64,000 nucleotides of DNA from Mycolicibacterium sp. TY81. GTDB lineage: Bacteria > Actinomycetota > Actinomycetes > Mycobacteriales > Mycobacteriaceae. A model generated the notes under the pieces. That model was not told the origin of the DNA, made no database searches, and worked only from the letters and a program-made list of their open reading frames with translations. This document shows, piece by piece, positions 1 through 64,000 of the stretch. Each line of letters opens with the position of its first letter. Position 1 is the stretch's first letter. The translations under genes and the position numbers were made by a program. The stretch covers positions 1,860,001 to 1,924,000 of the forward strand of contig NZ_AP023362.1 in assembly GCF_018326285.1 (NCBI RefSeq), given 5' to 3'.

Positions 1-1
1 C

Positions 2-1396
2 GCGGCTCGCCGCGGTGGCGCCAAGTGGATGGCCCTGGCCGGTGTCGCACTGGGTTTCGCGTTCCTGGCCAAGATGCTCGAGGGTCTGATGGTCATGCCG
101 GCGCTCGGTCTGGCGTACCTCGTCGCCGCGCCCGTCGCGCTACGCGCCCGCCTGTGGCACCTGCTCGGTGCACTCGCGGCCATGCTGGTCTCCGCCGGCT
201 GGTTCGTGGTGCTGACGATCCTGTGGCCGGCGTCGTCCCGGCCCTACATGGCCGGCTCGACCGACAACAGCTTCATGAATCTGGTGTTGGGCTACAACGG
301 CTTTGGCCGCGTGCTCGGCAAGAACCACATGGGCAAGAGCGACCCCGACAAGCCGTCGACCGTGCACACCCTCACCGGGGAACACGCCGGACACGCCGCC
401 GGCGAGACGATCAAGACCGCCGGGCACCATGGCTTCGGCATGGGTGATCAGACGCAGGGCCTGCCGCGGCTGTTCACCGGTGAATTCGGTTTCGAGATCG
501 GCTGGCTGGTGCCGGCCGCGCTGCTGGCCACCGTGCTCGTACTGATCTCGCGCGGTCGCGCACCGCGCACCGATCGGGTCCGGGCCGGCGCCCTCCTGTT
601 CGGCGGCTGGCTCGTCAGTGTCGGCCTGGTGCTGAGCTTCATGAAGACCAACGTGCACCCGTACTACTGCCTCGCGCTGGCGCCGGCCATGGCGGCGATG
701 TTCGCCGTCTTCGTCATCGAGTTCTGGCGCCGCCGGGACTCCCGGTTCCACCGGATCGGCTGGGCCGCAGTGCTTTTGGCCAGCGGGGTGTGGGGCTTCG
801 TGATCCTCGGCCGCAACGCCGACTGGCTGCCCGCACTGCGCTGGGTGATCCTGGCTGCCGCCATCGTCGGCACGGTCGTATTCGTGTGGCCTGGGCGTGA
901 GCGGGTGGCGGCAGCCGCGGTGGCGTTGGCGATGTTCGGCGCTGTCGGCGGGTCGGTGGCCTACTCGCTCGCGACCTTCGGCCAGCCGCACCTCGGCGGC
1001 GGGCCTTCCGTCGGCCCCGCGGACAAGGACGACAAGCACGGCGGCTGGGGTCAGCGTGACGAGAACCCGCAACTGAACGCGCTGCTCAAGGCCACGAGCA
1101 CCAAGTGGTCCGCGGCGATCGACCGGTCGTCGCCGGCCGCCGGTCTGGAGCTCGACACCCGCACGCCCGTCATCGCGATCGGTGGCTTCGGCGGGTCCGA
1201 CCCGGCGCCGACGCTGCAGCAGTTCCAGTCCTACGTGGCGGCCCACGAGGTCGCGTACTACATCGTCTCCGACAACAAGGGGCACTGGGGCGCCGATGCG
1301 CACAGCGACATCGCCGACTGGGTGGGCGCCAACTTCGCGCCGATGAAGGTCGGGTCGGACACCGTCTACGACCTGACGCGGCCGGTCAAGAACTAG
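2..1396 (+). CDS. Membrane glycosyltransferase of the GT39/ArnT-PMT type, 3' part (5' end outside window)
   Basis: The reading frame is open from base 2, so the start lies upstream; 464 codons are visible. Several hydrophobic helices are followed by a soluble C-terminal tail. The first visible helix carries a KMLEG-type segment seen in bacterial PMT/ArnT-like enzymes, which move a sugar from a lipid-phosphate carrier onto a cell-envelope acceptor on the outer face of the membrane. The extracytoplasmic segment near window residues 95-150 is Gly/His-rich, as in mycobacterial members. The acceptor cannot be told from sequence. The catalytic acidic residues near the N-terminus are not in view, so the family call rests on the membrane and C-terminal parts only. 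Confidence 0.75.
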   Translation, partial: AARRGGAKWMALAGVALGFAFLAKMLEGLMVMPALGLAYLVAAPVALRARLWHLLGALAAMLVSAGWFVVLTILWPASSRPYMAGSTDNSFMNLVLGYNGFGRVLGKNHMGKSDPDKPSTVHTLTGEHAGHAAGETIKTAGHHGFGMGDQTQGLPRLFTGEFGFEIGWLVPAALLATVLVLISRGRAPRTDRVRAGALLFGGWLVSVGLVLSFMKTNVHPYYCLALAPAMAAMFAVFVIEFWRRRDSRFHRIGWAAVLLASGVWGFVILGRNADWLPALRWVILAAAIVGTVVFVWPGRERVAAAAVALAMFGAVGGSVAYSLATFGQPHLGGGPSVGPADKDDKHGGWGQRDENPQLNALLKATSTKWSAAIDRSSPAAGLELDTRTPVIAIGGFGGSDPAPTLQQFQSYVAAHEVAYYIVSDNKGHWGADAHSDIADWVGANFAPMKVGSDTVYDLTRPVKN

Positions 1397-1566
1397 ACTT
1401 TGCCAGGCTCGGTCGCGTCGAGGCACATCGCGGTGATCGGAGCTAACAAGACGTCGGGGGCAGAAATGCGGCCGTCTCGACGTCCATGTCGTCCGTTCGG
1501 CCGATGGAATGCGTGATTCGTGCTGTGCTGTAATCCAGCGGATTCCTCTCGGTAGAAGGAGCGGCC

Positions 1567-3297
1567 ATGCCGAATTCGGATGCTGGACACAATGAGTCGA
1601 ACAGCGCTGCCGGGCCGTACGACCAATTCCATGGTCAGGCTGTGCCGCACCATGGACCGGCGGCTTCGCGCCCGCCGTATCCCGCCGGATTCACGCAGTT
1701 CGGTGTGCCGCCCGCACCTCCGCAAATTGATCCCCGGGCCGGCTTCTATCAACCCCGGGTCGCTCCAGGGGTAGCCGGAACTGCGCCCGGCGTGGGTCTG
1801 GCACTCAAGCCGTGGCACTTCCTGTGGATAACGGCGGCGGTCCTTCTTCTGGTGGCGCTGTTCGTCTCGTCGAGTCTGAGCTGGGTCCTGCTGGCGGTGG
1901 CGTGCGGCCTCGGCGGGGTCTACCTGCGTCAGCGACGCACGGCCTCGACGGTTCCGGCCAGGCCGACGCCGACGGCGCCTCCGATGCCACTTATTCCGTT
2001 GCGAGCCATGGCGATTCCCGAGATCTTCAGCGGTACCGCGAAGATCATGCTCCGGTACTGGCCGGCATTGCTGGGTATACCGGTGGCGATCCTGGTCGGT
2101 TTCGTGCTGTTCGTCTACGCGTCTGCTGCGACGATCGGCACCGTCGTGGTGAAGGCAACCATGTCGGTCGGCGCGAGTGGCCTCGCCCATATCGACAGCC
2201 TGATGACCGGGATGTTGGTGGTCTGGCTCGTCTACTTCATCGTCGTCGCAGCGATCGCCCTGCCGACAGATGCGCTGCTGATCTCGCTGACGGTCATCGC
2301 TACCGGCCGGGCTGTGCGCGGCCTACCGATCCAGTCGCGCGACGTGCTCCGTCGAGCTCGGCAGCGCATGTTCGCGGTCTGCCGACTCACGTTGGTCTTC
2401 TACGCGATTCTGTTTCTTCCTCAGCTCGTGTTCTATCTGGCTTTGACGAGTAGCCCGAAGGTGATGATCGCCCTCGCGGGACCGGGCGGCTTGGTGTTGG
2501 CGTTCCTGGTGATGTTTCCGATCTACTTCGGTCTGGGTCTGCTCCTCAGCCTGGCGCCCATCGCCGTAGTGGTCGAAGGTCGTGGCGTCGGCGCAGCGCT
2601 CCAACGATCCGTGCAACTGCTGAAACCCGCGTTCGGGCGCATCCTCGGCATCCACGTGCTGTGGAGCGTGTGCATGGTGGTGGTGCTGTGGGGTTTCTTC
2701 ACGCTGTTGGGCGAACAGATCCTGACGGACCTGTTCGACAGTCCGGTGCTGGCAGGGGTCGACCTCCTGCTGTTCGCGGGCGTGCTCGGCGTGATGATCG
2801 GGTTCTTCCGCATCCTGCAGGCGCTGATCTATACCGACGTTCGGATCCGGCAGGAGGGCTACGACCGCGAACTGAACGCAGACTGGAATCGGGCACTGGC
2901 CGGCGGTGCGACGACACAGCCCGCGATGACGACCGGCAGGGCGCTGCTGGCGGCGGCTGTCGGGATTGCGGTGATCGCGGGTCTGTCGATCGCGGTGTCG
3001 GCGTTCAGTGGACCGTCGGACGACGACGTCATTCAGGCGCTGAAGCGCTCCGAGGCCGCCGGAATCTTCAAGAACGGCCGGCCGCTCTTTCACGTCACGG
3101 ACATCGATGCGGCGGGATCAGGGTGGTATGTCGCCAAGATCAGGCACGACGGCGTGCAGCTCGAGCCTGGCACGGTGATTCTGCAGAAGGCCGGTGACGG
3201 CAAGCTGACGGTGTTCATGGGACCGGGGACGGCGTTCCCGTGTAAATCGCTGGTCAAGTCGGTTGCAAAACGGGTCGTGTGCTTCGACGGCAACTGA
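1567..3297 (+). CDS. Large multi-pass membrane protein, function unknown
   Basis: This 576-residue protein starts at an ATG preceded by a purine-rich RBS (gaagga). Residues 1-75 are rich in Pro, Gly, His and Tyr and probably cytoplasmic. They are followed by paired helices around 80-125 and then about six more hydrophobic helices between 165 and 430, an arrangement resembling the membrane domain found next to glycerophosphodiester phosphodiesterases. A final helix near 455-475 leads to a soluble tail of about 100 residues with two Cys near the end. It stands alone between a glycosyltransferase and yebC. No catalytic motif is visible, so no function is assigned. Confidence 0.7.
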   Translation: MPNSDAGHNESNSAAGPYDQFHGQAVPHHGPAASRPPYPAGFTQFGVPPAPPQIDPRAGFYQPRVAPGVAGTAPGVGLALKPWHFLWITAAVLLLVALFVSSSLSWVLLAVACGLGGVYLRQRRTASTVPARPTPTAPPMPLIPLRAMAIPEIFSGTAKIMLRYWPALLGIPVAILVGFVLFVYASAATIGTVVVKATMSVGASGLAHIDSLMTGMLVVWLVYFIVVAAIALPTDALLISLTVIATGRAVRGLPIQSRDVLRRARQRMFAVCRLTLVFYAILFLPQLVFYLALTSSPKVMIALAGPGGLVLAFLVMFPIYFGLGLLLSLAPIAVVVEGRGVGAALQRSVQLLKPAFGRILGIHVLWSVCMVVVLWGFFTLLGEQILTDLFDSPVLAGVDLLLFAGVLGVMIGFFRILQALIYTDVRIRQEGYDRELNADWNRALAGGATTQPAMTTGRALLAAAVGIAVIAGLSIAVSAFSGPSDDDVIQALKRSEAAGIFKNGRPLFHVTDIDAAGSGWYVAKIRHDGVQLEPGTVILQKAGDGKLTVFMGPGTAFPCKSLVKSVAKRVVCFDGN

Positions 3298-3360
3298 TCC
3301 CGCGGATGAAAGCGGTGCTGCTGTCCCGTCTGCGCAGACCGCGTGACCGGTCCACGTAAA

Positions 3361-3383
3361 CTGATCAGCTGACGTTTGATCAG
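3361..3383. promoter_or_regulatory. Inverted repeat upstream of yebC
   Basis: CTGATCA and TGATCAG form a perfect 7-bp inverted repeat with a 9-bp spacer, ending 17 bp before the yebC ATG. It could be an operator or a leader hairpin. The repeat is visible; the function is inferred. Confidence 0.3.
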
Positions 3384-3400
3384 AAAGAGGGCGTACACGC

Positions 3401-4156
3401 ATGAGCGGCCATTCCAAGTGGGCGACAACCAAGCACAAGAAGGCCGTCATCGACGCCAAGCGCGGCAAGATGTTCGCCAAGCTGATCAAGAACATCGAGG
3501 TCGCGGCCCGCGTCGGCGGCGGCGACCCGGCCGGTAACCCGACCCTGTACGACGCCATCCAGAAGGCCAAGAAGAGCTCGGTCCCCAACGACAACATCGA
3601 GCGGGCCCGCAAGCGCGGCGGCGGCGAGGAAGCCGGCGGCGCCGACTGGCAGACGATCATGTACGAGGGCTACGGCCCCAACGGTGTCGCGGTGCTCATC
3701 GAGTGTCTGACCGACAACCGCAACCGCGCCGCCGGTGAGGTCCGCGTCGCGATGACCCGCAACGGCGGCAACATGGCCGACCCGGGTTCGGTCGCCTACC
3801 TGTTCTCCCGCAAGGGCATCATCACGCTCGAGAAGAACGGCCAGACCGAGGACGACGTGCTGATGGCCGTCCTCGATGCCGGTGCCGAAGAGGTCAACGA
3901 CCTCGGTGACTCGTTCGAGGTCATCTGCGAGCCCACCGACCTGGTCGCGGTGCGTACCGCCCTGCAGGACGCGGGCATCGACTACGACTCGGCCGAGTCA
4001 GGCTTCCAGTCGTCGGTGTCCGTCGAGGTCGATCTCGAGGGCGCCCGCAAGGTGTTCAAGCTCGTCGACGCCCTCGAGGACAGCGACGACGTCCAGAACG
4101 TCTACACCAACGTCGAGATCCCGGACGACGTCGCCGCGCAGCTCGACGAGGAGTAA
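3401..4156 (+). CDS. yebC: YebC/PmpR-family DNA-binding regulator or translation factor
   Basis: 251 residues, the usual family length. The N-terminus [14 protein letters not shown] is the family hallmark, and the central acidic segments around residues 85-160 fit as well. YebC-type proteins are described as transcriptional regulators, and some members help ribosomes through proline-rich stretches. It is the counterpart of M. tuberculosis Rv2603c, which also lies upstream of ruvCAB. An AGAGGG-type RBS precedes the ATG. A MarR gene begins 25 bp downstream. Confidence 0.95.
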
Positions 4157-4181
4157 CCGCTCCGGCGGTAGCCTGCCGAGC

Positions 4182-4601
4182 ATGTCCGAGCCGCCTCCGT
4201 TCAGCCCGACTGTCACGCTGCTGACCGTCAGTCGGGTGTGGGACGCCGCATTCGCCGACGCTCTCAAGCCCCTCGGGCTGACGACGCGCAAGTACGGACT
4301 GCTCGGGCACATCCGGGGCAGCGCCGGCATCTCGTTCAGTGAACTCGCCCGGCGTTCGCGCATCACCGTGCAGAGTGCGCACGCGGCGGTTGCCTCGTTC
4401 GTCGAGGCGGGACTCGTCGACGACAGCACGGCGCACGCCGGTGCCGCGTCCACGTTGCGCGTGACGGCCGCGGGGGAGTCGTTGCTGAACCGCGCGGCTG
4501 ACGTCGTGGCCCGTCTGGACACCGAGTTCGCGGCACAGAACCCTGAACTGACCGACGCATTACGCGAGTACATGAGACGAGTCATGTCCGCTTCTCCCTA
4601 A
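4182..4601 (+). CDS. MarR-family transcriptional regulator
   Basis: 139 residues starting at the ATG 25 bp after yebC; the open frame runs further back into yebC, but there it is only a shadow. The winged-helix pattern is visible at residues 35-100: a helix-turn-helix around FSELARRSRITVQSAHAAV and a beta-wing with GAASTLRVTAAG. Such proteins are dimeric repressors that often sense small phenolic or oxidant ligands. Its stop codon overlaps the first base pairs of a perfect inverted repeat that abuts the next gene, which suggests that it controls that membrane-protein gene and perhaps itself. Confidence 0.85.
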   Translation: MSEPPPFSPTVTLLTVSRVWDAAFADALKPLGLTTRKYGLLGHIRGSAGISFSELARRSRITVQSAHAAVASFVEAGLVDDSTAHAGAASTLRVTAAGESLLNRAADVVARLDTEFAAQNPELTDALREYMRRVMSASP

Positions 4602-4622
4602 CCTTCAGTTAGGCTGAAGGTT
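4600..4622. promoter_or_regulatory. Perfect 9-bp inverted repeat abutting a start codon; candidate MarR or MerR-type operator
   Basis: AACCTTCAG and CTGAAGGTT are perfect complements separated by TTAGG, and the right arm touches the ATG at 4623. There is no T-run, so an intrinsic terminator is less likely than a protein-binding site. The neighbouring MarR gene is the obvious candidate ligand, but the geometry also resembles MerR-family sites. Confidence 0.5.
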
Positions 4623-5069
4623 ATGCAAGCGTTGTTGCTGTCCGTCCACGTCGTCGCGGGCATCCTCTTCGTCGGGCCGATCGCCGTGGCCACCAGCCTG
4701 TTTCCCCGCTACGCGCCGGCCGGCGGACCGTCGGCGAACGCGGAACGCAACGACGGCGTCGCCCGTGCGCTGCACCGCATTACGCGCGTCTACGGGGTGC
4801 TGGCGCTCGTTGTGCCCGTCGTCGGCCTCGCCCTCGCCGGTGTCCAGGGGCGCTCGACCGAGGTCTGGATCATCGTGGCCATGGTGCTCACGGCCATCGC
4901 CGGCGGACTGCTCGCGTTCCAGATCGCCCCGCGTCAGCGGGAGGCGCTCGCCGCGCCCGACGATGGGCGGCAGTTGCGCACCCTCGGCATGGTGACCGGC
5001 ATGTTCAACCTGCTGTGGGTGATCGTCGTGGTGCTGATGGTCGTGCACCCGGGATCCAGGTACGTGTGA
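4623..5069 (+). CDS. Small four-helix membrane protein, DUF2269-like
   Basis: 148 residues with four predicted transmembrane helices, at about 4-26, 53-75, 80-100 and 125-145. The first helix begins with LLSVHVVAGILFVGP, typical of DUF2269-type proteins of unknown function. The ATG directly follows a perfect inverted repeat and has no separate RBS, so the transcript may be leaderless or coupled to the upstream marR-like gene. Regulation by that MarR protein is inferred from position. Confidence 0.65.
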   Translation: MQALLLSVHVVAGILFVGPIAVATSLFPRYAPAGGPSANAERNDGVARALHRITRVYGVLALVVPVVGLALAGVQGRSTEVWIIVAMVLTAIAGGLLAFQIAPRQREALAAPDDGRQLRTLGMVTGMFNLLWVIVVVLMVVHPGSRYV

Positions 5070-5138
5070 GCGTCCGACCCGGCGTGTCACATCGGTGTCG
5101 CGCAGCGGAAACCCGCAGCCGCACTGCAAGATGTCCCG

Positions 5139-5456
5139 ATGGCAGCAGTGACGGATCCGGACGGGGTGGAGTGGCGCGTGCGCCGGCGCTGGTGGCCGTT
5201 CTGGGATGTGTTCGACATCGTCGACATCGCGTTCCTGGATTGGGTGGGCGTGGTGCTGGCCCTTCCGCTGTTGATCCTGTGGCCGTTCTGGCTGCTGGCC
5301 AAGCTGTTCGGGGTGCGCTGGAAGATCATCGTGGAACGCGGTGGCGCCGAGACGCATCGTGAACTTGTCCGCTGGTGGGGAGCGTCCGAAGCGCGCATCG
5401 CCGAACTGACTCAGGAGATTCGGCAGGGCGCGCGGTCGGGGTACTTCCAGATCTGA
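5139..5456 (+). CDS. Small membrane-associated protein, unknown function
   Basis: 105 residues. A tryptophan-rich N-terminal part (RRRWWPFWD) is followed by a long hydrophobic stretch at about 35-60, probably one or two helices, and then a charged soluble tail. Similar short proteins occur in mycobacteria near ruvC, but I know no function. No strong RBS precedes the ATG. The stop is 42 bp before the SOS box of ruvC, so it is probably a separate transcript. Confidence 0.6.
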   Translation: MAAVTDPDGVEWRVRRRWWPFWDVFDIVDIAFLDWVGVVLALPLLILWPFWLLAKLFGVRWKIIVERGGAETHRELVRWWGASEARIAELTQEIRQGARSGYFQI

Positions 5457-5498
5457 GCGTGTCCCTGGCGCAACCTGTCGCCACCGCCCGCTAAGCTA

Positions 5499-5514
5499 TC
5501 GAACAGCTGTTCGG
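5499..5514 (+). promoter_or_regulatory. LexA/SOS box of the ruvCAB operon
   Basis: TCGAACAGCTGTTCGG matches the mycobacterial LexA box TCGAAC-N4-GTTCGA with one mismatch, at the last base. It lies 19 bp upstream of the ruvC start, as expected for DNA-damage induction of the Holliday-junction genes. Confidence 0.88.
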
Positions 5515-5533
5515 GACCTAGTGAGGAGTGGGC

Positions 5534-6091
5534 GTGCGGGTGATGGGCGTCGACCCTGGTCTGACGCGCTGTGGTCTCTCGATGATCGAGGGGGGCACGG
5601 GGCGCAAGGTGACCGCGCTCGATGTCGACGTGGTGCGCACCCCGTCCGACGTCGAACTGCAGCGGCGGCTGCTGACCATCAGCGACACCGTCGAGCACTG
5701 GATGGACACGCATCGTCCCGACGTCATCGCCATCGAGCGGGTCTTCGCCAACCAGAACGCCAACACCGCCATGGGGACTGCGCAGGCCGGTGGCGTCATC
5801 GCGCTGGCGGCCGCGCGCCGGGGCATCGACGTGTACTTCCACACGCCCAGTGAGGTGAAGGCCGCGGTCACCGGAAACGGTCGTGCGGACAAGGCGCAGG
5901 TCACCACCATGGTCACCAAAATTCTTGGGCTGCAACAGAAACCGACTCCTGCCGACGCGGCTGACGCGCTCGCGCTGGCCATCTGCCACTGCTGGCGGGC
6001 GCCCATGATTGCTCGGATGGCCGCGGCGGAGGCCAAGGCCGCGGAGTTCAAGAAGCAGTACGCAGCGAAGGTAAAGGCGGCGCGCGCATGA
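5534..6091 (+). CDS. ruvC: Holliday junction resolvase RuvC
   Basis: 185 residues from the GTG at 5534, which gives the conserved N-terminus [14 protein letters not shown] and sits 5 nt after a GAGGAG RBS. An in-frame GTG at 5528 overlaps that RBS and is less likely. Acidic catalytic residues of the RNase H-like fold are visible: D7 in VDPGLT, E in AIERVF, and D in the C-terminal [14 protein letters not shown]. RuvC cuts four-way junctions symmetrically, together with RuvAB. The stop overlaps the ruvA start (ATGA). Damage induction is expected from the SOS box. Confidence 0.96.
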
Positions 6092-6675
6092 TCGCATCGG
6101 TCCGTGGCGAGGTCATCGACATCGCGCTCGATCACGTGGTGATCGAGGCCGCCGGTGTCGGCTACAAGGTCATGGCCACCCCCGCGACGCTGTCCACGCT
6201 GCGCCGCGGCACGGAATCACGGCTGATCACCGCCATGATCGTGCGCGAGGATTCCCAGACGCTGTACGGCTTCGCCGACTCCGACGCCCGCGACCTGTTC
6301 AACACGCTGCTCGGCGTCTCCGGCGTCGGCCCCAAGATCGCGCTGGCGACCCTCGCGGTCTACGACGCCCCGACCCTGCGGCAGGCGCTGGCCGACGGCG
6401 ACGTCACCGCTCTCACCCGGGTGCCGGGCATCGGCAAGCGCGGCGCCGAACGCATGGTCCTGGAACTGCGCGACAAGATCGGTGCGACGGCGGGTGCCGG
6501 AGCGGGCGTCGCCGGTGGCCACTCCATTCGCGGGCCCGTCGTGGAAGCCCTTGTCGGACTTGGCTTTCCGGCCAAGCAGGCCGAAGAGGCCACCGACAAG
6601 GTGCTGGCCAACGATCCGGACGCCAACACCGCCACCGCACTGCGGTCGGCCCTGTCGATGCTGGGTAAGAAGTGA
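6088..6675 (+). CDS. ruvA: Holliday junction DNA-binding subunit RuvA
   Basis: 195 residues, full length. The N-terminal OB-fold begins [13 protein letters not shown] tandem helix-hairpin-helix region at about 70-130 contains [12 protein letters not shown] and [16 protein letters not shown]. The flexible C-terminal domain III that contacts RuvB ends [14 protein letters not shown]. RuvA tetramers clamp the open junction and load the RuvB motor. The gene overlaps ruvC by 4 bp and ruvB by 4 bp, a tightly coupled operon. Confidence 0.96.
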
Positions 6676-7730
6676 GCCGGTTCGAGGACGAGGGCACCGA
6701 GCCCGACGAGCGGGATGTCTCGCCCGCACTCACTGTCGGCGAGGGCGACGTCGACGCCAGCCTGCGGCCCAAATCGCTACGCGAGTTCATCGGCCAGCCC
6801 CGGGTCCGTGAGCAGCTGCAGCTCGTGCTCGAAGGCGCCAAGAACCGCGGCGGTACCCCCGACCACATCCTGCTGTCCGGCCCGCCTGGTCTGGGTAAGA
6901 CGTCGCTGGCCATGATCATCGCCGCGGAGCTGGGGTCGTCGCTGCGCGTCACCTCCGGGCCCGCGCTCGAGCGCGCCGGCGACCTGGCCGCCATGCTGAG
7001 CAACCTGGTCGAGGGCGACGTTTTGTTCATCGACGAAATCCACCGCATCGCCCGGCCTGCCGAAGAGATGCTGTACCTCGCCATGGAGGACTTCCGGGTC
7101 GACGTGGTGGTCGGCAAGGGACCCGGCGCGACGTCGATTCCGCTGGAGGTCGCGCCGTTCACCCTGGTCGGGGCGACAACCCGGTCGGGCGCGCTGACCG
7201 GCCCGCTGCGCGATCGGTTCGGCTTCACGGCGCACATGGACTTCTACGAACCGCCCGAGCTGGAGCGCGTGCTCGCCCGGTCGGCCGGCATCCTCGGCAT
7301 CGAACTCGGTGCCGAAGCCGGCGCTGAGGTGGCCCGGCGGTCCCGCGGGACACCCCGTATCGCGAACCGGCTGCTGCGCCGCGTCCGGGATTATGCCGAG
7401 GTCCGTGCTGACGGCGTCATCACCCGCGACGTGGCCAAGGCCGCACTCGCGGTCTATGACGTCGACGAGCTCGGGCTGGACCGGCTGGACCGGGCCGTAT
7501 TGACCGCGCTGACAAAGAGTTTCGGGGGCGGCCCGGTCGGCGTCTCGACGCTGGCGGTCGCGGTCGGGGAGGAGGCCACCACCGTCGAGGAGGTGTGCGA
7601 GCCGTTCCTGGTGCGGGCCGGGATGATCGCCCGGACGCCGCGGGGGCGCGTGGCGACGCCGCAGGCGTGGACGCACCTGGGCCTGCAACCGCCGATAAAC
7701 GGACTTGGACAAGCCGGGCTGTTTGAATAG
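6672..7730 (+). CDS. ruvB: Holliday junction branch-migration ATPase RuvB
   Basis: 352 residues from a GTG that overlaps the ruvA stop (GTGA). AAA+ motifs are clear: Walker [10 protein letters not shown] near residue 75, Walker B DEIHR near 120, sensor 1 GATTRSG near 170, and the arginine-finger region GPLRDRFG. The C-terminal winged helix starts at about 270. Hexamers of RuvB drive branch migration on junctions held by RuvA. It is the last ruv gene; the next gene starts 5 bp later and may be co-transcribed. Confidence 0.97.
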
Positions 7731-7735
7731 GACCC

Positions 7736-8122
7736 ATGCTGACCGCAGGGTTGATCGTTGCCGGCCTCGCCGCGCTGCTGCACGTGTACATCTTCGTGAT
7801 GGAGTCGCTCACCTGGACTTCGCCGCGGACCCGGGCGACCTTCGGGCTCACCGAGCAACAGGCGGTGGACACCAAGGAGCTGGCGTTCAACCAGGGGTTC
7901 TACAACCTGTTCCTGGCGATCGTCACCGCCGTCGGTATCGCGGCGATCATCTTGGGATGTAAGGCGGTCGGGCTGGCGCTGATCTTCGCCGGCATCGGGT
8001 CGATGGCCGCCGCAGCGCTGGTGCTGTTGCTGTCGTCCCCGGAGAAAGCGCGGGCCGCCATCACGCAGGGCATCTTCCCGGTGCTCGGCATCGCCGCATT
8101 GTTGATCGGATCGCTGGGGTGA
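7736..8122 (+). CDS. DUF1304-family membrane protein
   Basis: 128 residues with four hydrophobic helices. The N-terminal pattern LHVYIFVMESLTW and the central NQGFYNLFLA motif are characteristic of DUF1304 proteins, small integral membrane proteins of unknown role. It begins 5 bp after ruvB, and its stop overlaps the next start (GTGA), so it probably belongs to the same transcript. Confidence 0.8.
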   Translation: MLTAGLIVAGLAALLHVYIFVMESLTWTSPRTRATFGLTEQQAVDTKELAFNQGFYNLFLAIVTAVGIAAIILGCKAVGLALIFAGIGSMAAAALVLLLSSPEKARAAITQGIFPVLGIAALLIGSLG

Positions 8123-8904
8123 TTCGTCGCTGCGCGACCGTCGTTGCCGCCGTCGTGCTGGCCTTCACCGGTGGCGGCGTTTCCGCCGCGGATCCGGCTC
8201 CCGACCCCGCGCAGCTGGCCGACACCCTCGTCGCCGACGAGCAGGTCGTGCGTGATCCGGCGACGCCGGAGCCCGCGTTGATCGACGCTGCGCACCGGCA
8301 GCAGGTCGCCTATCGCGAGATCGCCAGGCATCCGGAGTGGGATGCGGTCATCGCGCCGCGCATCCCGCCGGCACTGGCCGCGGCCTACGGCCGCAACGTC
8401 GACGCCGGCCGGCAGCTGGCCGGGATGACGCCCCCGCGCGACAACCTCCCGCCGTGGACCATCCAGCCGCCGGCGCCCGCTGACGAACTGCTCGGCTACT
8501 ACCGCGAGGCACAGGCGGCATCCGGGGTCGACTGGACGTACCTGGCGGCCATCAACCTGATCGAGTCGCGGTTCGGCCGGATCAACGGCGACAGCACGGC
8601 CGGGGCACAGGGGCCCATGCAGTTCCTGCCGTCGACGTTCGCCGCGTACGGCTCCGGCGACATCCGTTCGCCGCGGGATTCGATTCTCGCGGCCGGCCGC
8701 TATCTGGCGGCCAACGGCTTCGCCGCCGACCATGACGGCGCCCTGCACCACTACAACCATTCCGGCGCGTATGTCCGTGCCGTCAACGACTATGCGGCAG
8801 TGCTGGCTGCCGATCCCGCCGCGTTCGCCGGCTACTACCAATGGCAGGTCTACTTCCGGACCACATCGGGCGACGTGTTGCTGCCCGTCGGCTATTCGGC
8901 CTGA
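8119..8904 (+). CDS. Secreted lytic transglycosylase, SLT domain
   Basis: 261 residues from a GTG overlapping the preceding stop. A Sec signal peptide with an AxA-like end (GVSAADPAP) covers residues 1-25. The SLT-like catalytic domain lies at about 120-235, with the catalytic Glu in NLIESRFG, the motif AQGPMQFLPSTFAAYG, and a later HHYNHSG segment. Enzymes of this type cleave the MurNAc-GlcNAc bond of peptidoglycan to give 1,6-anhydro ends during wall remodelling. It is placed outside the cell and converges on the cyclase gene 4 bp downstream. Confidence 0.85.
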   Translation: MIRRCATVVAAVVLAFTGGGVSAADPAPDPAQLADTLVADEQVVRDPATPEPALIDAAHRQQVAYREIARHPEWDAVIAPRIPPALAAAYGRNVDAGRQLAGMTPPRDNLPPWTIQPPAPADELLGYYREAQAASGVDWTYLAAINLIESRFGRINGDSTAGAQGPMQFLPSTFAAYGSGDIRSPRDSILAAGRYLAANGFAADHDGALHHYNHSGAYVRAVNDYAAVLAADPAAFAGYYQWQVYFRTTSGDVLLPVGYSA

Positions 8905-8908
8905 GCCG

Positions 8909-9973
8909 TCAGTGATGTGACAGCAGCTGCGTGCTCACCTGGTCGCCGCCGGCGCGTTTGGCGACATACATGGCGTGGTCGGCCGACGCCAGGAGCTGGT
9001 CCATGACCGGCCGGCTGCCGGCCGGCGCGTAGGCGATCCCGAAGCTCGCGGTCATGTACCACGGCTTCGTGGCGATGCTCCGGCGTAGCCGCTCGGTGAA
9101 GCGCAGGGCAGTGGCCTGGTTGCCACGGATGGCGATGACGAACTCCTCGCCGCCGATCCGCGCCGCGACCGCGCCTTTGGGCAGGGCGTTCATGATGGCC
9201 CCGGCGACGTCCATCAGTACCCGGTCGCCGACGGCGTGCCCGAGCGTGTCGTTGATGCGTTTGAAGTCGTCGAGATCCAGGAGGATGACGCTGATCTCGG
9301 ATTCGGCGTGGGGGCCGGTGAGCAGCGGGCGGATGGCCTGTTCGAAACCGCGGCGATTGGGCAATTGCGTCAGTGGGTCCAGGTGGGCCACGGCGGAGTC
9401 GTCGCCCAGCAGCATCACCAGCACATGCACGGCGAGCGGGAGTAGCAGCGTGTTGGCGACGAGCCCGACGAACACCGCGGCAGCCAGCTGCGGATCGCCT
9501 TGCTCCGCCAGTCGGACCCCGCAGGTCGCGGCGGTCAGGATGGCGGTCACGGCCACCGACGCCAGGTATTTGGACGTGTGGAAGGACGCCACGTACGCGG
9601 CGAGCAGCGCGAACACAAAGCCGCCCAGCGCCGCCGCCTTGGGGTCGCGCTGCACCAGACACACGCCGGCGATACAGAACTGCAGCAGGACCACGATCAC
9701 GGTGGACTGGCGCCGGCGCGGCCAGCGCGTCAGCCACACGATCGAGCACCCGATGGCGACGACACCGGCGACGACCGGCACCGCGACGGAGAAGACGGTC
9801 GCCGGGCCGGACGGACTCCAGATCGTCGCGAGGCCGACCGCGCCGCCGCTGAGGACGATCAGTCCGACGATGATGCGGGTGTAGGGCTGCAGGCCACGGT
9901 TCTCGATGTACGCGGACAGCCATTCATAGTGGTCGGGCCGGTGCCACCATTGCCGAATTCGCTGCCAGGCCAA
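8909..9973 (-). CDS. Membrane-bound diguanylate cyclase (GGDEF domain)
   Basis: 354 residues. Six hydrophobic helices lie between about 30 and 195 and form a membrane sensor region of unknown ligand. The GGDEF domain spans about 200-350, with DPLTQLPNRRGFE, the metal-binding DLDDFK and the active-site GGEEF. The full catalytic signature suggests an active enzyme making cyclic di-GMP from two GTP. No clear RxxD inhibitory site is seen just before GGEEF. No EAL domain is attached. The gene is monocistronic and divergent from yajC. Confidence 0.9.
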   Translation of the reverse strand: MAWQRIRQWWHRPDHYEWLSAYIENRGLQPYTRIIVGLIVLSGGAVGLATIWSPSGPATVFSVAVPVVAGVVAIGCSIVWLTRWPRRRQSTVIVVLLQFCIAGVCLVQRDPKAAALGGFVFALLAAYVASFHTSKYLASVAVTAILTAATCGVRLAEQGDPQLAAAVFVGLVANTLLLPLAVHVLVMLLGDDSAVAHLDPLTQLPNRRGFEQAIRPLLTGPHAESEISVILLDLDDFKRINDTLGHAVGDRVLMDVAGAIMNALPKGAVAARIGGEEFVIAIRGNQATALRFTERLRRSIATKPWYMTASFGIAYAPAGSRPVMDQLLASADHAMYVAKRAGGDQVSTQLLSHH

Positions 9974-10246
9974 CGTCCCGAACCTCCCTCACACCCGGGA
10001 AAAGCTAGCGCATTGTTAACTGGATTGCACGGCGTAGAGGCTTATCCGCACGAAATTCCCATCTTACTTTCGCGAAAATAATTGCTAGTGCGATGTCCCG
10101 CTTGATGGGTCGTGGAATCGCACGCGGTGTGGTGGTCGGCGTTGACGCCCTTGATGGCACACTGGTCTCTACCGCGGCACGGCGTACGGCTGGTCCGGCC
10201 CGCTTGCCTGTTCACAGACTCAACAGAACGAAAGATTTTCGCTGTC

Positions 10247-10573
10247 ATGGATTTGGTCGTCTTCCTGCCGCTGCTCCTGGTCATGGGTGCCTTCATGTTC
10301 TTCGCGTCGCGGCGGCAGCGGAAGCAGATGCAGGCCACGATCGACCTGCACAACTCGCTGAAGGTGGGCGACCGCGTGCACACCACGTCCGGTCTGCAGG
10401 GCACCATCGCCCGGATCGACGACGACAACGTGGATCTGGAGATCGCTCCCGGCGTCGTCACCACCTGGATGAAGCTCGCCGTGCGCGACCGCATCGAGCC
10501 CGAGACCGAGGCCGCCGCTGAGGACGTGACCTCGGCTGCCGTCGAAGAGGGCGCGCCGAAGACCGAAGGCTGA
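10247..10573 (+). CDS. yajC: Preprotein translocase accessory subunit YajC
   Basis: 108 residues from the ATG at 10247, which gives the canonical short N-terminus [19 protein letters not shown], a single membrane helix. The open frame reaches back to 10112, but the extra residues do not resemble YajC. After the helix comes the conserved basic RRQRKQMQ, then a soluble beta-rich domain with [17 protein letters not shown]. YajC associates with SecDF at the SecYEG channel. It lies 65 bp upstream of secD, in the same order as Rv2588c-Rv2586c. Confidence 0.93.
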
Positions 10574-10638
10574 CATTCCCGCTCCAACACGTACCCTTTG
10601 CGGGGCTGACGTACCGATCTCAAGGAGACCCTAGAACC

Positions 10639-12516
10639 GTGGCATCGTCTTCGGCGCCGGTGCACCCATACCGCTATTTGTCGTTGTTCCTGGCGCTGCT
10701 GATCGGCGCCTACCTTCTGGTGTTTCTCACCGGCGACAAGCAGGCCAAGCCCAAGCTGGGCATCGACCTGCAGGGCGGTACCCGGGTCACCCTGACTGCA
10801 CGTACCCCTGACGGCTCGACGCCGACCCGCGAGGCGCTGATCCAGGCCCAGGAGATCATCGGCGCCCGTGTGAACGGCCTCGGTGTCTCGGGTTCCGAGG
10901 TTGTGATCGACGGTTCGAACCTGATCATCACGGTGCCCGGCCAGGACGGCAGCGAGGCCCGCAACCTGGGCCAGACCGCGCGGCTGTACATCCGGCCCGT
11001 CGTGCACGTCATCCCGGCGCAGGGCGCGCAGCCCGCGAAGCCCGCCGCGCCGGCTGCTCCGGCTCCCGGTGGCATCCCTGGTGGGCCCGGTGGTCTGCCC
11101 GGCATGCCCGGTATGCCGCCGCTGATCGCGCCCGCCGAGCCGGAGGCCCCGGTCGTCCCGCCGACGCCGGGCATGCCCGCGCACCCGGCCTCGACCGAGC
11201 CCGCCCCTGCCCCGGCCCCGCAGCCGCGGCCCTTCCCGGAGGAGCCGACCCCGGCGCCGTCGGACACCTCGGCCACGCCTGCCCCGCCGGCACCTGCCGC
11301 TCCGGGTGCACCTGAACCGGGTGCCCCCGCCGCTCCGGCCCCGGGCGCACCGGGCGTCCCCGCACCGGGTGCCCCCGCGCCCGCGCCGGGAGCGCACGGC
11401 CCCAAGGCCGAACTGGCCCAGCGCATCGCCGACGAGAAGGCCCTGCGTCAGAGCACGCAGCCGCAGATCCAGCTGCTGGCTCTGCAGTTCCAGGCCACCC
11501 GCTGCGACCAGCAGGACGTGCTGGCCGGCAACGACGACCCGAACCTGCCGCTGGTGACCTGCTCCAAGGACCACAAAGAGGTCTACCTGCTGGACAAGTC
11601 GATCATCAGCGGTGACGAGATCAAGGACGCGTCGTCCGGTCTGAACCAGCAGCAGGGCGAGTACGTCGTCGACGTCACGTTCAAGGAGAAGGCCGCCGAG
11701 GTGTGGGCCGACTTCACTGCCAAGAACATCGGCACCCAGACCGCGTTCGTGCTCGACTCCCAGGTCGTCAGCGCGCCGGCCATCCAGGAGGCGATCCCGG
11801 GCGGCCGCACGCAGATCACCGGCCACTTCAACGCCTCGACGGCGAAAGACCTGGCCAACGTGCTGAAGTACGGCTCGCTGCCGCTGTCGTTCGAGTCGTC
11901 GGAGGCGGAGACGGTGTCGGCCACGCTGGGCCTGACGTCGCTGCGCGCCGGCTTGTGGGCCGGTCTGATCGGTCTCGGTCTGGTGCTGCTCTACTCGCTG
12001 GCCTACTACCGGGTCCTCGGCCTGCTCACCGCGCTGTCGCTGGTCGCGTCGGGCGCCATGGTGTTCGCGATCCTGGTGCTCCTGGGCCGGTACATCAACT
12101 ACACGCTGGACCTGGCGGGTATCGCGGGTCTGATCATCGGTATCGGTACGACCGCCGACTCGTTCGTGGTGTTCTTCGAACGCATCAAGGACGAGATCCG
12201 AGAGGGACGCAGTTTCCGCTCGGCCGTGCCACGTGGTTGGGCACGCGCCCGCAAGACCATCGTCTCGGGTAACGCGGTCACCTTCCTGGCTGCCCTGGTG
12301 CTGTACATCCTGGCTGTCGGACAGGTGAAGGGCTTCGCGTTCACCCTGGGCCTGACCACGATCCTCGACATCGTGGTGGTGTTCCTGGTGACGTGGCCGC
12401 TGGTCTTCCTGGCGTCGAAGTCGGCGCGGATGGCCAAGCCTGCGTACAACGGTCTCGGCGCCGTGCAGCAGATTGCGCGCGAGCGGCGAGCGGCCAGCCT
12501 GACGGGACAGGGGTAA
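10639..12516 (+). CDS. secD: Protein translocase subunit SecD
   Basis: 625 residues from a GTG behind AAGGAG. There is one N-terminal helix at about 13-33, then a periplasmic P1 domain beginning [15 protein letters not shown], and five C-terminal helices from about 430 with the RND-type motif [26 protein letters not shown] split across helices. SecD with SecF uses the proton gradient to pull exported proteins through SecYEG. A Pro/Ala/Gly-rich insert of about 90 residues (roughly 130-250) interrupts the periplasmic domain; mycobacterial SecD proteins carry such inserts, and this one makes the protein somewhat longer than the M. tuberculosis form. Confidence 0.95.
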
Positions 12517-12523
12517 CACCGAC

Positions 12524-13774
12524 ATGTCGAAGCACTCAACTGACGACACCGACCTGGAGCTGACCGAATCGGCTGCGGCCGAAGAGGATTCGGCCACCGA
12601 GATCGAGGAAACCACCGCCACCGAGCCGGGCGGCAGCCTGCCGCAGCACGGATTCTTCGTCCGCCTCTACACCGGTACCGGTGCATTCGAGGTCATCGGC
12701 AAGCGTCGTATGTGGTACGCGATCAGCGGCGTGATCATGCTGGTCATGATCGCCAGCATCCTGATCCGCGGTTTCAACTTCGGTATCGATTTCGAGGGCG
12801 GAACCAAGATCGCGATGCCGGTGGCGGGTGTGTCCACCACTGCCACTCCGCAGGCTGTCGAGGACGTCTTCAACAAGACGCTCGGCCATGCCCCCGAGTC
12901 GGTGGTGCGCGTCGGCAACGGCGACTCGGCCACCCTGCAAATCCGCACGGAGACCCTGTCGACGGCGGACACCGAGAAGGTGCGCAACGCCCTCTTCGAC
13001 GCATTCCAGCCGAAGGGCGAGGACGGCAAGGCGTCCAAGGCCGTCATCAGCGATTCGGCGGTGTCGTCGACCTGGGGTGATCAGATCACCAAGAAGGCGC
13101 TGATCGCGCTGGTGGTGTTCATCGTCATCGTCTCGATCTACATCACCATCCGCTACGAGCGCTACATGGCGCTGGCAGCGCTGGCCTCGCTGGCCTTCGA
13201 CCTGCTCAGCACGGCGGGTGTGTACTCGCTCGTCGGGTTCGAGGTCACGCCGGCCACCGTGATCGGTCTGTTGACCATCCTCGGCTTCTCGCTCTACGAC
13301 ACCGTGATCGTGTTCGACAAGGTCGAGGAGAACACCCACGGCTTCGAGCACACCACCCGCCGGACGTTCGCCGAGCAGGCCAACCTGGCGGTCAACCAGA
13401 CCTTCATGCGGTCCATCAACACCAGCCTCATCTCGGCGCTGCCGATCATCTCGCTGATGGTGGTCGCGGTGTGGCTGCTGGGCGTGGGCACGCTCAAGGA
13501 CCTGGCGCTGGTCCAGCTGGTCGGTGTCATCGTCGGTACCTACTCGTCGATCTTCTTCGCCACCCCGCTGCTGGTGTCGATGCGCGAGCGCACCGACCTG
13601 GTGAAGAACCACACCCGCCGGGTGCTCAACCGCCGCAAGTCGTCGATCGAGCGCGGCGTCACCGGTGGCGACGAGGTCACCGTCGGTGCGGTGAACGCAC
13701 CGGAAAAGCCGGCGCCGGGGGCCAAGCCGTTGCGGCCCACCGGTAAGCCGTCGGGTAAGCGCACCCGGGGCTAG
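12524..13774 (+). CDS. secF: Protein translocase subunit SecF
   Basis: 416 residues, 7 bp after secD. An acidic cytoplasmic N-terminus (1-55) is followed by helix 1 at about 65-85, a periplasmic domain starting FNFGIDFEGGTKI, and five C-terminal helices including TILGFSLYDTVIVFDKVEEN. It ends in a basic tail. SecF partners SecD in proton-driven export. The operon continues with a lipoprotein gene 6 bp downstream. Confidence 0.95.
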   Translation: MSKHSTDDTDLELTESAAAEEDSATEIEETTATEPGGSLPQHGFFVRLYTGTGAFEVIGKRRMWYAISGVIMLVMIASILIRGFNFGIDFEGGTKIAMPVAGVSTTATPQAVEDVFNKTLGHAPESVVRVGNGDSATLQIRTETLSTADTEKVRNALFDAFQPKGEDGKASKAVISDSAVSSTWGDQITKKALIALVVFIVIVSIYITIRYERYMALAALASLAFDLLSTAGVYSLVGFEVTPATVIGLLTILGFSLYDTVIVFDKVEENTHGFEHTTRRTFAEQANLAVNQTFMRSINTSLISALPIISLMVVAVWLLGVGTLKDLALVQLVGVIVGTYSSIFFATPLLVSMRERTDLVKNHTRRVLNRRKSSIERGVTGGDEVTVGAVNAPEKPAPGAKPLRPTGKPSGKRTRG

Positions 13775-13780
13775 CCCTCG

Positions 13781-15427
13781 ATGCCCGCCCGGTTCCGCCG
13801 AACCGCCTTGGCCGGTGCGGTGATGTTGGTGGCCGGTTTCGGCCTGTCCGGTTGTGACAGTTCGGCTGACGCCGTCGACTACATCGTCGACGGCGCGCTG
13901 CCCACCTACAACACCGCGTCGGTCGTCGGCGCGGCTTCCGGTGCGCCGCAAGCATTTTCGCGGGTACAGACGGGGTTCAACTATCGCGGGCCCGACGGGC
14001 AGGTGGTCGCCGATCGTGACTTCGGCACCGTTTCGGTGATGGGCCGGGCGCCACTGACGCTCGACTACAAGATCAACGACAGCGCCGTCTACTCCGACGG
14101 CAAGCCGGTCACGTGTGACGACATGGTGCTGGCCTGGGCGGCGCAGTCGGGGCAGTTCCCGGCGTTCGACGCGGCCAGCCGCGCCGGCTACAGCGACATC
14201 GCGGTCGTCGACTGCACCCCGGGGCAGAAGCGCGCCAGGGTGACGTTCGTCCGCGACCGCGACATCACCGACTACGGCCAGCTGTTCGCGGCGACGTCGA
14301 TGCTGCCGGCGCACGTCCTGGACGACGCGCTCGGTCTCGGCGACGGCGGCGTGACGAAGGCGCTGCAGAGCGGTGACGCGCCGACCATCGACAAGATCGC
14401 CGACGCCTGGAACACCACCTGGGATCTGAAGCCCGACACGGACCTCAAGAAGTTCCCCTCGGCCGGCCCCTACAAGCTCGCGTCGGTGGCCAAGGACGGC
14501 TCGATCACGTTGGCGGCCAACGACAAATGGTGGGGCGCCAAGCCGGTGATCGGCAAGATCACGGTGGCGCCGCGGGGCGCCGACATCGCGAGCCGGATCA
14601 AGTCCGGCAAGGCCGAGGTCGTCGACATCGCCGCCGGCGTGGTCGGCAAGGACGATGTGCCGTCGAGCTACGTGCGCAGGGACAGCGCGTCCGATGACAT
14701 TCAGCAGCTGATCTTCGCGGCCCAGGGTGTGCTGGCCGATCCGGCCGCGCGCCGCGCCGTCGCGCTGTGTACGCCGCGGGACGCGATCGCCGCCGCGGTC
14801 GGCGTCTACGTCAGCAATGCCCGGCTGAATACGGCGTCGGATGATTCCCTCGCGGTGGCCGAAAACGTCGACGCCAGTGGGCAGTTCGCCGCCGCCGACG
14901 TGGATGGGGCGCGCGCCGCGGCGGGCGGCCAGCCCCTGACGGTGCGGCTGGGGTATCGCGGGCCGGATGCCCGGCTGGCCTCGGTGGTCGCCGCGATCAC
15001 CAAGTCGTGCGCCGCCGCAGGCATCACCGTGCAGGAGATCGCGTCGCCGACGGTCGGTGCACAAAGCTTGCGCGCCAACGACATCGACGTGCTCCTGTCC
15101 GGTGGCGGGGGAGCCGCGGGCAGTGGCTCCAGCGGTTCGTCGGTGGTGGATTCGTACGCCCTGCACAGCGGCAACGGCAACGACCTGTCGGGCTACGCCA
15201 ACGAACGCGTCGACGGCGTCATCGCCGCCCTGGCCGTGACCACCGACCCCAAGGAACAGGCGCGCCTGCTCGGTGAGGGAGCCGGGGTGCTGTGGGGCGA
15301 CCTGCCGACGCTGCCGCTGTACCGCCAGCAGCGGACGCTGCTGGTGACGAAAGACCTGACGCTCGTGCGCGCCAACCCCACGCGGTGGGGCGCCGGCTGG
15401 AACATGGACCGCTGGGGGAGCAAGTGA
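13781..15427 (+). CDS. Extracellular solute-binding lipoprotein, SBP family 5
   Basis: 548 residues. The signal peptide ends in the lipobox LSGC, so the mature protein should be anchored by a lipidated Cys at about residue 25. The two-lobed family 5 (oligopeptide/nickel-type) fold is suggested by the [18 protein letters not shown] motif near 100 and FPSAGPYKL near 225. It corresponds to Rv2585c, a lipoprotein in the same secF-apt position. No permease or ATPase genes are adjacent, so the ligand and transporter partner are unknown. Its stop overlaps the apt start. Confidence 0.85.
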
Positions 15428-15948
15428 CCGATCTCAACGCCCTCTTCACCGAATTGGTCCGTGAGGTGCCGGACTTCCCGGAGCCGGGCATCCAGTTCAA
15501 GGACCTGACGCCGTTGCTCGCCGACGGCCGCGGGCTTGCCGCGGTGACGGCCGTACTGGCCGAGGCCGCCGACGGTGTGGACCTGGTTGCCGGTATCGAC
15601 GCACGCGGGTTCCTGCTGGGTGCCGCGGTCGCGACCCGGTTGGGTACCGGAGTTCTCGCGGTCCGCAAGGGCGGGAAGTTGCCGCCGCCGGTGCACAGCC
15701 AGTCCTACGCGCTGGAGTACGGCACCGCCACGCTGGAGATTCCCGCCGATGGGATCGATCTGACCGGCCGGCGCGTTGTCGTGATAGACGACGTGCTCGC
15801 CACCGGTGGAACGGTTGCTGCGACGGTCCGGCTGCTGCAGGCGGCAGGTGCGACGGTGACCGCGGCCGCGGTGGTGCTTGAACTGAACGGCCTCGGTGGA
15901 CGCGCTGTGCTGGAACCGTTGCCGGTCACCAGCCTGTACGTCGTCTGA
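15424..15948 (+). CDS. apt: Adenine phosphoribosyltransferase
   Basis: 174 residues starting at the GTG at 15424 that overlaps the upstream stop (GTGA). It has the usual length and N-terminus ([20 protein letters not shown]). The PRPP-binding motif [13 protein letters not shown] lies near residue 120. The enzyme salvages adenine to AMP using PRPP. It sits between the lipoprotein gene and relA, as in M. tuberculosis. Confidence 0.95.
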
Positions 15949-15989
15949 GGAGCTATTCTCGACAAACCAGGTGTAGGAGGTGTGCGGCG

Positions 15990-18332
15990 TTGGCTGACGA
16001 CAAGGTGACGCAGGTCCAGTCGGCGCCGCCCGAGCCGCCGCAGGCGGCGTCACTGGAAGCGGCCAAGGGCACCGTCAGCGCGTCCCGCCGTGTCCGTGCC
16101 CGGCTCGCCCGCCGCATGACCGCCCAGCGCAGCCTGGTCAATCCCGTCCTCGAGCCGCTCGTCGCGGTGCACCGCGAGTACTACCCCAAGGCCGACCTGG
16201 CGATCCTGCAGCGTGCCTACGAGATTGCCGAGGAGCGGCACGCGCCGCAGTTGCGCAAGTCCGGTGATCCGTACATCACCCATCCGCTGGCTGTCGCCAA
16301 CATCCTCGCCGAGCTCGGCATGGACACCACGACGCTCGTCGCCGCGCTGCTGCACGACACCGTCGAGGACACGGGCTACACGCTCGAGGCGCTCACTGCC
16401 GAGTTCGGCACCGAGGTCGGTCATCTGGTCGACGGCGTCACCAAGCTGGACAAAGTGGTGCTGGGCTCGGCGGCCGAGGCCGAGACCATCCGCAAGATGA
16501 TCATCGCCATGGCGCGCGATCCGCGCGTGCTGGTGATCAAAGTCGCCGACCGGCTGCACAATATGCGCACCATGCGGTTCCTGCCGCCGGAGAAGCAGGC
16601 CCGGAAGGCGCGCGAGACGCTCGAAGTGATTGCGCCTCTTGCCCATCGGCTCGGTATGGCGACCGTCAAGTGGGAGCTCGAGGACCTGTCCTTCGCGATC
16701 CTGCACCCCAAACGGTACGAGGAGATCGTGCGGCTGGTCGCCGACCGGGCGCCGTCGCGTGACACTTACCTGGCCAAGGTGCGTGCCGAGATCGCCAATT
16801 CGCTGCAGGCCATGAAGATCAACGCGACCGTTGAAGGGCGGCCCAAGCACTACTGGTCCATCTACCAGAAGATGATCGTCAAGGGCCGCGACTTCGACGA
16901 CATCCACGACCTGGTCGGTGTCCGCATTCTCTGCGACGAGATCCGCGACTGTTACGCCGCGGTCGGCGTCGTGCACTCGCTGTGGCAGCCGATGGCCGGG
17001 CGGTTCAAGGACTACATCGCGCAGCCGCGTTTCGGTGTCTACCAGTCGTTGCACACGACGGTCGTCGGCCCGGAGGGCAAGCCGCTGGAAGTGCAGATCC
17101 GCACCATCGACATGCACCGCACCGCCGAGTACGGCATCGCCGCGCACTGGCGGTACAAGGAAGCCAAGGGCCGCAACGGGTTACCCGCGGGCGGACATGC
17201 CACCGAGATCGACGACATGGCGTGGATGCGCCAGCTGCTCGACTGGCAGCGTGAGGCGGCCGACCCGGGCGAGTTCCTCGAGTCGCTGCGTTACGACCTT
17301 GCCGTGCAGGAGATCTTCGTGTTCACGCCCAAGGGTGACGTGATCACGCTGCCGGCCGGTTCCACACCCGTCGACTTCGCGTATGCCGTGCACACCGAGG
17401 TCGGACACCGCTGTATCGGCGCCCGCGTCAACGGCCGCCTGGTGGCGCTGGAGCGCAAGCTCGAAAACGGTGAAGTGGTCGAGGTTTTCACCTCCAAGGC
17501 GCAGAACGCCGGTCCGTCGCGCGACTGGCAGACGTTCGTGGTGTCGCCGCGCGCCAAGGCCAAGATCCGGCAGTGGTTCGCCAAAGAGCGGCGTGAAGAG
17601 GCGCTGGAGACCGGCAAGGACGCCATCGCCCGCGAGGTGCGCCGCGGCGGAATGCCGTTGCAGCGGTTGATGAACGCCGAACTGATGGCCGCGCTCGCGC
17701 GCGAACTGCGCTACGCGGACGTCTCGGCGCTGTACACCGCCGTCGGTGAGGGACATGTCTCGGCCCGGCACGTCGTGCAGCGGTTGGTGGCCACGCTCGG
17801 TGGTGACGACGACGCTGCCGACGAGATCGCCGAACGGTCGACGCCGGCCACCATGCCGGTGCGGCGCCGTACGAATGACGATGTGGGCGTGGCGGTTCCA
17901 GGTGCGCCCGGGGTGCTGTGCAAGCTCGCCAAGTGTTGCACGCCGGTGCCCGGCGACAACATCATGGGGTTCGTGACCCGCGGCGGTGGCGTCAGCGTGC
18001 ACCGGACCGACTGCACTAACGCCGCGTCGCTGCAGCAGCAGGCCGAGCGCATCATCGACGTGAAGTGGGCGCCGTCGCCGTCGTCGGTGTTCCTGGTGGC
18101 CATTCAGGTCGAGGCGCTGGACCGGCACCGTCTGCTGTCCGACGTCACCCGCGTGCTGGCGGACGAGAAGGTCAACATCCTGTCGGCATCGGTCACCACG
18201 TCCAACGATCGAGTTGCGATCAGCCGCTTCACTTTTGAAATGGGCGACCCGAAGCACCTCGGACACGTGCTGAACGTGGTGCGCAACGTCGAAGGCGTGT
18301 ACGACGTCTACCGCGTGACTTCGGCCGCCTAG
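15990..18332 (+). CDS. relA: Bifunctional (p)ppGpp synthetase/hydrolase
   Basis: 780 residues from a TTG placed 9 nt after an AGGAGG RBS. Domains in order: an HD hydrolase at about 75-200 with [10 protein letters not shown], a synthetase at about 265-390 with [13 protein letters not shown], a TGS domain near 435-500, a conserved CC-containing helical region near 640-690 ([11 protein letters not shown]), and a C-terminal ACT domain at about 705-780. This is the single long RSH enzyme of mycobacteria, which makes and degrades (p)ppGpp in the stringent response. Both catalytic halves look intact. Confidence 0.97.
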
Positions 18333-18429
18333 CGCGCTTTTCCGCTGTCGCTCGTGACTTGAGCAAACTCGTACCCAGCGCTGCGCAAGATTGGTGCAGG
18401 ACTGGGGTTGGTGGTGCGGGTAATCTCAG

Positions 18430-19209
18430 ATGCGGGACTGTCCAGATGTGGGGGTGGACGCGTTGAGCGGTGAGTTGAAGATCGACCTGGAGACCTTGTC
18501 GTGGTCGGCGGCTTCGGTGCCGCCCCTGGGTTGGGTGCATCTTCCTGCACACGGTGATCCGGTCAGCTTGATGCTCTCGTCGTATATCCCAGGATTGGTC
18601 GACGGCGCCAACGAGAAGGTCGCCGCTGCGCAGGCGGAAGATCAGGCCTTTGCGGGCAAGGTCTCGTCGGCCAAGAGCGCTTATCAGAACGCTGACGATG
18701 CCGGCGGGCAGACGATCCAGAAGGCCGCCGGCGACAGCCTCAATCCCGCATCCGCCGCGGGCAAAGTTGGCGGCGGTGCCGACGGTGGAATGGGCCAGTT
18801 TGGCCAGATGATGGGCATGGCGATGCAGGCCTTCCAGGCGCCCGCGCAGGCCATGCAGGCACTCGGCTCGGTTCCGCAGACCGCGATGCAGGCGGCACAG
18901 CAGATCGGACAGCAGGTCCAGCAGCTCGCCGGACAGGCCGGTAAAGACGGGGCCAAGCCGGCAGACGCAGGTACCGGGGGAGTCGGTGGTGCTGCCGGTC
19001 AACAGCTCAAGCCGGAGGAGCGCAAGCCGGGCGACGAGAAGGCCCGCGAGGAGAAGCGGGACGAGAAGCCTGAGGAAAACAAGGACCGCGAGGCCGACAA
19101 GAAGCACGCCGCTGCCGGGCCCAGCAGCGGCCCGGCCGCGCCGGTGCCGCCTTCCAAGCCTGCGCCGCGGTCGGGGCGCCACGCCGCAAACCCTGCGGTC
19201 GATGTGTAA
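18430..19209 (+). CDS. Type VII secretion substrate-like protein (EspC/Esp-like N-terminus)
   Basis: 259 residues from the ATG; GTG codons at 18448 and 18454 and a TTG at 18463 are alternative starts. The first 100 residues look like a small helical ESX substrate, with an alanine-rich helix followed by YQNADDAGGQTI. That segment contains the general ESX signal YxxxD/E at about residues 90-94. The middle is Gln/Met/Ala-rich, and the last 80 residues are a highly charged Lys/Glu/Asp/Pro tail. The substrate role is inferred from the motif and composition. No EccC-type ATPase is in the window, so secretion would rely on an ESX system elsewhere. Confidence 0.6.
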   Translation: MRDCPDVGVDALSGELKIDLETLSWSAASVPPLGWVHLPAHGDPVSLMLSSYIPGLVDGANEKVAAAQAEDQAFAGKVSSAKSAYQNADDAGGQTIQKAAGDSLNPASAAGKVGGGADGGMGQFGQMMGMAMQAFQAPAQAMQALGSVPQTAMQAAQQIGQQVQQLAGQAGKDGAKPADAGTGGVGGAAGQQLKPEERKPGDEKAREEKRDEKPEENKDREADKKHAAAGPSSGPAAPVPPSKPAPRSGRHAANPAVDV

Positions 19210-19257
19210 TTTTCGGTCTTGACTGTTTTGCGTTGAGTTTCTGAGGGAGGGCGATCT

Positions 19258-20385
19258 GTGACGCAACCGCCGACGTGGGGTGCGCCCCCGCCGCAGCAGC
19301 CGGGTGGCTGGCCGGGCCAGCCAGGACCGGGTGGGCAGTGGGGCCCGCAGCAGCCGTGGCCGGCTCCGGTTCCGCCGAAGAAGGGCGGCGCCGCCAAGTG
19401 GGCCATCGGGGCGGTATCGTTGGTGGCGGTCATCGCGGTGACGGCCGTAGTCGCAGTGTCGTGCACGAAGAACAGCGGTGACGGCAAGGGCGGCGGCACC
19501 AAGACCTCAGCTGCGCCGTCCGATGTCGCGAGTGCCAATGACACCGGTCCGGTCGGGATCATCACCGAGGACCCCTCGTGTGCGCCGTGGACACCGATTC
19601 AGGCAACGTTCGCCGCGGCTGGACGCAACGGTTGGGCACAGAGAGATCAGTCCTTGCCCGCGTCTGCCTGGACACCGGAGGTGCGCGCGCAGTATGAAGC
19701 GGTTGCAAAAGTCATGCGCACGGTTGCGGATCAAGCAGTACCGTTGGCAAAAATGACTACACACCGCGTTATGCGGGAGTTATACGGTCAGTTCATCGTG
19801 TATGCGCGCGCTTACGCGGATAGCATTTCCAAACTGGACGCATATCGTCCGGTAGATGACAATCTGGCACAGGCGACCTCTACTGCTGGAAACGTTATCG
19901 GGCATATTTGTAGCGCTGTGTTTTCAGGGGCTGCCGCCGCACGAGCCTCGTTGATTCCTGCGCTGGCTCCGCCCAAGTCGATTGCGCCGGTCGGAGTCCC
20001 GTCTAATCCGCAAAGAATGTTTGAATCCCCTGACCCGGTATGTCGGGACCTCGGCCCTACTCTCGACCAATTATTGCAGAACCCGGATTTTAAGAAATGG
20101 TTGAATACCGATCCGAAAATACCGGCGGGCAATTGGTCGCCGGAGCAGGAATCTCTCACCACTATGGTCGTGGCGGTCATGAGTTCGACCGCCAGTGCAC
20201 TCGAGGAGCTGGCGCAGCGGAGTCCTAACGCGATTGTCCAGGATTTGATCCTGTTGGGGGTCCAGTATAGGCGTACATATATTGAGGCTTTGCCGACTTA
20301 CCAACCGAACGATTCGAGTATCTACCTCGCGGGTCAAATGTCGCCTGGAATTGTTCTGGCTGCTTGCGATGCCATTACCGGTTAG
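19258..20385 (+). CDS. Single-pass membrane protein with Pro/Gly/Trp-rich N-terminus, unknown function
   Basis: 375 residues from a GTG after GGGAGGG. The cytoplasmic N-terminus (1-47) is a Pro-Gly-Gln-Trp-rich low-complexity segment often seen in mycobacterial membrane proteins. One helix lies at about 48-70 and ends VVAVSCTK. The rest is an extracytoplasmic alpha-rich domain of about 290 residues with several Cys. I do not recognise the domain. Its place between two ESX-like genes suggests a role with them. From about 19690 to the end the codons look clearly richer in A and T than flanking genes. Confidence 0.55.
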   Translation: MTQPPTWGAPPPQQPGGWPGQPGPGGQWGPQQPWPAPVPPKKGGAAKWAIGAVSLVAVIAVTAVVAVSCTKNSGDGKGGGTKTSAAPSDVASANDTGPVGIITEDPSCAPWTPIQATFAAAGRNGWAQRDQSLPASAWTPEVRAQYEAVAKVMRTVADQAVPLAKMTTHRVMRELYGQFIVYARAYADSISKLDAYRPVDDNLAQATSTAGNVIGHICSAVFSGAAAARASLIPALAPPKSIAPVGVPSNPQRMFESPDPVCRDLGPTLDQLLQNPDFKKWLNTDPKIPAGNWSPEQESLTTMVVAVMSSTASALEELAQRSPNAIVQDLILLGVQYRRTYIEALPTYQPNDSSIYLAGQMSPGIVLAACDAITG

Positions 20386-20398
20386 GAGTGAAAATCAC

Positions 20399-20494
20399 AT
20401 GCTCTCGTACGTATTTGACGACCGGCGTTTGTCTGCTAGTGAATCTTTGATTTTTCTCATGATGACTCCTGCGGTGTATTCAACCGAATGGTGA
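20399..20494 (+). CDS. Possible 31-residue peptide gene
   Basis: A short ORF starts at an ATG nine bases after AGGAG, lies 13 bp after the preceding stop and ends 6 bp before the next start. The peptide begins MLSYVFDDRR and has a short hydrophobic middle ending VYSTEW. It could be a small protein of the ESX-like operon or a chance ORF in a lower-GC stretch. The good RBS spacing is the main support. Confidence 0.35.
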   Translation: MLSYVFDDRRLSASESLIFLMMTPAVYSTEW

Positions 20495-20500
20495 TTTAGG

Positions 20501-22921
20501 ATGGCACCAATTGAGCGCTATCAAGGCGGTAAGTACGGCGAGGCCACCGTCGTTCCACCGGCATTCCCGGACATCGATGAGAATGCGCTCAATGACATTG
20601 CCGTGAGACTCATGGCGTTGGGCGACCACCTCGATGGGGAGCTGATTCCACACCATGCGCACCAGCGGATGCAGTTATCCGACTGGGAGGGGGAGGCCGG
20701 TCGGCTTGCGCAAGCTGCAGCCACCGGCGTTCTAGGCTCGTATGGGGACGCATGCAAAGCCGCATACGACGCTGCGAGAAAAGTCTTCCGCGCCGAGTCT
20801 GCGGTAGTGCAGACCAAGAACGAGGTGAATCGAACTGCCGAGCTTATTCAGCAGGCGTGTCTACAGTTCGAGCAAGCGTCTAAGAACATGCTGGCGGCTG
20901 CACATGCGGCGAATCAATCTGGTGATACAGCCGCGGCAAATGCGTTTTTCAACTCGGCGGCTCTGTTCACCAAAATGATTGAGACGATGAAGGCCCTGGG
21001 TCTAGCCGAAAACACCGCCGCGGTGGCTAAGTGTGCAACTGCCCTGGCCCAGGAATTGAGCGTTCCGGCCGGTACACCCGGCGCGGACGGCAGGGTGCCT
21101 GGGCCGGTATCTCCTCCACCAGTGGGTAGTCCTGGCTCCCCCGGCACTCCTCAGGTCGGGCAGCCACCGGGGCCACCTTCGACCGGAGGTGGCGGTGGGC
21201 AGGGCGCCGGAGGAATGAAGGACGCCGCCGGGGGAGGTCCGTCGCCCTCGCAATTGGCCAATGCCGGTACATCCGACCCGCCCCGTGGTGGTGGAGGAGC
21301 GAAGGACGGCGCCGGGGACGGTCCTTCGCCCTCACAATTGGCGGCCAACGCGGGCACGTCTGATCCGGCCCGCGGTGGTGGAGGAACGAAGGATGCTGCG
21401 CCCGCGAAGCCCGCGACTCCTCAAGTGAACGTACCGCAGACGCCCGCAAACCCTGACGCATCGGGCGCACCGGCACCTGCTGCTGGCATCAACACGGCAA
21501 TGGGATCACCGGGATCGCGTCCGATGCCGCCAGGGGCAACTCCGACCGGCGCGCCATCAACTTCGTCGGTTGGCACGTCGACGTCTGGCAGCCCGTCGTC
21601 AAGCGCCCCGACCGGCCAGGGCACAGGCCAGGGCACAGGCCAAGGCACAGGCCAAGGAACTGGCCAAGGCGCCGGCCAGCCAACCGGTCAGCAAGCCCAA
21701 GGCCCGCAGGCTCCGAAGAACCCGTTCGGCCAACTGCCGACTCAACCGTTGTCCGCGGCGGCGAATGCTGTTCCACTCACGACGCCCGAACCCGCCACCC
21801 AGACGGGCGCAGCGTCGGGCACTCCGGCCGCTGCAAGTGGGGCGGCGACAGGCACCGGCGGCGCGGGTGCGGCACCAGTGACTCAGGCAGCCGGCGCGGC
21901 AAGTGCCGCCGCGCCGACCGGCACACCCGCCGGCGCCGCACCGGCCGCCCCGCTGGGCCCGGCACCGACGCCGTCGCCGGCCGCGCCGGTCGCGCAACCC
22001 GGCGCAGGTGCCGGTGGTCCGGGTGGTCCGGGCGTCGCGCCGATGTCGACCAACCAGCAGCAGAACGCCGCTGCCGCGGCGCCGATCCCGGTGACGGCGG
22101 CGCGCGCCGAACGTGACGCGATGGCTGCCGCGGCGCGGGCCGGTCTGGTGCGCAAGTCCGCGGGTGACGCGGATGTGCAGTTCGCCGAGCGAATCGCGGC
22201 GGCATTGCACGCGCCGCCGTCGATCCCGGCTATGGCGTGGAACTTCGTGTGGGCGGTGGGCGTGACGACCGACGGCGAGATCATCGCCGCGAATTCCTAT
22301 GGGGTGTCGTTCATTCCGGACGGCATGTGCCTACCGTCGCAGGTGATCTTCGTCAGCGCTGACGAGCGCATCCCGGCCGGCCAGCGCGGCCGGTGGGTCC
22401 GCGAGCCGTTCGTCGCCCTGCAGGCGTGGTGCACCTTCCATGAGAAGACGCTCAAGGTGATCATCGGCACCGAGCAGGAAGTGCAGCCGTTCGCCGGCAG
22501 CCTGCAGACGAGAGTCATTCCGCCCGAGGACATTCCGACGGACGGCCTGATGAAGGGCCGCACCCGCTTGGAGGTCATCGCTCCCGAGGCCGCCGCGAAG
22601 CTCGCGGGGTGGCCGGACGCGCAGCTGCATGAAGCGTTGCCGCCGCAGCCGGTTCAGCTGGTCCCGCCGGACCCCGCGGCCATCGGCAAGGCATGGATGG
22701 AATCGATCCGCCCGCTGATGCAGACGACGGGCGAGACGTATCGGACGGCACACCTCGAGAAGCTGGCTGCCTACGGCCGCCTGCAGGAGTCGGCGGCGCT
22801 GTACCGCGCGTACACCGCGCCGTACGCGGCCGACCTGCGGGCAGCGATCACCGATTGGGTGTGGTGGCAACAGTTCTCGACGATCCAGGGTGACGCCCAG
22901 CTGGTGGAACTGGGCGCCTAA
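20501..22921 (+). CDS. ESX secretion-associated protein, EspK-like
   Basis: 806 residues in three parts. Residues 1-180 are helical and alanine-rich, with a WEG motif (LSDWEGEAG), recalling WXG100-type helical hairpins. About 180-535 is a Pro/Gly/Ala/Thr-rich low-complexity linker containing tandem repeats. Residues 535-806 form a compact domain with AVGVTTDGEIIAANSYGVS, DERIPAGQRGRWV and a Trp-rich C-terminus. This order resembles EspK, an ESX-1-associated protein, so I call it EspK-like from memory of that family. The GC content rises to the genomic level in the linker and C-terminal parts. Its stop overlaps that of the convergent thioesterase gene. Confidence 0.55.
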   Translation: MAPIERYQGGKYGEATVVPPAFPDIDENALNDIAVRLMALGDHLDGELIPHHAHQRMQLSDWEGEAGRLAQAAATGVLGSYGDACKAAYDAARKVFRAESAVVQTKNEVNRTAELIQQACLQFEQASKNMLAAAHAANQSGDTAAANAFFNSAALFTKMIETMKALGLAENTAAVAKCATALAQELSVPAGTPGADGRVPGPVSPPPVGSPGSPGTPQVGQPPGPPSTGGGGGQGAGGMKDAAGGGPSPSQLANAGTSDPPRGGGGAKDGAGDGPSPSQLAANAGTSDPARGGGGTKDAAPAKPATPQVNVPQTPANPDASGAPAPAAGINTAMGSPGSRPMPPGATPTGAPSTSSVGTSTSGSPSSSAPTGQGTGQGTGQGTGQGTGQGAGQPTGQQAQGPQAPKNPFGQLPTQPLSAAANAVPLTTPEPATQTGAASGTPAAASGAATGTGGAGAAPVTQAAGAASAAAPTGTPAGAAPAAPLGPAPTPSPAAPVAQPGAGAGGPGGPGVAPMSTNQQQNAAAAAPIPVTAARAERDAMAAAARAGLVRKSAGDADVQFAERIAAALHAPPSIPAMAWNFVWAVGVTTDGEIIAANSYGVSFIPDGMCLPSQVIFVSADERIPAGQRGRWVREPFVALQAWCTFHEKTLKVIIGTEQEVQPFAGSLQTRVIPPEDIPTDGLMKGRTRLEVIAPEAAAKLAGWPDAQLHEALPPQPVQLVPPDPAAIGKAWMESIRPLMQTTGETYRTAHLEKLAAYGRLQESAALYRAYTAPYAADLRAAITDWVWWQQFSTIQGDAQLVELGA
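21221..21391 (+). repeat. Two-copy tandem repeat (84 + 87 bp) inside the EspK-like gene
   Basis: Two imperfect copies each encode a unit of the form GPSPSQLA-NAGTSDP-RGGGG-KD. The second copy has one extra codon. They lie in the low-complexity linker and keep the frame. Confidence 0.75.
21614..21673 (+). repeat. 12-bp minisatellite, five copies
   Basis: Five consecutive 12-bp units of the type GGCCARGGCACA, the last two degenerate, encode a GQGT repeat. As the unit is a multiple of three, copy-number changes would lengthen or shorten the linker without a frameshift. Confidence 0.8.
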
Positions 22922-23742
22922 CCGCGCGGCAGCATCGCGAGCTGCCGGCTCTGGACGACCACCTGGCCGGTGGAGTCCAGGATGACGTGGTCCTCCTCGA
23001 ACCACGTCTCGCCGACCACGGTCGAACTGGCCTGCACCCGCAGCCATCCCGGCGCCGGCCGCCGTCGCACGTACGTGGTGAGCTGCACGGTGGGCGTCCA
23101 GCCGAAGTGTCCCTGATTCATGGTGACCGGGGGAGTGATGTCGCCTGCCATCAGCGCGAACAGCAGGGCGGTGTCGGGATTGGCCTCGTCGTCGGCGAAG
23201 GGCCGCAACCACATTCGGTTGACGGGGTCGCCCTCCTCGCCGGACAGGAACGGCGTCGCTGCGTCGAGCAGGAACTCGCACCCCTGTGCCACGTGGACGA
23301 TCGCACCGACCGCATGGCCACCGGTCACCGGTACAGCATCCGCAGGTGGTTCCACCGGCAGGTAGGACACCTCGAGCGATTCCTGATGGCGCGGCGGCTT
23401 GGCGTCCAGCGGTCCGAGCGTCACCGCGCAGCTGACCGCTGCGCGACCGTTCTGCGACAGCTGGACATCGACCAGGGCGACCTGGCGCCCATGCTTGCGG
23501 ACCGTTGTCGTCAGCTGCACCTCGCCGGGGTCCGGCGCATTCAGGTAGTTGGCGCTCACGGCGACAGGTGCCAGGTCGGATTCTGCACCGATGGCCTGCT
23601 GCGCGGCCGCGGCACACACCGCCATCATGCAGCCCCCATGCACCTTCGGGCCGATCGTCCACACCGGGTCGATGGTGGCGGTGAAGGTGCCGTCACCGAC
23701 CGCGGTGACGGTGGTGAGGTCCGTGAAGGGGTGCGCTGTCAT
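22918..23742 (-). CDS. Acyl-CoA thioesterase-family protein, copy 1
   Basis: 274 residues from the ATG at 23742, which follows GGAGA and matches the start of the paralogue at 25492-26319; the open frame continues upstream. Two hot-dog-like halves are suggested, the first with VHGGCMMAVCAAAAQQA and the second with GHFGWTPTVQLTTYVRRRPAPGW, typical of TesB-like double hot-dog acyl-CoA thioesterases. The substrate is not known. It lies 50 bp downstream of the HxlR gene on the same strand and is probably co-transcribed with it. By eye it is about three quarters identical to the second copy. Confidence 0.75.
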   Translation of the reverse strand: MTAHPFTDLTTVTAVGDGTFTATIDPVWTIGPKVHGGCMMAVCAAAAQQAIGAESDLAPVAVSANYLNAPDPGEVQLTTTVRKHGRQVALVDVQLSQNGRAAVSCAVTLGPLDAKPPRHQESLEVSYLPVEPPADAVPVTGGHAVGAIVHVAQGCEFLLDAATPFLSGEEGDPVNRMWLRPFADDEANPDTALLFALMAGDITPPVTMNQGHFGWTPTVQLTTYVRRRPAPGWLRVQASSTVVGETWFEEDHVILDSTGQVVVQSRQLAMLPRG

Positions 23743-23792
23743 TTCATCTCCAACGGTGACGCGATGGTTGCTGATTCCGGAATGGGCAAAGC

Positions 23793-24266
23793 TCACGACC
23801 GATTCAGCCGGATCTCGATGTCACCTGCGGAAACGGTGGCAGCATTTGGATCATCAGTGACGATCACGCCAACCCGGTTGCCCGACTCCCGGTCGACGAA
23901 GCACAACGGACCGCGTCCGCCCTTCTGCAGATGCTTGTCGCCCCACTGACTCATCGCCAGGTACACCGGCAGGAGGTCTTCGCCGGCCTCGGTCAGCCGG
24001 TATTCGTCCCGCGCGCGCTTGCCGGGCTCCTGATAGGGCACCCGCACCATCAGTTGTGCGGCCTCGAGTTGTTTGAGCGCGCGTGACACCGCGGGTGCGG
24101 ACGTTCCGATCCGCTCGACGAAGTCTTCGAATCGCGTTGTACCGAAAAGGCTTTCGCGGACAGCGAGAAAAACGGTCTTGGTGCTGAGCAGGTCCAGCAG
24201 CTTGGCCACCGAGCAGCCGTCCTTGATCGACCACTGGCGGTCGCGCAGTCTTTCCTCGAACTCCAT
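23793..24266 (-). CDS. HxlR-family winged-helix regulator
   Basis: 157 residues from the ATG at 24266 after GAGGG; the frame extends upstream, but that start would lie inside the operator region. HxlR features are a Cys near the N-terminus (KDGCSVAKLLDLL), FGTTRFEDFVERIGTSAPAVSRALKQLEAAQLM as the recognition region, and the wing with RDEYRLTEAGEDLLPVYLAM. It is divergent from an SDR gene across a 90-bp region holding two matching palindromes, so it probably controls both directions. Confidence 0.88.
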   Translation of the reverse strand: MEFEERLRDRQWSIKDGCSVAKLLDLLSTKTVFLAVRESLFGTTRFEDFVERIGTSAPAVSRALKQLEAAQLMVRVPYQEPGKRARDEYRLTEAGEDLLPVYLAMSQWGDKHLQKGGRGPLCFVDRESGNRVGVIVTDDPNAATVSAGDIEIRLNRS

Positions 24267-24283
24267 CACACCCTCTTTTTGGA

Positions 24284-24297
24284 TAACGCTTGCGTTA
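24284..24297. promoter_or_regulatory. Candidate HxlR operator, site 1
   Basis: TAACGCTTGCGTTA is an inverted repeat of the form TAACG-N4-CGTTA, 18 bp upstream of the hxlR-like start. It shares both half-sites with site 2, whose centre is exactly 40 bp away. Confidence 0.65.
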
Positions 24298-24323
24298 CTC
24301 AGATATCCGTGCTTCCATCTTAG

Positions 24324-24337
24324 TAACGTCATCGTTA
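24324..24337. promoter_or_regulatory. Candidate HxlR operator, site 2
   Basis: TAACGTCATCGTTA has the same TAACG-N4-CGTTA form as site 1 and ends 19 bp before the SDR start. Forty base pairs between centres places both sites on the same helix face, suggesting cooperative binding. Confidence 0.65.
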
Positions 24338-24356
24338 TTCAGCAAGGGAGCTTCAG

Positions 24357-25058
24357 ATGGTCGCAGTGGCAGGCAAGGTGGTCGTGGTGACCGGCGGACG
24401 GCGGGGTCTGGGCGCCGCACTCGTCGACGAACTTCTGGCCAGGGGAGCGCGCAAGGTCTATTCGACGGGCCGGTCGCCGTTCACCGATGAGCGCCCCGAA
24501 GTGGTCCCGGTCGAGCTCGAAGTGCGTTCGGAGGCATCGGTTTCCGCGTTCGCCGAGCTCGCGCCGGATGCCGAGATCATCTTCAACAACGCGGGCATCC
24601 TGTTGCCCGGTTCGCTGCTGACCGGCGGTTTCGACGATATCGAGGCGACCTTCGATATCAACGTCTTCGGGCCGCTGCGAGTGGCTCGGGCCTTCGCTCC
24701 GATTCTGGCGGCCAACGGCGGTGGCGCCCTGATCAACATGCATTCGGTGTTGTCCTGGGTGGCCGGAAGCGCGGCGTACGGCGCCTCGAAGGCCGCGATC
24801 TGGTCGGTCACCAACTCGCTGCGCGGCGAGCTGGCGGCACAAGGCACGCAGGTGGTCGGGGTGCACGCCGGGCTGATCGAGACCGACATGGTCGCCGATA
24901 TCCCGGGTCCGAAGACGACGGCGGTGGACATCGCGACCCGCATCATCGACGGACTTGAAGCGGGTGCGGTCGAGGTCCTGGCCGATGAAGTGTCGGTGGG
25001 TGTCAAGTCGGCGTTGTCGGGTCCGGTGGAGAACCTGACCTTCGCGATGGCGGTCTGA
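24357..25058 (+). CDS. Short-chain dehydrogenase/reductase
   Basis: 233 residues, classical-SDR size. The cofactor motif TGGRRGLG is near residue 12, NNAG near 79, the catalytic Ser in MHSVLSW near 128, and YGASKAA (Tyr-x-x-x-Lys) near 140. It should be an NAD(P)(H)-dependent oxidoreductase; the substrate is unknown. It forms an operon with the tautomerase gene 4 bp downstream and is divergent from hxlR, with two operator-like palindromes between. Confidence 0.85.
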   Translation: MVAVAGKVVVVTGGRRGLGAALVDELLARGARKVYSTGRSPFTDERPEVVPVELEVRSEASVSAFAELAPDAEIIFNNAGILLPGSLLTGGFDDIEATFDINVFGPLRVARAFAPILAANGGGALINMHSVLSWVAGSAAYGASKAAIWSVTNSLRGELAAQGTQVVGVHAGLIETDMVADIPGPKTTAVDIATRIIDGLEAGAVEVLADEVSVGVKSALSGPVENLTFAMAV

Positions 25059-25062
25059 CGGC

Positions 25063-25488
25063 ATGCCGCTGTGGACCATTCACCACACGCCGGACTTCTT
25101 CACCGCCGAGGACAAACGTGCGCTGGCGCGCAGCATCACCGATCATTACGAGAAAGCGGGGCTTCCGCGGTTCTACGTCGTGGTCATCTTCAACGAAACC
25201 CGTTCGGGTGACCTGTATGTCGGTGGTGAGCAGACCGACGTCGGGCTGCGGGTGGTCATCGACCACATCGCCCGCCGCGCCGCGGACAAGGACCATCGCC
25301 ACCGCATTGCCCACTGGATCAAGTCGATCCTCGGTCCGTATTTGGAAGCGCAGGACAACCCGCACTGGGAGTTTCACGTCGATGAGACCAGTGAGGACCT
25401 CTGGATGATCAACGGCTTGATCCCGCCGCCCATGGGCTCGGACGCCGAAAAGCGTTGGGTCGCAGACAACGCGGTGTCCGTCTATTGA
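25063..25488 (+). CDS. Tautomerase-family protein, cis-CaaD-like
   Basis: 141 residues. After removal of Met the protein begins with Pro (MPLWTIHH), the catalytic general base of the tautomerase superfamily. A His near 27 and an Arg pair near 70 fall where the cis-3-chloroacrylic-acid-dehalogenase-like subgroup has active-site residues. Single-chain members of this size form trimers. The real substrate is unknown, and the chemistry could be tautomerisation or hydration. It is co-transcribed with the SDR. Confidence 0.75.
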   Translation: MPLWTIHHTPDFFTAEDKRALARSITDHYEKAGLPRFYVVVIFNETRSGDLYVGGEQTDVGLRVVIDHIARRAADKDHRHRIAHWIKSILGPYLEAQDNPHWEFHVDETSEDLWMINGLIPPPMGSDAEKRWVADNAVSVY

Positions 25489-25491
25489 TCG

Positions 25492-26319
25492 TCAGGACCC
25501 CAGCGGCAGCATCGCCATTTGGCGACTCTGTACGACCACCTGGCCGTTGGCATCGACGATGAGGTGGTCCTCCTCGAACCAGGTGTCGCCGATGACGGTG
25601 GAGCTGGCCATGACTCGCAGCCATCCGGGTGCGGGCCGGCGCCGCAGGTAGGTGGTCAGCTGGACCGTCGGCGTCCATCCGAAGTGTCCGCGGTTCATCG
25701 TGACCGGCGGTGTGATGTCACCGGCCATCAGCGCGAAGAGCAAGGTCGCATCTGGATCGGCTTCGTCGGAGGCAAAGGGACGCAACCATATCCGGGTGAC
25801 AGGCTCGCCTTCGGCGCCGGTCAGGAACGGTGTTGCCGCGTCCAGACGCATGTCGCAGCCCTGCGCGACGTGGACGACGTGCCCCAGCGGATGGTCGGCG
25901 GTCACCGGTACCGCATCAGCCGGCGGCTCGACCGTCATGGAGCAGACTTCCAGCGGCACCTGATGGCGCGGCGGCTTCGCATCCAGTTGTCCCAGGGTGA
26001 CCGAGCACGTGACGGCGACCCGGCCGCGTTGTGACAGCTCGACCTCGACCAGGTTCACCTGTCGGCCGCGTTTGCGGATCGTGGTGCTGAGCCGGACCTC
26101 GCCCGGATCGGGCGCGTTGAGGTAGTTGGCGCTCAACGCAATCGGGGCCAGGTCGGCGGCGTCGGGAACACTCTGGCGAGCGGCGGCGGCGCACAGCGCC
26201 ATCATGCAGCCCCCGTGCACCTTGGGGCCGATGGTCCACCTGCCGTCGATGTTGGCGGTGAACACACCGGAGTCGATCGCGGTGACAGTGGTCAGATCGG
26301 TGAAGGGACGCAGCTTCAT
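25492..26319 (-). CDS. Acyl-CoA thioesterase-family protein, copy 2
   Basis: 275 residues; the start overlaps the mmpL stop (ATGA), so it is the last gene of an mmpS-mmpL-thioesterase operon. It shares the same motifs as copy 1 (VHGGCMMALCAAAARQ, GHFGWTPTVQLTTYLRRRP) and aligns with it end to end without large gaps. In mycobacteria MmpL proteins move lipids across the inner membrane, so a thioesterase that releases or edits an acyl chain for the same lipid is a reasonable but unproved role. Confidence 0.75.
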   Translation of the reverse strand: MKLRPFTDLTTVTAIDSGVFTANIDGRWTIGPKVHGGCMMALCAAAARQSVPDAADLAPIALSANYLNAPDPGEVRLSTTIRKRGRQVNLVEVELSQRGRVAVTCSVTLGQLDAKPPRHQVPLEVCSMTVEPPADAVPVTADHPLGHVVHVAQGCDMRLDAATPFLTGAEGEPVTRIWLRPFASDEADPDATLLFALMAGDITPPVTMNRGHFGWTPTVQLTTYLRRRPAPGWLRVMASSTVIGDTWFEEDHLIVDANGQVVVQSRQMAMLPLGS

Positions 26320-29165
26320 GCCATCTCCAATTCCGGTGTTGTGCTGGTGGTTTCAGCGGCACGGGCGGGACGGCTCCGGACCTTCAGTGGCCACCAGAAC
26401 CAGCGTCCGAGCAGTGCCGCGATCGACGGGGTGATCAGGGAGCGCACCACGAAGGTGTCGAACAGCAGGCCGAGTCCGATCGTGGTGCCGATCTGGCCGA
26501 CCGACCGCAGATCGCTCGCGATCATCGAGATCATGGTGAACGCGAACACCAGGCCGGCGGCGGTGACGACGCCACCGGTGGCGCCGGTGGCACGGATCAG
26601 TCCGGTGCGCAGGCCGGCGCTGATCTCCTCCTTGAAGCGGGACACCACCAGCAGGTTGTAGTCGGAGCCGACGGCCAGCAGGACGATGACCGACATGGCG
26701 ATCACCAGCCACTGCAACTCGATGCCCAGGAAGTACTGCCAGATCAGCACCGACAGACCGAACGACGCGGCCAGCGACAGCACCACGGTGCCGACGATGA
26801 CGATCGACGCGACCAGGGCCCGGGTGATCAGCAGCATCACCACGAAGATCAGGATGATGGCGGCGAGGGCGGCGATCAGCAGGTCGTAGTGCGCGCCCTG
26901 CTGGATGTCCTTGTAGGTCGCGGCGGTACCGCCCAGATAGAACTTCGCGCCGGCCAGCGGCGTGCCCTTGACGGCCTCCTTGGCGGCCTGCAGTTCGGCA
27001 TCGACGTGCGAAATGCCCTCCAGGGTTGCGGGATCAACGTCATGAGTGACGATGAAGCGGGCCGCCTTGCCGTCGGGGGAGAGCATCAGTTCCATGCCGC
27101 GCTGAAAGTCGGGGCTGCTGAACGCTTCTGGCGGCAGGTAGAACATGTCGTCGTTCTTCGCGTCGTCGAACGTCTGACCCATGGCCGCAGCGGTGTCGGT
27201 CATGCGTTCCATCTGGGTGACCATGCCGTCGAAAGTGCTGCGCATGGTCTGCATCAGGTTGCGGACGTCCGTGGACAGGCTGATCAGGGGTGGCAGCTGG
27301 GCGGCGATCTGCGGCGTCACCACGTCGAGCTTGCCCATGGCGTCCGACAGTGCCCTGGTGTTGTCGGCCAGCCGGTCGAAGCCGTCGGTGGCGTCGAACA
27401 CCGAGCGCATCGCGTGACAGACCGGAATGTCGAAGCAGTGCGGCTCCCAGTAGAAGTAGTTCCGCAGCGGCCGGAAGAAGTCGTCGAAATCGGCGATCTG
27501 GTCCCGCAACTCGGCGGTGGTCGCCGACATGTCCTGCGCGGCAACATCTCCGGCATGCGTGGCATCGGCCAGCTGCACGCTGAGGTCGTGCATGTGCCGC
27601 ATGATGCCGATCATCGAGGTGAGGTGGTCGGTCATGGTCTGCACGTCGCCGAGGCGGGCCTTCAGGAACTGCAGGTTCTCGTTCATCGAGACGGCCTGCG
27701 CGCTGATCTGGAACGGCACCGAGCCGTGTTCCATCGGTGGGCCGAGCGGGCGCGTGATGCTCTGCACCCGGGCGATACCCGGAACCCGGAAGATGTTCTT
27801 CGCGATCCGGTCCAGCACCAGCATGTCCCGGGAGTTCCGCAGGTCGTGATCGGCCTCGACCATCAACATGTCGGGGTTCATCCGCGCGGAGGTGAAATGC
27901 TCTTCGGCCGCGGCATAGCCGATGTTGGACGGCACGTCTTTCGGTACGTAGAAGCGGTTGTCGTAGTTGGTGCGGTATCCGGGCAATGCCAGCACGCCGA
28001 CCAGCGCGGCGGCGGTGGCCGCGACCAGGATGGGCCCGGGCCACCGGACCACGGCGGTGCCGACCCGGCGCCAGCCGCGGGTCTTGTTGGCACGCTTGGG
28101 GTCCAGCAGCCCGAAGTGGGTGCTGACCACCATCACGGCGGGTGCGAAGGTCAGCGCCATGACCAGGATGACGGTCATCGCGGTCGCACACGGCAGCGCG
28201 AGGGTGTTGAAGTAGTTCAGCCGGGTGAACAGCAGGCACATCATGGCGCCGGCGATGGTCAGGCCGGAGCCGAGGATCACGTGGTAGACGCTGGAAAACG
28301 TTGAGTAATAGGCGGTTTCCCGGTCCTCGCCGGCATTGCGGGCCTCGTGATAGCGGCCGACCAGGAATATCCAGTAGTCGGTGCCGGCGGCGATCGCGAG
28401 CGCGGTCAGCACGCTGACGGCGAAGGTCGACAGACTGATCAACTGGGCATTACCGAGGACGGCGACCAGCCCGCGGGCCATGCTCATCTCGGTCAGTACG
28501 ACCAGGAGCGCGATGAATGTCGTTGCGATGGAGCGGTATACGACCAGCAGCATCAACGCGATGACGACGAGCGTCACGACCGTCATCTTGACCATGCTCT
28601 TGTCGCCGGCCTCGTTGGTGTCGGCGACCAGGGCGGCCTGGCCGGTGACGAACGCCTTGACCCCGGCCGGCGGATGGCTGCGGTCGACGATGTGCCGCAC
28701 CGCATCCACGGATTCGACACCCTCGGTGGACCCTTGGTCACCGCGCAGGTTCACCTGGACGTAGGCCGCCTTGTGGTCCTCGCTCTCGGATCCGGCCGAG
28801 GTGATGCGGTCGCCCCAGAAGTCCTGCACGTGCTCGATGTGTGCGGTGTCCTGCTGGAGCTGGTGCACCAGGTCGCCGTAGTACTGCCGTGCGGTGTTGC
28901 CGAGCGCCTGATCCGACTCGATGATGATCATCAGCACGCTGTCGGAATCGAATTCGCCGAATGTGGTGCCGATGTGTTTGGTCGCGATGACCGATGGAGC
29001 GTCCTGCGGGGAGAGCGACACGGCGTTGTTCGCGCCGACGACCTCGAGTTTGGGCACCAGCAGGTTGGTGGCCGCGGTGGCTGCCAGCCAGATCAGGATG
29101 ATCGGCACCGACAGGATGCGGATCAGCCGGGGATAGCGGCCCCGGCTGCTGTGCTGGCCGCTCAT
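26316..29165 (-). CDS. MmpL-family RND transporter
   Basis: 949 residues with the usual MmpL plan: an N-terminal helix, a first periplasmic domain at about 40-190, a block of five helices, a second long periplasmic domain at about 420-740 containing a coiled-coil-like stretch, and a final block of five helices. RND motifs are seen in the membrane halves, for example SVIVLLAVGSDYNLLVVSR with its Asp-Tyr pair and the matching LAIAAGTDYWIFLVGRYHE. It is proton-driven and located in the inner membrane; substrates of the family are lipids, siderophores or drugs. It overlaps mmpS upstream by 4 bp. TetR control is likely. Confidence 0.92.
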   Translation of the reverse strand: MSGQHSSRGRYPRLIRILSVPIILIWLAATAATNLLVPKLEVVGANNAVSLSPQDAPSVIATKHIGTTFGEFDSDSVLMIIIESDQALGNTARQYYGDLVHQLQQDTAHIEHVQDFWGDRITSAGSESEDHKAAYVQVNLRGDQGSTEGVESVDAVRHIVDRSHPPAGVKAFVTGQAALVADTNEAGDKSMVKMTVVTLVVIALMLLVVYRSIATTFIALLVVLTEMSMARGLVAVLGNAQLISLSTFAVSVLTALAIAAGTDYWIFLVGRYHEARNAGEDRETAYYSTFSSVYHVILGSGLTIAGAMMCLLFTRLNYFNTLALPCATAMTVILVMALTFAPAVMVVSTHFGLLDPKRANKTRGWRRVGTAVVRWPGPILVAATAAALVGVLALPGYRTNYDNRFYVPKDVPSNIGYAAAEEHFTSARMNPDMLMVEADHDLRNSRDMLVLDRIAKNIFRVPGIARVQSITRPLGPPMEHGSVPFQISAQAVSMNENLQFLKARLGDVQTMTDHLTSMIGIMRHMHDLSVQLADATHAGDVAAQDMSATTAELRDQIADFDDFFRPLRNYFYWEPHCFDIPVCHAMRSVFDATDGFDRLADNTRALSDAMGKLDVVTPQIAAQLPPLISLSTDVRNLMQTMRSTFDGMVTQMERMTDTAAAMGQTFDDAKNDDMFYLPPEAFSSPDFQRGMELMLSPDGKAARFIVTHDVDPATLEGISHVDAELQAAKEAVKGTPLAGAKFYLGGTAATYKDIQQGAHYDLLIAALAAIILIFVVMLLITRALVASIVIVGTVVLSLAASFGLSVLIWQYFLGIELQWLVIAMSVIVLLAVGSDYNLLVVSRFKEEISAGLRTGLIRATGATGGVVTAAGLVFAFTMISMIASDLRSVGQIGTTIGLGLLFDTFVVRSLITPSIAALLGRWFWWPLKVRSRPARAAETTSTTPELEMA

Positions 29166-29605
29166 GCTGCCTTCACCAGGCAGAACGTGGTCGCCGAAGC
29201 GCCGTCGGATGACTGATGGTCACGCAGCTCGCCATTGACCGTGATGCGGCAGGTCAGTCGGCTGCTGTCGCCCTGTGCGACGAGGTTGGCGAACACGCTC
29301 GGCACCGTGGTGGTCAGGGTTTTCGACCAGGGCAGTGAGGTGAAGCGCTCGCGTTGCGGCTGGGCCCGCTCGTCGACGTAGCTGATCATCCCGCTGGTGT
29401 CGGAGGGTCCGTCCACTTCGTACGTCACGTACTTCGGGATGGTCGAAACGATGTTGTCCGTGCGGGTTTCGGCGGAATGCTGGCTGCCGAACACGCCGTG
29501 GAAGCGGTCGATGACGAAACCGCCGACCGTGACGACCCCGACAACCGTCAGCAGCACCCAGCCGCGCCGCGCGGTCTTGAGCAACCAGTTCATGACGAGC
29601 ACCAT
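29162..29605 (-). CDS. MmpS-family accessory protein
   Basis: 147 residues from the ATG at 29605; the ATG at 29593, giving MNWLLKTARRGW, is equally possible and no clear RBS decides. One N-terminal helix is followed by a periplasmic beta-sandwich with YVTYEVDGPSDTSGMISYVD, LPWSKTLTTT and the final CRITVNGELRDHQ...CLVKAA containing the conserved Cys pair. MmpS proteins work with the cognate MmpL. The stop overlaps the mmpL start. It is divergent from a TetR gene. Confidence 0.88.
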   Translation of the reverse strand: MVLVMNWLLKTARRGWVLLTVVGVVTVGGFVIDRFHGVFGSQHSAETRTDNIVSTIPKYVTYEVDGPSDTSGMISYVDERAQPQRERFTSLPWSKTLTTTVPSVFANLVAQGDSSRLTCRITVNGELRDHQSSDGASATTFCLVKAA

Positions 29606-29608
29606 ACG

Positions 29609-29632
29609 ACTGTATATATACGCATGTATAGT
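29609..29632. promoter_or_regulatory. AT-rich inverted repeat between mmpS and tetR; candidate TetR operator
   Basis: Within the 80-bp divergent gap lies TATACGCATGTATA (29617-29630), with perfect 5-bp arms TATAC/GTATA, nested in an imperfect repeat ACTGTATA...TGTATAGT. Such AT-rich palindromes stand out in this GC-rich DNA and sit directly beside the mmpS start. Confidence 0.55.
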
Positions 29633-29685
29633 TACGGGCGGTGGCGACCATCACACCTCGTCACGACGACGATTAGGGTGAAGGC

Positions 29686-30312
29686 ATGGCGGGCTCGACA
29701 CGGCAGCGGAATGTGCGAGGGCAGGGCGCGCTGCTGCGCGACGAAATCCTGGCCGCCGCGATCCGGGTCGTCGACTCATCGGAGTCCACGAACGAGGTGT
29801 CGTTGCGGAGCATCGCGCGTGAAGCCGGCATCTCGAACATGTCGGTGTACGCCCATTTCGACAGTCGCGAGGACGTGCTGGCCGCAGTGGCGGAGCTGAG
29901 CTGGGATCAGGTGAACCAGGACATCGCCGAGCAGGTGCAGAGCGGCAAGACGCGGCGAGAGCGCCTACTGCTCGGCTGCCGTGCGTATGTCGCGTTCGCC
30001 CAACGCTTTCCGTTGCGATACGTCCTGATGGTCAAGGTCGACGAGATCACCCCGTCGGCGCGCCAGGCGCTCGAGGTCGTGACGCGCGGCCTGTTGGCCG
30101 CCGGCGGCATGGACCCAGACTCCGAGCCGGGGCCCGACGCGAAGCGGGTGGCCGCGGCGCTGTCGGTCGCGCTGCACGGCGTTGCGATGCTGCACCGCAC
30201 CGACACGCCGCATCTGTGGATGAGCGATTTCAGCACCTGCGAAATCATCCAGACCATGGTCGACGCGGCCATCCTGCAGCTCGAGCAGGCGGCCGCGGCG
30301 CCGCGGCCGTAG
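29686..30312 (+). CDS. TetR-family transcriptional regulator
   Basis: 208 residues. The N-terminal helix-turn-helix is at about 35-65 (EVSLRSIAREAGISNMSVYAHF), followed by a helical ligand domain. It is divergent from mmpS-mmpL across a short gap with an AT-rich palindrome, the usual layout for a local repressor of an MmpL operon. The inducer is unknown. It converges on zwf, with 3 bp between stops. Confidence 0.88.
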   Translation: MAGSTRQRNVRGQGALLRDEILAAAIRVVDSSESTNEVSLRSIAREAGISNMSVYAHFDSREDVLAAVAELSWDQVNQDIAEQVQSGKTRRERLLLGCRAYVAFAQRFPLRYVLMVKVDEITPSARQALEVVTRGLLAAGGMDPDSEPGPDAKRVAAALSVALHGVAMLHRTDTPHLWMSDFSTCEIIQTMVDAAILQLEQAAAAPRP

Positions 30313-30315
30313 CAG

Positions 30316-31827
30316 CTACTTCTTCTTGGCCTCGCGCCAACCCCGTTCGAACGGCAGCCGCCAGGCGTTGGGCGCGATCAGTTGGTGGATGGCGTTGGGG
30401 CCCCAGGTACCGGGCTGGTAGTTCTTGACCGGCGGCGGATCCGCCAGCAGCGCAGCCGAATTCGCCCACAGGGACTCGATGCCCTCGGCAGTGGTGAACA
30501 GTGTGTGGTCGCCGCGCATGGCGTCGAGGATCAACCGCTCGTAGGCCTCCAGTACCTGGTCGGCGCCGTCGGCCTCGGTGGCCGAGAACTGCATCGAAAG
30601 CTTCTCGAGCTTCATGCCCGGCCCGGGCCGCTTGCCGTAGAACGACAGTGACACCTTCGAGTTGTCGGCCAGGTCGAAGGTCAGGTGGTCGGGTCCCTGG
30701 GAACCGACGCCCGAACCCGACGGGAACATGGTGCGCGGCGCCTCCTTGAAGGCGATCGAGATGATGCGCATGCCCTCGGCCATCTTCTTGCCGGTGCGTA
30801 GGTAGATCGGCACGCCGGCCCAGCGCCAGTTGTCGATGCCGACCTTCAAGGCGATGAATGTCTCCGTATCGGAATCCCTTGCCACGCCCTCGAGTTCGCG
30901 GTAGCCGGTGAACTGCCCACGGACGACGTCGGACACCTTCACCGGCAGCATGGACCGGAAGACCTTGTTCTTCTCCTCGCTGATGGCGCGCGGTTCCAGC
31001 GCCGTCGGCGGCTCCATCACCACGAACGCCATCACCTGGAACAGGTGGGTGACCACCATGTCCTTGTAGGCGCCGGTGCTCTCGTAGAAGTTGGCGCGGG
31101 CATCCAGCCCGAGCATCTCGGGAATGTCGATCTGGATGTGGTCGATGAAGTTGCGATTCCAGATCGGCTCGAACAGGCCGTTGGCGAACCGGAACGCCAG
31201 GATGTTCTGCGCGGCTTCCTTGCCCAGAAAGTGGTCGATCCGGAAAATCTGTGCCTCGTCGAACGTTTCGTGAACGAAGTTGTTGAGTTCGACGGCGCTG
31301 GCCAGGTCGGTCCCGAACGGCTTCTCCATGACGACGCGGGAGCGCTCGACCAGGCCGGCCTCGTCCAGGGTCGCGATGACGGCGCGCGCAGCTTTGGGTG
31401 GTACCGAAAGATAGTGCAGGCGGCGCACATTCGGGCCCAGTTTCTTCTCCGCGGCGGCCACCGCAGCCGCCAGACCAGACGGCCCGGCGCTCTGCGGGAC
31501 GTAGGTGAGCGTCGCGGCGAACCGTTCCCACTGTTCGTCGGTCAGGTGGTGGCTGCCGAATTCGTCGATCGCGGCCTTGGCCAGCGCGCGGAACTCGTCG
31601 ATCGTCAGGTCCTCCAACGAGGTGCCGACGATCTGGATGTCGGGTGCCAGTTCGGACTGGTCCAGATAGGCCAGACCTGGCAGCAGTTTGCGTTTGGCGA
31701 GGTCGCCGGTCGCGCCGAACAGCACGATCACGTGTGGATCGACGGCGACATCGTCGTGGCGGTTCGGCCGCGAGCCGGGCGCCGGGTACGAGATGGTCTG
31801 CGGTTTGGTGTTCGCCACGATCCGCAT
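30316..31827 (-). CDS. zwf: Glucose-6-phosphate 1-dehydrogenase
   Basis: 503 residues. The dinucleotide motif is VLFGATGDLAKRKLLP near 35, and the G6PD signature RIDHFLGKEA near 200 carries the substrate-binding Lys and the catalytic His neighbourhood. The enzyme oxidises glucose-6-phosphate to 6-phosphogluconolactone, feeding NADPH and the pentose phosphate pathway. It stands alone, away from the tkt-tal cluster that carries zwf in many actinobacteria. Only 34 bp separate its ATG from the hairpin behind ppiB, so its promoter must be very close or lie within that hairpin region. Confidence 0.95.
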   Translation of the reverse strand: MRIVANTKPQTISYPAPGSRPNRHDDVAVDPHVIVLFGATGDLAKRKLLPGLAYLDQSELAPDIQIVGTSLEDLTIDEFRALAKAAIDEFGSHHLTDEQWERFAATLTYVPQSAGPSGLAAAVAAAEKKLGPNVRRLHYLSVPPKAARAVIATLDEAGLVERSRVVMEKPFGTDLASAVELNNFVHETFDEAQIFRIDHFLGKEAAQNILAFRFANGLFEPIWNRNFIDHIQIDIPEMLGLDARANFYESTGAYKDMVVTHLFQVMAFVVMEPPTALEPRAISEEKNKVFRSMLPVKVSDVVRGQFTGYRELEGVARDSDTETFIALKVGIDNWRWAGVPIYLRTGKKMAEGMRIISIAFKEAPRTMFPSGSGVGSQGPDHLTFDLADNSKVSLSFYGKRPGPGMKLEKLSMQFSATEADGADQVLEAYERLILDAMRGDHTLFTTAEGIESLWANSAALLADPPPVKNYQPGTWGPNAIHQLIAPNAWRLPFERGWREAKKK

Positions 31828-31861
31828 GATTCCACCGCTGCCGGGTCCGCGCAGGGCCTAA

Positions 31862-31905
31862 CACGAAGAAGGCCCGGTCACCGTGGTGACCGGGCCTTCT
31901 TCGTG
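31862..31905. terminator. Strong hairpin terminator behind ppiB
   Basis: A perfect 21-bp stem (starting CACGAAGAAGGCCCGGTCACC) has only two central bases between its arms. No T-run follows on the minus strand, as is common for mycobacterial terminators. It separates ppiB from zwf. Confidence 0.85.
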
Positions 31906-31910
31906 AACTG

Positions 31911-32792
31911 TCAGTCGAGCTGGATGTACTTCACCGTGACCGGCTGCGCGGGCTTGCCGTCGCCGCCGCCGCCCTCGATGCCGTTCTGGGCGATCTTGTC
32001 CAGGGTGGCCAGGCCGGTCGCGTCGACGGTGCCGAACGCGGTGTAGCCCGGAGGCAGCTGCGAATCCTGGTAGACCAGGAAGAACTGGCTGCCGTTGGTG
32101 TTCGGGCCGGCGTTGGCCATCGCGAGCGTGCCGCGCGGGTAGACGACCGGCTGGCTCAGCGCGGGGCTGTCGGGCTGGTACTGGTTCGTCGGGTACTCGT
32201 TGGCGAACTGGTAGCCGGGGCCGCCCATGCCGGAGCCCGTCGGGTCACCGCACTGCAGGACGTCCAGGCCGCCCTTGGTGAGCCGGTGGCAGGGGGTGTC
32301 GTTGAAGTAGCCCTGCTGCGCCAGGCTGGCGAAGCTGTTGACGGTGCACGGCGCCTTGGCGTTGTCCAGCGTCAGGCCCAGGTTGCCCTGATTGGTGCTC
32401 ATGCTGGCCGTCACCGTCGGCGGGGTGGTCGGGATCTTGCCGGTGCGCGGCGGGTTGACCTTCTTGCTGGCCTGCTCCGACGACGCCGGGTACTGGCAGT
32501 TCTCACCGAGGCCGGCGGGCGCCACGAACGGCGGCAGCTTGCCGTCGGCGGGCGGGTTCTGCGCCGGGGCGGTCGAGCTCTCGGTCGATGCCGAGGCCGT
32601 CGCCGACGAGGAGTCGGAGTCCTTGTTGAGGTAGATGACACCAAAGACGGCGCCGCCGATCACCGCGAGCACCGCGACCACCGACGCGGCGATGGTGATG
32701 ATGCGCTGCTTGCGGGCCTTCTCGGCCCGGCGCTCCAACTGCCGTTCCAGCTTGCGCTTGGCGGTCTCCCGCCGTTGTTCATTCGTCGGCAC
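31911..32792 (-). CDS. ppiB: Membrane-anchored cyclophilin-type peptidyl-prolyl isomerase
   Basis: 293 residues from the GTG at 32792, nine bases after GAGGAGG; the upstream ATG at 32813 overlaps that RBS. A basic coiled N-terminus (KRKLERQLERRAEKARKQR) is followed by one helix at about 32-55, a Ser/Thr/Pro-rich linker, and a cyclophilin domain at about 120-290 with YFNDTPCHRL and NTNGSQFF. The enzyme catalyses cis-trans isomerisation of prolyl bonds, here outside the membrane. It corresponds to Rv2582. Confidence 0.92.
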   Translation of the reverse strand: MPTNEQRRETAKRKLERQLERRAEKARKQRIITIAASVVAVLAVIGGAVFGVIYLNKDSDSSSATASASTESSTAPAQNPPADGKLPPFVAPAGLGENCQYPASSEQASKKVNPPRTGKIPTTPPTVTASMSTNQGNLGLTLDNAKAPCTVNSFASLAQQGYFNDTPCHRLTKGGLDVLQCGDPTGSGMGGPGYQFANEYPTNQYQPDSPALSQPVVYPRGTLAMANAGPNTNGSQFFLVYQDSQLPPGYTAFGTVDATGLATLDKIAQNGIEGGGGDGKPAQPVTVKYIQLD

Positions 32793-32864
32793 CGCCGAAG
32801 CCCTCCTCGTCACGGTCGGGGGAATTGCCCCGACGTACAGCTGGTCGGCACCGAGTGTGCCAGG

Positions 32865-33671
32865 TCACCCTGAGACGTTCTTGAGCTGGTCCAGCAGCGC
32901 CTGCGGATCGGGATGCAGCAGCACGGCGTCCCCGATATCGGTGCCGTTGAGCAGGACCGTCGGCGTCGAGCTGATGCCCGAGCTCTTCACCGCGCTGTTG
33001 ACCATGTCGCGGTACTTGCCGCCGGTGATGCAATCGGCGACCGAATCCGGGGCGCCGGTCTTCTTCGCCTGTTCGACCAGCTCGTCGTCGGCCGGGAACG
33101 TCTGCGCCGACTCGTCGGGTTGATGCGCGAACAGCGCGGCATGGAATCGCTGGAACGCCGCGGTGTCGGCGTCGGCCACGCAGTACGCCGCCGCGCCGGC
33201 CCGTACCGAGTACGACGTCAGGTCGCCACGGCCCAGGATCGAAACCATGGTGTAGTCCACGGCGACGCGGCCGTCGGTGATCAGCTTGCCGATGGTCGGG
33301 CCGTAGACCTGCTCGAACCGGCCGCAGAACGGGCACAGGAAGTCCTCGTAGACCGTGAGCGTGGCCTTCGGCTCGGAGCTGCCCGGCTTGGTGACGACGT
33401 TGGGCGCCGCGAGGCGGATCGAGCGCAGCGGCGTCGGACCGGAGTCAGCGGACGATGTCTCGGCGGCCCCCCCGACGGGCACGTTCTTGTGCCGAAGCAC
33501 GATGACGGCGGCGACGCCGGCCGCGATCAGCGCGATGACGGCGATCACGGCGAACATCACCCAGCCGGTGCGGGACTTCTTCGGTGGCGGAAAGCCCGGA
33601 ACGTATTGCGGCGCACCGTAGTACTGGGGCTGGTCGGGCGGCGGGGGTCCCCACGGTCCTGGCTGCGTCAT
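32865..33671 (-). CDS. DsbA-like thioredoxin-fold membrane protein
   Basis: 268 residues. The N-terminus is Pro/Gly/Tyr-rich (1-33), followed by a helix at about 36-60 and an extracytoplasmic DsbA-like domain from about 85. Its active site is CPFC in YEDFLCPFCGRFEQVY, and the cis-Pro loop is SSTPTVLLNG. It probably forms or reshuffles disulfides in exported proteins. It is on the same strand as ppiB, 72 bp upstream of it, so two envelope folding factors lie together. Its start is divergent from a metallo-hydrolase across a palindrome. Confidence 0.88.
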   Translation of the reverse strand: MTQPGPWGPPPPDQPQYYGAPQYVPGFPPPKKSRTGWVMFAVIAVIALIAAGVAAVIVLRHKNVPVGGAAETSSADSGPTPLRSIRLAAPNVVTKPGSSEPKATLTVYEDFLCPFCGRFEQVYGPTIGKLITDGRVAVDYTMVSILGRGDLTSYSVRAGAAAYCVADADTAAFQRFHAALFAHQPDESAQTFPADDELVEQAKKTGAPDSVADCITGGKYRDMVNSAVKSSGISSTPTVLLNGTDIGDAVLLHPDPQALLDQLKNVSG

Positions 33672-33679
33672 GGAGGCAG

Positions 33680-33695
33680 TTTCCCACGTGGGAAA
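33680..33695. promoter_or_regulatory. Perfect 16-bp palindrome between divergent genes
   Basis: TTTCCCACGTGGGAAA is fully self-complementary. It lies 8 bp from both the dsbA-like start (33671) and the GTG of the metallo-hydrolase (33704). Its position inside a 32-bp divergent gap suggests an operator acting on both genes. Confidence 0.55.
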
Positions 33696-33703
33696 ATGGC
33701 TAC

Positions 33704-34369
33704 GTGTTGTTGACGGGGTTTCCGGCCGGGATGTTGCAGTGCAACTGCTACATCCTCGCGGCGCGCGCCGGGTCGGACGCCATCATCGTCGACCCGGGCC
33801 AGCGGGCCATGGGCCGCATCCGCGAAATCCTGGATGAGAACCGGCTCACCCCGTCGGCGGTGCTGCTCACCCACGGCCACGTCGACCACATCTGGTCGGC
33901 GCAGAAGGTGGCGGACACCTACGGCTGCCCGGTGTACATCCACCCCGAGGACCGGTTCATGCTGACCGATCCCATCAAGGGGTTCGGTCCGCGGTTGGCG
34001 CAGCTGGCGTTCGGGGTGCTCTTCTCCGAGCCCAAGCAGGTCGTCGAACTCGACCGCGACGGTGACAAGCTCTACCTGGGCGGCATCACCGTGACGGTGG
34101 ACCACACGCCGGGGCACACCCGGGGCTCGGTGGTGTTCCGCGTGACCGACGGTCCCGCCGAACTGGCATTCACCGGCGACACCTTGTTCAAGCAGTCGGT
34201 GGGCCGCACCGATCTCCCGGGCGGCAGCGGCCGGGACCTGCTGAACTCGATCGTGACAAAACTGTTGGTGCTCGACGACGACACCGTGGTACTACCTGGG
34301 CACGGCCCACAGACCACGATCGGCGCCGAACGCCGTACCAACCCATTCCTCGAAGGCTTATCAAGTTGA
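33704..34369 (+). CDS. Metallo-beta-lactamase-fold hydrolase, glyoxalase II-like
   Basis: 221 residues from the GTG at 33704 ([16 protein letters not shown]), which fits the length of Rv2581c; the open frame extends upstream into the divergent gene. Zinc ligands are THGHVDH near 55, [11 protein letters not shown] near 125, FTGDTLF near 150, and the final His in LPGHGPQT. Related enzymes hydrolyse thioesters such as S-lactoylglutathione; mycobacteria lack glutathione, so a mycothiol-type or other thioester is more likely. The stop overlaps the hisS start (TTGA). Confidence 0.88.
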
Positions 34370-35625
34370 GCGATTTTCAGGCGCCCAAGGGCGTCCCGGA
34401 TTACCTGCCCCCGGACTCGGCGGAATTTGTCGCGGTACGTGACGGACTGCTGAACGTCGCGCGGTTGGCCGGGTACGGCCACATCGAGCTGCCGGTCTTC
34501 GAGGACACCGCGCTGTTCGCCCGCGGTGTGGGCGAGTCCACCGACGTGGTGTCGAAGGAGATGTACACCTTCGCCGACCGCGGCGACCGCTCCGTCACGC
34601 TGCGGCCCGAAGGCACCGCCGGCGTCATGCGGGCCGTCATCGAACACGGACTGGACCGCGGAGCGCTGCCGGCCAAGCTGCGGTACTCCGGACCGTTCTT
34701 CCGGTACGAGCGGCCGCAGGCCGGCCGGTACCGCCAGCTGCAGCAGGTGGGAGTCGAGGCCATCGGCATCGACGACCCGGCGCTCGACGCCGAGGTGATC
34801 GCCGTGGCCGACGCCGGCTTCCGCTCGCTGGGCCTCGACGGCTTCCGCTTGGAGATCACGTCGCTGGGCGACGACACCTGCCGCCCGCAGTACCGGAAGC
34901 TGTTGCAGGACTTCCTGTTCAAGCTCGACCTCGACGAGGACACGCGGCGCCGCGCGGAGATCAATCCGCTGCGGGTGCTCGACGACAAGCGGCCGCACGT
35001 CAAGGAGATGACGGCCGACGCCCCGGTGATGCTCGATCACCTGTCGGAGGCCGCCAAGGAGCACTTCGACACCGTGCTGGCGCACCTGGACGCTCTCGGC
35101 GTGCCGTACGTCATCAACCCGCGCATGGTCCGCGGCCTGGACTACTACACCAAGACCACGTTCGAGTTCGTGCACGACGGCCTCGGCGCGCAGTCCGGCA
35201 TCGGTGGCGGTGGCCGCTACGACGGCCTCATGAAGCAGCTGGGCGGGCAGGACCTGTCCGGCATCGGCTTCGGCCTCGGTGTGGACCGCACGGTGCTGGC
35301 GCTCAAGGCCGAGGGCAAGACGGTGGCGTCTCCGGCGGCTGTCGATGTGTACGCCGTGCCGCTGGGTGCGCCGGCCAAGCTGGAATTGGCGAAGATCGTT
35401 GCGGCCCTGCGTGGTTCGGGTGTGCGTACCGACATGTGTTACGGCGACCGCGGCCTCAAGGGTGCGATGAAGGCCGCCGACCGCTCCGGCGCCAAGGTGG
35501 CCCTGGTCGCGGGTGACCGCGACATCGAGGCCGGCACCGTGGGCGTCAAGAACCTGTCGAACGGTGAGCAGGTCGATGTGCCCATCGCCGACGTCGCCGC
35601 CCGAGTGGCCGCGCTACTTCCTTAG
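34366..35625 (+). CDS. hisS: Histidyl-tRNA synthetase
   Basis: 419 residues from a TTG overlapping the upstream stop. Class II motifs: motif 1 region near 35-80, motif 2 in [17 protein letters not shown] near 110, the histidine-binding segment [11 protein letters not shown] near 255, and motif 3 in [15 protein letters not shown] near 300. The C-terminal anticodon-binding domain follows. It charges tRNA-His. It is the counterpart of Rv2580c and ends at a strong hairpin. Confidence 0.97.
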
Positions 35626-35629
35626 CTGC

Positions 35630-35672
35630 GCATTTTGGGGCCGCTCGTCAGCGCTGAGCGACCCCAAAATGC
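35630..35672. terminator. Bidirectional terminator between hisS and the cytochrome b gene
   Basis: GCATTTTGGGG-CCGCTC pairs with GAGCG-A-CCCCAAAATGC across a 9-base loop. It has A/T-rich ends on both sides and lies between convergent genes. Confidence 0.8.
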
Positions 35673-35724
35673 ACGCCAGACACGGCGTGTCGGTGTACAA
35701 ACACGCACGCTCGCGGGAGTTAGG

Positions 35725-36240
35725 TCAGTGGGTCATGCGGCGGAGCATGCCGTCGCGCAGGGTCAGGGTGTGGAGCAGGATGGCGCTGACGTGCGCGGCG
35801 ATGGCGGCCACCAGCAGGTAGGCCACCACCGAATGTGCCTGCCGCAGAATGCCGTACAGGTCGGCATCGAACGGGACGAGGCCGGGTAGCGTCAGTCCGA
35901 AGGCCCGCACCGGGGTGCCCGACGCCGACACCATGGCCCAGCCGACCAGTGGCTGCGCCAGCAGCATGGCGTACATGGCCAGTTCGGACCCGGCGATCAG
36001 CTTGCCTTCCAGCGGTCCCACCGTGTCGGGCCACTTCGGCGGCTTGTGGGTGAATCTGTTTGCCGCCCGGACGATCACGATGACCAGGATGCTGATGCCC
36101 AGTGTCATGTGGACGGCGACCAGCGCTGCGTGGGAGCCGATCTGGTTGGTCATCGTGAAACCGATCAGCAGTGCGGCGAAGACCGCCACCGCGGTCAGCC
36201 AGTGCAGCACGCGGGTCCGGATGGGGAAGCGGCCGGTCAT
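35725..36240 (-). CDS. Cytochrome b561-family di-haem membrane protein
   Basis: 171 residues from the ATG at 36240, overlapping the catalase stop (ATGA). Four helices carry His residues in the places expected for haem ligation: RVLHWLTA, HMTLGIS, RQAHSVVAYLL and AAHVSAILLHT. Bacterial b561 proteins of this type pass electrons from the quinone pool to periplasmic partners. Operon pairing with the catalase-fold protein upstream suggests that the two form an electron-transfer pair. Confidence 0.85.
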   Translation of the reverse strand: MTGRFPIRTRVLHWLTAVAVFAALLIGFTMTNQIGSHAALVAVHMTLGISILVIVIVRAANRFTHKPPKWPDTVGPLEGKLIAGSELAMYAMLLAQPLVGWAMVSASGTPVRAFGLTLPGLVPFDADLYGILRQAHSVVAYLLVAAIAAHVSAILLHTLTLRDGMLRRMTH

Positions 36241-37292
36241 GGGACAACCTGAACGGCCGGAGCGCTTTTCGGTTCGATGGTCCGGGCCCGGTACGACCCG
36301 GCGTACACCGCCGACCGGGCGCTGAGCAGCGGATCGTCGGACGGCTCGATGCCGTCGGGCAGGACCAGCGGATCGAAGTTGATGTCGCGGGCGTTGCCGG
36401 CGGCATCGGTCTGGGCTTCGGTGAGGGTCAGGACGCCGGCGTCGATGACCTGCCGGTCGGCCGGCCACGGCAGCGTCGGGTCGGTCGGGTCACCGTCACG
36501 GCCGATGGTCAGTCGCAGATTCCACTGCAGCGGAGCCTTTTTCAGCTGCAGGATCAGTGCGTCGAACAATGCGTTGGGGTCGTCGGACTTCGGCGGCAGC
36601 GCGGTCTGCAGCGGGACGAACGACCAGCGCACCGGGGTCCGCACTCCGGCGTGGTTCACCAGATGGAACTTGTGCAGACCCGCGAAGGTGCTGTCGGCGA
36701 AACCCGGTGTGGGCGGGCTCTTCTTGACCAGTGCCGTCGCCGCCGCGGTCTCGGGATGCCGGCTGAGGAACTCGGCCATGAGCTGCGGGTCGGGTTTCCC
36801 CGTGCCGGCCACCGGCTTGGACGCCAGTAGCCGGTCATAGAAGCCCTGCGGTGAATTGTCGACGAACACCGGCAGATTCAGCATCGCGGTACGCCATTGA
36901 CCGGCGCTCGGAAAGCCGATGGCCAGGCCGAGCCCGCGGGCCGCACCGGGGGTATCGGCGACCGTCGGGTTGCCGCCGGCGAGGGAGAACCGGCCGGCGA
37001 CGGGCGTCTCACCCGGCCCGAAGACCGCGGCACGGGACAGGGCCGCGGCATTGCCGTTGCTCATGAAATGTCCGACCACCGAGACCCCTTTGGCATGGTT
37101 CTTCCGGAAGCCGGGGTGATCGCCGAAAACGCCCCGGAAGCCGTCCAGGAATGTCTGGCGGGTCAGCGTGCCGGCGCGGCTGGTGTACGCGACCAGCCCG
37201 AGGTCAAGGGCGAGGAACGCCCCGACGGCGCCGAGGCCGACCAGGACCGAACGCCGGGTGAGGGGAGTACCGCGCCAGGATGGGCCGTCCAT
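36237..37292 (-). CDS. SrpA-type catalase-family peroxidase, exported
   Basis: 351 residues from the ATG at 37292. A short basic start and a hydrophobic segment (LVGLGAVGAFLALDLGLVAY) act as a signal or anchor. The catalase fold is compact and lacks the long arms of KatE. The distal His region is KGVSVVGHF, and PTPGFADSTFAGLHKFH follows further on. Members of this subgroup act as haem peroxidases with organic reductants. It is followed by the b561 gene with a 4-bp overlap. Divergent dtd starts 44 bp away. Confidence 0.85.
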   Translation of the reverse strand: MDGPSWRGTPLTRRSVLVGLGAVGAFLALDLGLVAYTSRAGTLTRQTFLDGFRGVFGDHPGFRKNHAKGVSVVGHFMSNGNAAALSRAAVFGPGETPVAGRFSLAGGNPTVADTPGAARGLGLAIGFPSAGQWRTAMLNLPVFVDNSPQGFYDRLLASKPVAGTGKPDPQLMAEFLSRHPETAAATALVKKSPPTPGFADSTFAGLHKFHLVNHAGVRTPVRWSFVPLQTALPPKSDDPNALFDALILQLKKAPLQWNLRLTIGRDGDPTDPTLPWPADRQVIDAGVLTLTEAQTDAAGNARDINFDPLVLPDGIEPSDDPLLSARSAVYAGSYRARTIEPKSAPAVQVVP

Positions 37293-37336
37293 GACCACCA
37301 CTGGTACCACAAACTGCTGTGGCAACATCTGCGAAC

Positions 37337-37777
37337 GTGCGGGTACTGGTGCAGCGGGTGACGTCGGCGCGGGTGACTGTCGACGGGCAGACCGTCGGTG
37401 AGATCACCCCGGATCCTCAGGGTCTGGTGGCGCTCGTCGGTCTCACCCACACCGACGACGCCGCGGTGGTACGCAAGATGGCCGACAAACTGTGGCGGCT
37501 GCGCATCCTCGACGGCGAGCTGAGTGCCGCCGATGTCGGCGCCCCGATTCTCGTGGTCAGTCAGTTCACCCTCTACGCCGACACCGCCAAGGGCCGCCGG
37601 CCGTCGTGGACTGCCGCGGCGCCCGGGCCGGTCGCCGAGCCGCTCGTCGACGAGTTCGCGGCGGCGCTGCGGGAACTGGGGGCCGAGGTCGCCACCGGCC
37701 GGTTCGGTGCCCACATGCACGTCGAACTGGTGAACGACGGCCCGGTGACGGTGCTGCTGGAGCTGCAGGCGGGGTGA
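37337..37777 (+). CDS. dtd: D-aminoacyl-tRNA deacylase
   Basis: 146 residues from the GTG at 37337, which gives the canonical start MRVLVQRV; the frame opens slightly upstream. Signature segments are [17 protein letters not shown] and the C-terminal [19 protein letters not shown], the cross-subunit Gly-cisPro region. The enzyme removes D-amino acids wrongly attached to tRNA and is a cytoplasmic dimer. It matches Rv1897c rather than the Rv258x set, so local order differs from M. tuberculosis here. Confidence 0.94.
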
Positions 37778-37820
37778 TACGTCTGATGAAGGGTGTAACG
37801 GTCCGGTACCGTCAGTCGAT

Positions 37821-38252
37821 ATGACCGGCATGCGTAAAGCGACAGTCAAGTTGTCAGTGGTGTGTGGCGCGGCAGCAGTGGCGGCCGCTGGGCTGATGGC
37901 GCCGGTGGCGTCTGCCGCCCCGGCCGGCCACGAGGTCCGGTACACGCTGTCGGTGGGCGGCCCGGCCACCTTCGACCTGCTCTACCTGGTCAATCAGCCG
38001 GCCAACAAGGCGGCCTATAACGCCGACGCCTACGCCTACCTCAAGCGCGAGACGGTCACCGTCGGTCCCGACGCCCCGTGGGTGTTCACCACGACGCTGG
38101 CCGACCCGCAGTGGGCCATCTTCACCGTCAGCAGCACCACGCACGGTGGCCAGGCCGCTCCGGACTCGACGTGCGACATCGCGGTCGACGGGCAGTCGGC
38201 AGCGCACCAGACCGCGCCGTACAACGTGCAGTGCCAGCTCGGTCAGTGGTAG
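37821..38252 (+). CDS. Small secreted protein, MmpS-ectodomain-like
   Basis: 143 residues. The signal peptide ends at about residue 33 (VASAAPAGHE). The mature part is predicted all-beta, with two Cys near the C-terminus framing CDIAVDGQSAAHQ and NVQCQL, a pattern resembling the Cys-framed end of MmpS proteins. It has no membrane anchor after cleavage. The function is unknown; the MmpS resemblance is an impression from motif spacing. Confidence 0.6.
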   Translation: MTGMRKATVKLSVVCGAAAVAAAGLMAPVASAAPAGHEVRYTLSVGGPATFDLLYLVNQPANKAAYNADAYAYLKRETVTVGPDAPWVFTTTLADPQWAIFTVSSTTHGGQAAPDSTCDIAVDGQSAAHQTAPYNVQCQLGQW

Positions 38253-38256
38253 TTCG

Positions 38257-38670
38257 CTAGCGGCGGCTGGCCCGCCGGTTGGCCTTCTCGATCGCGTCGA
38301 CCAGCTCGCCCTTGTTCATGGTCGACCGTCCCCTGATGTCGAGCCGGCGCGCGACGTCCATGAGATGTTTCTTGGTGGCCTGGGTATCGACGCCTTCGGC
38401 GGTCTTGCCGCGGGCGTTGGGCCCGCCGCTGCGCGCCCGCTCGTCCGACGGGCCTTTGTGGTCCTTCTTCTCCCAGTGGTCGCCGACCTTCTCATAGCTG
38501 TGCTTGAGCGCTGAGTAGGCGACCCGGTGGGCGCGTTCGCCTTCGCCGTATTCCTCGGCGGCCGAGTCGTGCGCCTTGGCGAACGTGCGTTGTGCCTTGG
38601 GGCTCGACTTCTGCAGTGTGCTGGGCAGCTCACTCTTCTTGGCTTGCCCCTTCTTCGTGGTCTTCGGCAT
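38257..38670 (-). CDS. ChaB-family protein with C-terminal SAP/Rho-N-like segment
   Basis: 137 residues from the ATG at 38670 behind GAGGAGG. The N-terminal ChaB domain has ELPSTLQKSSPKAQRTFAKAHDSA and AYSALKHSYEKVGDHWEKK. The last 40 residues, with ATKKHLMDVARRLDIRGRSTMNKGELVDAIEKA, look like a small SAP/Rho-N nucleic-acid-binding motif. The molecular role of ChaB proteins is not settled. It is the third gene of the katE operon, 40 bp after the DUF5709 gene, which points to stress-related expression. Confidence 0.82.
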   Translation of the reverse strand: MPKTTKKGQAKKSELPSTLQKSSPKAQRTFAKAHDSAAEEYGEGERAHRVAYSALKHSYEKVGDHWEKKDHKGPSDERARSGGPNARGKTAEGVDTQATKKHLMDVARRLDIRGRSTMNKGELVDAIEKANRRASRR

Positions 38671-38710
38671 GACACTCCTCCTCACGGTGTGAAAACATCT
38701 GGCGGGCAGA

Positions 38711-38980
38711 TCAATTGGTGTCCGAATCGTTGTCGACGACCGGGAAGAACGAGGCGTCCTCCTCGGTTTCCGGCGTGACCGGGCCCCCGAGCACATCCGG
38801 CTCCTCGGCGGCCAGCTTGTCGTCGAGGGATTCACCCTCTTCGGCTTCGTCTTCGAGCAGACCGAATTCATCCGCCCCATGCCAGCCTTCGGGTGGCTCG
38901 ACGGTTTGATCGCCGTCGCGGTTGTGCAACTCGTCGGAGTCGGTGGACTCGCTCGGGCTGAGCAGATGGTCGTCAGACAT
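38711..38980 (-). CDS. DUF5709-like acidic protein
   Basis: 89 residues from the ATG at 38980, overlapping the katE stop (ATGA). It is strongly acidic and starts [14 protein letters not shown], the pattern I associate with DUF5709 proteins of actinobacteria, whose role is unknown. Translational coupling to katE suggests co-production under oxidative or stationary stress. Confidence 0.7.
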   Translation of the reverse strand: MSDDHLLSPSESTDSDELHNRDGDQTVEPPEGWHGADEFGLLEDEAEEGESLDDKLAAEEPDVLGGPVTPETEEDASFFPVVDNDSDTN

Positions 38981-41088
38981 CAGGCCGGCACCGCCTCGGT
39001 TGCCCGGTTCCAAGTCCGATGCCGCCGGATCGTGTCGACGAACGCCTCGATGAACAGTTCGTCGAGCGAGCCGCCGTGCGATGTCGTCGTGACAACGCCT
39101 CTGTCCGTGTGGGTTTCGGTCAGTCCGGCGGATTCGGGATTGATTCCTGCGGCGCGCAGCAAGCCGACACCAGCACCGAACGCGGCGATGGGCTTCAGGT
39201 GCTTGTAGGCCTCGGCGACGAAATGGATCGCCGAACCGTCCTGTGCGAGCAGCTCCACGGAGTTCTGCGGTCCGGGAACCAGCACCGCGTCGTAGAGCGT
39301 CGACGACGTGGTGTTGAGCCCGAGATCCACGCCGAGTTCCTGGCCGGTGTCGGTCGCGATGGTGCCGCCACCGATGAGGCCGATGATGTCGACGGTGGCG
39401 CCCAACTCCCTGAGCGCGGCGGCGGTCCGCTCGGTGCCGCGCAGGTCCACGCCGTCGGCGGCCAGGACGGCGATCCGGCGGCTGACGATGGAATCGGTCG
39501 CGGTGTTCATCTGCGACAGCGCCGGCGACGGCGTCACATGATCGGGGACGGCGACCTCGTCCGGTGCCAGCAGTCCGAGCTTGGCGGCGACCCGCTCGGC
39601 CAGCTCGTGGTCGATCATGTTGAGCTGTGCGATGACTCGTTCACGGATGCCGGTCTCGGGGCCGACCTTGCCCAGTTCGAACGAGAATGCGGCGACGATG
39701 TGGTCCTTCTCGACAGTCGACATGCTCAGCCAGAACATCCGGGCCTGGCTGTAGTGGTCCTTGAAACTCTCTGCGCGGCTGCGGATCTTGCGACCGTCGA
39801 CGCGTTCGGTGTAATGCCGGTAGGCGTCTTCGTCGGCCAGCGCAGGACAGCCACCGCCGAGGTTGTTCTTGAGGTAACTCGTGGTCCCCTTGGGGATGGT
39901 GTGCTGGCCGTAGCCGTCACGCTGATTGTTGGTCACCGCTGCGATGGGCCGGTTGACCGGCAACTGCGCGAAATTCGGCCCGCCCAAGCGGATCAGCTGC
40001 GTGTCCAGGTATGAGAAATTGCGGAGCTGCAGCAGGGGATCGTTGGTGAAGTCGATACCCGGCACCAGATTGGCGGTGTGAAACGCGACCTGTTCGGTCT
40101 CGGCGAAGAAGTTGTCCGGGTTGCGGTCGAGTACCATCCGGCCGACGGGGATCACCGGGACCCGTTCCTCTGGAACAAGTTTGGTCGCGTCGAGCAGATC
40201 GAACGGGAAGGCGAACTCGTCGGACTCGGGGATCAGCTGAACGCCCAGCTCCCACTCGGGGTATTGGCCGGCCTCGATGGCGTCCCACAGGTCGCGGCGA
40301 TTGAAGTCCGGATCCTTACCGGCGATCTGCTGGCATTCCTCCCACAGCAGCGAGTGCACACCGAGTTTCGGCTTCCAATGGAATTTCACGAAGACGCCCT
40401 CGCCGGCCGCGTTCACCAAGCGGAAGGTGTGCACGCCGAAGCCTTCCATCATTCGGTAGCTGCGCGGCAGGGCGCGGTCGGACATCAGCCACATGATGGT
40501 GTGAAGCGTTTCCGGCTGCAGCGACACGAAGTCCCACAGCGTGTTGTGGGCAGACGCGGCTTGCGGAATCTCGTTGTGCGGCTCCGGCTTCACCGCGTGG
40601 ACGAAGTCGGGGAACTTGATGCCGTCCTGGATGAAGAAGACGGGGAAGTTGTTGCCGACGAGGTCGTAGTTGCCTTGCTCGGTGTAGAACTTGGTGGCGA
40701 AGCCGCGGACGTCGCGTACGGTGTCGGCGGAGCCGCGGGACCCCGCGACGGTGGAGAAGCGCACGAACACCGGTGTGCGCAGGCCCGGCGTGGTCAGGAA
40801 TTTCGCCGTGGTGAAGTCGGCCAGCGAATCGTCGTACGGCTCGAAGTACCCGTAGGCCCCCGCGCCGCGTGCGTGCACGACCCGCTCGGGAATGCGTTCG
40901 TGGTCGAAGTGGGTGATCTTCTCCCGCGCGTGGAAATCCTCCATCAGGGTCGGGCCGCGCTCACCTGCGGTGAGGGCGTCGTCGGTGTGCGGAACCCGCA
41001 CCCCCTGTTGGGTGGTCAGGTACCCCGCATTGTTGTCGACCCGCGTGGCCTCGAGCTGCTCTTGCTTTGCATTCGATGTTTTGTCCAC
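38980..41088 (-). CDS. katE: Large-subunit monofunctional catalase (HPII type)
   Basis: 702 residues from a GTG. The catalytic His lies in [15 protein letters not shown] and the distal Asn in [13 protein letters not shown]. The proximal haem Tyr is in [15 protein letters not shown]. After about residue 540 comes a C-terminal flavodoxin/DJ-1-like domain, typical of the long clade 2 catalases. It breaks down hydrogen peroxide without a co-substrate. A perfect SigF-type promoter ends about 10 bp upstream, so the transcript may begin at the GTG itself. The downstream genes DUF5709 and chaB are in the same operon. Confidence 0.95.
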
Positions 41089-41097
41089 CGTGTCTGG

Positions 41098-41122
41098 TTA
41101 CCCAGCGCGATGGTCAACAAAC
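41098..41122 (-). promoter_or_regulatory. SigF-type promoter of katE
   Basis: On the minus strand GTTT (41122-41119), 15 bp, then GGGTAA (41103-41098). The -10 box ends 9 bp before the GTG, so the mRNA would be leaderless or nearly so. Confidence 0.75.
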
Positions 41123-41143
41123 GCGGCGGTGGGCAGCCCTGAT

Positions 41144-42148
41144 TCACAATGATGCGGCCGACGGATAGTCCGCTGCGTCGAGGTTCGCCGCGGGCGTGAC
41201 CTGCTTGACGAACTCGCCGATGTAGTGGATCGCCCGCCGCCCTTCGGGCAGGACGGGAGCGGCAAGCGGAAAGTCGTGGATCTGCCCGTCCCACATGTGA
41301 AGTTCGCACTGTGCCCCCGCGGCGGTCAACCGCTCGTACATCAGTTCCGCGTCGGGCCGGAGAAACTCGTCGCTGCTGACGTGGATCAACACCGGCGGCA
41401 TCCGGCGCAGGTCCGCGTCGACGGGCGAGGCGATCGGCTGCCCGGACGGATTCTTCTCACCGTGCGCGGCGACGTAGCGCATGAACGACGTCATGGCGCG
41501 TGCCGTGAACATGGCGCACCGGTCCTTGCCGCTGGGGGATTTGTCGCGCGGGTTGAGCGTCGTCAGGGGAGAGATCGCCGCCACGCCGGCGGTGGGCGGG
41601 TGGCCGTCCCGAAGCAGTTCGGCCGCGGTCTGCAGGGCGAGGTATCCGCCCGCGGAATCTCCGGCCACCACGATGTCGGACCAGTGGTAGCCGCGGCGCA
41701 GCAGCCAGCGGAGCCCGTCGACCGCGTCTGCCAGTGCCGCCGACAGTCCGTGAGCGGGCAACATGCGATAGCCGACATTGAGTACTTCGGCGCCTGCGCT
41801 GCGGGACAGCTGGGCGGCAAAGGATCGGTGCGTGTTGAGACCACAGGTGAGAAACGCCCCGCCGTGTAGGTAGAGGATGGCGCGCCGGGCCGACGAGTCG
41901 GTGGTGCCGATCAATTCGGCCCGGCAAGACGGCAGTCGGACTGGCTCAACCGTCGCCGATCTCGGCAGCGGGGCCAGCGCGGCGACCTGATCGATGGCAC
42001 TGAAGGGCCAGTGCAGATTCGGCTGCAGGGCCCACATCCGTACCGCGTTCTTCACGAACACCCGGCAGAAGGCGCCGATTGCCTGAGATTGTGGGCTGCG
42101 TCGGCGGTGATGGTGCCGTACTCCCTGGCCATGCCGAATATTTCGCAT
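41144..42148 (-). CDS. Alpha/beta-hydrolase, hormone-sensitive-lipase (fold-3) family
   Basis: 334 residues from the ATG at 42148, nine bases after AGGAG; the open frame runs 420 bp further up but crosses the promoter region and the csbD gene. The oxyanion motif is YLHGGAF near 130, and the nucleophile elbow GDSAGG is near 200. The Asp and His of the triad are likely in SSDEFLRPDAELMY and DGQIHDFPL. Substrates of mycobacterial Lip proteins are short- to medium-chain esters. The gene has its own SigF-type promoter. Confidence 0.85.
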   Translation of the reverse strand: MRNIRHGQGVRHHHRRRSPQSQAIGAFCRVFVKNAVRMWALQPNLHWPFSAIDQVAALAPLPRSATVEPVRLPSCRAELIGTTDSSARRAILYLHGGAFLTCGLNTHRSFAAQLSRSAGAEVLNVGYRMLPAHGLSAALADAVDGLRWLLRRGYHWSDIVVAGDSAGGYLALQTAAELLRDGHPPTAGVAAISPLTTLNPRDKSPSGKDRCAMFTARAMTSFMRYVAAHGEKNPSGQPIASPVDADLRRMPPVLIHVSSDEFLRPDAELMYERLTAAGAQCELHMWDGQIHDFPLAAPVLPEGRRAIHYIGEFVKQVTPAANLDAADYPSAASL

Positions 42149-42171
42149 TGTGATCAACTCCTGGGCACTCG

Positions 42172-42197
42172 ATACCCACGCCGGATTTTGATCAAAC
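42172..42197 (-). promoter_or_regulatory. SigF-type promoter of the lipase-family gene
   Basis: GTTT (42197-42194), 16 bp, GGGTAT (42177-42172) on the minus strand, about 24 bp upstream of the start codon. It is back to back with a plus-strand site that drives csbD. Confidence 0.72.
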
Positions 42198-42211
42198 GTT
42201 GCGCCGGAGCA

Positions 42212-42238
42212 GGTTTCCGATGGGCGTAGACCAGGTAT
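42212..42238 (+). promoter_or_regulatory. SigF-like promoter of csbD
   Basis: GGTTT (42212-42216), 16 bp, AGGTAT (42233-42238). The -10 box differs from GGGTAT at one base. A leader of roughly 85 bases would precede the csbD GTG. Confidence 0.55.
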
Positions 42239-42329
42239 GTCGGTAGTGCCGGATTGTTCAACGGAATCAAATGCGCCGAGCAGGCCGAGGTGCTGCTCGC
42301 CAAGCGCGCGAACACAAGGAGGAAATGCA

Positions 42330-42566
42330 GTGGGAGAGAACAAGAGTGGTCCTGAAGAGGGCATCAAGGGCACCGTCGAGGGTGTCAAGGGCAAGCTGAA
42401 GGAAGCTGCGGGTAGCGTCGTCGGCCGGGATGACATGGTCCGTGAGGGCCAGGCCCAGCAGGACAAGGCCGACGCCGAGCGCGATGCGGCCAAGAAAGAG
42501 GCGGAGACCGAGTCGGCCCGCTCCGGTGCGCAGGCCGCGGAGAAACGGCAGCAGCAGAACCAGTGA
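42330..42566 (+). CDS. CsbD-like general stress protein
   Basis: 78 residues from a GTG seven bases after AAGGAGG. It is a CsbD-type sequence, Gly/Lys/Glu-rich and predicted helical, with KGTVEGVKGKLKEAAGSVVG and then a long charged alanine-rich helix. CsbD proteins are small cytoplasmic proteins induced in the general stress response; their molecular role is unknown. It ends at a strong hairpin. Confidence 0.85.
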   Translation: MGENKSGPEEGIKGTVEGVKGKLKEAAGSVVGRDDMVREGQAQQDKADAERDAAKKEAETESARSGAQAAEKRQQQNQ

Positions 42567-42569
42567 ACC

Positions 42570-42617
42570 AAGAACGGCCCGGCCTCCTTTCACGGTGGGG
42601 AGGCCGGGCCGCTTCTT
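42570..42617. terminator. Bidirectional terminator between csbD and the DUF6328 gene
   Basis: A 12-bp perfect stem (GGCCCGGCCTCC with its complement) is flanked by AAGAA on the left and TTCTT on the right. It lies between convergent stops. Confidence 0.85.
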
Positions 42618-42626
42618 GCGCGAAAA

Positions 42627-43157
42627 CTATTGTGCGCGAGCGGTATCGTTGCGTCCGCTGTTCTGCATGGCCAAAGGCACCAGCACCCAGAACGTGCAGA
42701 AGCCGGCCAGGCCGATGCCGCCGGCGACCCAGCCCGCCACCTGGCCCGCGACGGTACCGAAGATCAGTTCGGTCACTCCGGTAAGGGCCATACCGAGCAG
42801 GAGTAGGCCGTAGAAGGCGCATCGGTGGGCTGCGGCGACGATCAAGGACATGCGTCGTTGTCGAAACAGTATGCGGTGCATGCCAACTGGTGCTATCAGT
42901 AGAATCGCCGACGCGACCGAGAAGGCCACGGTCGCCAGGTAGACGGTCTGGCTCTGGTCATCCAGTGTGGTGAACCGTTGCTGGAACGGCAATGTCATCA
43001 GAAAGCCGGTGAGCAGCTGCACTCCGGTCTGAGCGACGCGGAGTTCTTGCAACAGACTCGACCAATTGCGGTCCAGCCGCTCCATTTCGGTCTCGTGACG
43101 GGCCATCCGGTCCCATCTCTGGTCGGATGGGCCCTCGTCACCGTGCTCGCCCGTCAT
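42627..43157 (-). CDS. DUF6328-like four-helix membrane protein
   Basis: 176 residues from the ATG at 43157 (an ATG at 43166 is possible). The N-terminus is cytoplasmic and charged, with RHETEMERLDRNWSSLLQELRVAQTG, which leads into four hydrophobic helices. The N-terminal ELRVAQTGVQLLTGFLMTLPF segment is typical of DUF6328 proteins of unknown function. The start overlaps the end of the small upstream gene by about 20 bp, so translation is probably coupled. It belongs to the SigF-type transcript that starts near 43770. Confidence 0.75.
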   Translation of the reverse strand: MTGEHGDEGPSDQRWDRMARHETEMERLDRNWSSLLQELRVAQTGVQLLTGFLMTLPFQQRFTTLDDQSQTVYLATVAFSVASAILLIAPVGMHRILFRQRRMSLIVAAAHRCAFYGLLLLGMALTGVTELIFGTVAGQVAGWVAGGIGLAGFCTFWVLVPLAMQNSGRNDTARAQ

Positions 43158-43338
43158 CGGACACATCGTTCTTGCGTCGAACTTTCTCGCGGTCGACGAC
43201 AGTGATGCGGTCGTCTGGCCCCGAACCGTAGAAACTGAAGATGTCCTTGTGCGGCAAGGATTCCACCTGGATTTCGCGGGCGGTGAGCCAGGTGACGTCC
43301 GCGGGTCGGACGGCTTCGACCGTCGTGTCAGTGGTCAC
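43138..43338 (-). CDS. Small charged protein, unknown
   Basis: 66 residues from a GTG five bases after AAGGGGA. The protein reads DVTWLTAREIQVESLPHKD in its first half and ends in a basic/acidic tail (DREKVRRKNDVSDDGRAR). It lies 17 bp downstream of one membrane-protein gene and overlaps the start of the next, so it looks like a real middle gene of a three-gene operon. No family recognised. Confidence 0.55.
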   Translation of the reverse strand: MTTDTTVEAVRPADVTWLTAREIQVESLPHKDIFSFYGSGPDDRITVVDREKVRRKNDVSDDGRAR

Positions 43339-43355
43339 CGGAATCCCCTTTTCTC

Positions 43356-43727
43356 TCAGGGGGTTTCGAAGCTGAACGTGAGGACGGCGAATCCGGCGAT
43401 CAGCAACGCCCAGGCGACCAGCGGTACCACGATGCCGTGGCGGGTCTTCGCGGTCACGAACGACAGCGCGACGGCGAGCACGGCGACCACGGGCGCGCCG
43501 TACTCGATCAGCCCGAACACGAATGGGCTCGGACCCAGCTTGGCGCAGGTGCGTTCGGAGCAGCCCGCGGTCGCGAGGACCTGGGCGTATTGATACAGGA
43601 TGATGGCGAGGGCGCCCGGCACGGTGAGGCCGGCCAGCACCCAATTGATGACGGTGCGGCGCCGGTGTCCGTCTCCCTGTGCGTCTGCATCGTGTTGCGC
43701 GATCGCCCCGGTCTGGACCTCAGACAT
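43356..43727 (-). CDS. Small three-helix membrane protein, unknown
   Basis: 123 residues from the ATG at 43727, five bases after GGGAGG; the GTG at 43733 would overlap that RBS. Three helices lie at about 28-50, 68-90 and 97-118, with a Cys pair (AGCSERTCAK) in the first external loop. It is the first gene of a SigF-type transcript divergent from a TPP enzyme gene. Function unknown. Confidence 0.65.
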   Translation of the reverse strand: MSEVQTGAIAQHDADAQGDGHRRRTVINWVLAGLTVPGALAIILYQYAQVLATAGCSERTCAKLGPSPFVFGLIEYGAPVVAVLAVALSFVTAKTRHGIVVPLVAWALLIAGFAVLTFSFETP

Positions 43728-43776
43728 CGACACCTCCCGGTGATAGCGGGTTTCATTCGTACTGTCCTGTGGTGGC

Positions 43777-43802
43777 GTACCCGGGCGGTCGGACCGCGAA
43801 AC
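43777..43802 (-). promoter_or_regulatory. SigF-type promoter of the small membrane-protein operon
   Basis: GTTT (43802-43799), 16 bp, GGGTAC (43782-43777) on the minus strand, 50 bp from the start. Its -35 box is 4 bp from the -35 box of the divergent promoter. Confidence 0.72.
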
Positions 43803-43806
43803 GCCT

Positions 43807-43831
43807 GTTTCGTCCGGTATCGCGGGGGTAC
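43807..43831 (+). promoter_or_regulatory. SigF-type promoter of the TPP-enzyme gene
   Basis: GTTT (43807-43810), 15 bp, GGGTAC (43826-43831). The ATG is 10 bp after the -10 box, so a leaderless transcript is predicted. Confidence 0.75.
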
Positions 43832-43840
43832 GTCGCCCTT

Positions 43841-45643
43841 ATGACGACGACTGTTGGGGATTACCTACTCGAGCGGCTGAGGCAGTGGCAGGTCCGTCAC
43901 GTGTTCGCCTATCCGGGCGACGGCATCAACGGGATCGTGGCCGCGTTCGGGCGCAGTGACGATGAGCCGCAATTCATTCAGACCCGCCATGAGGAGATGG
44001 CCGCGTTCGGAGCGACCGGATATGCCAAATTCGGTGGTGGCGTCGGTGTCTGTATGGCGACGTCAGGTCCGGGGGCCATCCACCTGCTGAACGGGCTGTA
44101 CGACGCGAAGCTCGACCACGTTCCCGTGGTGGCGATCGTGGGTCAGACGGCGCGCAGCGCGATGGGCGGTAGCTATCAGCAGGAAGTCGATCTGCACAGT
44201 CTCTACAAGGATGTCGCGAGCGACTACCTGGTCGAGGTCAACGTCGCCAACCAACTGCCCAACGCGCTCGATCGGGCGATGCGCACCGCTTTGGCCCGGC
44301 GTGCGCCGACGGCCCTGGTGATCCCGTCTGATTTGCAGGAGCAGCCGTACGAACCTCCGCAACACGAGTTCAAGCAGGTGCCGTCGAGTGATCCGCAGTA
44401 TGTGCCACCCGCCGTGCATTCGCAGGACGAACAGGTCCGCAAAGCTGCCGAGGTGCTCAATGCCGGTGAGCGCGTGGCGATTCTGGTCGGCCAGGGTGCC
44501 CGCGGCGCCGCCGATCAGGTGCGCGAACTCGCCGACAAGACCGGAGCCGGTGTCGCCAAGGCGCTGTTGGGTAAGGACGTGCTGTCCGATGATCTGCCGT
44601 ATGTCACCGGATCCATCGGGTTGCTCGGCTCGCGACCCAGCTACGAGATGATGCGCGACTGCGACACCCTGTTGATCGTCGGATCGAATTTCCCGTACAG
44701 CCAGTTTCTGCCGAAGTTCGGCCAGGCCCGGGCGATTCAGATCGACATCGACGGGACCGCGATCGGCATGCGCTACCCGACGGAGGTCAACATCGTCGCC
44801 GACGCGGGTGCCGCGCTCGGTGCGATACTGCCACTGCTGGAGCCGAAAACCGACCGGAAATGGCGAGATACTGTCGAGCACAACGTCTCTCGGTGGTGGG
44901 ACATCGTCGCGCGCCAGTGCATGTTGTCGGCCCGGCCGGTCAACCCGATGCGGGTCGCGTGGGAGCTTTCGCAGCGGATACCGTCGAACGCGATCGTGAC
45001 GGCTGATTCTGGTTCATCCACCAATTGGTATGCGCGTTGCCTCAAGTTCCGCGGTGAGATGCGCGGTTCGCTGTCGGGCACCCTCGCCACCATGGGGCCC
45101 GCTGTGCCGTACGCGATCGGTGCGAAGTTCGTGCATCCGGACCGACCCGTCGTGGCGCTCGTCGGCGACGGTGCGATGCAGATGAACGGGATGGCCGAGC
45201 TTTTGACCATCAAGCGCTACATGGCGCAGTGGTCTGACCCGCGGCTGGTGGTGTGTGTCTTCCACAACGGCGACCTGAATCAGGTCACCTGGGAGTTGCG
45301 GGCAATGGGCGGAGCGCCCAAATTCGTGCCGTCACAATCGCTACCGGACGTCTCGTATGCCGAGATCGCCTGTGCCGTGGGATTGGAAGGCATCACCGTC
45401 GACAACCCCGATCGGCTCGGCGAGGCCTGGGACCGGGCACTGGGCGCCGACCGCCCCGTCGTATTGGACGTCAGGTGCGATCCCGAAGTGCCGCCGATTC
45501 CGCCGCATGCCACCTACGAACAGATCAAAGACATGACCGCCGCGGTTCTCAAGGGTGACCCCAACGGCTGGCACCTGGTCTATCAGGGCGTGAAAACCAA
45601 GGCGCAGGAGTTCATCGCCCGTTCCGGTGGTGGCGCCGGTTAG
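43841..45643 (+). CDS. Thiamine-pyrophosphate enzyme, pyruvate oxidase/dehydrogenase (PoxB) type
   Basis: 600 residues from the ATG at 43841; no RBS is seen, which fits a leaderless mRNA. The N-terminal PYR domain has VFAYPGDGINGIVAAF and the catalytic Glu in TRHEEMAAFGATGYAKF. The central domain spans about 190-340. The C-terminal PP domain carries the TPP motif LVGDGAMQMNG with Asn later in FHNGDLNQ. Overall it is closest to pyruvate oxidase/quinone-dependent pyruvate dehydrogenase, though acetolactate-synthase-like roles cannot be excluded. Expression under stress is implied by its promoter. Confidence 0.85.
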   Translation: MTTTVGDYLLERLRQWQVRHVFAYPGDGINGIVAAFGRSDDEPQFIQTRHEEMAAFGATGYAKFGGGVGVCMATSGPGAIHLLNGLYDAKLDHVPVVAIVGQTARSAMGGSYQQEVDLHSLYKDVASDYLVEVNVANQLPNALDRAMRTALARRAPTALVIPSDLQEQPYEPPQHEFKQVPSSDPQYVPPAVHSQDEQVRKAAEVLNAGERVAILVGQGARGAADQVRELADKTGAGVAKALLGKDVLSDDLPYVTGSIGLLGSRPSYEMMRDCDTLLIVGSNFPYSQFLPKFGQARAIQIDIDGTAIGMRYPTEVNIVADAGAALGAILPLLEPKTDRKWRDTVEHNVSRWWDIVARQCMLSARPVNPMRVAWELSQRIPSNAIVTADSGSSTNWYARCLKFRGEMRGSLSGTLATMGPAVPYAIGAKFVHPDRPVVALVGDGAMQMNGMAELLTIKRYMAQWSDPRLVVCVFHNGDLNQVTWELRAMGGAPKFVPSQSLPDVSYAEIACAVGLEGITVDNPDRLGEAWDRALGADRPVVLDVRCDPEVPPIPPHATYEQIKDMTAAVLKGDPNGWHLVYQGVKTKAQEFIARSGGGAG

Positions 45644-45921
45644 CCGCGTGTAGTGTGAGGAACACGACGCTGTTGTACAGCGTGGCCGCTTAGCCAAAAG
45701 CGGCATCAGTCGAGGGACTACAACTCGGCGCGTGAATCCGGTCCAGAGCGGGGCCTCAATTCTCAGGATTCGCCGAATGTGGTCGGGTTCGACTACGGCA
45801 GATTGCCGTTCCGCCTGCAAGGCGGAAAACAGCATGTCGCTGATCCACCGCATTCTCGTAATTGTCAATGTCGTCAATCGGTGGTGTCGTGCGTGCTGTA
45901 ACACCCTGGAAGGGGTGCTGC
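45644..45921 (+). other. Intergenic region with two hairpins, original leader of the sigma gene
   Basis: No convincing gene is seen in these 278 bp. Two perfect 7-bp hairpins are present: GCCGCTT-N6-AAGCGGC (45685-45704), probably the terminator of the TPP gene, and TTCCGCC-N5-GGCGGAA (45809-45827). The region ends with GGAAGGGG ahead of the ATG at 45922. It should contain the native promoter of the sigma gene now separated by the IS. I find no SigF-type consensus here. Confidence 0.6.
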
Positions 45922-45938
45922 ATGTCAGTTTCTCTGTT
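45922..45938 (+). pseudogene. Detached original 5' end of the SigF-family gene
   Basis: ATG TCA GTT TCT CTG TT follows an RBS (GGAAGGGG). Removing the IS and one copy of the GTT duplication joins this fragment in frame to the sigma-factor ORF at TTG GAA AAC. The first five codons and two bases of the sixth are thus stranded upstream of the element. Confidence 0.85.
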
Positions 45939-45989
45939 TGAACCATCCCGCGTTTGATGCGCACCTCCTTCCTTGGGAAGGTGCATGTC

Positions 45990-46304
45990 ATGCCGAGCAA
46001 GTACGACCCGGAGACCCGAGCGAAGGCGGTCCGTCTGGTGCGCGAGCACCGGGAGGACTATCCGAGCGAGTGGGCGGCGATTACCGCGGTGTCCAAACGG
46101 TTGGGGATGAACGCCGAGACGCTGCGTAATTGGATTCGCCAGCAACAGGTCGATGACGGTGATCGAGACGGGGTCTCTTCGGAGGCGGCTGCGGAGATCC
46201 GGGCGTTGAAACGGCGTAACGCCGAGCTGGAGCAGACTATCGAAATCCTCAAGGCGGCAACGTCTTTCTTCGTGCGGGAGAGCGACCCGCGCAGCCGCCG
46301 CTGA
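45990..46304 (+). CDS. IS3-family transposase OrfA
   Basis: 104 residues from the ATG at 45990. There is an N-terminal helix-turn-helix at about 15-50 (RAKAVRLVREHRE...NAETLRNWIRQQQ) and a C-terminal leucine-zipper-like helix (IRALKRRNAELEQTIEILKAATSFF), the standard OrfA plan. OrfA binds the IS ends and, through a programmed frameshift near its 3' end, provides the N-terminal half of the OrfAB transposase. A short hairpin CCTTCC-TTG-GGAAGG lies just upstream of the start. Confidence 0.9.
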   Translation: MPSKYDPETRAKAVRLVREHREDYPSEWAAITAVSKRLGMNAETLRNWIRQQQVDDGDRDGVSSEAAAEIRALKRRNAELEQTIEILKAATSFFVRESDPRSRR

Positions 46305-47284
46305 CCGCTACGGTCTGCGAGTTCATCGCCGCCCACCGGGACCGTTTCGGGGTCGCTCCGATCTGTCGCGTGCTCACCGAGCACGCCGTGCCGATCGCCC
46401 CGCGGACATTTCATGCCTGGGCGGTGCGGGCGCCCTCGAAACGGGCCCTGTGGGACGCCACGATCACCGAGATCCTAGCCGGCTACTACGAGCCTGATGA
46501 GCACGGACGCCGCAGGCCCGAGTCGCTGTACGGGTCGCTGAAGATGTGGGCCCATCTGCAGCGTCAGGGCATCCCGGTGGCCAAGTCCACCGTGGAACGC
46601 CTGATGCGCAAGAACGGCTGGCAAGGCGTGCGCCGCCAGAAGAGGGTCCGCACCACGATCCCCGACCCGGAGGCGGTGCGACCGCCGGACCTGGTGGACC
46701 GCCAGTTCGGGGTGGCCGCACCCAACGTGCTGCTCGTGGCCGACTTCACCTACGTCAAGCTCGTCACCGGCGTGTTCGTCTACGTCGCGTTCGTCATCGA
46801 CGCCTACGCCGGGTCGATCGTGGGCTGGGAAGCCTCGGCGTCCAAGCACACCCGCTTCGTCGAATCCGCGCTGCGTCAGGCCGCTGCACTGCGTGCCCGC
46901 CAAGGCCATCCCGTCGACGGCGCAATCCATCACAGCGACGCCGGCTCGCAGTACACGAGTGTGAGATTCGGTGAGACACTGAGCCTTTCGGGAATTCGCC
47001 CGTCCGTGGGCAGTGTTGGGGATGCCTTCGACAACGCGCTGGCTGAGACGACCATCGGCCTGTACAAGAACGAATGTGTCCGGGCGGATTCCCCGTTTCG
47101 CCGCGGCCCACTGAACACCGTGGGCGACGTCGAATACATCACCGCCGACTACGTCGCCTGGTACAACCAGCAGCGCCTGATGCACCGCCTCGGACGCATT
47201 CCGCCGGCCGAAGCCGAAGCCCGCTACTATTCCCAACTCGTGACCGGTAGACCGGCCGGATCACAGAAACCTGAGGGTGCATGA
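46265..47284 (+). CDS. IS3-family transposase OrfB (DDE integrase domain), read by -1 frameshift
   Basis: The frame is open from about 46262, and IS3-like homology (CEFIAAHRDRFGVAPICRVL) begins well before the first ATG at 46370, so it is normally produced as an OrfAB fusion by a -1 slip on the pyrimidine run TCTTTCTTC at 46263-46271. The DDE residues are visible: D in VADFTYVKL, D in HHSDAGSQYTS and E in NALAETTIGLYKNE. It appears intact. Its TGA overlaps an ATG (ATGA) that opens the sigma-factor ORF. Confidence 0.9.
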   Translation, partial: FLRAGERPAQPPLTATVCEFIAAHRDRFGVAPICRVLTEHAVPIAPRTFHAWAVRAPSKRALWDATITEILAGYYEPDEHGRRRPESLYGSLKMWAHLQRQGIPVAKSTVERLMRKNGWQGVRRQKRVRTTIPDPEAVRPPDLVDRQFGVAAPNVLLVADFTYVKLVTGVFVYVAFVIDAYAGSIVGWEASASKHTRFVESALRQAAALRARQGHPVDGAIHHSDAGSQYTSVRFGETLSLSGIRPSVGSVGDAFDNALAETTIGLYKNECVRADSPFRRGPLNTVGDVEYITADYVAWYNQQRLMHRLGRIPPAEAEARYYSQLVTGRPAGSQKPEGA

Positions 47285-48123
47285 AACCCGGGACGGTTCA
47301 GTTGGAAAACGATTCTCGTGAAGTGAGTGAGCCGGTAAAGGCCGACTCCGTGGTGGATCAAAGTCCTGACGAATACGCGGATGTGGTCACGATGGTCGCG
47401 GTGCTCCGTCAATTACCGCCGGACTCCGACGCCTATGCCCGTCAACTCGAACGCATCGTGCTGCGGTGTTGCCCGCTGGCGGACCGGGTGGCACGCCACT
47501 TCGACCGTCGCGGCGAGAATCTCGAAGATTTGATCCAGGTCGCGCGGGTGGGATTGCTGCAGGCGGTCAACCGGTTCGATCCTGCGCGGGGGTCGCGGTT
47601 CGTGGCATTCGCCCTGCCCACGATGATGGGGGAGTTGCGCCGATACTTCCGTGACTATGGCTGGAAGGTCCACGTACCCAGGCGGATTCGCGATCGTCAG
47701 CACGACATTGCGTGTGCCACCGCATATTTGACGAGCGACCTGCGGAGGGCGCCGAGTATCGAGGAGCTCGCCGAGGAACTGGAGATCGACCGCGAGCAGG
47801 TTGTGGAGAGCATCGTGGCGGCGAAGGCGTATCAGCCCCAGTCACTGGACGTCAACGTCGGCGACGACGATGCGCGAACGCAGGCGCTCGGTGACTCGCT
47901 CGGTGAGATGGATGCCGGCTTCGACCGGGTGACGGATCGTGAGTCCGTACGGTCCCTGCTGGCGGCGCTGCCGCGACGCGAGCAGAAGGTGCTCTACCTG
48001 CGGTACTTCGGTGCCATGACGCAGCGGCAGATCGCGGACTCGATCGGCGTTTCTCAGATGCACGTGTCACGGATATTGGACCGGACCTTGCGTGACCTGC
48101 GAACTCAAGTGGGTTGCGCCTGA
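47281..48123 (+). CDS. SigF-family RNA polymerase sigma factor with IS-derived N-terminus
   Basis: 280 residues as now encoded. The first seven codons come from the IS right end; the native protein would start MSVSLLENDS. Region 2 is at about 60-130 (LADRVARHF, DLIQVARVGLLQAVNRFDPARGS), region 3 at about 150-200, and region 4 at about 215-275 with the helix-turn-helix TQRQIADSIGVSQMHVSRIL. It resembles mycobacterial SigF (group 3, SigB/F/G type). All sigma regions are intact. No anti-sigma or anti-anti-sigma gene is adjacent. Translation may now be coupled to the transposase through ATGA; the native promoter and RBS are 1.36 kb away. Confidence 0.9.
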   Translation: MKPGTVQLENDSREVSEPVKADSVVDQSPDEYADVVTMVAVLRQLPPDSDAYARQLERIVLRCCPLADRVARHFDRRGENLEDLIQVARVGLLQAVNRFDPARGSRFVAFALPTMMGELRRYFRDYGWKVHVPRRIRDRQHDIACATAYLTSDLRRAPSIEELAEELEIDREQVVESIVAAKAYQPQSLDVNVGDDDARTQALGDSLGEMDAGFDRVTDRESVRSLLAALPRREQKVLYLRYFGAMTQRQIADSIGVSQMHVSRILDRTLRDLRTQVGCA

Positions 48124-48341
48124 TCGGCGGTGCCCTTTCGGCCATCGGCGGCAGACCGGGTCTGCCGCCGATGACTGGTGTCGCACCACGGATAGGTCTT
48201 GCTGCGCTGGCAGCAGCAGATGGCGACCATGAATCTGTCCGAACAGACCCGGGTGCCGTCATCGAGTTCGATTTCGACCGGTCCCTGGATCAGCATCGGG
48301 CCCCGCGGCACGATTCGCACGGTTCTTCGGGTGGTACTCAT
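48105..48341 (-). CDS. CDGSH-type iron-sulfur protein (variant motif)
   Basis: 78 residues from the ATG at 48341, which overlaps the methyltransferase stop (ATGA). The cluster-binding motif reads CCCQRSKTYPWCDTSH, matching C-x-C-x2-S-x3-P-x-C-D-x-S-H, with Thr in place of the usual Gly. Three Cys and one His would hold a [2Fe-2S] cluster. Such small proteins carry electrons or clusters; in mycobacteria they sit beside a HemK-like methyltransferase as here. The 3' end overlaps the sigma gene tail-to-tail by 19 bp. Confidence 0.82.
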   Translation of the reverse strand: MSTTRRTVRIVPRGPMLIQGPVEIELDDGTRVCSDRFMVAICCCQRSKTYPWCDTSHRRQTRSAADGRKGTADQAQPT

Positions 48342-49016
48342 GGCTTCACCGCCTTGATGACGGCCAGTTCTTCGGTGCGCCGTCCGGGGTCCAAGCGACC
48401 GGTGTCCTCCAACCAGCGGGCCCGCGCGGTCATCACGGGCCCGAATGCGATGGTCCGGCGCGCCACCACATCGGCCTGAAGCCCGCCGTCCCGCAAGGCG
48501 GTGACGCTGCTCGCGACATCGGCGAATTCGGACTGGACGATCAGTGCGGTGCCGCCGCGCCTGAGCAGCGCGGGCGCCGCGGCGCAGAGCGGATCGAGGA
48601 CGAGCCGGCCATCGGGGCCCGCATTGAAGGATGCGGGGGGGACCGCCGGCGCCGACGATCACCGGTTCGCGGTTCGCGGGTTCCGGCACGTACGGCGGGT
48701 TGCACAGCACGAGATCGAACGGCTCGAGTCCCATTGCTGCAGACCAGGAGCCGAGTCGCGCATCGATCGGACATCCGGCGAGTCGCGCATTGGCGCGCGC
48801 CGCCGCGATGGCGGCGTGCGAGGTATCGAAGGCGACCACGGTGTCCGCCCCGGCATCGGCGGCAGCAATCGCCGCCACCCCGCTGCCGGTACACAGGTCC
48901 GCGACGCGCATGCCCGCCGGGTGGCAGCAGCGGCGCATGACTTCGATCAGTAATCGCGAATCATGTTGCGGCAGATAGACGTTTGCGCACTCAGGCGAGA
49001 TTTCGGAGCTCAGCAT
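48338..49016 (-). pseudogene. HemK/PrmC-like protein methyltransferase, frameshifted in a C7 run
   Basis: It starts at the ATG at 49016 after AGAGGAAG. The first 125 residues are a normal SAM-dependent methyltransferase, with VADLCTGSGVAAIAA (SAM loop) and the catalytic LCNPPYVPEP. At 48635-48641 a run of seven C on the coding strand shifts the frame. With six C the protein continues ASFNAGPDGRLVLDP and ends ELAVIKAVKP at 48338, giving about 225 residues, the normal size. As written, the 5' frame instead runs on into the CDGSH gene and would yield a 300-plus-residue hybrid. This is either a real mutation, a phase-variable tract or a sequencing error. Confidence 0.85.
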
Positions 49017-49048
49017 CGGGCTTCCTCTCTGGATCCAACCTCTCCGAT

Positions 49049-49074
49049 ATAACCGCGAAGTGGCATCGGCAAAC
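49049..49074 (-). promoter_or_regulatory. SigF-like promoter of the methyltransferase-CDGSH operon
   Basis: GTTT (49074-49071), 16 bp, GGTTAT (49054-49049) on the minus strand. The -10 box has one mismatch to GGGTAT. It lies about 33 bp from the start codon. Confidence 0.5.
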
Positions 49075-49139
49075 GCGTCGAATCGGTAACGCCGCACGAG
49101 GTGGACGGTTTTGATGCCGCCGGGAACGGGTAACAAGCC

Positions 49140-49913
49140 TCAATGCCGGGTCACGGTGACAGCCAACGGGCGGTGATCCGAGAGTTCCACCTGCGGGGTG
49201 GTGTGTCGGAGCGCCGTCAGCTGCCGGTCGTCGGTCAGCACGTGGTCGAGCTGCCGGGTCGGTGCATCGGCCGGGAACGTGTCGGCACACGCCAGCGAAC
49301 GCATACCCGACCAGCGCGCTGCCGGGTCCGGTGCCATGTTCAAGTCGCCGGCGATGATGTGCGGCCCCGGCAGGGCGCGAACCGTACGGGCCAGCTGCCG
49401 CAGTTGATGGCGATTCCAGCCGGGCACGAACGACAAATGCGTGCTGGCGATCGTCATGGCGCCCAACGGCGTATCGAGCCGTGCCAGCACTGCGGCGCGC
49501 GGCTCCTCGTGCACGATCATCACTCTTCCGGGTACCGACAGATACATCGGAAAGCGTGTCGGTATGCGGGGCAGCCGCAGTACCTGCCAGCTGCTCGCCG
49601 GATAACGCGAGAGCAGGGAGATGCCGTACGCCGCCGACGCCGGCTGTTCCTCGCCGGTGGCCGCGATCCAGGTGGCGCCGGGCGTTCCGGTGATGGCGGC
49701 GACGAAACGGTGCGACACCGCGTTCATGACCTCGGCGGCGATGGCCGTCAGATCGGCTCGGCCGGAACGAGATTGATCGAAATCCACTTCCTGCAGCGCC
49801 AGGATGTCCGGGTCGAGGGTGCTGATACTGCGGCGCAGTCTATCGAGATGGACGCCGTCGCCGACGGTGCGGCCGTGCAGGATGTTGAAGGTCGCGAGAC
49901 GCATCGAAGTCAT
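49140..49913 (-). CDS. Endonuclease/exonuclease/phosphatase-family hydrolase
   Basis: 257 residues from the ATG at 49913 (alternative at 49904, giving MRLATFN). EEP-fold motifs are in order: RLATFNILHGR, the metal Glu in LALQEVDFDQSRSG, STHLSF, IAGDLNMAPD, LDHVLTDD and the final SDHRPLAV. These are the Asn, Glu, Asp and His residues of the Mg-dependent active site. The substrate could be a nucleic acid or a phospho-lipid head group. The gene lies upstream of the methyltransferase on the same strand, 123 bp apart, and is divergent from the nucleotidyltransferase gene. Confidence 0.85.
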   Translation of the reverse strand: MTSMRLATFNILHGRTVGDGVHLDRLRRSISTLDPDILALQEVDFDQSRSGRADLTAIAAEVMNAVSHRFVAAITGTPGATWIAATGEEQPASAAYGISLLSRYPASSWQVLRLPRIPTRFPMYLSVPGRVMIVHEEPRAAVLARLDTPLGAMTIASTHLSFVPGWNRHQLRQLARTVRALPGPHIIAGDLNMAPDPAARWSGMRSLACADTFPADAPTRQLDHVLTDDRQLTALRHTTPQVELSDHRPLAVTVTRH

Positions 49914-49959
49914 GAGGACTCGATACCCCCGAACGCCGAATTTGATTGCTCGGTCCGTC

Positions 49960-50508
49960 ATGTGTCCTGAGCGCACCCCATTGCGAAATGCACTACGCGC
50001 CGCGGCGAGTGCCTTCAAAGCGAACGCCCAGAGTTTCGCGCTTGCCGGCAGCTACGCCCTGTGGGTCCACGGCGCACCGGAACCTGATCACGACGTCGAT
50101 TTCGTCGTTCCCGAGCCGGACACCGAGTCGGCGGCGAAAATCCTGGGGCAGAACGGGTTCGACATCGAACGAACGCCCGAAGATTGGCTCTTCAAAGCGT
50201 ACTTCGACGGCGTGCTCGTCGATGTCCTGCACCGGATCAACGGTGTTCCGGTGGACTCGGTTCTGCTCGCCGGGGCCGTGGTGCGCGACGTGCTGGCCAT
50301 CTCGATGCCGGTCCTTACCCCGAATGCGGTGATAACCCAGAAGCTGCTGACGCTCAATGAACATCACTGCGACTTCGCGCCACTGCTCCCGGCGGTCCGG
50401 GCCGTTCGTGAGCAGCTCGACTGGCCACGAATTCGGGACCTGGCGGCCGAAAACGACTTCGCCATGGCTTTTCTCGAGCTGGCGGCACGCCTGCGCTTGG
50501 ACCGGTGA
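49960..50508 (+). CDS. Nucleotidyltransferase-fold protein
   Basis: 182 residues from the ATG at 49960; other in-frame starts exist upstream. The polymerase-beta-type motif is LAGSYALWVHGAPEPDHDVDF, Gly-Ser followed by Asp-x-Asp, and a further acidic residue may lie in the LVDVLHRI strand. This resembles stand-alone nucleotidyltransferases such as AbiEii/MenA-type toxins or aminoglycoside nucleotidyltransferase-like proteins. No antitoxin-like partner is beside it. The function is unproved. Confidence 0.65.
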   Translation: MCPERTPLRNALRAAASAFKANAQSFALAGSYALWVHGAPEPDHDVDFVVPEPDTESAAKILGQNGFDIERTPEDWLFKAYFDGVLVDVLHRINGVPVDSVLLAGAVVRDVLAISMPVLTPNAVITQKLLTLNEHHCDFAPLLPAVRAVREQLDWPRIRDLAAENDFAMAFLELAARLRLDR

Positions 50509-50531
50509 CGCGGTCTTTTTCTTGCGCGTTA

Positions 50532-50557
50532 GTTTGCCATCACGCGCCCATGGGTAC
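50532..50557 (+). promoter_or_regulatory. SigF-type promoter of the small membrane-protein pair
   Basis: GTTT (50532-50535), 16 bp, GGGTAC (50552-50557), giving a leader of about 35 bases before the ATG at 50598. Confidence 0.72.
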
Positions 50558-50597
50558 TTCTTCCGATGAGACCACAGGGGTCTGTGTAGGAGGAGCC

Positions 50598-50810
50598 ATG
50601 TTGCGAGGAAGCGTGGGCGTCATCGTGGTGGTCTGGCTGCTGATCGGTGTACTGGCAGCCTGGCAGCGCGACTATTTCCGCGGCGGCGACACCAGCTGCG
50701 GTTCGGCAGGGCGTATCGCGCTGACCGTGGTAGCCGGGCCGTTGAACTACGCCGGGGTCAATCCGAAGGTCGTCGATTGCCGACTGCCTCAACCAAGTGC
50801 GATGCGGTGA
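50598..50810 (+). CDS. Small membrane protein, unknown
   Basis: 70 residues from the ATG behind AGGAGGAG; the longer open frame upstream crosses the promoter. One helix lies at about 4-24 (VGVIVVVWLLIGVLAAWQR), followed by a polar tail with two Cys (DTSCGSAG, VVDCRLPQ). Proteins of this type are common in mycobacteria without known function. It is the first gene of a SigF-type transcript. Confidence 0.65.
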   Translation: MLRGSVGVIVVVWLLIGVLAAWQRDYFRGGDTSCGSAGRIALTVVAGPLNYAGVNPKVVDCRLPQPSAMR

Positions 50811-50839
50811 ACCGCGTCCGAGATAAGGAAACGATCATC

Positions 50840-50995
50840 ATGATTGCTTTGGGAGTAGTGCTGCTCATCCTGGGCTTCGTCTTCAACGTGTATCTGTTGT
50901 GGACCCTGGGCATCGTGCTCGTTGTGGTGGGCGCGATCTTCTGGCTCCTCGGGGCGGCCGGCCATGCCGTCGGCGGACGCCGTACCTGGTATTGA
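50840..50995 (+). CDS. DUF6131-like 51-residue membrane protein
   Basis: 51 residues from the ATG at 50840 preceded by AAGGAA. Two closely spaced hydrophobic helices (MIALGVVLLILGFVFNVYLL and a second one ending FWLLGAAGHAVG) are followed by a short basic end. It fits the DUF6131 family of tiny membrane proteins. It starts 29 bp after the previous stop, probably in the same transcript, and ends before a strong hairpin. Confidence 0.7.
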   Translation: MIALGVVLLILGFVFNVYLLWTLGIVLVVVGAIFWLLGAAGHAVGGRRTWY

Positions 50996-51008
50996 TGCGA
51001 CGCGAGGG

Positions 51009-51040
51009 GCAAAAGCCCGGGCTCAGGCCCGGGCTTTTGC
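51009..51040. terminator. Bidirectional terminator containing the DoxX stop codon
   Basis: GCAAAAGCCCGGGC and its complement form a perfect 14-bp stem with loop TCAG, followed by CTTCTTTG on the plus strand. The stop codon of the convergent doxX-like gene lies in the loop, so the hairpin doubles as coding sequence for the last residues of that protein. Confidence 0.88.
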
Positions 51041-51826
51041 CTTCTTTGCGGTAGTGACCGCGGTGTCGGCCAACTCCGACGCGCGTGAGCTGGCCTTCCG
51101 ATACGCGGATTCCGCATAGGGGGCGGCCTTTTCCAGGCCGTCGCCCAGGGTATCGGCCAAGTCAGAAGCACGTGCGCTGGCTTTCCGGTAGGCGGATTCC
51201 GCATACGGCGCGGCTTTCTCGAGGCCGTCTTCCAGTTTCTCGAGCGCGACGCCGGCGAGTTCGCGGCCGTGCTCGAATCCGGTCTGGACTCCGTGGCCGA
51301 CCTTCTCGCCCAGCTCCGGCATTCGGGCCAGCGCGATTTCGGTCCTGGACGGAACTGTCGATGAGAGCGCCTCGGCTGCCCGCTGGGCCGCTCGCCGTCC
51401 CCGCCAGCCCAGCGACGGCTTTCCGGCGGTATCCGCCGAGGCGAGGATCAGACCGCCGAGCAGGCTGAGGTCGGCCAGGAAGCCGCGACGTTTGGCGGCT
51501 TTGGCCTCCGGGTCGTCCTCGGTCCAGAACATGTGGTGGCCGAGATTTGCGGGAATCACCGTTGCCGCGAGCACCGCGGAGGCCACGCGCGGAATACGTC
51601 CGGTGGCCAGCAGCAGACCACCGGCGACCTGGGCGGCCGCGGTCGCTTGCGCCACGGCGACGGCATTGGACGGCACGTTGCGTGCCACGGGATCCGGCAT
51701 GTCCTTCAGTCCGTCGAGCGCGGGGCGTACTGCCTCGGCGCCGGAGTCGGTGTTCAACAGGGTTTCGACGCCCTGTCCGATGAAGGCGGTGGCCAGAAGT
51801 GGACGGGCGATCCTACGAATGATCAT
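51023..51826 (-). CDS. DoxX-family membrane protein with helical repeat tail
   Basis: 267 residues from the ATG at 51826 (MIIRRIARPLLATAFIGQG). The DoxX-like membrane part spans about 1-140, with ARPLLATAFIGQGVETL, VAGGLLLATGRIPRVASAVLA and HHMFW. After a linker, the last 90 residues are soluble amphipathic helix with a 29-residue unit present twice. DoxX proteins are membrane parts of oxidoreductase complexes in some bacteria; the role here is unknown. It is the last gene of a SigF-type operon with the SDR and a small acidic protein. Confidence 0.8.
   Translation of the reverse strand: MIIRRIARPLLATAFIGQGVETLLNTDSGAEAVRPALDGLKDMPDPVARNVPSNAVAVAQATAAAQVAGGLLLATGRIPRVASAVLAATVIPANLGHHMFWTEDDPEAKAAKRRGFLADLSLLGGLILASADTAGKPSLGWRGRRAAQRAAEALSSTVPSRTEIALARMPELGEKVGHGVQTGFEHGRELAGVALEKLEDGLEKAAPYAESAYRKASARASDLADTLGDGLEKAAPYAESAYRKASSRASELADTAVTTAKKAKARA
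51059..51232 (-). repeat. Tandem 87-bp duplication in the DoxX C-terminal tail
   Basis: Two adjacent 29-codon units share DGLEKAAPYAESAYRKAS and RAS-LADT. Only a few residues differ, indicating a fairly recent in-frame duplication of an amphipathic helix. Confidence 0.85.
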
Positions 51827-51862
51827 GGAGCAGGGATTTCCCCTGCGGCTCTGCCCCAAACA

Positions 51863-52699
51863 TCAACCCGGCATCGTCTCGCCGCCGAGGGGCGCCAGCA
51901 CCTCACCGCTGTAATACGACGACAGTTGGTCGGCGGCGAAGAAGACGTACGACGGTGCGATCTCGTCCGGCTGGGCCGGCCGGTCGAATGGCGCGTTGCC
52001 GCCGAACGACTCGACCTTCTCCTGCGGCATGGTGGCCGGGATGAGCGGCGTCCAGACCGGCCCGGGGGCAACGCAGTTCACGCGGATGCGACGTTTCGCC
52101 AGGGACTGGGCCAGCGCGTAGGTGAACGCGATGACGGCGCCCTTGGTGGCCGAATAGTCGATCAGCGACGCATTGCCGCGTAGCCCGTTCACCGACGCGG
52201 TGTTGATGATCGCAGCGCCGTCCGGGAGATGCGCCAGCGCGGCCTTCGTCACCTGGAAGTAGCTGTCGATGTTCACGGCGAACGTCCGGCGCCATTGCTC
52301 GTCGCTGATGTCGGTGAGATCGTCTGTGGGCGCCTGAAAGGCGGCATTGTTGACGACGATGTCGAGGCCGCCCAGCTCGGCGAGTGTGCGCGCCACCACC
52401 TCGCGGCAATGGGCGGGCTCTCCGAGATCACCGGGGAACAGGGCACACGTCCGGCCGGCCGCACCGACAACGGTCGCGGTGTGGGTCGCGTCGTCGTGCT
52501 CTTCGAGGTACGCGATGGAGACATCGGCGCCTTCTTTGGCGAACGCCACCGCCACCGCGCGTCCGATGCCGGAGTCGCCGCCGGTGATGAGGGCCCGGCG
52601 TCCTTTCAAGAGGCCACGGCCGACGTACGCGCGCATCTCATCGTGCGGCTGTTCAGCCATGTCCGCGGTGTGCCCGGGATACGGGATCGGTGTATTCAT
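51863..52699 (-). CDS. YghA-like short-chain dehydrogenase, general-stress type
   Basis: 278 residues. The extended N-terminus (1-35) typical of the YghA/GsiB-associated SDR group precedes ALITGGDSGIGRAVA. NNAAFQ (NNAG-like) is near 115, the catalytic Ser in INTASVNG near 170, and YSATKGA near 183. It is an NAD(P)-dependent oxidoreductase of unknown substrate; homologues are induced by general stress. It starts 1 bp after the stop of the small acidic gene upstream and is followed 36 bp later by doxX. Confidence 0.88.
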   Translation of the reverse strand: MNTPIPYPGHTADMAEQPHDEMRAYVGRGLLKGRRALITGGDSGIGRAVAVAFAKEGADVSIAYLEEHDDATHTATVVGAAGRTCALFPGDLGEPAHCREVVARTLAELGGLDIVVNNAAFQAPTDDLTDISDEQWRRTFAVNIDSYFQVTKAALAHLPDGAAIINTASVNGLRGNASLIDYSATKGAVIAFTYALAQSLAKRRIRVNCVAPGPVWTPLIPATMPQEKVESFGGNAPFDRPAQPDEIAPSYVFFAADQLSSYYSGEVLAPLGGETMPG

Positions 52700-52700
52700 C

Positions 52701-52907
52701 TCAGGCGTCGCGTCCGAAATCGTCCTCGTCGACGTCTATTTCGACGTCCGCGCTCTGCTCCAACCAGTCGTGCGCGGCGGCCTCCGTCGGCGGGTTCTCG
52801 CGGCCGCTGACCGCCGCCTCGTCGTCGAGGGCCTGTTCTTGGACGTCGCGCGACTGCTCGACGGCGTCTGCGTCGGGGACCGCATCCGGGAACTGTTCTG
52901 GTGTCAT
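52701..52907 (-). CDS. Small acidic protein, unknown
   Basis: 68 residues, very acidic (Asp/Glu throughout), with EQSRDVQEQALDDEAAV in the centre and VEIDVDEDDFGRDA at the end. It has no recognisable fold. Support as a gene: its ATG lies 10 bp after a perfect SigF-type promoter, and the stop is separated by one base from the SDR start. Confidence 0.6.
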   Translation of the reverse strand: MTPEQFPDAVPDADAVEQSRDVQEQALDDEAAVSGRENPPTEAAAHDWLEQSADVEIDVDEDDFGRDA

Positions 52908-52917
52908 GTCAGAGCGG

Positions 52918-52942
52918 ATACCCGCCCCGCACGCCGGAAAAC
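52918..52942 (-). promoter_or_regulatory. SigF-type promoter of the acidic protein-SDR-doxX operon
   Basis: GTTT (52942-52939), 15 bp, GGGTAT (52923-52918) on the minus strand: a full match to the consensus. The ATG at 52907 is close enough for a leaderless or near-leaderless mRNA. Confidence 0.78.
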
Positions 52943-53060
52943 ACTTCGTGTGTTCACGGGCCGGACGCTCGGGTACCTGGGCTCGCGTGACGGCGAACCA
53001 TGGACGAGATTGGCCAAACCCTTTGTTTCAGTGCCGATTTCGGACCTTCGGGCTTCTGAG

Positions 53061-53360
53061 TCAGCTCGTCGGCGGGGTCCGCGGCTCACCGGGGTGAGCC
53101 TGGAGGAATTCGAGTTCGCGTTGGCGGATGCGGCGGTGCCGGACGAAGAGCCACGCGCCACCCACCACGGCCAGCACAGCTGCGAGCAGCAGGATCACGC
53201 CGCCGGTTCCGGGGTCACCGCTGGCGAAGAAGTACAGGCTCACGACCAGGGTGGCCACCGCGAGCGCAACAGCCACCAGGCCCGGAGCGTTCGTGCCGTC
53301 CTTCAAGGATTCGCCGGCATGCGGCCGGGTGGTGCGAGCATGGTCGACGGGGTCTTTCAT
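53061..53360 (-). CDS. UsfY-like membrane protein
   Basis: 99 residues from the ATG at 53360, eight bases after AGGAGG. The N-terminus KDPVDHARTTRPHAGESLKD resembles UsfY, a small protein encoded by the SigF locus of mycobacteria. Two helices follow at about 28-48 and 53-75, then a basic tail. Function unknown. It lies 55 bp downstream of the decarboxylase gene on the same strand. If the UsfY call is right, it supports the view of this region as a SigF-associated island. Confidence 0.62.
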   Translation of the reverse strand: MKDPVDHARTTRPHAGESLKDGTNAPGLVAVALAVATLVVSLYFFASGDPGTGGVILLLAAVLAVVGGAWLFVRHRRIRQRELEFLQAHPGEPRTPPTS

Positions 53361-53415
53361 GGAATGCCTCCTGGGGATCAGTCCTCGACGTTCTAATGCC
53401 CGGTGCAGGGCGGTT

Positions 53416-54882
53416 CTACACGCGCTGTGCGGCGACTCGCACCGATTTGAGTTCGGGATCGGCGGGGTCCGGCAGGTACATCCCCGCGGCGACGCCGGTC
53501 CGCAGATAATCCAGGACCTCGGCATTGATCAGTTCGCCGGGGACGACGGCCGGTATGCCGGGCGGGTAAGGCGTGATCTGTTCCGCCGACACGCGTCCGA
53601 CCGCCATCTCGACAGGGACCGTCTCCACCGGGCCGAAGAACGCGTCCCGCGGTGACTGGACCGTCTCCAGCTGCAGGGTGTCGGGTGCCGGCAGGTGAAC
53701 GTGTGGGGGTGGTTCGAAATCCGCAGCCGCCGTGGGTAACCGGCGCAGCGCCAGCACCAGTGGGCGGATTGTCTCGCGGTCGTCGGCCATGGAAAGCGTG
53801 ATCAGGATCCGGCGGTGATCCGCCAGCCCGACATCGATGTGGTGGTGCTTTCGCAACCATTGCTGGGCCTGGTAACCGGACAACCCGGCAGCGGACACGT
53901 CGACCAGTACCTGAAGGCGATCCAGGTCGTTGGAGGCCTCGACGCCGAGCAGTTCGTCCTCGAGAACGTGCAGGCCGTCGATGTGCTCGAGATCGCGGCG
54001 TAGCTCGTCGGACAGCCGGAGCGCGGCAGCGAGCAGCCGATGCCCGTCCTCGACCATCTGGCGGCGCCAGCCGTCCATTGCCGCGTACATGAGCACGCTG
54101 GGGCTCGTGGTCGTCAGCAGGTCCGCGCACGCGGCAAGCCTGCGGTCATCGATCAGGTCGCCCTGCACGTGGAACACCGAGCCCTGCTCGAACCCGGCGC
54201 CCATCTTGTGGACGCTGACCACGCAGATGTCGGCGCCGGCATCCATCGCCCACGTGGGCAGGTCCTCGTGGAACGGCAGGTGCGCGCCCCAGGCTTCGTC
54301 GACGATCAGCGGCTTGCCGTGCGCGTGACACACCTCCGCGATGGCCTCGAGGTCGGCACAGGTGCCGTATGGGGACGGGCTGACGATCAGTGCGCCGGCG
54401 GCGTCGGGGTGGCGCCGCCAGCCGTCGGCGAAGTCCTCCGGCGAGGGCGGGTGGGACAGGTGCCGATCGGCGTCCCAGCGCGGGTTGATCCAGCGGGGGA
54501 CGACCCCCGAGAACACCAGGCCCGCGACGATCGATTTGTGGCTGTCGCGGCCCACCAGCAGACTGCCGTCACCGCCGGCCACTGCCATCATGGCGGCCTT
54601 CACGGACAGCGAACTGCCGCACGTCGAGAACCACGCCATGTCGGCGCCCACCGCAGCGGCCATCAGGTCTTCGGCACGTCGCAGGTAGCCCTTGGAGTTG
54701 CGGTGATCGTCCAAGCCGCCGCTGGCCAGCACGTCATCCCAAAACGGTTGTGCGCCCAGAGCATCCAGTACGCGGGCATCGGTACCACGTCCCTGTCGAT
54801 GGCCGGGAGGGGTGAAGCCGTACCGGCCGATCGAGCGGTAGCGCACGAGCGCGTCGAGAACAGGGGTCTCAGACTGATCCAT
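53416..54882 (-). CDS. PLP-dependent Orn/Lys/Arg decarboxylase-family enzyme
   Basis: 488 residues from the ATG at 54882 (MDQSETPVLDALVRYR); the frame opens further upstream. Fold-type I features of the major-domain decarboxylase family: FSTCGSSLSVKAAMMA near 93, the cofactor Asp in LIVDEAWGAHLPFH near 200, and the Schiff-base Lys in SVHKMGAGFEQGSV near 230. A C-terminal domain follows from about 400. The product would be a diamine or polyamine precursor such as cadaverine, putrescine or agmatine; the exact amino acid is not readable. It is divergent from an iron redox protein gene, each with a SigF-like promoter. Confidence 0.85.
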   Translation of the reverse strand: MDQSETPVLDALVRYRSIGRYGFTPPGHRQGRGTDARVLDALGAQPFWDDVLASGGLDDHRNSKGYLRRAEDLMAAAVGADMAWFSTCGSSLSVKAAMMAVAGGDGSLLVGRDSHKSIVAGLVFSGVVPRWINPRWDADRHLSHPPSPEDFADGWRRHPDAAGALIVSPSPYGTCADLEAIAEVCHAHGKPLIVDEAWGAHLPFHEDLPTWAMDAGADICVVSVHKMGAGFEQGSVFHVQGDLIDDRRLAACADLLTTTSPSVLMYAAMDGWRRQMVEDGHRLLAAALRLSDELRRDLEHIDGLHVLEDELLGVEASNDLDRLQVLVDVSAAGLSGYQAQQWLRKHHHIDVGLADHRRILITLSMADDRETIRPLVLALRRLPTAAADFEPPPHVHLPAPDTLQLETVQSPRDAFFGPVETVPVEMAVGRVSAEQITPYPPGIPAVVPGELINAEVLDYLRTGVAAGMYLPDPADPELKSVRVAAQRV

Positions 54883-54894
54883 GGTGTCGTTGGC

Positions 54895-54919
54895 ATACCC
54901 GTGGTGCCGCCGTCTACAC
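54895..54919 (-). promoter_or_regulatory. SigF-like promoter of the decarboxylase gene
   Basis: GTGT (54919-54916, one mismatch to GTTT), 15 bp, GGGTAT (54900-54895) on the minus strand, 12 bp from the ATG. Confidence 0.5.
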
Positions 54920-54923
54920 CCGG

Positions 54924-54949
54924 GTTTAGCGGCCCCCGTCTGCGGGTAT
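54924..54949 (+). promoter_or_regulatory. SigF-type promoter of the iron redox protein gene
   Basis: GTTT (54924-54927), 16 bp, GGGTAT (54944-54949): a full consensus match, followed by GGGGAGG and the ATG at 54962. Confidence 0.77.
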
Positions 54950-54961
54950 CGGGGAGGTCTC

Positions 54962-55981
54962 ATGTGCACAGAAGAACTTGTTCAGCCTTTGCTACCGGAC
55001 CCCCGCGGTCCCGTGTCCAGTGTCGTCATCGGACTGCTGGGCGAGCGCCTGCCCACGCAGTATCTGGCGCGGATACAGTTGCCGCTCGCGAACGCCGATC
55101 CCTTTGGCCTCGACCTGCAGTTGGCGCTGTACGTCTGCTACGAACTGCACTACCGCGGCTTCGCCGGCACCGACGAAAAGTGGGAATGGAACCCCGCCCT
55201 CCTCGATGTTCGTCATCGCATCGAGGAGCGGTTCCTGGCCGCCGTGAGAGAGCTCGTCGGCCCCATCAGCCCGGACAGCACGGCGCAAGCCGAGCTGGCT
55301 CGTTGTGACACCGACCCTGTCGATGATTCGAGTCTGTCTGTCTATCTCCAAGATCAGGCGACGTGGCCGCAGATGCAGGAGTACTTCGTGCATCGGTCGC
55401 TGTACCACCTCAAGGAAGCCGACCCGCAGTCGTGGATCATTCCGCGGCTGACCGGTCGCGCGAAAGCCGCGTTCGTGGCGGTGGAATACGACGAATACGG
55501 CGGCCATGGCGGGTACGCATCCATGCACCAGCGGCTGTTCGCCGATCTGCTCGATGCCGCGGGTCTGCGCAGCGACTATTTGCACTACCTCGGCAATGCG
55601 ATGGGCAGCACCCTGGCCGCGGTGAATCTCATGTCGATGTTCGGTCTGCACCGCCACCTGCGCGGCGCGGCCGTCGGCCATTTCGCCGCAACCGAACTGA
55701 CCTCGTCGCCGGGATCGCACCGAATCGTGAAGGGCCTCAAGAGGCTTGGTGCTCCGCGACCCTGCGTCGACTTTTATCGGGAACACGTCGAGGCCGACGC
55801 GGTTCATGAACAAGTGGTCCGCAAGGACGTCGTGGCAGACCTGGTGTCGCGCGAGCCCGGCCTGGAACGGGACATCGTTTTCGGTATTCGCGCCTTCGAC
55901 GCGATCGAGGGACGGCTCGCCGATCACATGCTGTCCAGCTGGGCGGCAGGGTGCCCGTCGCTGCAGCACTGGCCCGTTTGA
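54962..55981 (+). CDS. Iron-containing redox enzyme family protein (haem-oxygenase-like di-iron fold)
   Basis: 339 residues from the ATG at 54962 behind GGGGAGG. It is an all-helical protein of the haem-oxygenase-like di-iron superfamily. Candidate metal ligands are in EYFVHRSLYHLKEADP (His and Glu) near 140, VEYDEYGGHGGYASMHQRLF near 175, and HFAATELTSSPGSHR near 240. Related enzymes carry out varied oxidative reactions on amino acids or fatty acids. The reaction here is unknown. Opposite lies a PLP decarboxylase; both appear stress-controlled. Confidence 0.78.
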   Translation: MCTEELVQPLLPDPRGPVSSVVIGLLGERLPTQYLARIQLPLANADPFGLDLQLALYVCYELHYRGFAGTDEKWEWNPALLDVRHRIEERFLAAVRELVGPISPDSTAQAELARCDTDPVDDSSLSVYLQDQATWPQMQEYFVHRSLYHLKEADPQSWIIPRLTGRAKAAFVAVEYDEYGGHGGYASMHQRLFADLLDAAGLRSDYLHYLGNAMGSTLAAVNLMSMFGLHRHLRGAAVGHFAATELTSSPGSHRIVKGLKRLGAPRPCVDFYREHVEADAVHEQVVRKDVVADLVSREPGLERDIVFGIRAFDAIEGRLADHMLSSWAAGCPSLQHWPV

Positions 55982-56000
55982 CCGCCGGCGCACCGGGTAA
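55976..56000 (+). promoter_or_regulatory. SigF-type promoter of the hemerythrin operon
   Basis: GTTT (55976-55979, overlapping the last codons of the upstream gene), 15 bp, GGGTAA (55995-56000). The leader to the ATG at 56057 is about 50 bases. Confidence 0.72.
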
Positions 56001-56056
56001 TCGGTGAGGGACGCGCTCACAGCCCGAGCGCGTCTGACGTTCTCACAGGAGGAAAT

Positions 56057-56617
56057 ATGGCTTCACACGCCCTCAAATCCCCGTCTGATGTGATCGATCT
56101 CCTCACTGATCAGCACGAGCAGATCAAGTCACTGTTCACCGAGACCCTGGTGCTGGCCGGCGACGAGAGAGCGAGGTCGTTCCGGGATCTGCGCCGGCTC
56201 CTCGCGGTGCACGAAACCGCCGAGGAGGAGATCGTGCACCCGCGGGCGAAGCAGAAGCTGCCCGGTGGCGAGAAGGTCGTCGATGCCAGGCTGGAAGAGG
56301 AGCACGAGGCGAAAAAGCTACTCGCCGAACTGGAGTCGCTCGACGTCGACAGCAAGGAGTTCACCGGCAAGCTGACGAAACTCCGCGACGCCGTGATCGC
56401 GCACGCCGAGCACGAGGAGGCGGAGGAGTTCGCCAAGCTCGGAACCGAGCTGTCGCAACAGGAACTCGAGCGCATGGGCGAGATCGCCAAACTCGCGGAG
56501 GCAGTCGCGCCGACCCGGCCACATCCCGGCGTGGAGTCCCCGGCCGCGAACCTCATCGTCGGACCGTTCGCCGCGATGCTCGACCGTGTGCGGGACGTGA
56601 TCTCGAGCGTCCGCTGA
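56057..56617 (+). CDS. Hemerythrin HHE-domain protein
   Basis: 186 residues from the ATG after AGGAGGA. The four-helix HHE region spans about 12-150: DLLTDQHEQIKSLF, VHETAEEEIVHPRA, EEEHEAKKLLAELE and VIAHAEHEEAEEFAKL, supplying the His/Glu set for a di-iron site. These proteins bind or sense oxygen, nitric oxide or iron; in mycobacteria several are linked to oxidative stress. It is the first gene of an operon with the M42 peptidase-like and iron-permease-like genes. Confidence 0.9.
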   Translation: MASHALKSPSDVIDLLTDQHEQIKSLFTETLVLAGDERARSFRDLRRLLAVHETAEEEIVHPRAKQKLPGGEKVVDARLEEEHEAKKLLAELESLDVDSKEFTGKLTKLRDAVIAHAEHEEAEEFAKLGTELSQQELERMGEIAKLAEAVAPTRPHPGVESPAANLIVGPFAAMLDRVRDVISSVR

Positions 56618-56622
56618 GTCCG

Positions 56623-57735
56623 ATGATCCAGCTGCTGCAGGAACTGTTGTGGGCGTACGGACCCTGTGGCCAGGAGGACGCCGTCCGTGAGATCTGCCTG
56701 CGCGAGCTGGCGCCGGTGGTCGACAGCGCCTGGGTCGACGAGGCCGGCAACGTGGTGGGGCGGGTGTCCTCGTCGGCGCGCGACGAGGGGCACTCGCCCA
56801 TCCGCGTGATGGCTCACATGGACGAACTGTCGATGCTCGTCAAGCGAGTTCAGCCGGACGGCAGGGTGCGGCTGACCCCACTGGGCACGATGTACCCCGC
56901 GAACTTCGGCCTCGGACCCGTGCTGATGCTTGGTGACCGGGAACACGTATGCGGTGTCCTCACAGTGGGATCCGAACACACCACCCAGGAAAGTCCGCAG
57001 ATCTGGCAGACCAAACCCGACGGTGGTGACCGGGCGCTGAACTGGTCGGATGTGTACGTGTTCACGGGCCGCACACCGGACCAGTTGGCCGAAGCCGGCA
57101 TCCGTCCCGGCACTCGCGTGTGCGTGCACCGAAGCAAGCGGGAACTCGTCGAGATCGACGACTATCTCGGGTCCTATTTCATGGATGACAGAGCACTGCT
57201 GGTGGTGCTCCTGTCTGCCGCGCGCGAGTTGCGCCAACGGCCGGAAAGACCGCCCCAGGACGTGTATTTCGTGTGCACGGTCAGTGAGGAGGTCGGCGGC
57301 CTCGGTGGCTCGTACGCCAGCCGGGCCCTGCCTGGTGAGTTGACCCTGGCACTCGAGGTCGGCCCGACCGAAGCCGAGTACGGCACCACCGTCACAGGTG
57401 GGCCCATCGTCGGCTACAGCGACGCGCAGTGCGTCTACGACAAGGGCGTCGCGGACCGGCTGGTGGACGTGGCGACCGAGTTGGGCACCGATCCGCAGCC
57501 GGCGGTCCTGGGCGCGTTCGAATCCGATGCGTCGCATGCCAAGTCGAACGGGCACACGGCCGCGGCCGGGTTGCTGTGCCTGCCCACGCTGAGCACTCAC
57601 GGGTACGAGGTGGTGCCGCGCGATGGCATCGGTGCGATGTCAGACGTGTTGGTGGAGTTCCTGATGCAGCCGGTGCCGTTTGCCGAGGGCACGTCCCGGG
57701 TAAACAGGGCTGCACCACGAAAGGACGCGTCATGA
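56623..57735 (+). CDS. M42-family aminopeptidase-like metalloenzyme
   Basis: 370 residues, 5 bp after the hemerythrin gene. M42 motifs are MAHMDELSMLV (His) near 65, YFMDDRALLVVL (bridging Asp) near 185, VSEEVGGLGG (catalytic Glu and metal Glu) near 220, and STHGYEV (His) near 325. The segment ALEVGPTEAEYG stands where an Asp ligand is common, so one metal position may differ. Members form large tetrahedral peptidase complexes, and some are endoglucanases. The stop overlaps the next start (ATGA). Confidence 0.82.
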   Translation: MIQLLQELLWAYGPCGQEDAVREICLRELAPVVDSAWVDEAGNVVGRVSSSARDEGHSPIRVMAHMDELSMLVKRVQPDGRVRLTPLGTMYPANFGLGPVLMLGDREHVCGVLTVGSEHTTQESPQIWQTKPDGGDRALNWSDVYVFTGRTPDQLAEAGIRPGTRVCVHRSKRELVEIDDYLGSYFMDDRALLVVLLSAARELRQRPERPPQDVYFVCTVSEEVGGLGGSYASRALPGELTLALEVGPTEAEYGTTVTGGPIVGYSDAQCVYDKGVADRLVDVATELGTDPQPAVLGAFESDASHAKSNGHTAAAGLLCLPTLSTHGYEVVPRDGIGAMSDVLVEFLMQPVPFAEGTSRVNRAAPRKDAS

Positions 57736-58145
57736 CCGTCTCCGAAAATCCCGACCCGGACGTGATGCCGTCCGGCGTGTCCGACAAAGTGTCCATGTTC
57801 GACCGGTTCGCCACCACCACGGCCGAAATCGTTTCCCGGGCCTGGTTCTTCCTGGCGTGCGTGCTGCTGGTGATCGTGTGGGCGCCGACTTTCGCCCTCA
57901 TGACCGTCGATACCTGGCAGCTGGTCATCAACACGATCACGACGATCATCACGTTCCTGTTGGTCGCTCTGCTGCAGAACACCCAGAGGCGTTCCGATGA
58001 CGCGATTCAGCACAAACTCAACGCCATCGCCGACGCACTGGCAGATTTGATGCACCACCAGGGCGATGAGAACGACGGCATCCGCGACGACGAGAAAGAA
58101 CTGCGGGAGGCCGTCGGACTCGAAGAACGGGAAAGCACCGGCTGA
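57732..58145 (+). CDS. Low-affinity iron permease-family membrane protein
   Basis: 137 residues; the ATG overlaps the peptidase stop. The family pattern is FDRFATTTAEIVSRAWFFLACVLLVIVWAP split over the first helix, then a second helix (VINTITTIITFLLVALL) and QNTQRRSDDAIQHKLNAIADALADLM. The family is named after yeast Fet4-like proteins, but bacterial members are short and their transport role is unproved. Co-transcription with hemerythrin suggests an iron or oxygen connection. Confidence 0.8.
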   Translation: MTVSENPDPDVMPSGVSDKVSMFDRFATTTAEIVSRAWFFLACVLLVIVWAPTFALMTVDTWQLVINTITTIITFLLVALLQNTQRRSDDAIQHKLNAIADALADLMHHQGDENDGIRDDEKELREAVGLEERESTG

Positions 58146-58210
58146 CCATGAACGCCGTCAAACCGGGTGTCCGGGCGATGGACGCCATGGACCGCCTGTA
58201 CCACTGATGG

Positions 58211-59890
58211 TCACCGGCCCACATGCGACTCGGTGCGCATCCGTTCGGTCATGTGGGGGTAGTGCAGCTCGAAAGCCGGGCGCTCCGAACGGATTCGGGG
58301 CAGCTCGGTGAAGTTGTGCCGGGGTGGCGGACAGGTGGTGGCCCACTCCAGCGAGTTGCCGTGCCCCCACGGGTCGTCGACGACGACGGGCTCGCCGTAG
58401 CGCCAGCTCTTGAACACGTTCCAGACGAACGGGAGCACAGACAGCGCAAGGATGAACGACCCGATGGTGGAGACCAGGTTGAGGGCGTCGAAACCGTCGC
58501 CCGGCAGGTAGTCCGCGTAGCGCCGCGGCATGCCCTGGTCGCCCAGCCAGTGCTGAACCAGGAACGTGGTGTGGAAGCCTATGAAGGTCAGCCAGAAGTG
58601 CAGCTTGCCCAGGCGCTCGTCGAGCAGCCGCCCGCACATCTTCGGGAACCAGAAGTAGATGCCGGCGTACGTGGCGAACACTATGGTGCCGAAGAGCACG
58701 TAATGGAAGTGCGCCACAACGAAATACGAATCGGTGACGTGGAAGTCCAGCGGCGGGCTGGCGAGCAGTACACCCGAGAGTCCGCCCAACAGGAAGGTGA
58801 CGAGGAAGCCGACCGAGAACAGCATGGGCGTCTCGAAGGTCAACTGACCCTTCCACATGGTGCCGATCCAATTCCAGAATTTGATGCCGGTGGGAACCGC
58901 GATCAGGAACGTCATGAACGAGAAGAACGGCAGCAGCACGGCGCCGGTGGCGAACATGTGGTGCGCCCACACCGCGACCGACAGCACCGTGATGCCCCAC
59001 GTCGCGTAAACCAGTGTGGTGTAACCGAATATCGGCTTGCGGGAGAACACCGGGATGATCTCGGTGACGATGCCGAAGAACGGTAGCGCGACGATGTACA
59101 CCTCGGGGTGGCCGAAGAACCAGAACAGGTGTTGCCACAGGATCGCGCCGCCGTTGGCGGCATCGTAGACGTGTGCCCCCAGATGACGCTGCGCCAGCAG
59201 ACCGAACAGGGCCGCGGTCAGGATCGGGAAGGCCAGGAGTATCAGCACGCCGGTGGCGAGGATGTTCCACGTGAAGATGGGCATGCGGAACATGGTCATC
59301 CCGGGGCAACGCATGCAGACCACGGTCGTGATCATGTTGACCGCACCGAGGATGGTGCCGAGGCCCGACACGATCAGGCCCACCGCCCACAGGTCCCCGC
59401 CGGAGCCCGGCGAGTGGACCGCGTCGGACAGTGGGGTATAGGCCGTCCACCCGAAATCCGCTGCGCCGCCGGGAACGACGAATCCGGCCAGCACCAGCAG
59501 CCCGCCGAACAGGAACAGCCAGAACGACAGCGCGTTGAGCCGCGGGAAGGCGACGTCGGGTGCGCCGATCTGCAGGGGGAGCACCAGATTCGCGAAACCG
59601 AACACGACGGGCGTCGCGTACAACAGCAACATCAAGGTGCCGTGCACGGTGAACAGCTGGTTGTACTGCTCGTTGGACAGGAACTGCAGGCCGGGCATGG
59701 CGAGCTCGGTGCGCATCAGCAACGCCATGATCCCGGCGCTGAAGAAGAAGGCGAACGACACCGCCAGGTACATCTGGCCGATCAACTTGTGGTCGGTCGT
59801 GCTGACGAGTCCGTACAGGACGGCGCCCAAACGCTTTCGGCGCGTCGGGAACGGCCGTTGTGGTGTCAACGGCACTTCGACAGCGGTCAC
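58211..59890 (-). CDS. ctaD: Cytochrome c oxidase subunit I (aa3 type)
   Basis: 559 residues from the GTG at 59890; the frame opens further upstream across the promoter. Twelve helices are expected. Haem and copper ligands are visible in [12 protein letters not shown] (low-spin haem His), FFGHPEVYI (CuB His and cross-linked Tyr), WAHHMFATG (two CuB His) and [11 protein letters not shown] (haem ligands). It is the catalytic subunit of the proton-pumping terminal oxidase. No ctaC or ctaE is nearby, so this is probably a second, stress-expressed copy. Its SigF-type promoter is back to back with that of dps. Confidence 0.93.
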
Positions 59891-59899
59891 CCCGGGGCG

Positions 59900-59925
59900 G
59901 TACCCGGGTGCCGCCGGTACTAAAC
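59900..59925 (-). promoter_or_regulatory. SigF-type promoter of ctaD
   Basis: GTTT (59925-59922), 16 bp, GGGTAC (59905-59900) on the minus strand, ending 9 bp before the GTG: leaderless or nearly so. Confidence 0.76.
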
Positions 59926-59928
59926 GGT

Positions 59929-59954
59929 GTTTGTCCCGGATGCCGTAGGGGTAG
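59929..59954 (+). promoter_or_regulatory. SigF-type promoter of dps
   Basis: GTTT (59929-59932), 16 bp, GGGTAG (59949-59954), ending 9 bp before the dps ATG. Its -35 box is 3 bp from that of the divergent ctaD promoter. Confidence 0.76.
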
Positions 59955-59963
59955 AGGCAGGCC

Positions 59964-60500
59964 ATGAGCGAATTCACCATTCCAGGCCTTTCCGAAGAGC
60001 AGAGCAGCCGGATCCGAGTGCTGCTCCAGATCCAGCTGAGCACGTACAACGACCTGCACCTCACGCTGAAGCACGTGCATTGGAATGTCGTGGGCCCCAA
60101 TTTCATCGGCGTGCACGAGATGATCGATCCGCAGGTCGAGCTGGTGCGCGGTTACGCGGACCAGACCGCAGAGCGGCTGGCGGCGCTGGGCGCATCGCCG
60201 GACGGTACGCCGGGGGCGATTCTCAAATACCGCACGTGGGACGACTACTCGATCGGCCGCGATACCGCGCAGTCGCACCTCGCCGCCCTGGATCTGGTCT
60301 ACGACGGCGTCATCAAGGACGCGCGCAAGGCCATCCAAGAACTCGACGAGCTCGATCTGGTCACCCAGGACATGCTGATCGGTCAGGTCGCCGAACTGGA
60401 GAAGTTCCAATGGTTCGTCCGTGCCCATCTGGAATCGGCCGGCGGCGAGCTCGCCAGCGGCGGTGCGCACACCGAGCGCCAGGCGGCGGCTCAGGCGTAG
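59964..60500 (+). CDS. dps: Dps ferritin-like DNA-protection protein
   Basis: 178 residues. The ferroxidase residues match those known for M. smegmatis Dps1: His39 in KHVHWNVVG, Asp66 and Glu70 in [10 protein letters not shown], with His51 and Asp55 in GVHEMID. The C-terminal tail after about residue 160 is the extended, positively assisted region used for DNA binding in mycobacterial Dps1. It oxidises ferrous iron with peroxide, stores it in a 12-mer and shields DNA in stationary phase. Its 3' end overlaps the convergent oxidoreductase gene by 10 bp. Confidence 0.93.
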
Positions 60501-61459
60501 GCCGAGGTCTGGAACTCCGGCAGGACGTCGCGCTCCCACGCGTCGAAGAAGCCGTCCATGTCCGGGCCGATCTGCTGGACATAGATCTCGTCGACGCCGG
60601 CATCGACGTACTTGCGCACCTGCTGGACGTGGGCGTCGATGTCGGGTCCGCACACGATCGCATCCGTCACCGCTTCGCGCGTCACCAGACTCGCGGCGGA
60701 CGCGAAATCCGTTGGCCGGGGCAGTATCTGGTTCAGCTGGCCGGGTAGTTGCTCGGTGGCCCACAAGCGCTGCGCCGTGTCCGCCGCGAATTCGGGGTCC
60801 AGGTCCCAACAGACCTTCATGCCGGCCTGCACGGGCTTGCGGCCGCCGCCGGCCTCCCGGAAGAGTGCGACCCGGTCGGCGTCGGGCATGGTGATGCAAT
60901 AGCCGTCGCCGATCCGCCCGGCCAGTCGGGTCGCCTGCGGGCCGAACCCCGATACGTAGATGGGTATGCGGTGATCCGGCAGGGTGTAGATGCGGGCGTC
61001 CTGGACCCGGTAGTAGCGGCCGTCGTGGTTCAGTTCTTCCCCTCGGTGCAGGGCCCGGATCAGCGACACCGCTTCCGCGAGCCGGTCCAGCCGTTCTCCG
61101 GCCGACGGCCAGGGGCCGCCCAGGATGTGCTCGTTGAGCGCCTCTCCGCTGCCGACACCCAGCCGGAAACCACCGCGCAGCTGAACGGCCGCCGTGGCGG
61201 CGGCCTGCGCGATGATCGCGGGGTGCATCCGGAACGTCGGGCAGGTGACCGCGGTGGTCACCGGCAGTGCCGTCACCTCGGACAGCGCGCCGAGAACGCC
61301 CCAGACGAACGGACTCTGGCCTTGTTCGTCGTTCCACGGATGGAAGTGATCAGAAACCCACAGCGCGTGGAAACCGGCTTCCTCGGCTCGTCTGGCCTGA
61401 GCGATCAGGTCATGGGGATCGAACTGTTCACAGGAGAGGAAATAACCGATATGCGTCAT
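60491..61459 (-). CDS. F420-dependent LLM-class oxidoreductase (TIGR03557-like)
   Basis: 322 residues from the ATG at 61459 (MTHIGYFLSCEQF); the frame opens upstream. The luciferase-like barrel shows ALWVSDHFHPWNDEQGQSPF near 35, VTTAVTCPTFRMHPA near 70 and RLGVGSGEALNEHILG near 100. These resemble the F420-dependent glucose-6-phosphate-dehydrogenase-like group. It should use coenzyme F420; the substrate is unknown. A SigF-like promoter lies directly upstream. Confidence 0.85.
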   Translation of the reverse strand: MTHIGYFLSCEQFDPHDLIAQARRAEEAGFHALWVSDHFHPWNDEQGQSPFVWGVLGALSEVTALPVTTAVTCPTFRMHPAIIAQAAATAAVQLRGGFRLGVGSGEALNEHILGGPWPSAGERLDRLAEAVSLIRALHRGEELNHDGRYYRVQDARIYTLPDHRIPIYVSGFGPQATRLAGRIGDGYCITMPDADRVALFREAGGGRKPVQAGMKVCWDLDPEFAADTAQRLWATEQLPGQLNQILPRPTDFASAASLVTREAVTDAIVCGPDIDAHVQQVRKYVDAGVDEIYVQQIGPDMDGFFDAWERDVLPEFQTSAYA

Positions 61460-61468
61460 GTCGGCCTC

Positions 61469-61494
61469 GTACCCGGCAAGCCGGGCGGAGAATC
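61469..61494 (-). promoter_or_regulatory. SigF-like promoter of the F420 oxidoreductase gene
   Basis: GATT (61494-61491, one mismatch), 16 bp, GGGTAC (61474-61469) on the minus strand, ending 9 bp before the ATG. Confidence 0.5.
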
Positions 61495-61541
61495 CCGGTA
61501 GCGCGTTACGATGGCTGTGGCCACCTGCCACCCACAACGAC

Positions 61542-62204
61542 ATGAGTGAAACCGACGGCGAAATCGCCGATTCCGAATCCTGGGACGTCGCTGCCGTGTT
61601 CGGCGGCGGCGCTGCGCAACATGTCGGTAGCTTTCAGTTCCATGTCGCCGAGCAGCGCTGGGTGTGGTCCGAAGCGGTGGCCCGCATGCACGGCTATGCG
61701 CTGGGGGAAGTCGAGCCCACCACCGAGTTGCTGCTGAGTCACAAGCATCCAGACGACCGCGCCAAGGTCGCCGAGATACTCGAGCGGGTGCAGACCGGTG
61801 GTCTGTTCAGCAGTCGGCACCGCATCGTCGATTCCGGTGGAAAGGTCCACTGGGTCGTCGTGGTCAGTGACCGGATGACCGACGAGGACGGCGAGGTCAC
61901 CGGGACGCACGGCTACTACATCGACGTCACCGCCGGCATCCAGTCCGATCTCACCCTGGCCATGGCCTCGGTCGTGGAATCGCGCGCCGTGATCGACCAG
62001 GCCAAGGGCATTCTGATGGCCGCCTACGGTATCGACGCAGACCGCGCTTTCGAGATTCTGAAATGGCGTTCGCAGGCCACCCAGTTGAAGCTGCGGACCG
62101 TCGCGGCCCGCTTGTTGGAAGCCGTGATCCGCGAGGGGCTGGCCCCCGAGACCGTCACCTCGATCGACCATCTGTTGCTCATCGACGGGCCCGGCGAGAC
62201 TTGA
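61542..62204 (+). CDS. PAS-ANTAR RNA-binding antiterminator-type regulator
   Basis: 220 residues from the ATG at 61542. The PAS fold is at about 25-135 (WVWSEAVARMHGYALGEVEPT, HPDDRAKVAEIL, HGYYIDVT). The ANTAR domain is at about 145-205 (SRAVIDQAKGILMAAYGIDADRAFEILKWRSQ), with the AKGILM helix typical of RNA-binding antiterminators. Such proteins sense a small signal through PAS and bind twin hairpins in nascent RNA. The target is not known; it is divergent from the F420 oxidoreductase. Confidence 0.9.
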   Translation: MSETDGEIADSESWDVAAVFGGGAAQHVGSFQFHVAEQRWVWSEAVARMHGYALGEVEPTTELLLSHKHPDDRAKVAEILERVQTGGLFSSRHRIVDSGGKVHWVVVVSDRMTDEDGEVTGTHGYYIDVTAGIQSDLTLAMASVVESRAVIDQAKGILMAAYGIDADRAFEILKWRSQATQLKLRTVAARLLEAVIREGLAPETVTSIDHLLLIDGPGET

Positions 62205-62211
62205 CAACACG

Positions 62212-62227
62212 TCGAACAATTGTTCGA
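62212..62227 (+). promoter_or_regulatory. Perfect LexA/SOS box before the radical SAM gene
   Basis: TCGAACAATTGTTCGA matches the mycobacterial SOS consensus TCGAAC-N4-GTTCGA exactly and is a full palindrome. It ends 7 bp before the GTG at 62235, so LexA binding would block initiation. Confidence 0.92.
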
Positions 62228-62234
62228 ATTAAGT

Positions 62235-63260
62235 GTGCGGTGGGACGGACAAGCGGTGGCGCGGGCCGAGGCCGACGGGGCCCTACCGGGACTTGAACGG
62301 CTGGGGCTGGTCCGCAGTGTCCGGGTTCCCAAGTTCGACGGCATCACGTTCCACGAGGTGCTGTGCAAGTCGGCGCTGAACAAGGTGCCCGAGGCGTCGA
62401 ATCTGCCGTTCCGGTACACCGTCAACGCCTACCGCGGATGTTCGCACGCGTGCCGATACTGTTTCGCCCGCCCCACGCACGAGTATCTGGACTTCGACTC
62501 CGGAAATGATTTCGACCGTGAACTCGTGGTGAAGACGAACGTCGCGGAAGTGTTGCGGCGGGAGCTCTTTCGGCGCTCGTGGACGCGCGACGCGGTCGCG
62601 CTTGGCACCAATACCGATCCCTATCAGCGGGCCGAGGGCCGGTACGCACTGATGCCGGGAATCATCGCGGCACTGACGGATTCGGGGACACCGTTCTCGA
62701 TCCTGACCAAGGGCACGTTGCTGCGCCGCGACCTGCCGCTGATCGTCGACGCGGGTGCCCGGGTCGGGGTCAGTGTCGCGGTGTCACTGGCGATGCTGGA
62801 CCCGGACCTGCATCGGTCGGTCGAACCCGGGACCCCGACGCCCGCCGCGCGTTTGGAGCTCATCTCGGCCATCACGCAGGCCGGGCTCGACTGCCATGTG
62901 ATGGTCGCGCCCGTGTTGCCGTACCTGACCGACTCGGAAGCACATCTGGAGGCGCTGCTGTCGCGGATCGCGGCGGCCGGTGCCACGAGCGTGACGGTCT
63001 TCGGGCTGCATCTGCGCGGCGCGACCCGTGGCTGGTTCCTGGCGTGGCTGGGCTCGACGTATCCGGACCTGCTGCCCAGATATCGCGAATTGTATGGGCG
63101 CGGCGCGTATCTCGGCCCGGAGTACCGTGAGCGGTTGCGTAATCGGGTGGCACCGCTGGTGGCGCGATACGGCCTCGGCGGCCGGGCGAACAGACTTGAC
63201 ACCGTGCGTACCGCCCCGGCGGCAGTGCCCGCCGGGGCGGTGCAGCCTGCCCTGTTCTGA
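62235..63260 (+). CDS. Rv2578c-type radical SAM protein (SPL-like)
   Basis: 341 residues from the GTG at 62235 (VRWDGQAVARAEADG). A TTG at 62220 is in frame but inside the SOS box. The radical SAM cluster motif CSHACRYCFARPTHEYLDF near 70 has the CxxxCxxC spacing. It is followed by LGTNTDPYQRAEGRYALM and FSILTKGTLLRRDLPLI, shared with spore-photoproduct-lyase-related proteins. This branch is conserved in mycobacteria, and its reaction is unknown; with the perfect LexA box, a DNA-damage role is likely. The last codons form a long hairpin with the convergent gene 1 bp away. Confidence 0.92.
   Translation: MRWDGQAVARAEADGALPGLERLGLVRSVRVPKFDGITFHEVLCKSALNKVPEASNLPFRYTVNAYRGCSHACRYCFARPTHEYLDFDSGNDFDRELVVKTNVAEVLRRELFRRSWTRDAVALGTNTDPYQRAEGRYALMPGIIAALTDSGTPFSILTKGTLLRRDLPLIVDAGARVGVSVAVSLAMLDPDLHRSVEPGTPTPAARLELISAITQAGLDCHVMVAPVLPYLTDSEAHLEALLSRIAAAGATSVTVFGLHLRGATRGWFLAWLGSTYPDLLPRYRELYGRGAYLGPEYRERLRNRVAPLVARYGLGGRANRLDTVRTAPAAVPAGAVQPALF
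63210..63241. terminator. Hairpin inside the 3' end of the radical SAM gene
   Basis: ACCGCCCCGGCGG and its exact complement form a 13-bp stem with a 6-base loop, encoding a Pro/Ala/Val-rich tail. As the convergent genes leave no spacer, this coding hairpin probably serves as a terminator for both. Confidence 0.65.
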
Positions 63261-63261
63261 G

Positions 63262-64000
63262 TCAGCCGACGTCCAGCACCGCGGCGCCCGAGATGCGTCC
63301 GGCCGCCAGATCCCCCAGGGCGCGGTCCGCCTGATCCAGGGGATAGATCGGGGCGGTGACGTCGATGTGATGGGTGCCGGCGAAGGCGAGAAATTCCCGG
63401 GCGTCGGCGCGGGTGTTCGATGCCACCGACCGCACCTGGCGTTCCTGGAACAGGTGACGCTGGTAGTTCAACTCCGGGATGTCACTGAGATGAATGCCGG
63501 CGATCGCCAGTGTGCCGCCGCGATCGAGGGCTTCGAGCGCCGGCAACACCAGATCACCCACCGGGGCGAACAGGATCGCGGCGTCCAGGGCGACGGGCGG
63601 CCGGGCCGTGGCGCCCTGGGCCGAGGCGGCACCGAGATCGAGCGCGAGTTGCTGGGCGGCCTCGCCGCGGGTCATGACGTGCACCTCGGCGCCCTGGGCG
63701 AGCGCCACCTGTGCGGTGATGTGTGCGCTGCCGCCGAAGCCGTAGATGCCGAGCCGGCCACCGGCCGGCAGGTCGGCCCGAAGGAGCGACCGGTAGCCGA
63801 TGATGCCGGCGCACAGCAGCGGCGCCAGTTCGGCATCGGTGTAGCCCGCGGGCAGCCGGTGGACGTAATCGGCTGGTGCCGTGACGAATTCGGCGTAGCC
63901 ACCGTCGGCGTCCCAGCCGGTGTAGCGAGAATTCGGGCAGAGGTTCTCCGCGCCCCGCAGGCAGAATCGACAACTGCCGCAGGTGTGCCGGAGCCAGGCC
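63262..64000 (-). CDS. Zinc-dependent alcohol dehydrogenase, 3' part (5' end outside window)
   Basis: The frame is open to the window edge, showing 246 residues. The structural-zinc Cys cluster [17 protein letters not shown] is near the visible start, then [14 protein letters not shown] and the cofactor motif [10 protein letters not shown]. The C-terminal half matches the short AdhA-type zinc alcohol dehydrogenases of mycobacteria. It reversibly oxidises alcohols with NAD(P). The catalytic-zinc ligands near the N-terminus are beyond the window. The stop is 1 bp from that of the convergent radical SAM gene. Confidence 0.85.

What the first reader, a model, noticed from the sequence alone, without database searches (positions are those of the whole stretch)
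45922..47345. IS3 element in codon six of a SigF-family gene supplies a new start codon
Removing 45939-47300 and one GTT copy rejoins ATG TCA GTT TCT CTG TTG GAA AAC in frame with the sigma ORF, and the original RBS (GGAAGGGG) remains upstream of the IS. The right end of the IS carries an in-frame ATG at 47281 that overlaps the transposase stop as ATGA. The sigma factor is therefore probably still made, now as a transposase-coupled product with a seven-residue IS-derived N-terminus instead of from its native promoter. An insertion that rewires rather than destroys a stress sigma factor is striking.
Basis: partly seen in the sequence, partly recalled or inferred. Interest (0 to 1): 0.85.

Follow-up and report, generated by a model that had tools for sequence, protein, structure and literature searches.

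The report
Jumping gene inside a sigma-factor start
A mobile DNA element has recently landed inside the sixth codon of a spare stress sigma-factor gene in a mycobacterium, cutting the gene off from its own start signal while by chance offering a weaker replacement start; whether the protein is still made is untested.

Summary
A complete 1362-bp IS3-family element (45939-47300, GTT duplicated) splits native codon 6 of a SigF-type sigma gene. Six distinct orthologues in other mycobacterial genomes lack it. In L012 the two window arms, aligned apart, overlap by exactly the 3-bp duplication. The sigma frame is open from an ATG at 47281 in the right inverted repeat, overlapping the orfB stop as ATGA.

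The ATGA belongs to the IS end (9 of 9 close full-length copies). Long in-frame host ORFs follow it about as often as they follow random points (5 of 18; 22.6% expected). The new start has a weak Shine-Dalgarno match; the lost one is strong. Nothing upstream was removed and a simple scan found no terminator, so 'instead of its native promoter' is unsupported. Coupling through orfB would also need a -1 frameshift.

Best reading: a recent, probably expression-lowering insertion in one of three SigF-type genes, with leaky synthesis possible. A new point: in this phase both junctions have coupling geometry (TGATG in, ATGA out), but distant IS relatives do not conserve it. A known kind of event and a good test case.

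The parts
43807..43830 (+). SigF-type promoter-like motif (GTTT-N15-GGGTA) before the upstream TPP-enzyme gene
   Evidence: 10 nt before the ATG at 43841, with counterparts in L012, L013 and L014
43841..45643 (+). Upstream gene, thiamine-pyrophosphate-requiring enzyme (start inferred)
   Evidence: NF006129 at 987 bits, matching from residue 55 of the longest ORF
45644..45921 (+). Conserved intergenic stretch before the sigma gene, with strong hairpins at 45667-45704 and 45795-45827
   Evidence: alignment with L012-L014, folds z -2.80 and -3.08, inverted repeats, leader search in 396 genomes
45908..45915 (+). Native Shine-Dalgarno sequence
   Evidence: duplex -10.9 kcal/mol or -13.8
45922..45957 (+). 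Native start now opening an 11-codon ORF that stops at TGA 45955-45957, overlapping ATG 45957 of the orfA frame (TGATG)
45936..45938 (.). Left copy of the target duplication GTT
45939..47300 (+). IS3-family element
45990..46304 (+). orfA (own SD start ATG 45990; in-frame ATG 45957 and TTG 45954 upstream)
46223..47284 (+). orfB open frame, -1 relative to orfA, D-64-D-35-E core
46322..46402 (+). Partial, sub-threshold match to the ALIL frameshift pseudoknot RF01497 (26.4 bits, gathering 50, E 2.2e-4)
47281..47284 (+). ATGA: sigma-frame ATG overlapping the orfB stop
47281..48123 (+). Sigma ORF as it now reads, 280 aa; host-derived from codon TTG 47302
47301..47303 (.). Right copy of the target duplication GTT

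Best explanation
A recently transposed IS3-family element with intact orfA and orfB landed in codon 6 of one of three SigF-type sigma genes. Shown: anatomy, target duplication, uninterrupted orthologues, open sigma frame from ATG 47281. Inferred: transcription from the untouched upstream region runs through the co-directional IS into the sigma ORF. Sigma is then made at a reduced level from ATG 47281, partly by termination-reinitiation at ATGA after those ribosomes that shifted from orfA into orfB, partly by weak direct initiation. The result is an expression-lowering allele with an altered N-terminal tail. The in-frame start is a lucky phase, not an evolved device.
For: Empty site in L012 and five more uninterrupted orthologues. 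Another copy in the genome is identical over 1362 bp, so the insertion is recent. The replaced residues lie in a tail that varies in sequence and length among orthologues. No terminator-like site found in 45600-47400. ATGA and TGATG are overlaps of the kind at which coupling has been measured (PMC6728339, abstract and passages; PMC10666635, abstract). Strong native SD against a weak new one.
Against: No transcript or protein data. ATGA coupling needs frameshifted ribosomes; the frameshift signal is only a partial, sub-threshold match and I identified no slippery site. GGGU before the ATG can pair with ACCC after it, though the fold is no stronger than shuffles. Internal starts TTG 47302 and ATG 47392 score as well as or better than ATG 47281 in one of the two SD scans or both. 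The terminator scan is simple and would miss terminators without a T run.
Confidence: 0.5

Rival explanations
1. Effective knock-out. The IS separates the sigma ORF from its strong SD, and polarity plus the need for a frameshift leave no meaningful synthesis. The ORF looks intact only because the insertion is young.
For: Weak SD at 47281. Identity to another copy means little time for decay. Two other SigF-type genes exist in the genome. Intergenic hairpins upstream could stop transcription.
Against: Complete, unbroken ORF with an in-frame ATG. No terminator-like site in the IS.
Confidence: 0.3
2. Sigma is made from an internal start (TTG 47302, GTG 47323 or ATG 47392), so the IS-derived residues play no part.
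For: With a core anti-SD, TTG 47302 scores -7.7 and ATG 47392 -7.4, against -6.1 for ATG 47281. With a longer 16S tail, ATG 47392 scores -11.4 against -8.4. A start at 47392 would still keep regions 2 to 4, which begin at residue 63.
Against: Orthologues start upstream at the native ATG. TTG 47302 scores slightly lower than 47281 with the longer tail (-7.7 against -8.4). GTG 47323 scores weakly.
Confidence: 0.12
3. Adaptive rewiring, the first reader's boldest reading: the insertion was kept because coupling sigma to the transposase changes stress control usefully.
For: Both junctions have coupling geometry in this phase. The gene lies in a stretch rich in SigF-type motifs: 12 strict hits in the window, against a mean of 0.9 and a maximum of 3 in 20 base shuffles.
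Against: In-frame exits occur at background rate. 0 of 14 distant IS relatives combine ATGA with a length divisible by three. Seen in one genome and very young.
Confidence: 0.08

Closest known systems
IS3-family insertion sequences
   Same: DDE core with D-35-E, two ORFs in -1 relation, terminal TG...CA repeats, 3-bp duplication, NF033516 over its cut-off for orfB
   Different: Nothing essential. The close subgroup ends orfB in ATGA inside the right repeat
Extra SigF copies in mycobacteria (three sigF genes in the M. mucogenicum clade, only sigF3 linked to its anti-sigma gene; PMC6917791, passages)
   Same: Three SigF-type genes, one of which has an rsbW-like neighbour
   Different: One of the extra copies carries an IS in codon 6
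Termination-reinitiation at overlapping genes (PMC6728339, abstract and passages; PMC10666635, abstract)
   Same: ATGA (4-nt) and TGATG (1-nt) overlaps at the two junctions
   Different: The overlaps arise from an insertion and join a transposase to a host gene. Coupling not tested here
IS elements that activate neighbouring genes by outward or fusion promoters (PMC9330008, passages)
   Same: IS directly upstream of and co-directional with a host gene
   Different: What the IS offers here is a start codon, not a shown promoter. The simple scan found none

Membership tests
IS3 family | Transposase with DDE core, D-35-E spacing | tested here: met
   D-64-D-35-E in orfB; NF033516 224.9 bits, cut-off 160
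IS3 family | orfA with helix-turn-helix and orfB in the -1 frame | tested here: met
   HTH_Tnp_1 32.1 bits, cut-off 24.1; frames
IS3 family | Terminal inverted repeats and a short target duplication | tested here: met
   19 of 22 end positions match; GTT duplication here, matching 3-bp duplications in 5 of 9 close copies
IS3 family | Programmed -1 frameshift making OrfAB | tested here: inconclusive
   Partial RF01497 match below the gathering score; slippery site not identified
SigB/SigF/SigG sigma factors (TIGR02980) | Score over the curated cut-off | tested here: met
   281.4 bits, cut-off 234.35
Mycobacterial SigF (NF005514, PRK07122) | Score over the curated cut-off | tested here: not met
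   362.6 bits, cut-off 372; the gene at 3,553,962 reaches 437.9. Hence 'SigF-type', not SigF itself
Mycobacterial SigF (NF005514, PRK07122) | rsbW-like anti-sigma gene next door | tested here: not met
   None of 16 PF13581 matches lies in the window; one lies beside the gene at 3,553,962
Termination-reinitiation gene pair | Stop and start overlap by 4 or 1 nt | tested here: met
   ATGA 47281-47284; TGATG 45955-45959
Termination-reinitiation gene pair | Translation of the second ORF depends on the first | not testable with these tools
   Needs a reporter with and without an early stop in orfB

The most novel reading that the evidence does not exclude
In one of three insertion phases the close subgroup of this IS is a translational relay. 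A host ORF entering the left end stops at TGA inside TGATG and can hand ribosomes to orfA. The orfB stop inside ATGA hands them back to the same host frame, because the 1362-bp element is divisible by three and duplicates three bases. Here that would place the transposase behind a stress sigma gene's start signals and the sigma factor behind transposase translation.
Probability: 0.12. Interest if true: 0.6.

Novelty: new member of a known kind. Interest (0 to 1): 0.3.

Why it matters
It is a clean natural case for asking whether an IS can interrupt the first codons of a gene and yet leave it translated through its own stop/start overlap. If coupling were shown, genes hit by this IS subgroup in one phase of three should not simply be called disrupted. 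If not, it is an ordinary young insertion in one of several SigF-type genes.

Tried and rejected
Rejected: that the in-frame ATG is exceptional. One search found 18 right ends in 15 of 396 genomes (the window genome's four included). From the ATGA, 5 of 18 open at least 150 codons (L083, L088, L092, L096, L098). Random points in the window give 22.6% of 18,201, so about 4 are expected. At 280 codons or more it is 3 of 18, with 10.6% reaching 273 in the control. L083 (the same place as L058) is the remainder of another transposase gene (its IS256-type label is recalled). L088 and L092 were not named, L092 runs off the locus, and L096 has a longer ORF in another frame.

Rejected: loss of the native promoter. 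Nothing upstream is removed. No strict SigF-type motif lies between 43831 and 49107, and one relaxed match lies inside the TPP gene at 44550. One TANNNT at 47225 in the IS end is, by my own estimate and no call, no more than base composition gives.

Rejected: a selected relay. Of 34 IS loci, both ends were found in 23; 11 gave no right end. ATGA is in 9 of 9 close copies, 7 of them 1362 bp and two 1363 bp. It is in 2 of 14 distant copies (L069, L074), neither of a length divisible by three. L081 and L082 look like the same element.

Inconclusive: selection. Window-private changes where six orthologues agree are 7 synonymous and 1 nonsynonymous over 265 codons. A first polarisation with three orthologues gave 28 and 4, against 16 and 6 for L012. 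No sign of decay, but most of it may predate the insertion.

Inconclusive: a leader hairpin enclosing SD and AUG. 96.4% of cells pair, but covariation is no better than shuffles (133 of 500), and z-scores lie between -1.2 and 0.5.

Literature: searches listed no title about an IS-supplied start codon through a stop/start overlap; two searches returned no papers. For these I saw listings only. Passages or abstracts were read of PMC6917791, PMC9330008, PMC4694148, PMC6728339 and PMC10666635.

Led nowhere: the genome collections hold one genome per species, so strains of the same species could not be compared.

Full report
WHAT IS THERE. The window is bases 1,860,001-1,924,000 of contig 1 of a 6.47-Mb, four-contig genome. 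Its nearest named relatives at this locus are Mycolicibacterium/Mycobacterium strains. At 45939-47300 lies a complete IS3-family element: 1362 bp, ends TGAACC/GGTTCA, GTT on both sides, orfA with a helix-turn-helix, orfB in the -1 frame with a D-64-D-35-E core and NF033516 at 224.9 bits, cut-off 160. The genome holds four full copies. One other is identical over 1362 bp; two carry one extra C that breaks orfB.

THE TARGET GENE. The ORF downstream is a SigB/F/G-type sigma factor with regions 2, 3 and 4. Of five sigma matches in the genome, three are SigF-type (100, 65 and 48% identity) and two are distant (31 and 32%). The 48% gene at 3,553,962 scores over the SigF cut-off and has an rsbW-like neighbour. 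The window gene and the 65% one score just under that cut-off, and none of 16 rsbW-like matches lies in the window. Extra sigF copies away from the anti-sigma gene are known in other mycobacteria (PMC6917791, passages).

THE EMPTY SITE. Orthologues without the IS are L012, L013 and L014 and L120, L122 and L125. L121, L123 and L124 read like L012, L013 and L014 and are presumably the same genomes. Searching 396 genomes with 292 bp of leader gave matches in 11: the window genome, these six, and four with matches of only about 30 bases. All six distinct orthologues start at the ATG that corresponds to 45922. In L012 the window arms, aligned separately, overlap by exactly three bases. The genomes of L012 and L013 show no match to the IS and that of L014 only weak fragments. 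The genomes behind L120 and L122 hold distant copies (71-72%) elsewhere.

IS THE NEW START MORE THAN CHANCE? The ATGA is part of the IS end: 9 of 9 close and 2 of 14 distant full-length copies have it. Among 18 right ends in 15 of 396 genomes, 5 open at least 150 codons into host DNA. Random points in the window do so in 22.6% of 18,201 trials, and reach 273 codons in 10.6%. The in-frame exit is an ordinary phase.

COULD SIGMA STILL BE MADE? For: the frame is complete, and the replaced residues lie in a tail that varies among orthologues. The two overlaps, TGATG (native start into the orfA frame) and ATGA (orfB into sigma), are types at which coupling was measured: translation was strictly coupled in 13 of 14 tested pairs (PMC6728339, abstract and passages), and short overlaps are required (PMC10666635, abstract). 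No terminator-like site was found in 45600-47400. Against: the SD before ATG 47281 scores -6.1 kcal/mol with a core anti-SD, a level about a fifth of random positions reach, or -8.4 with a longer tail (9% of random positions). The native SD scores -10.9 and -13.8 (0.4 to 1.2% of random positions). Internal starts score as well or better in part. ATG 45957 at the left junction has essentially no SD, while orfA's own start at 45990 has a strong one, so the entry coupling may matter little. Ribosomes must shift frame to translate orfB, and only a partial, sub-threshold ALIL match supports that. In E. coli, removing the SD lowered reinitiation by 60-90% in three of five pairs, abolished it in one and did nothing in one. 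I expect low synthesis, if any.

TRANSCRIPTION. Nothing upstream was removed. The window has 12 strict SigF-type motifs (GTTT-N14-17-GGGTA, after the consensus in PMC4694148, passages), against a mean of 0.9 and a maximum of 3 in 20 base shuffles. One lies 10 nt before the upstream TPP gene, with counterparts in L012-L014. No strict motif lies between 43831 and 49107. The conserved intergenic stretch folds into strong hairpins (z -2.80 and -3.08) that could be terminators or regulators. Whether sigma is read from the upstream gene or from its own promoter is open. Replacement of the native promoter has no support.

AGE AND SELECTION. Identity to another copy makes the insertion recent. The sigma ORF shows no decay (7 synonymous and 1 nonsynonymous private changes), but this cannot speak about the time since insertion.

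THE RELAY IDEA. The host phase that meets TGATG on entry meets ATGA on exit. L058 shows the same phase inside another transposase gene. The wider family does not conserve the arrangement. I give it 12%.

VERDICT. Observation confirmed, interpretation partly supported. A known kind of event with an unusual but chance-level junction; expression is the missing evidence.

Noticed in passing
L003 and L004 (G000 contig 1, 4157072-4158434 and 1288524-1289886): Two of the four full IS copies share one extra C at IS position 540 that breaks orfB, yet sit at different places, which suggests movement with transposase supplied by another copy. L003 also lacks a matching 3-bp duplication.
   Followed up: partly
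window 41099-59953: Twelve strict SigF-type promoter motifs cluster here, with counterparts near the sigma gene in L012-L014: a likely SigF-type regulon neighbourhood.
   Followed up: partly
window 45660-45840: Strong conserved hairpins between the TPP gene and the sigma gene (z -2.80 and -3.08), perhaps terminators or a regulatory RNA; no Rfam match there up to E 1.
   Followed up: partly
window 45891-45927: A possible two-step hairpin encloses the native SD and AUG in 7 sequences, but covariation is no better than shuffles.
   Followed up: yes
G168 contig 42 (1-77) and G027 contig 49 (6586-6640): Ends of this IS at 100% identity in two other species' genomes (77 and 55 bp), hinting at recent spread. 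That call scored only two candidates a genome.
   Followed up: no
L058 (G129 contig 16): A related IS copy (82%) sits in the same phase inside another transposase gene, so its ATGA opens the 209-codon remainder.
   Followed up: partly
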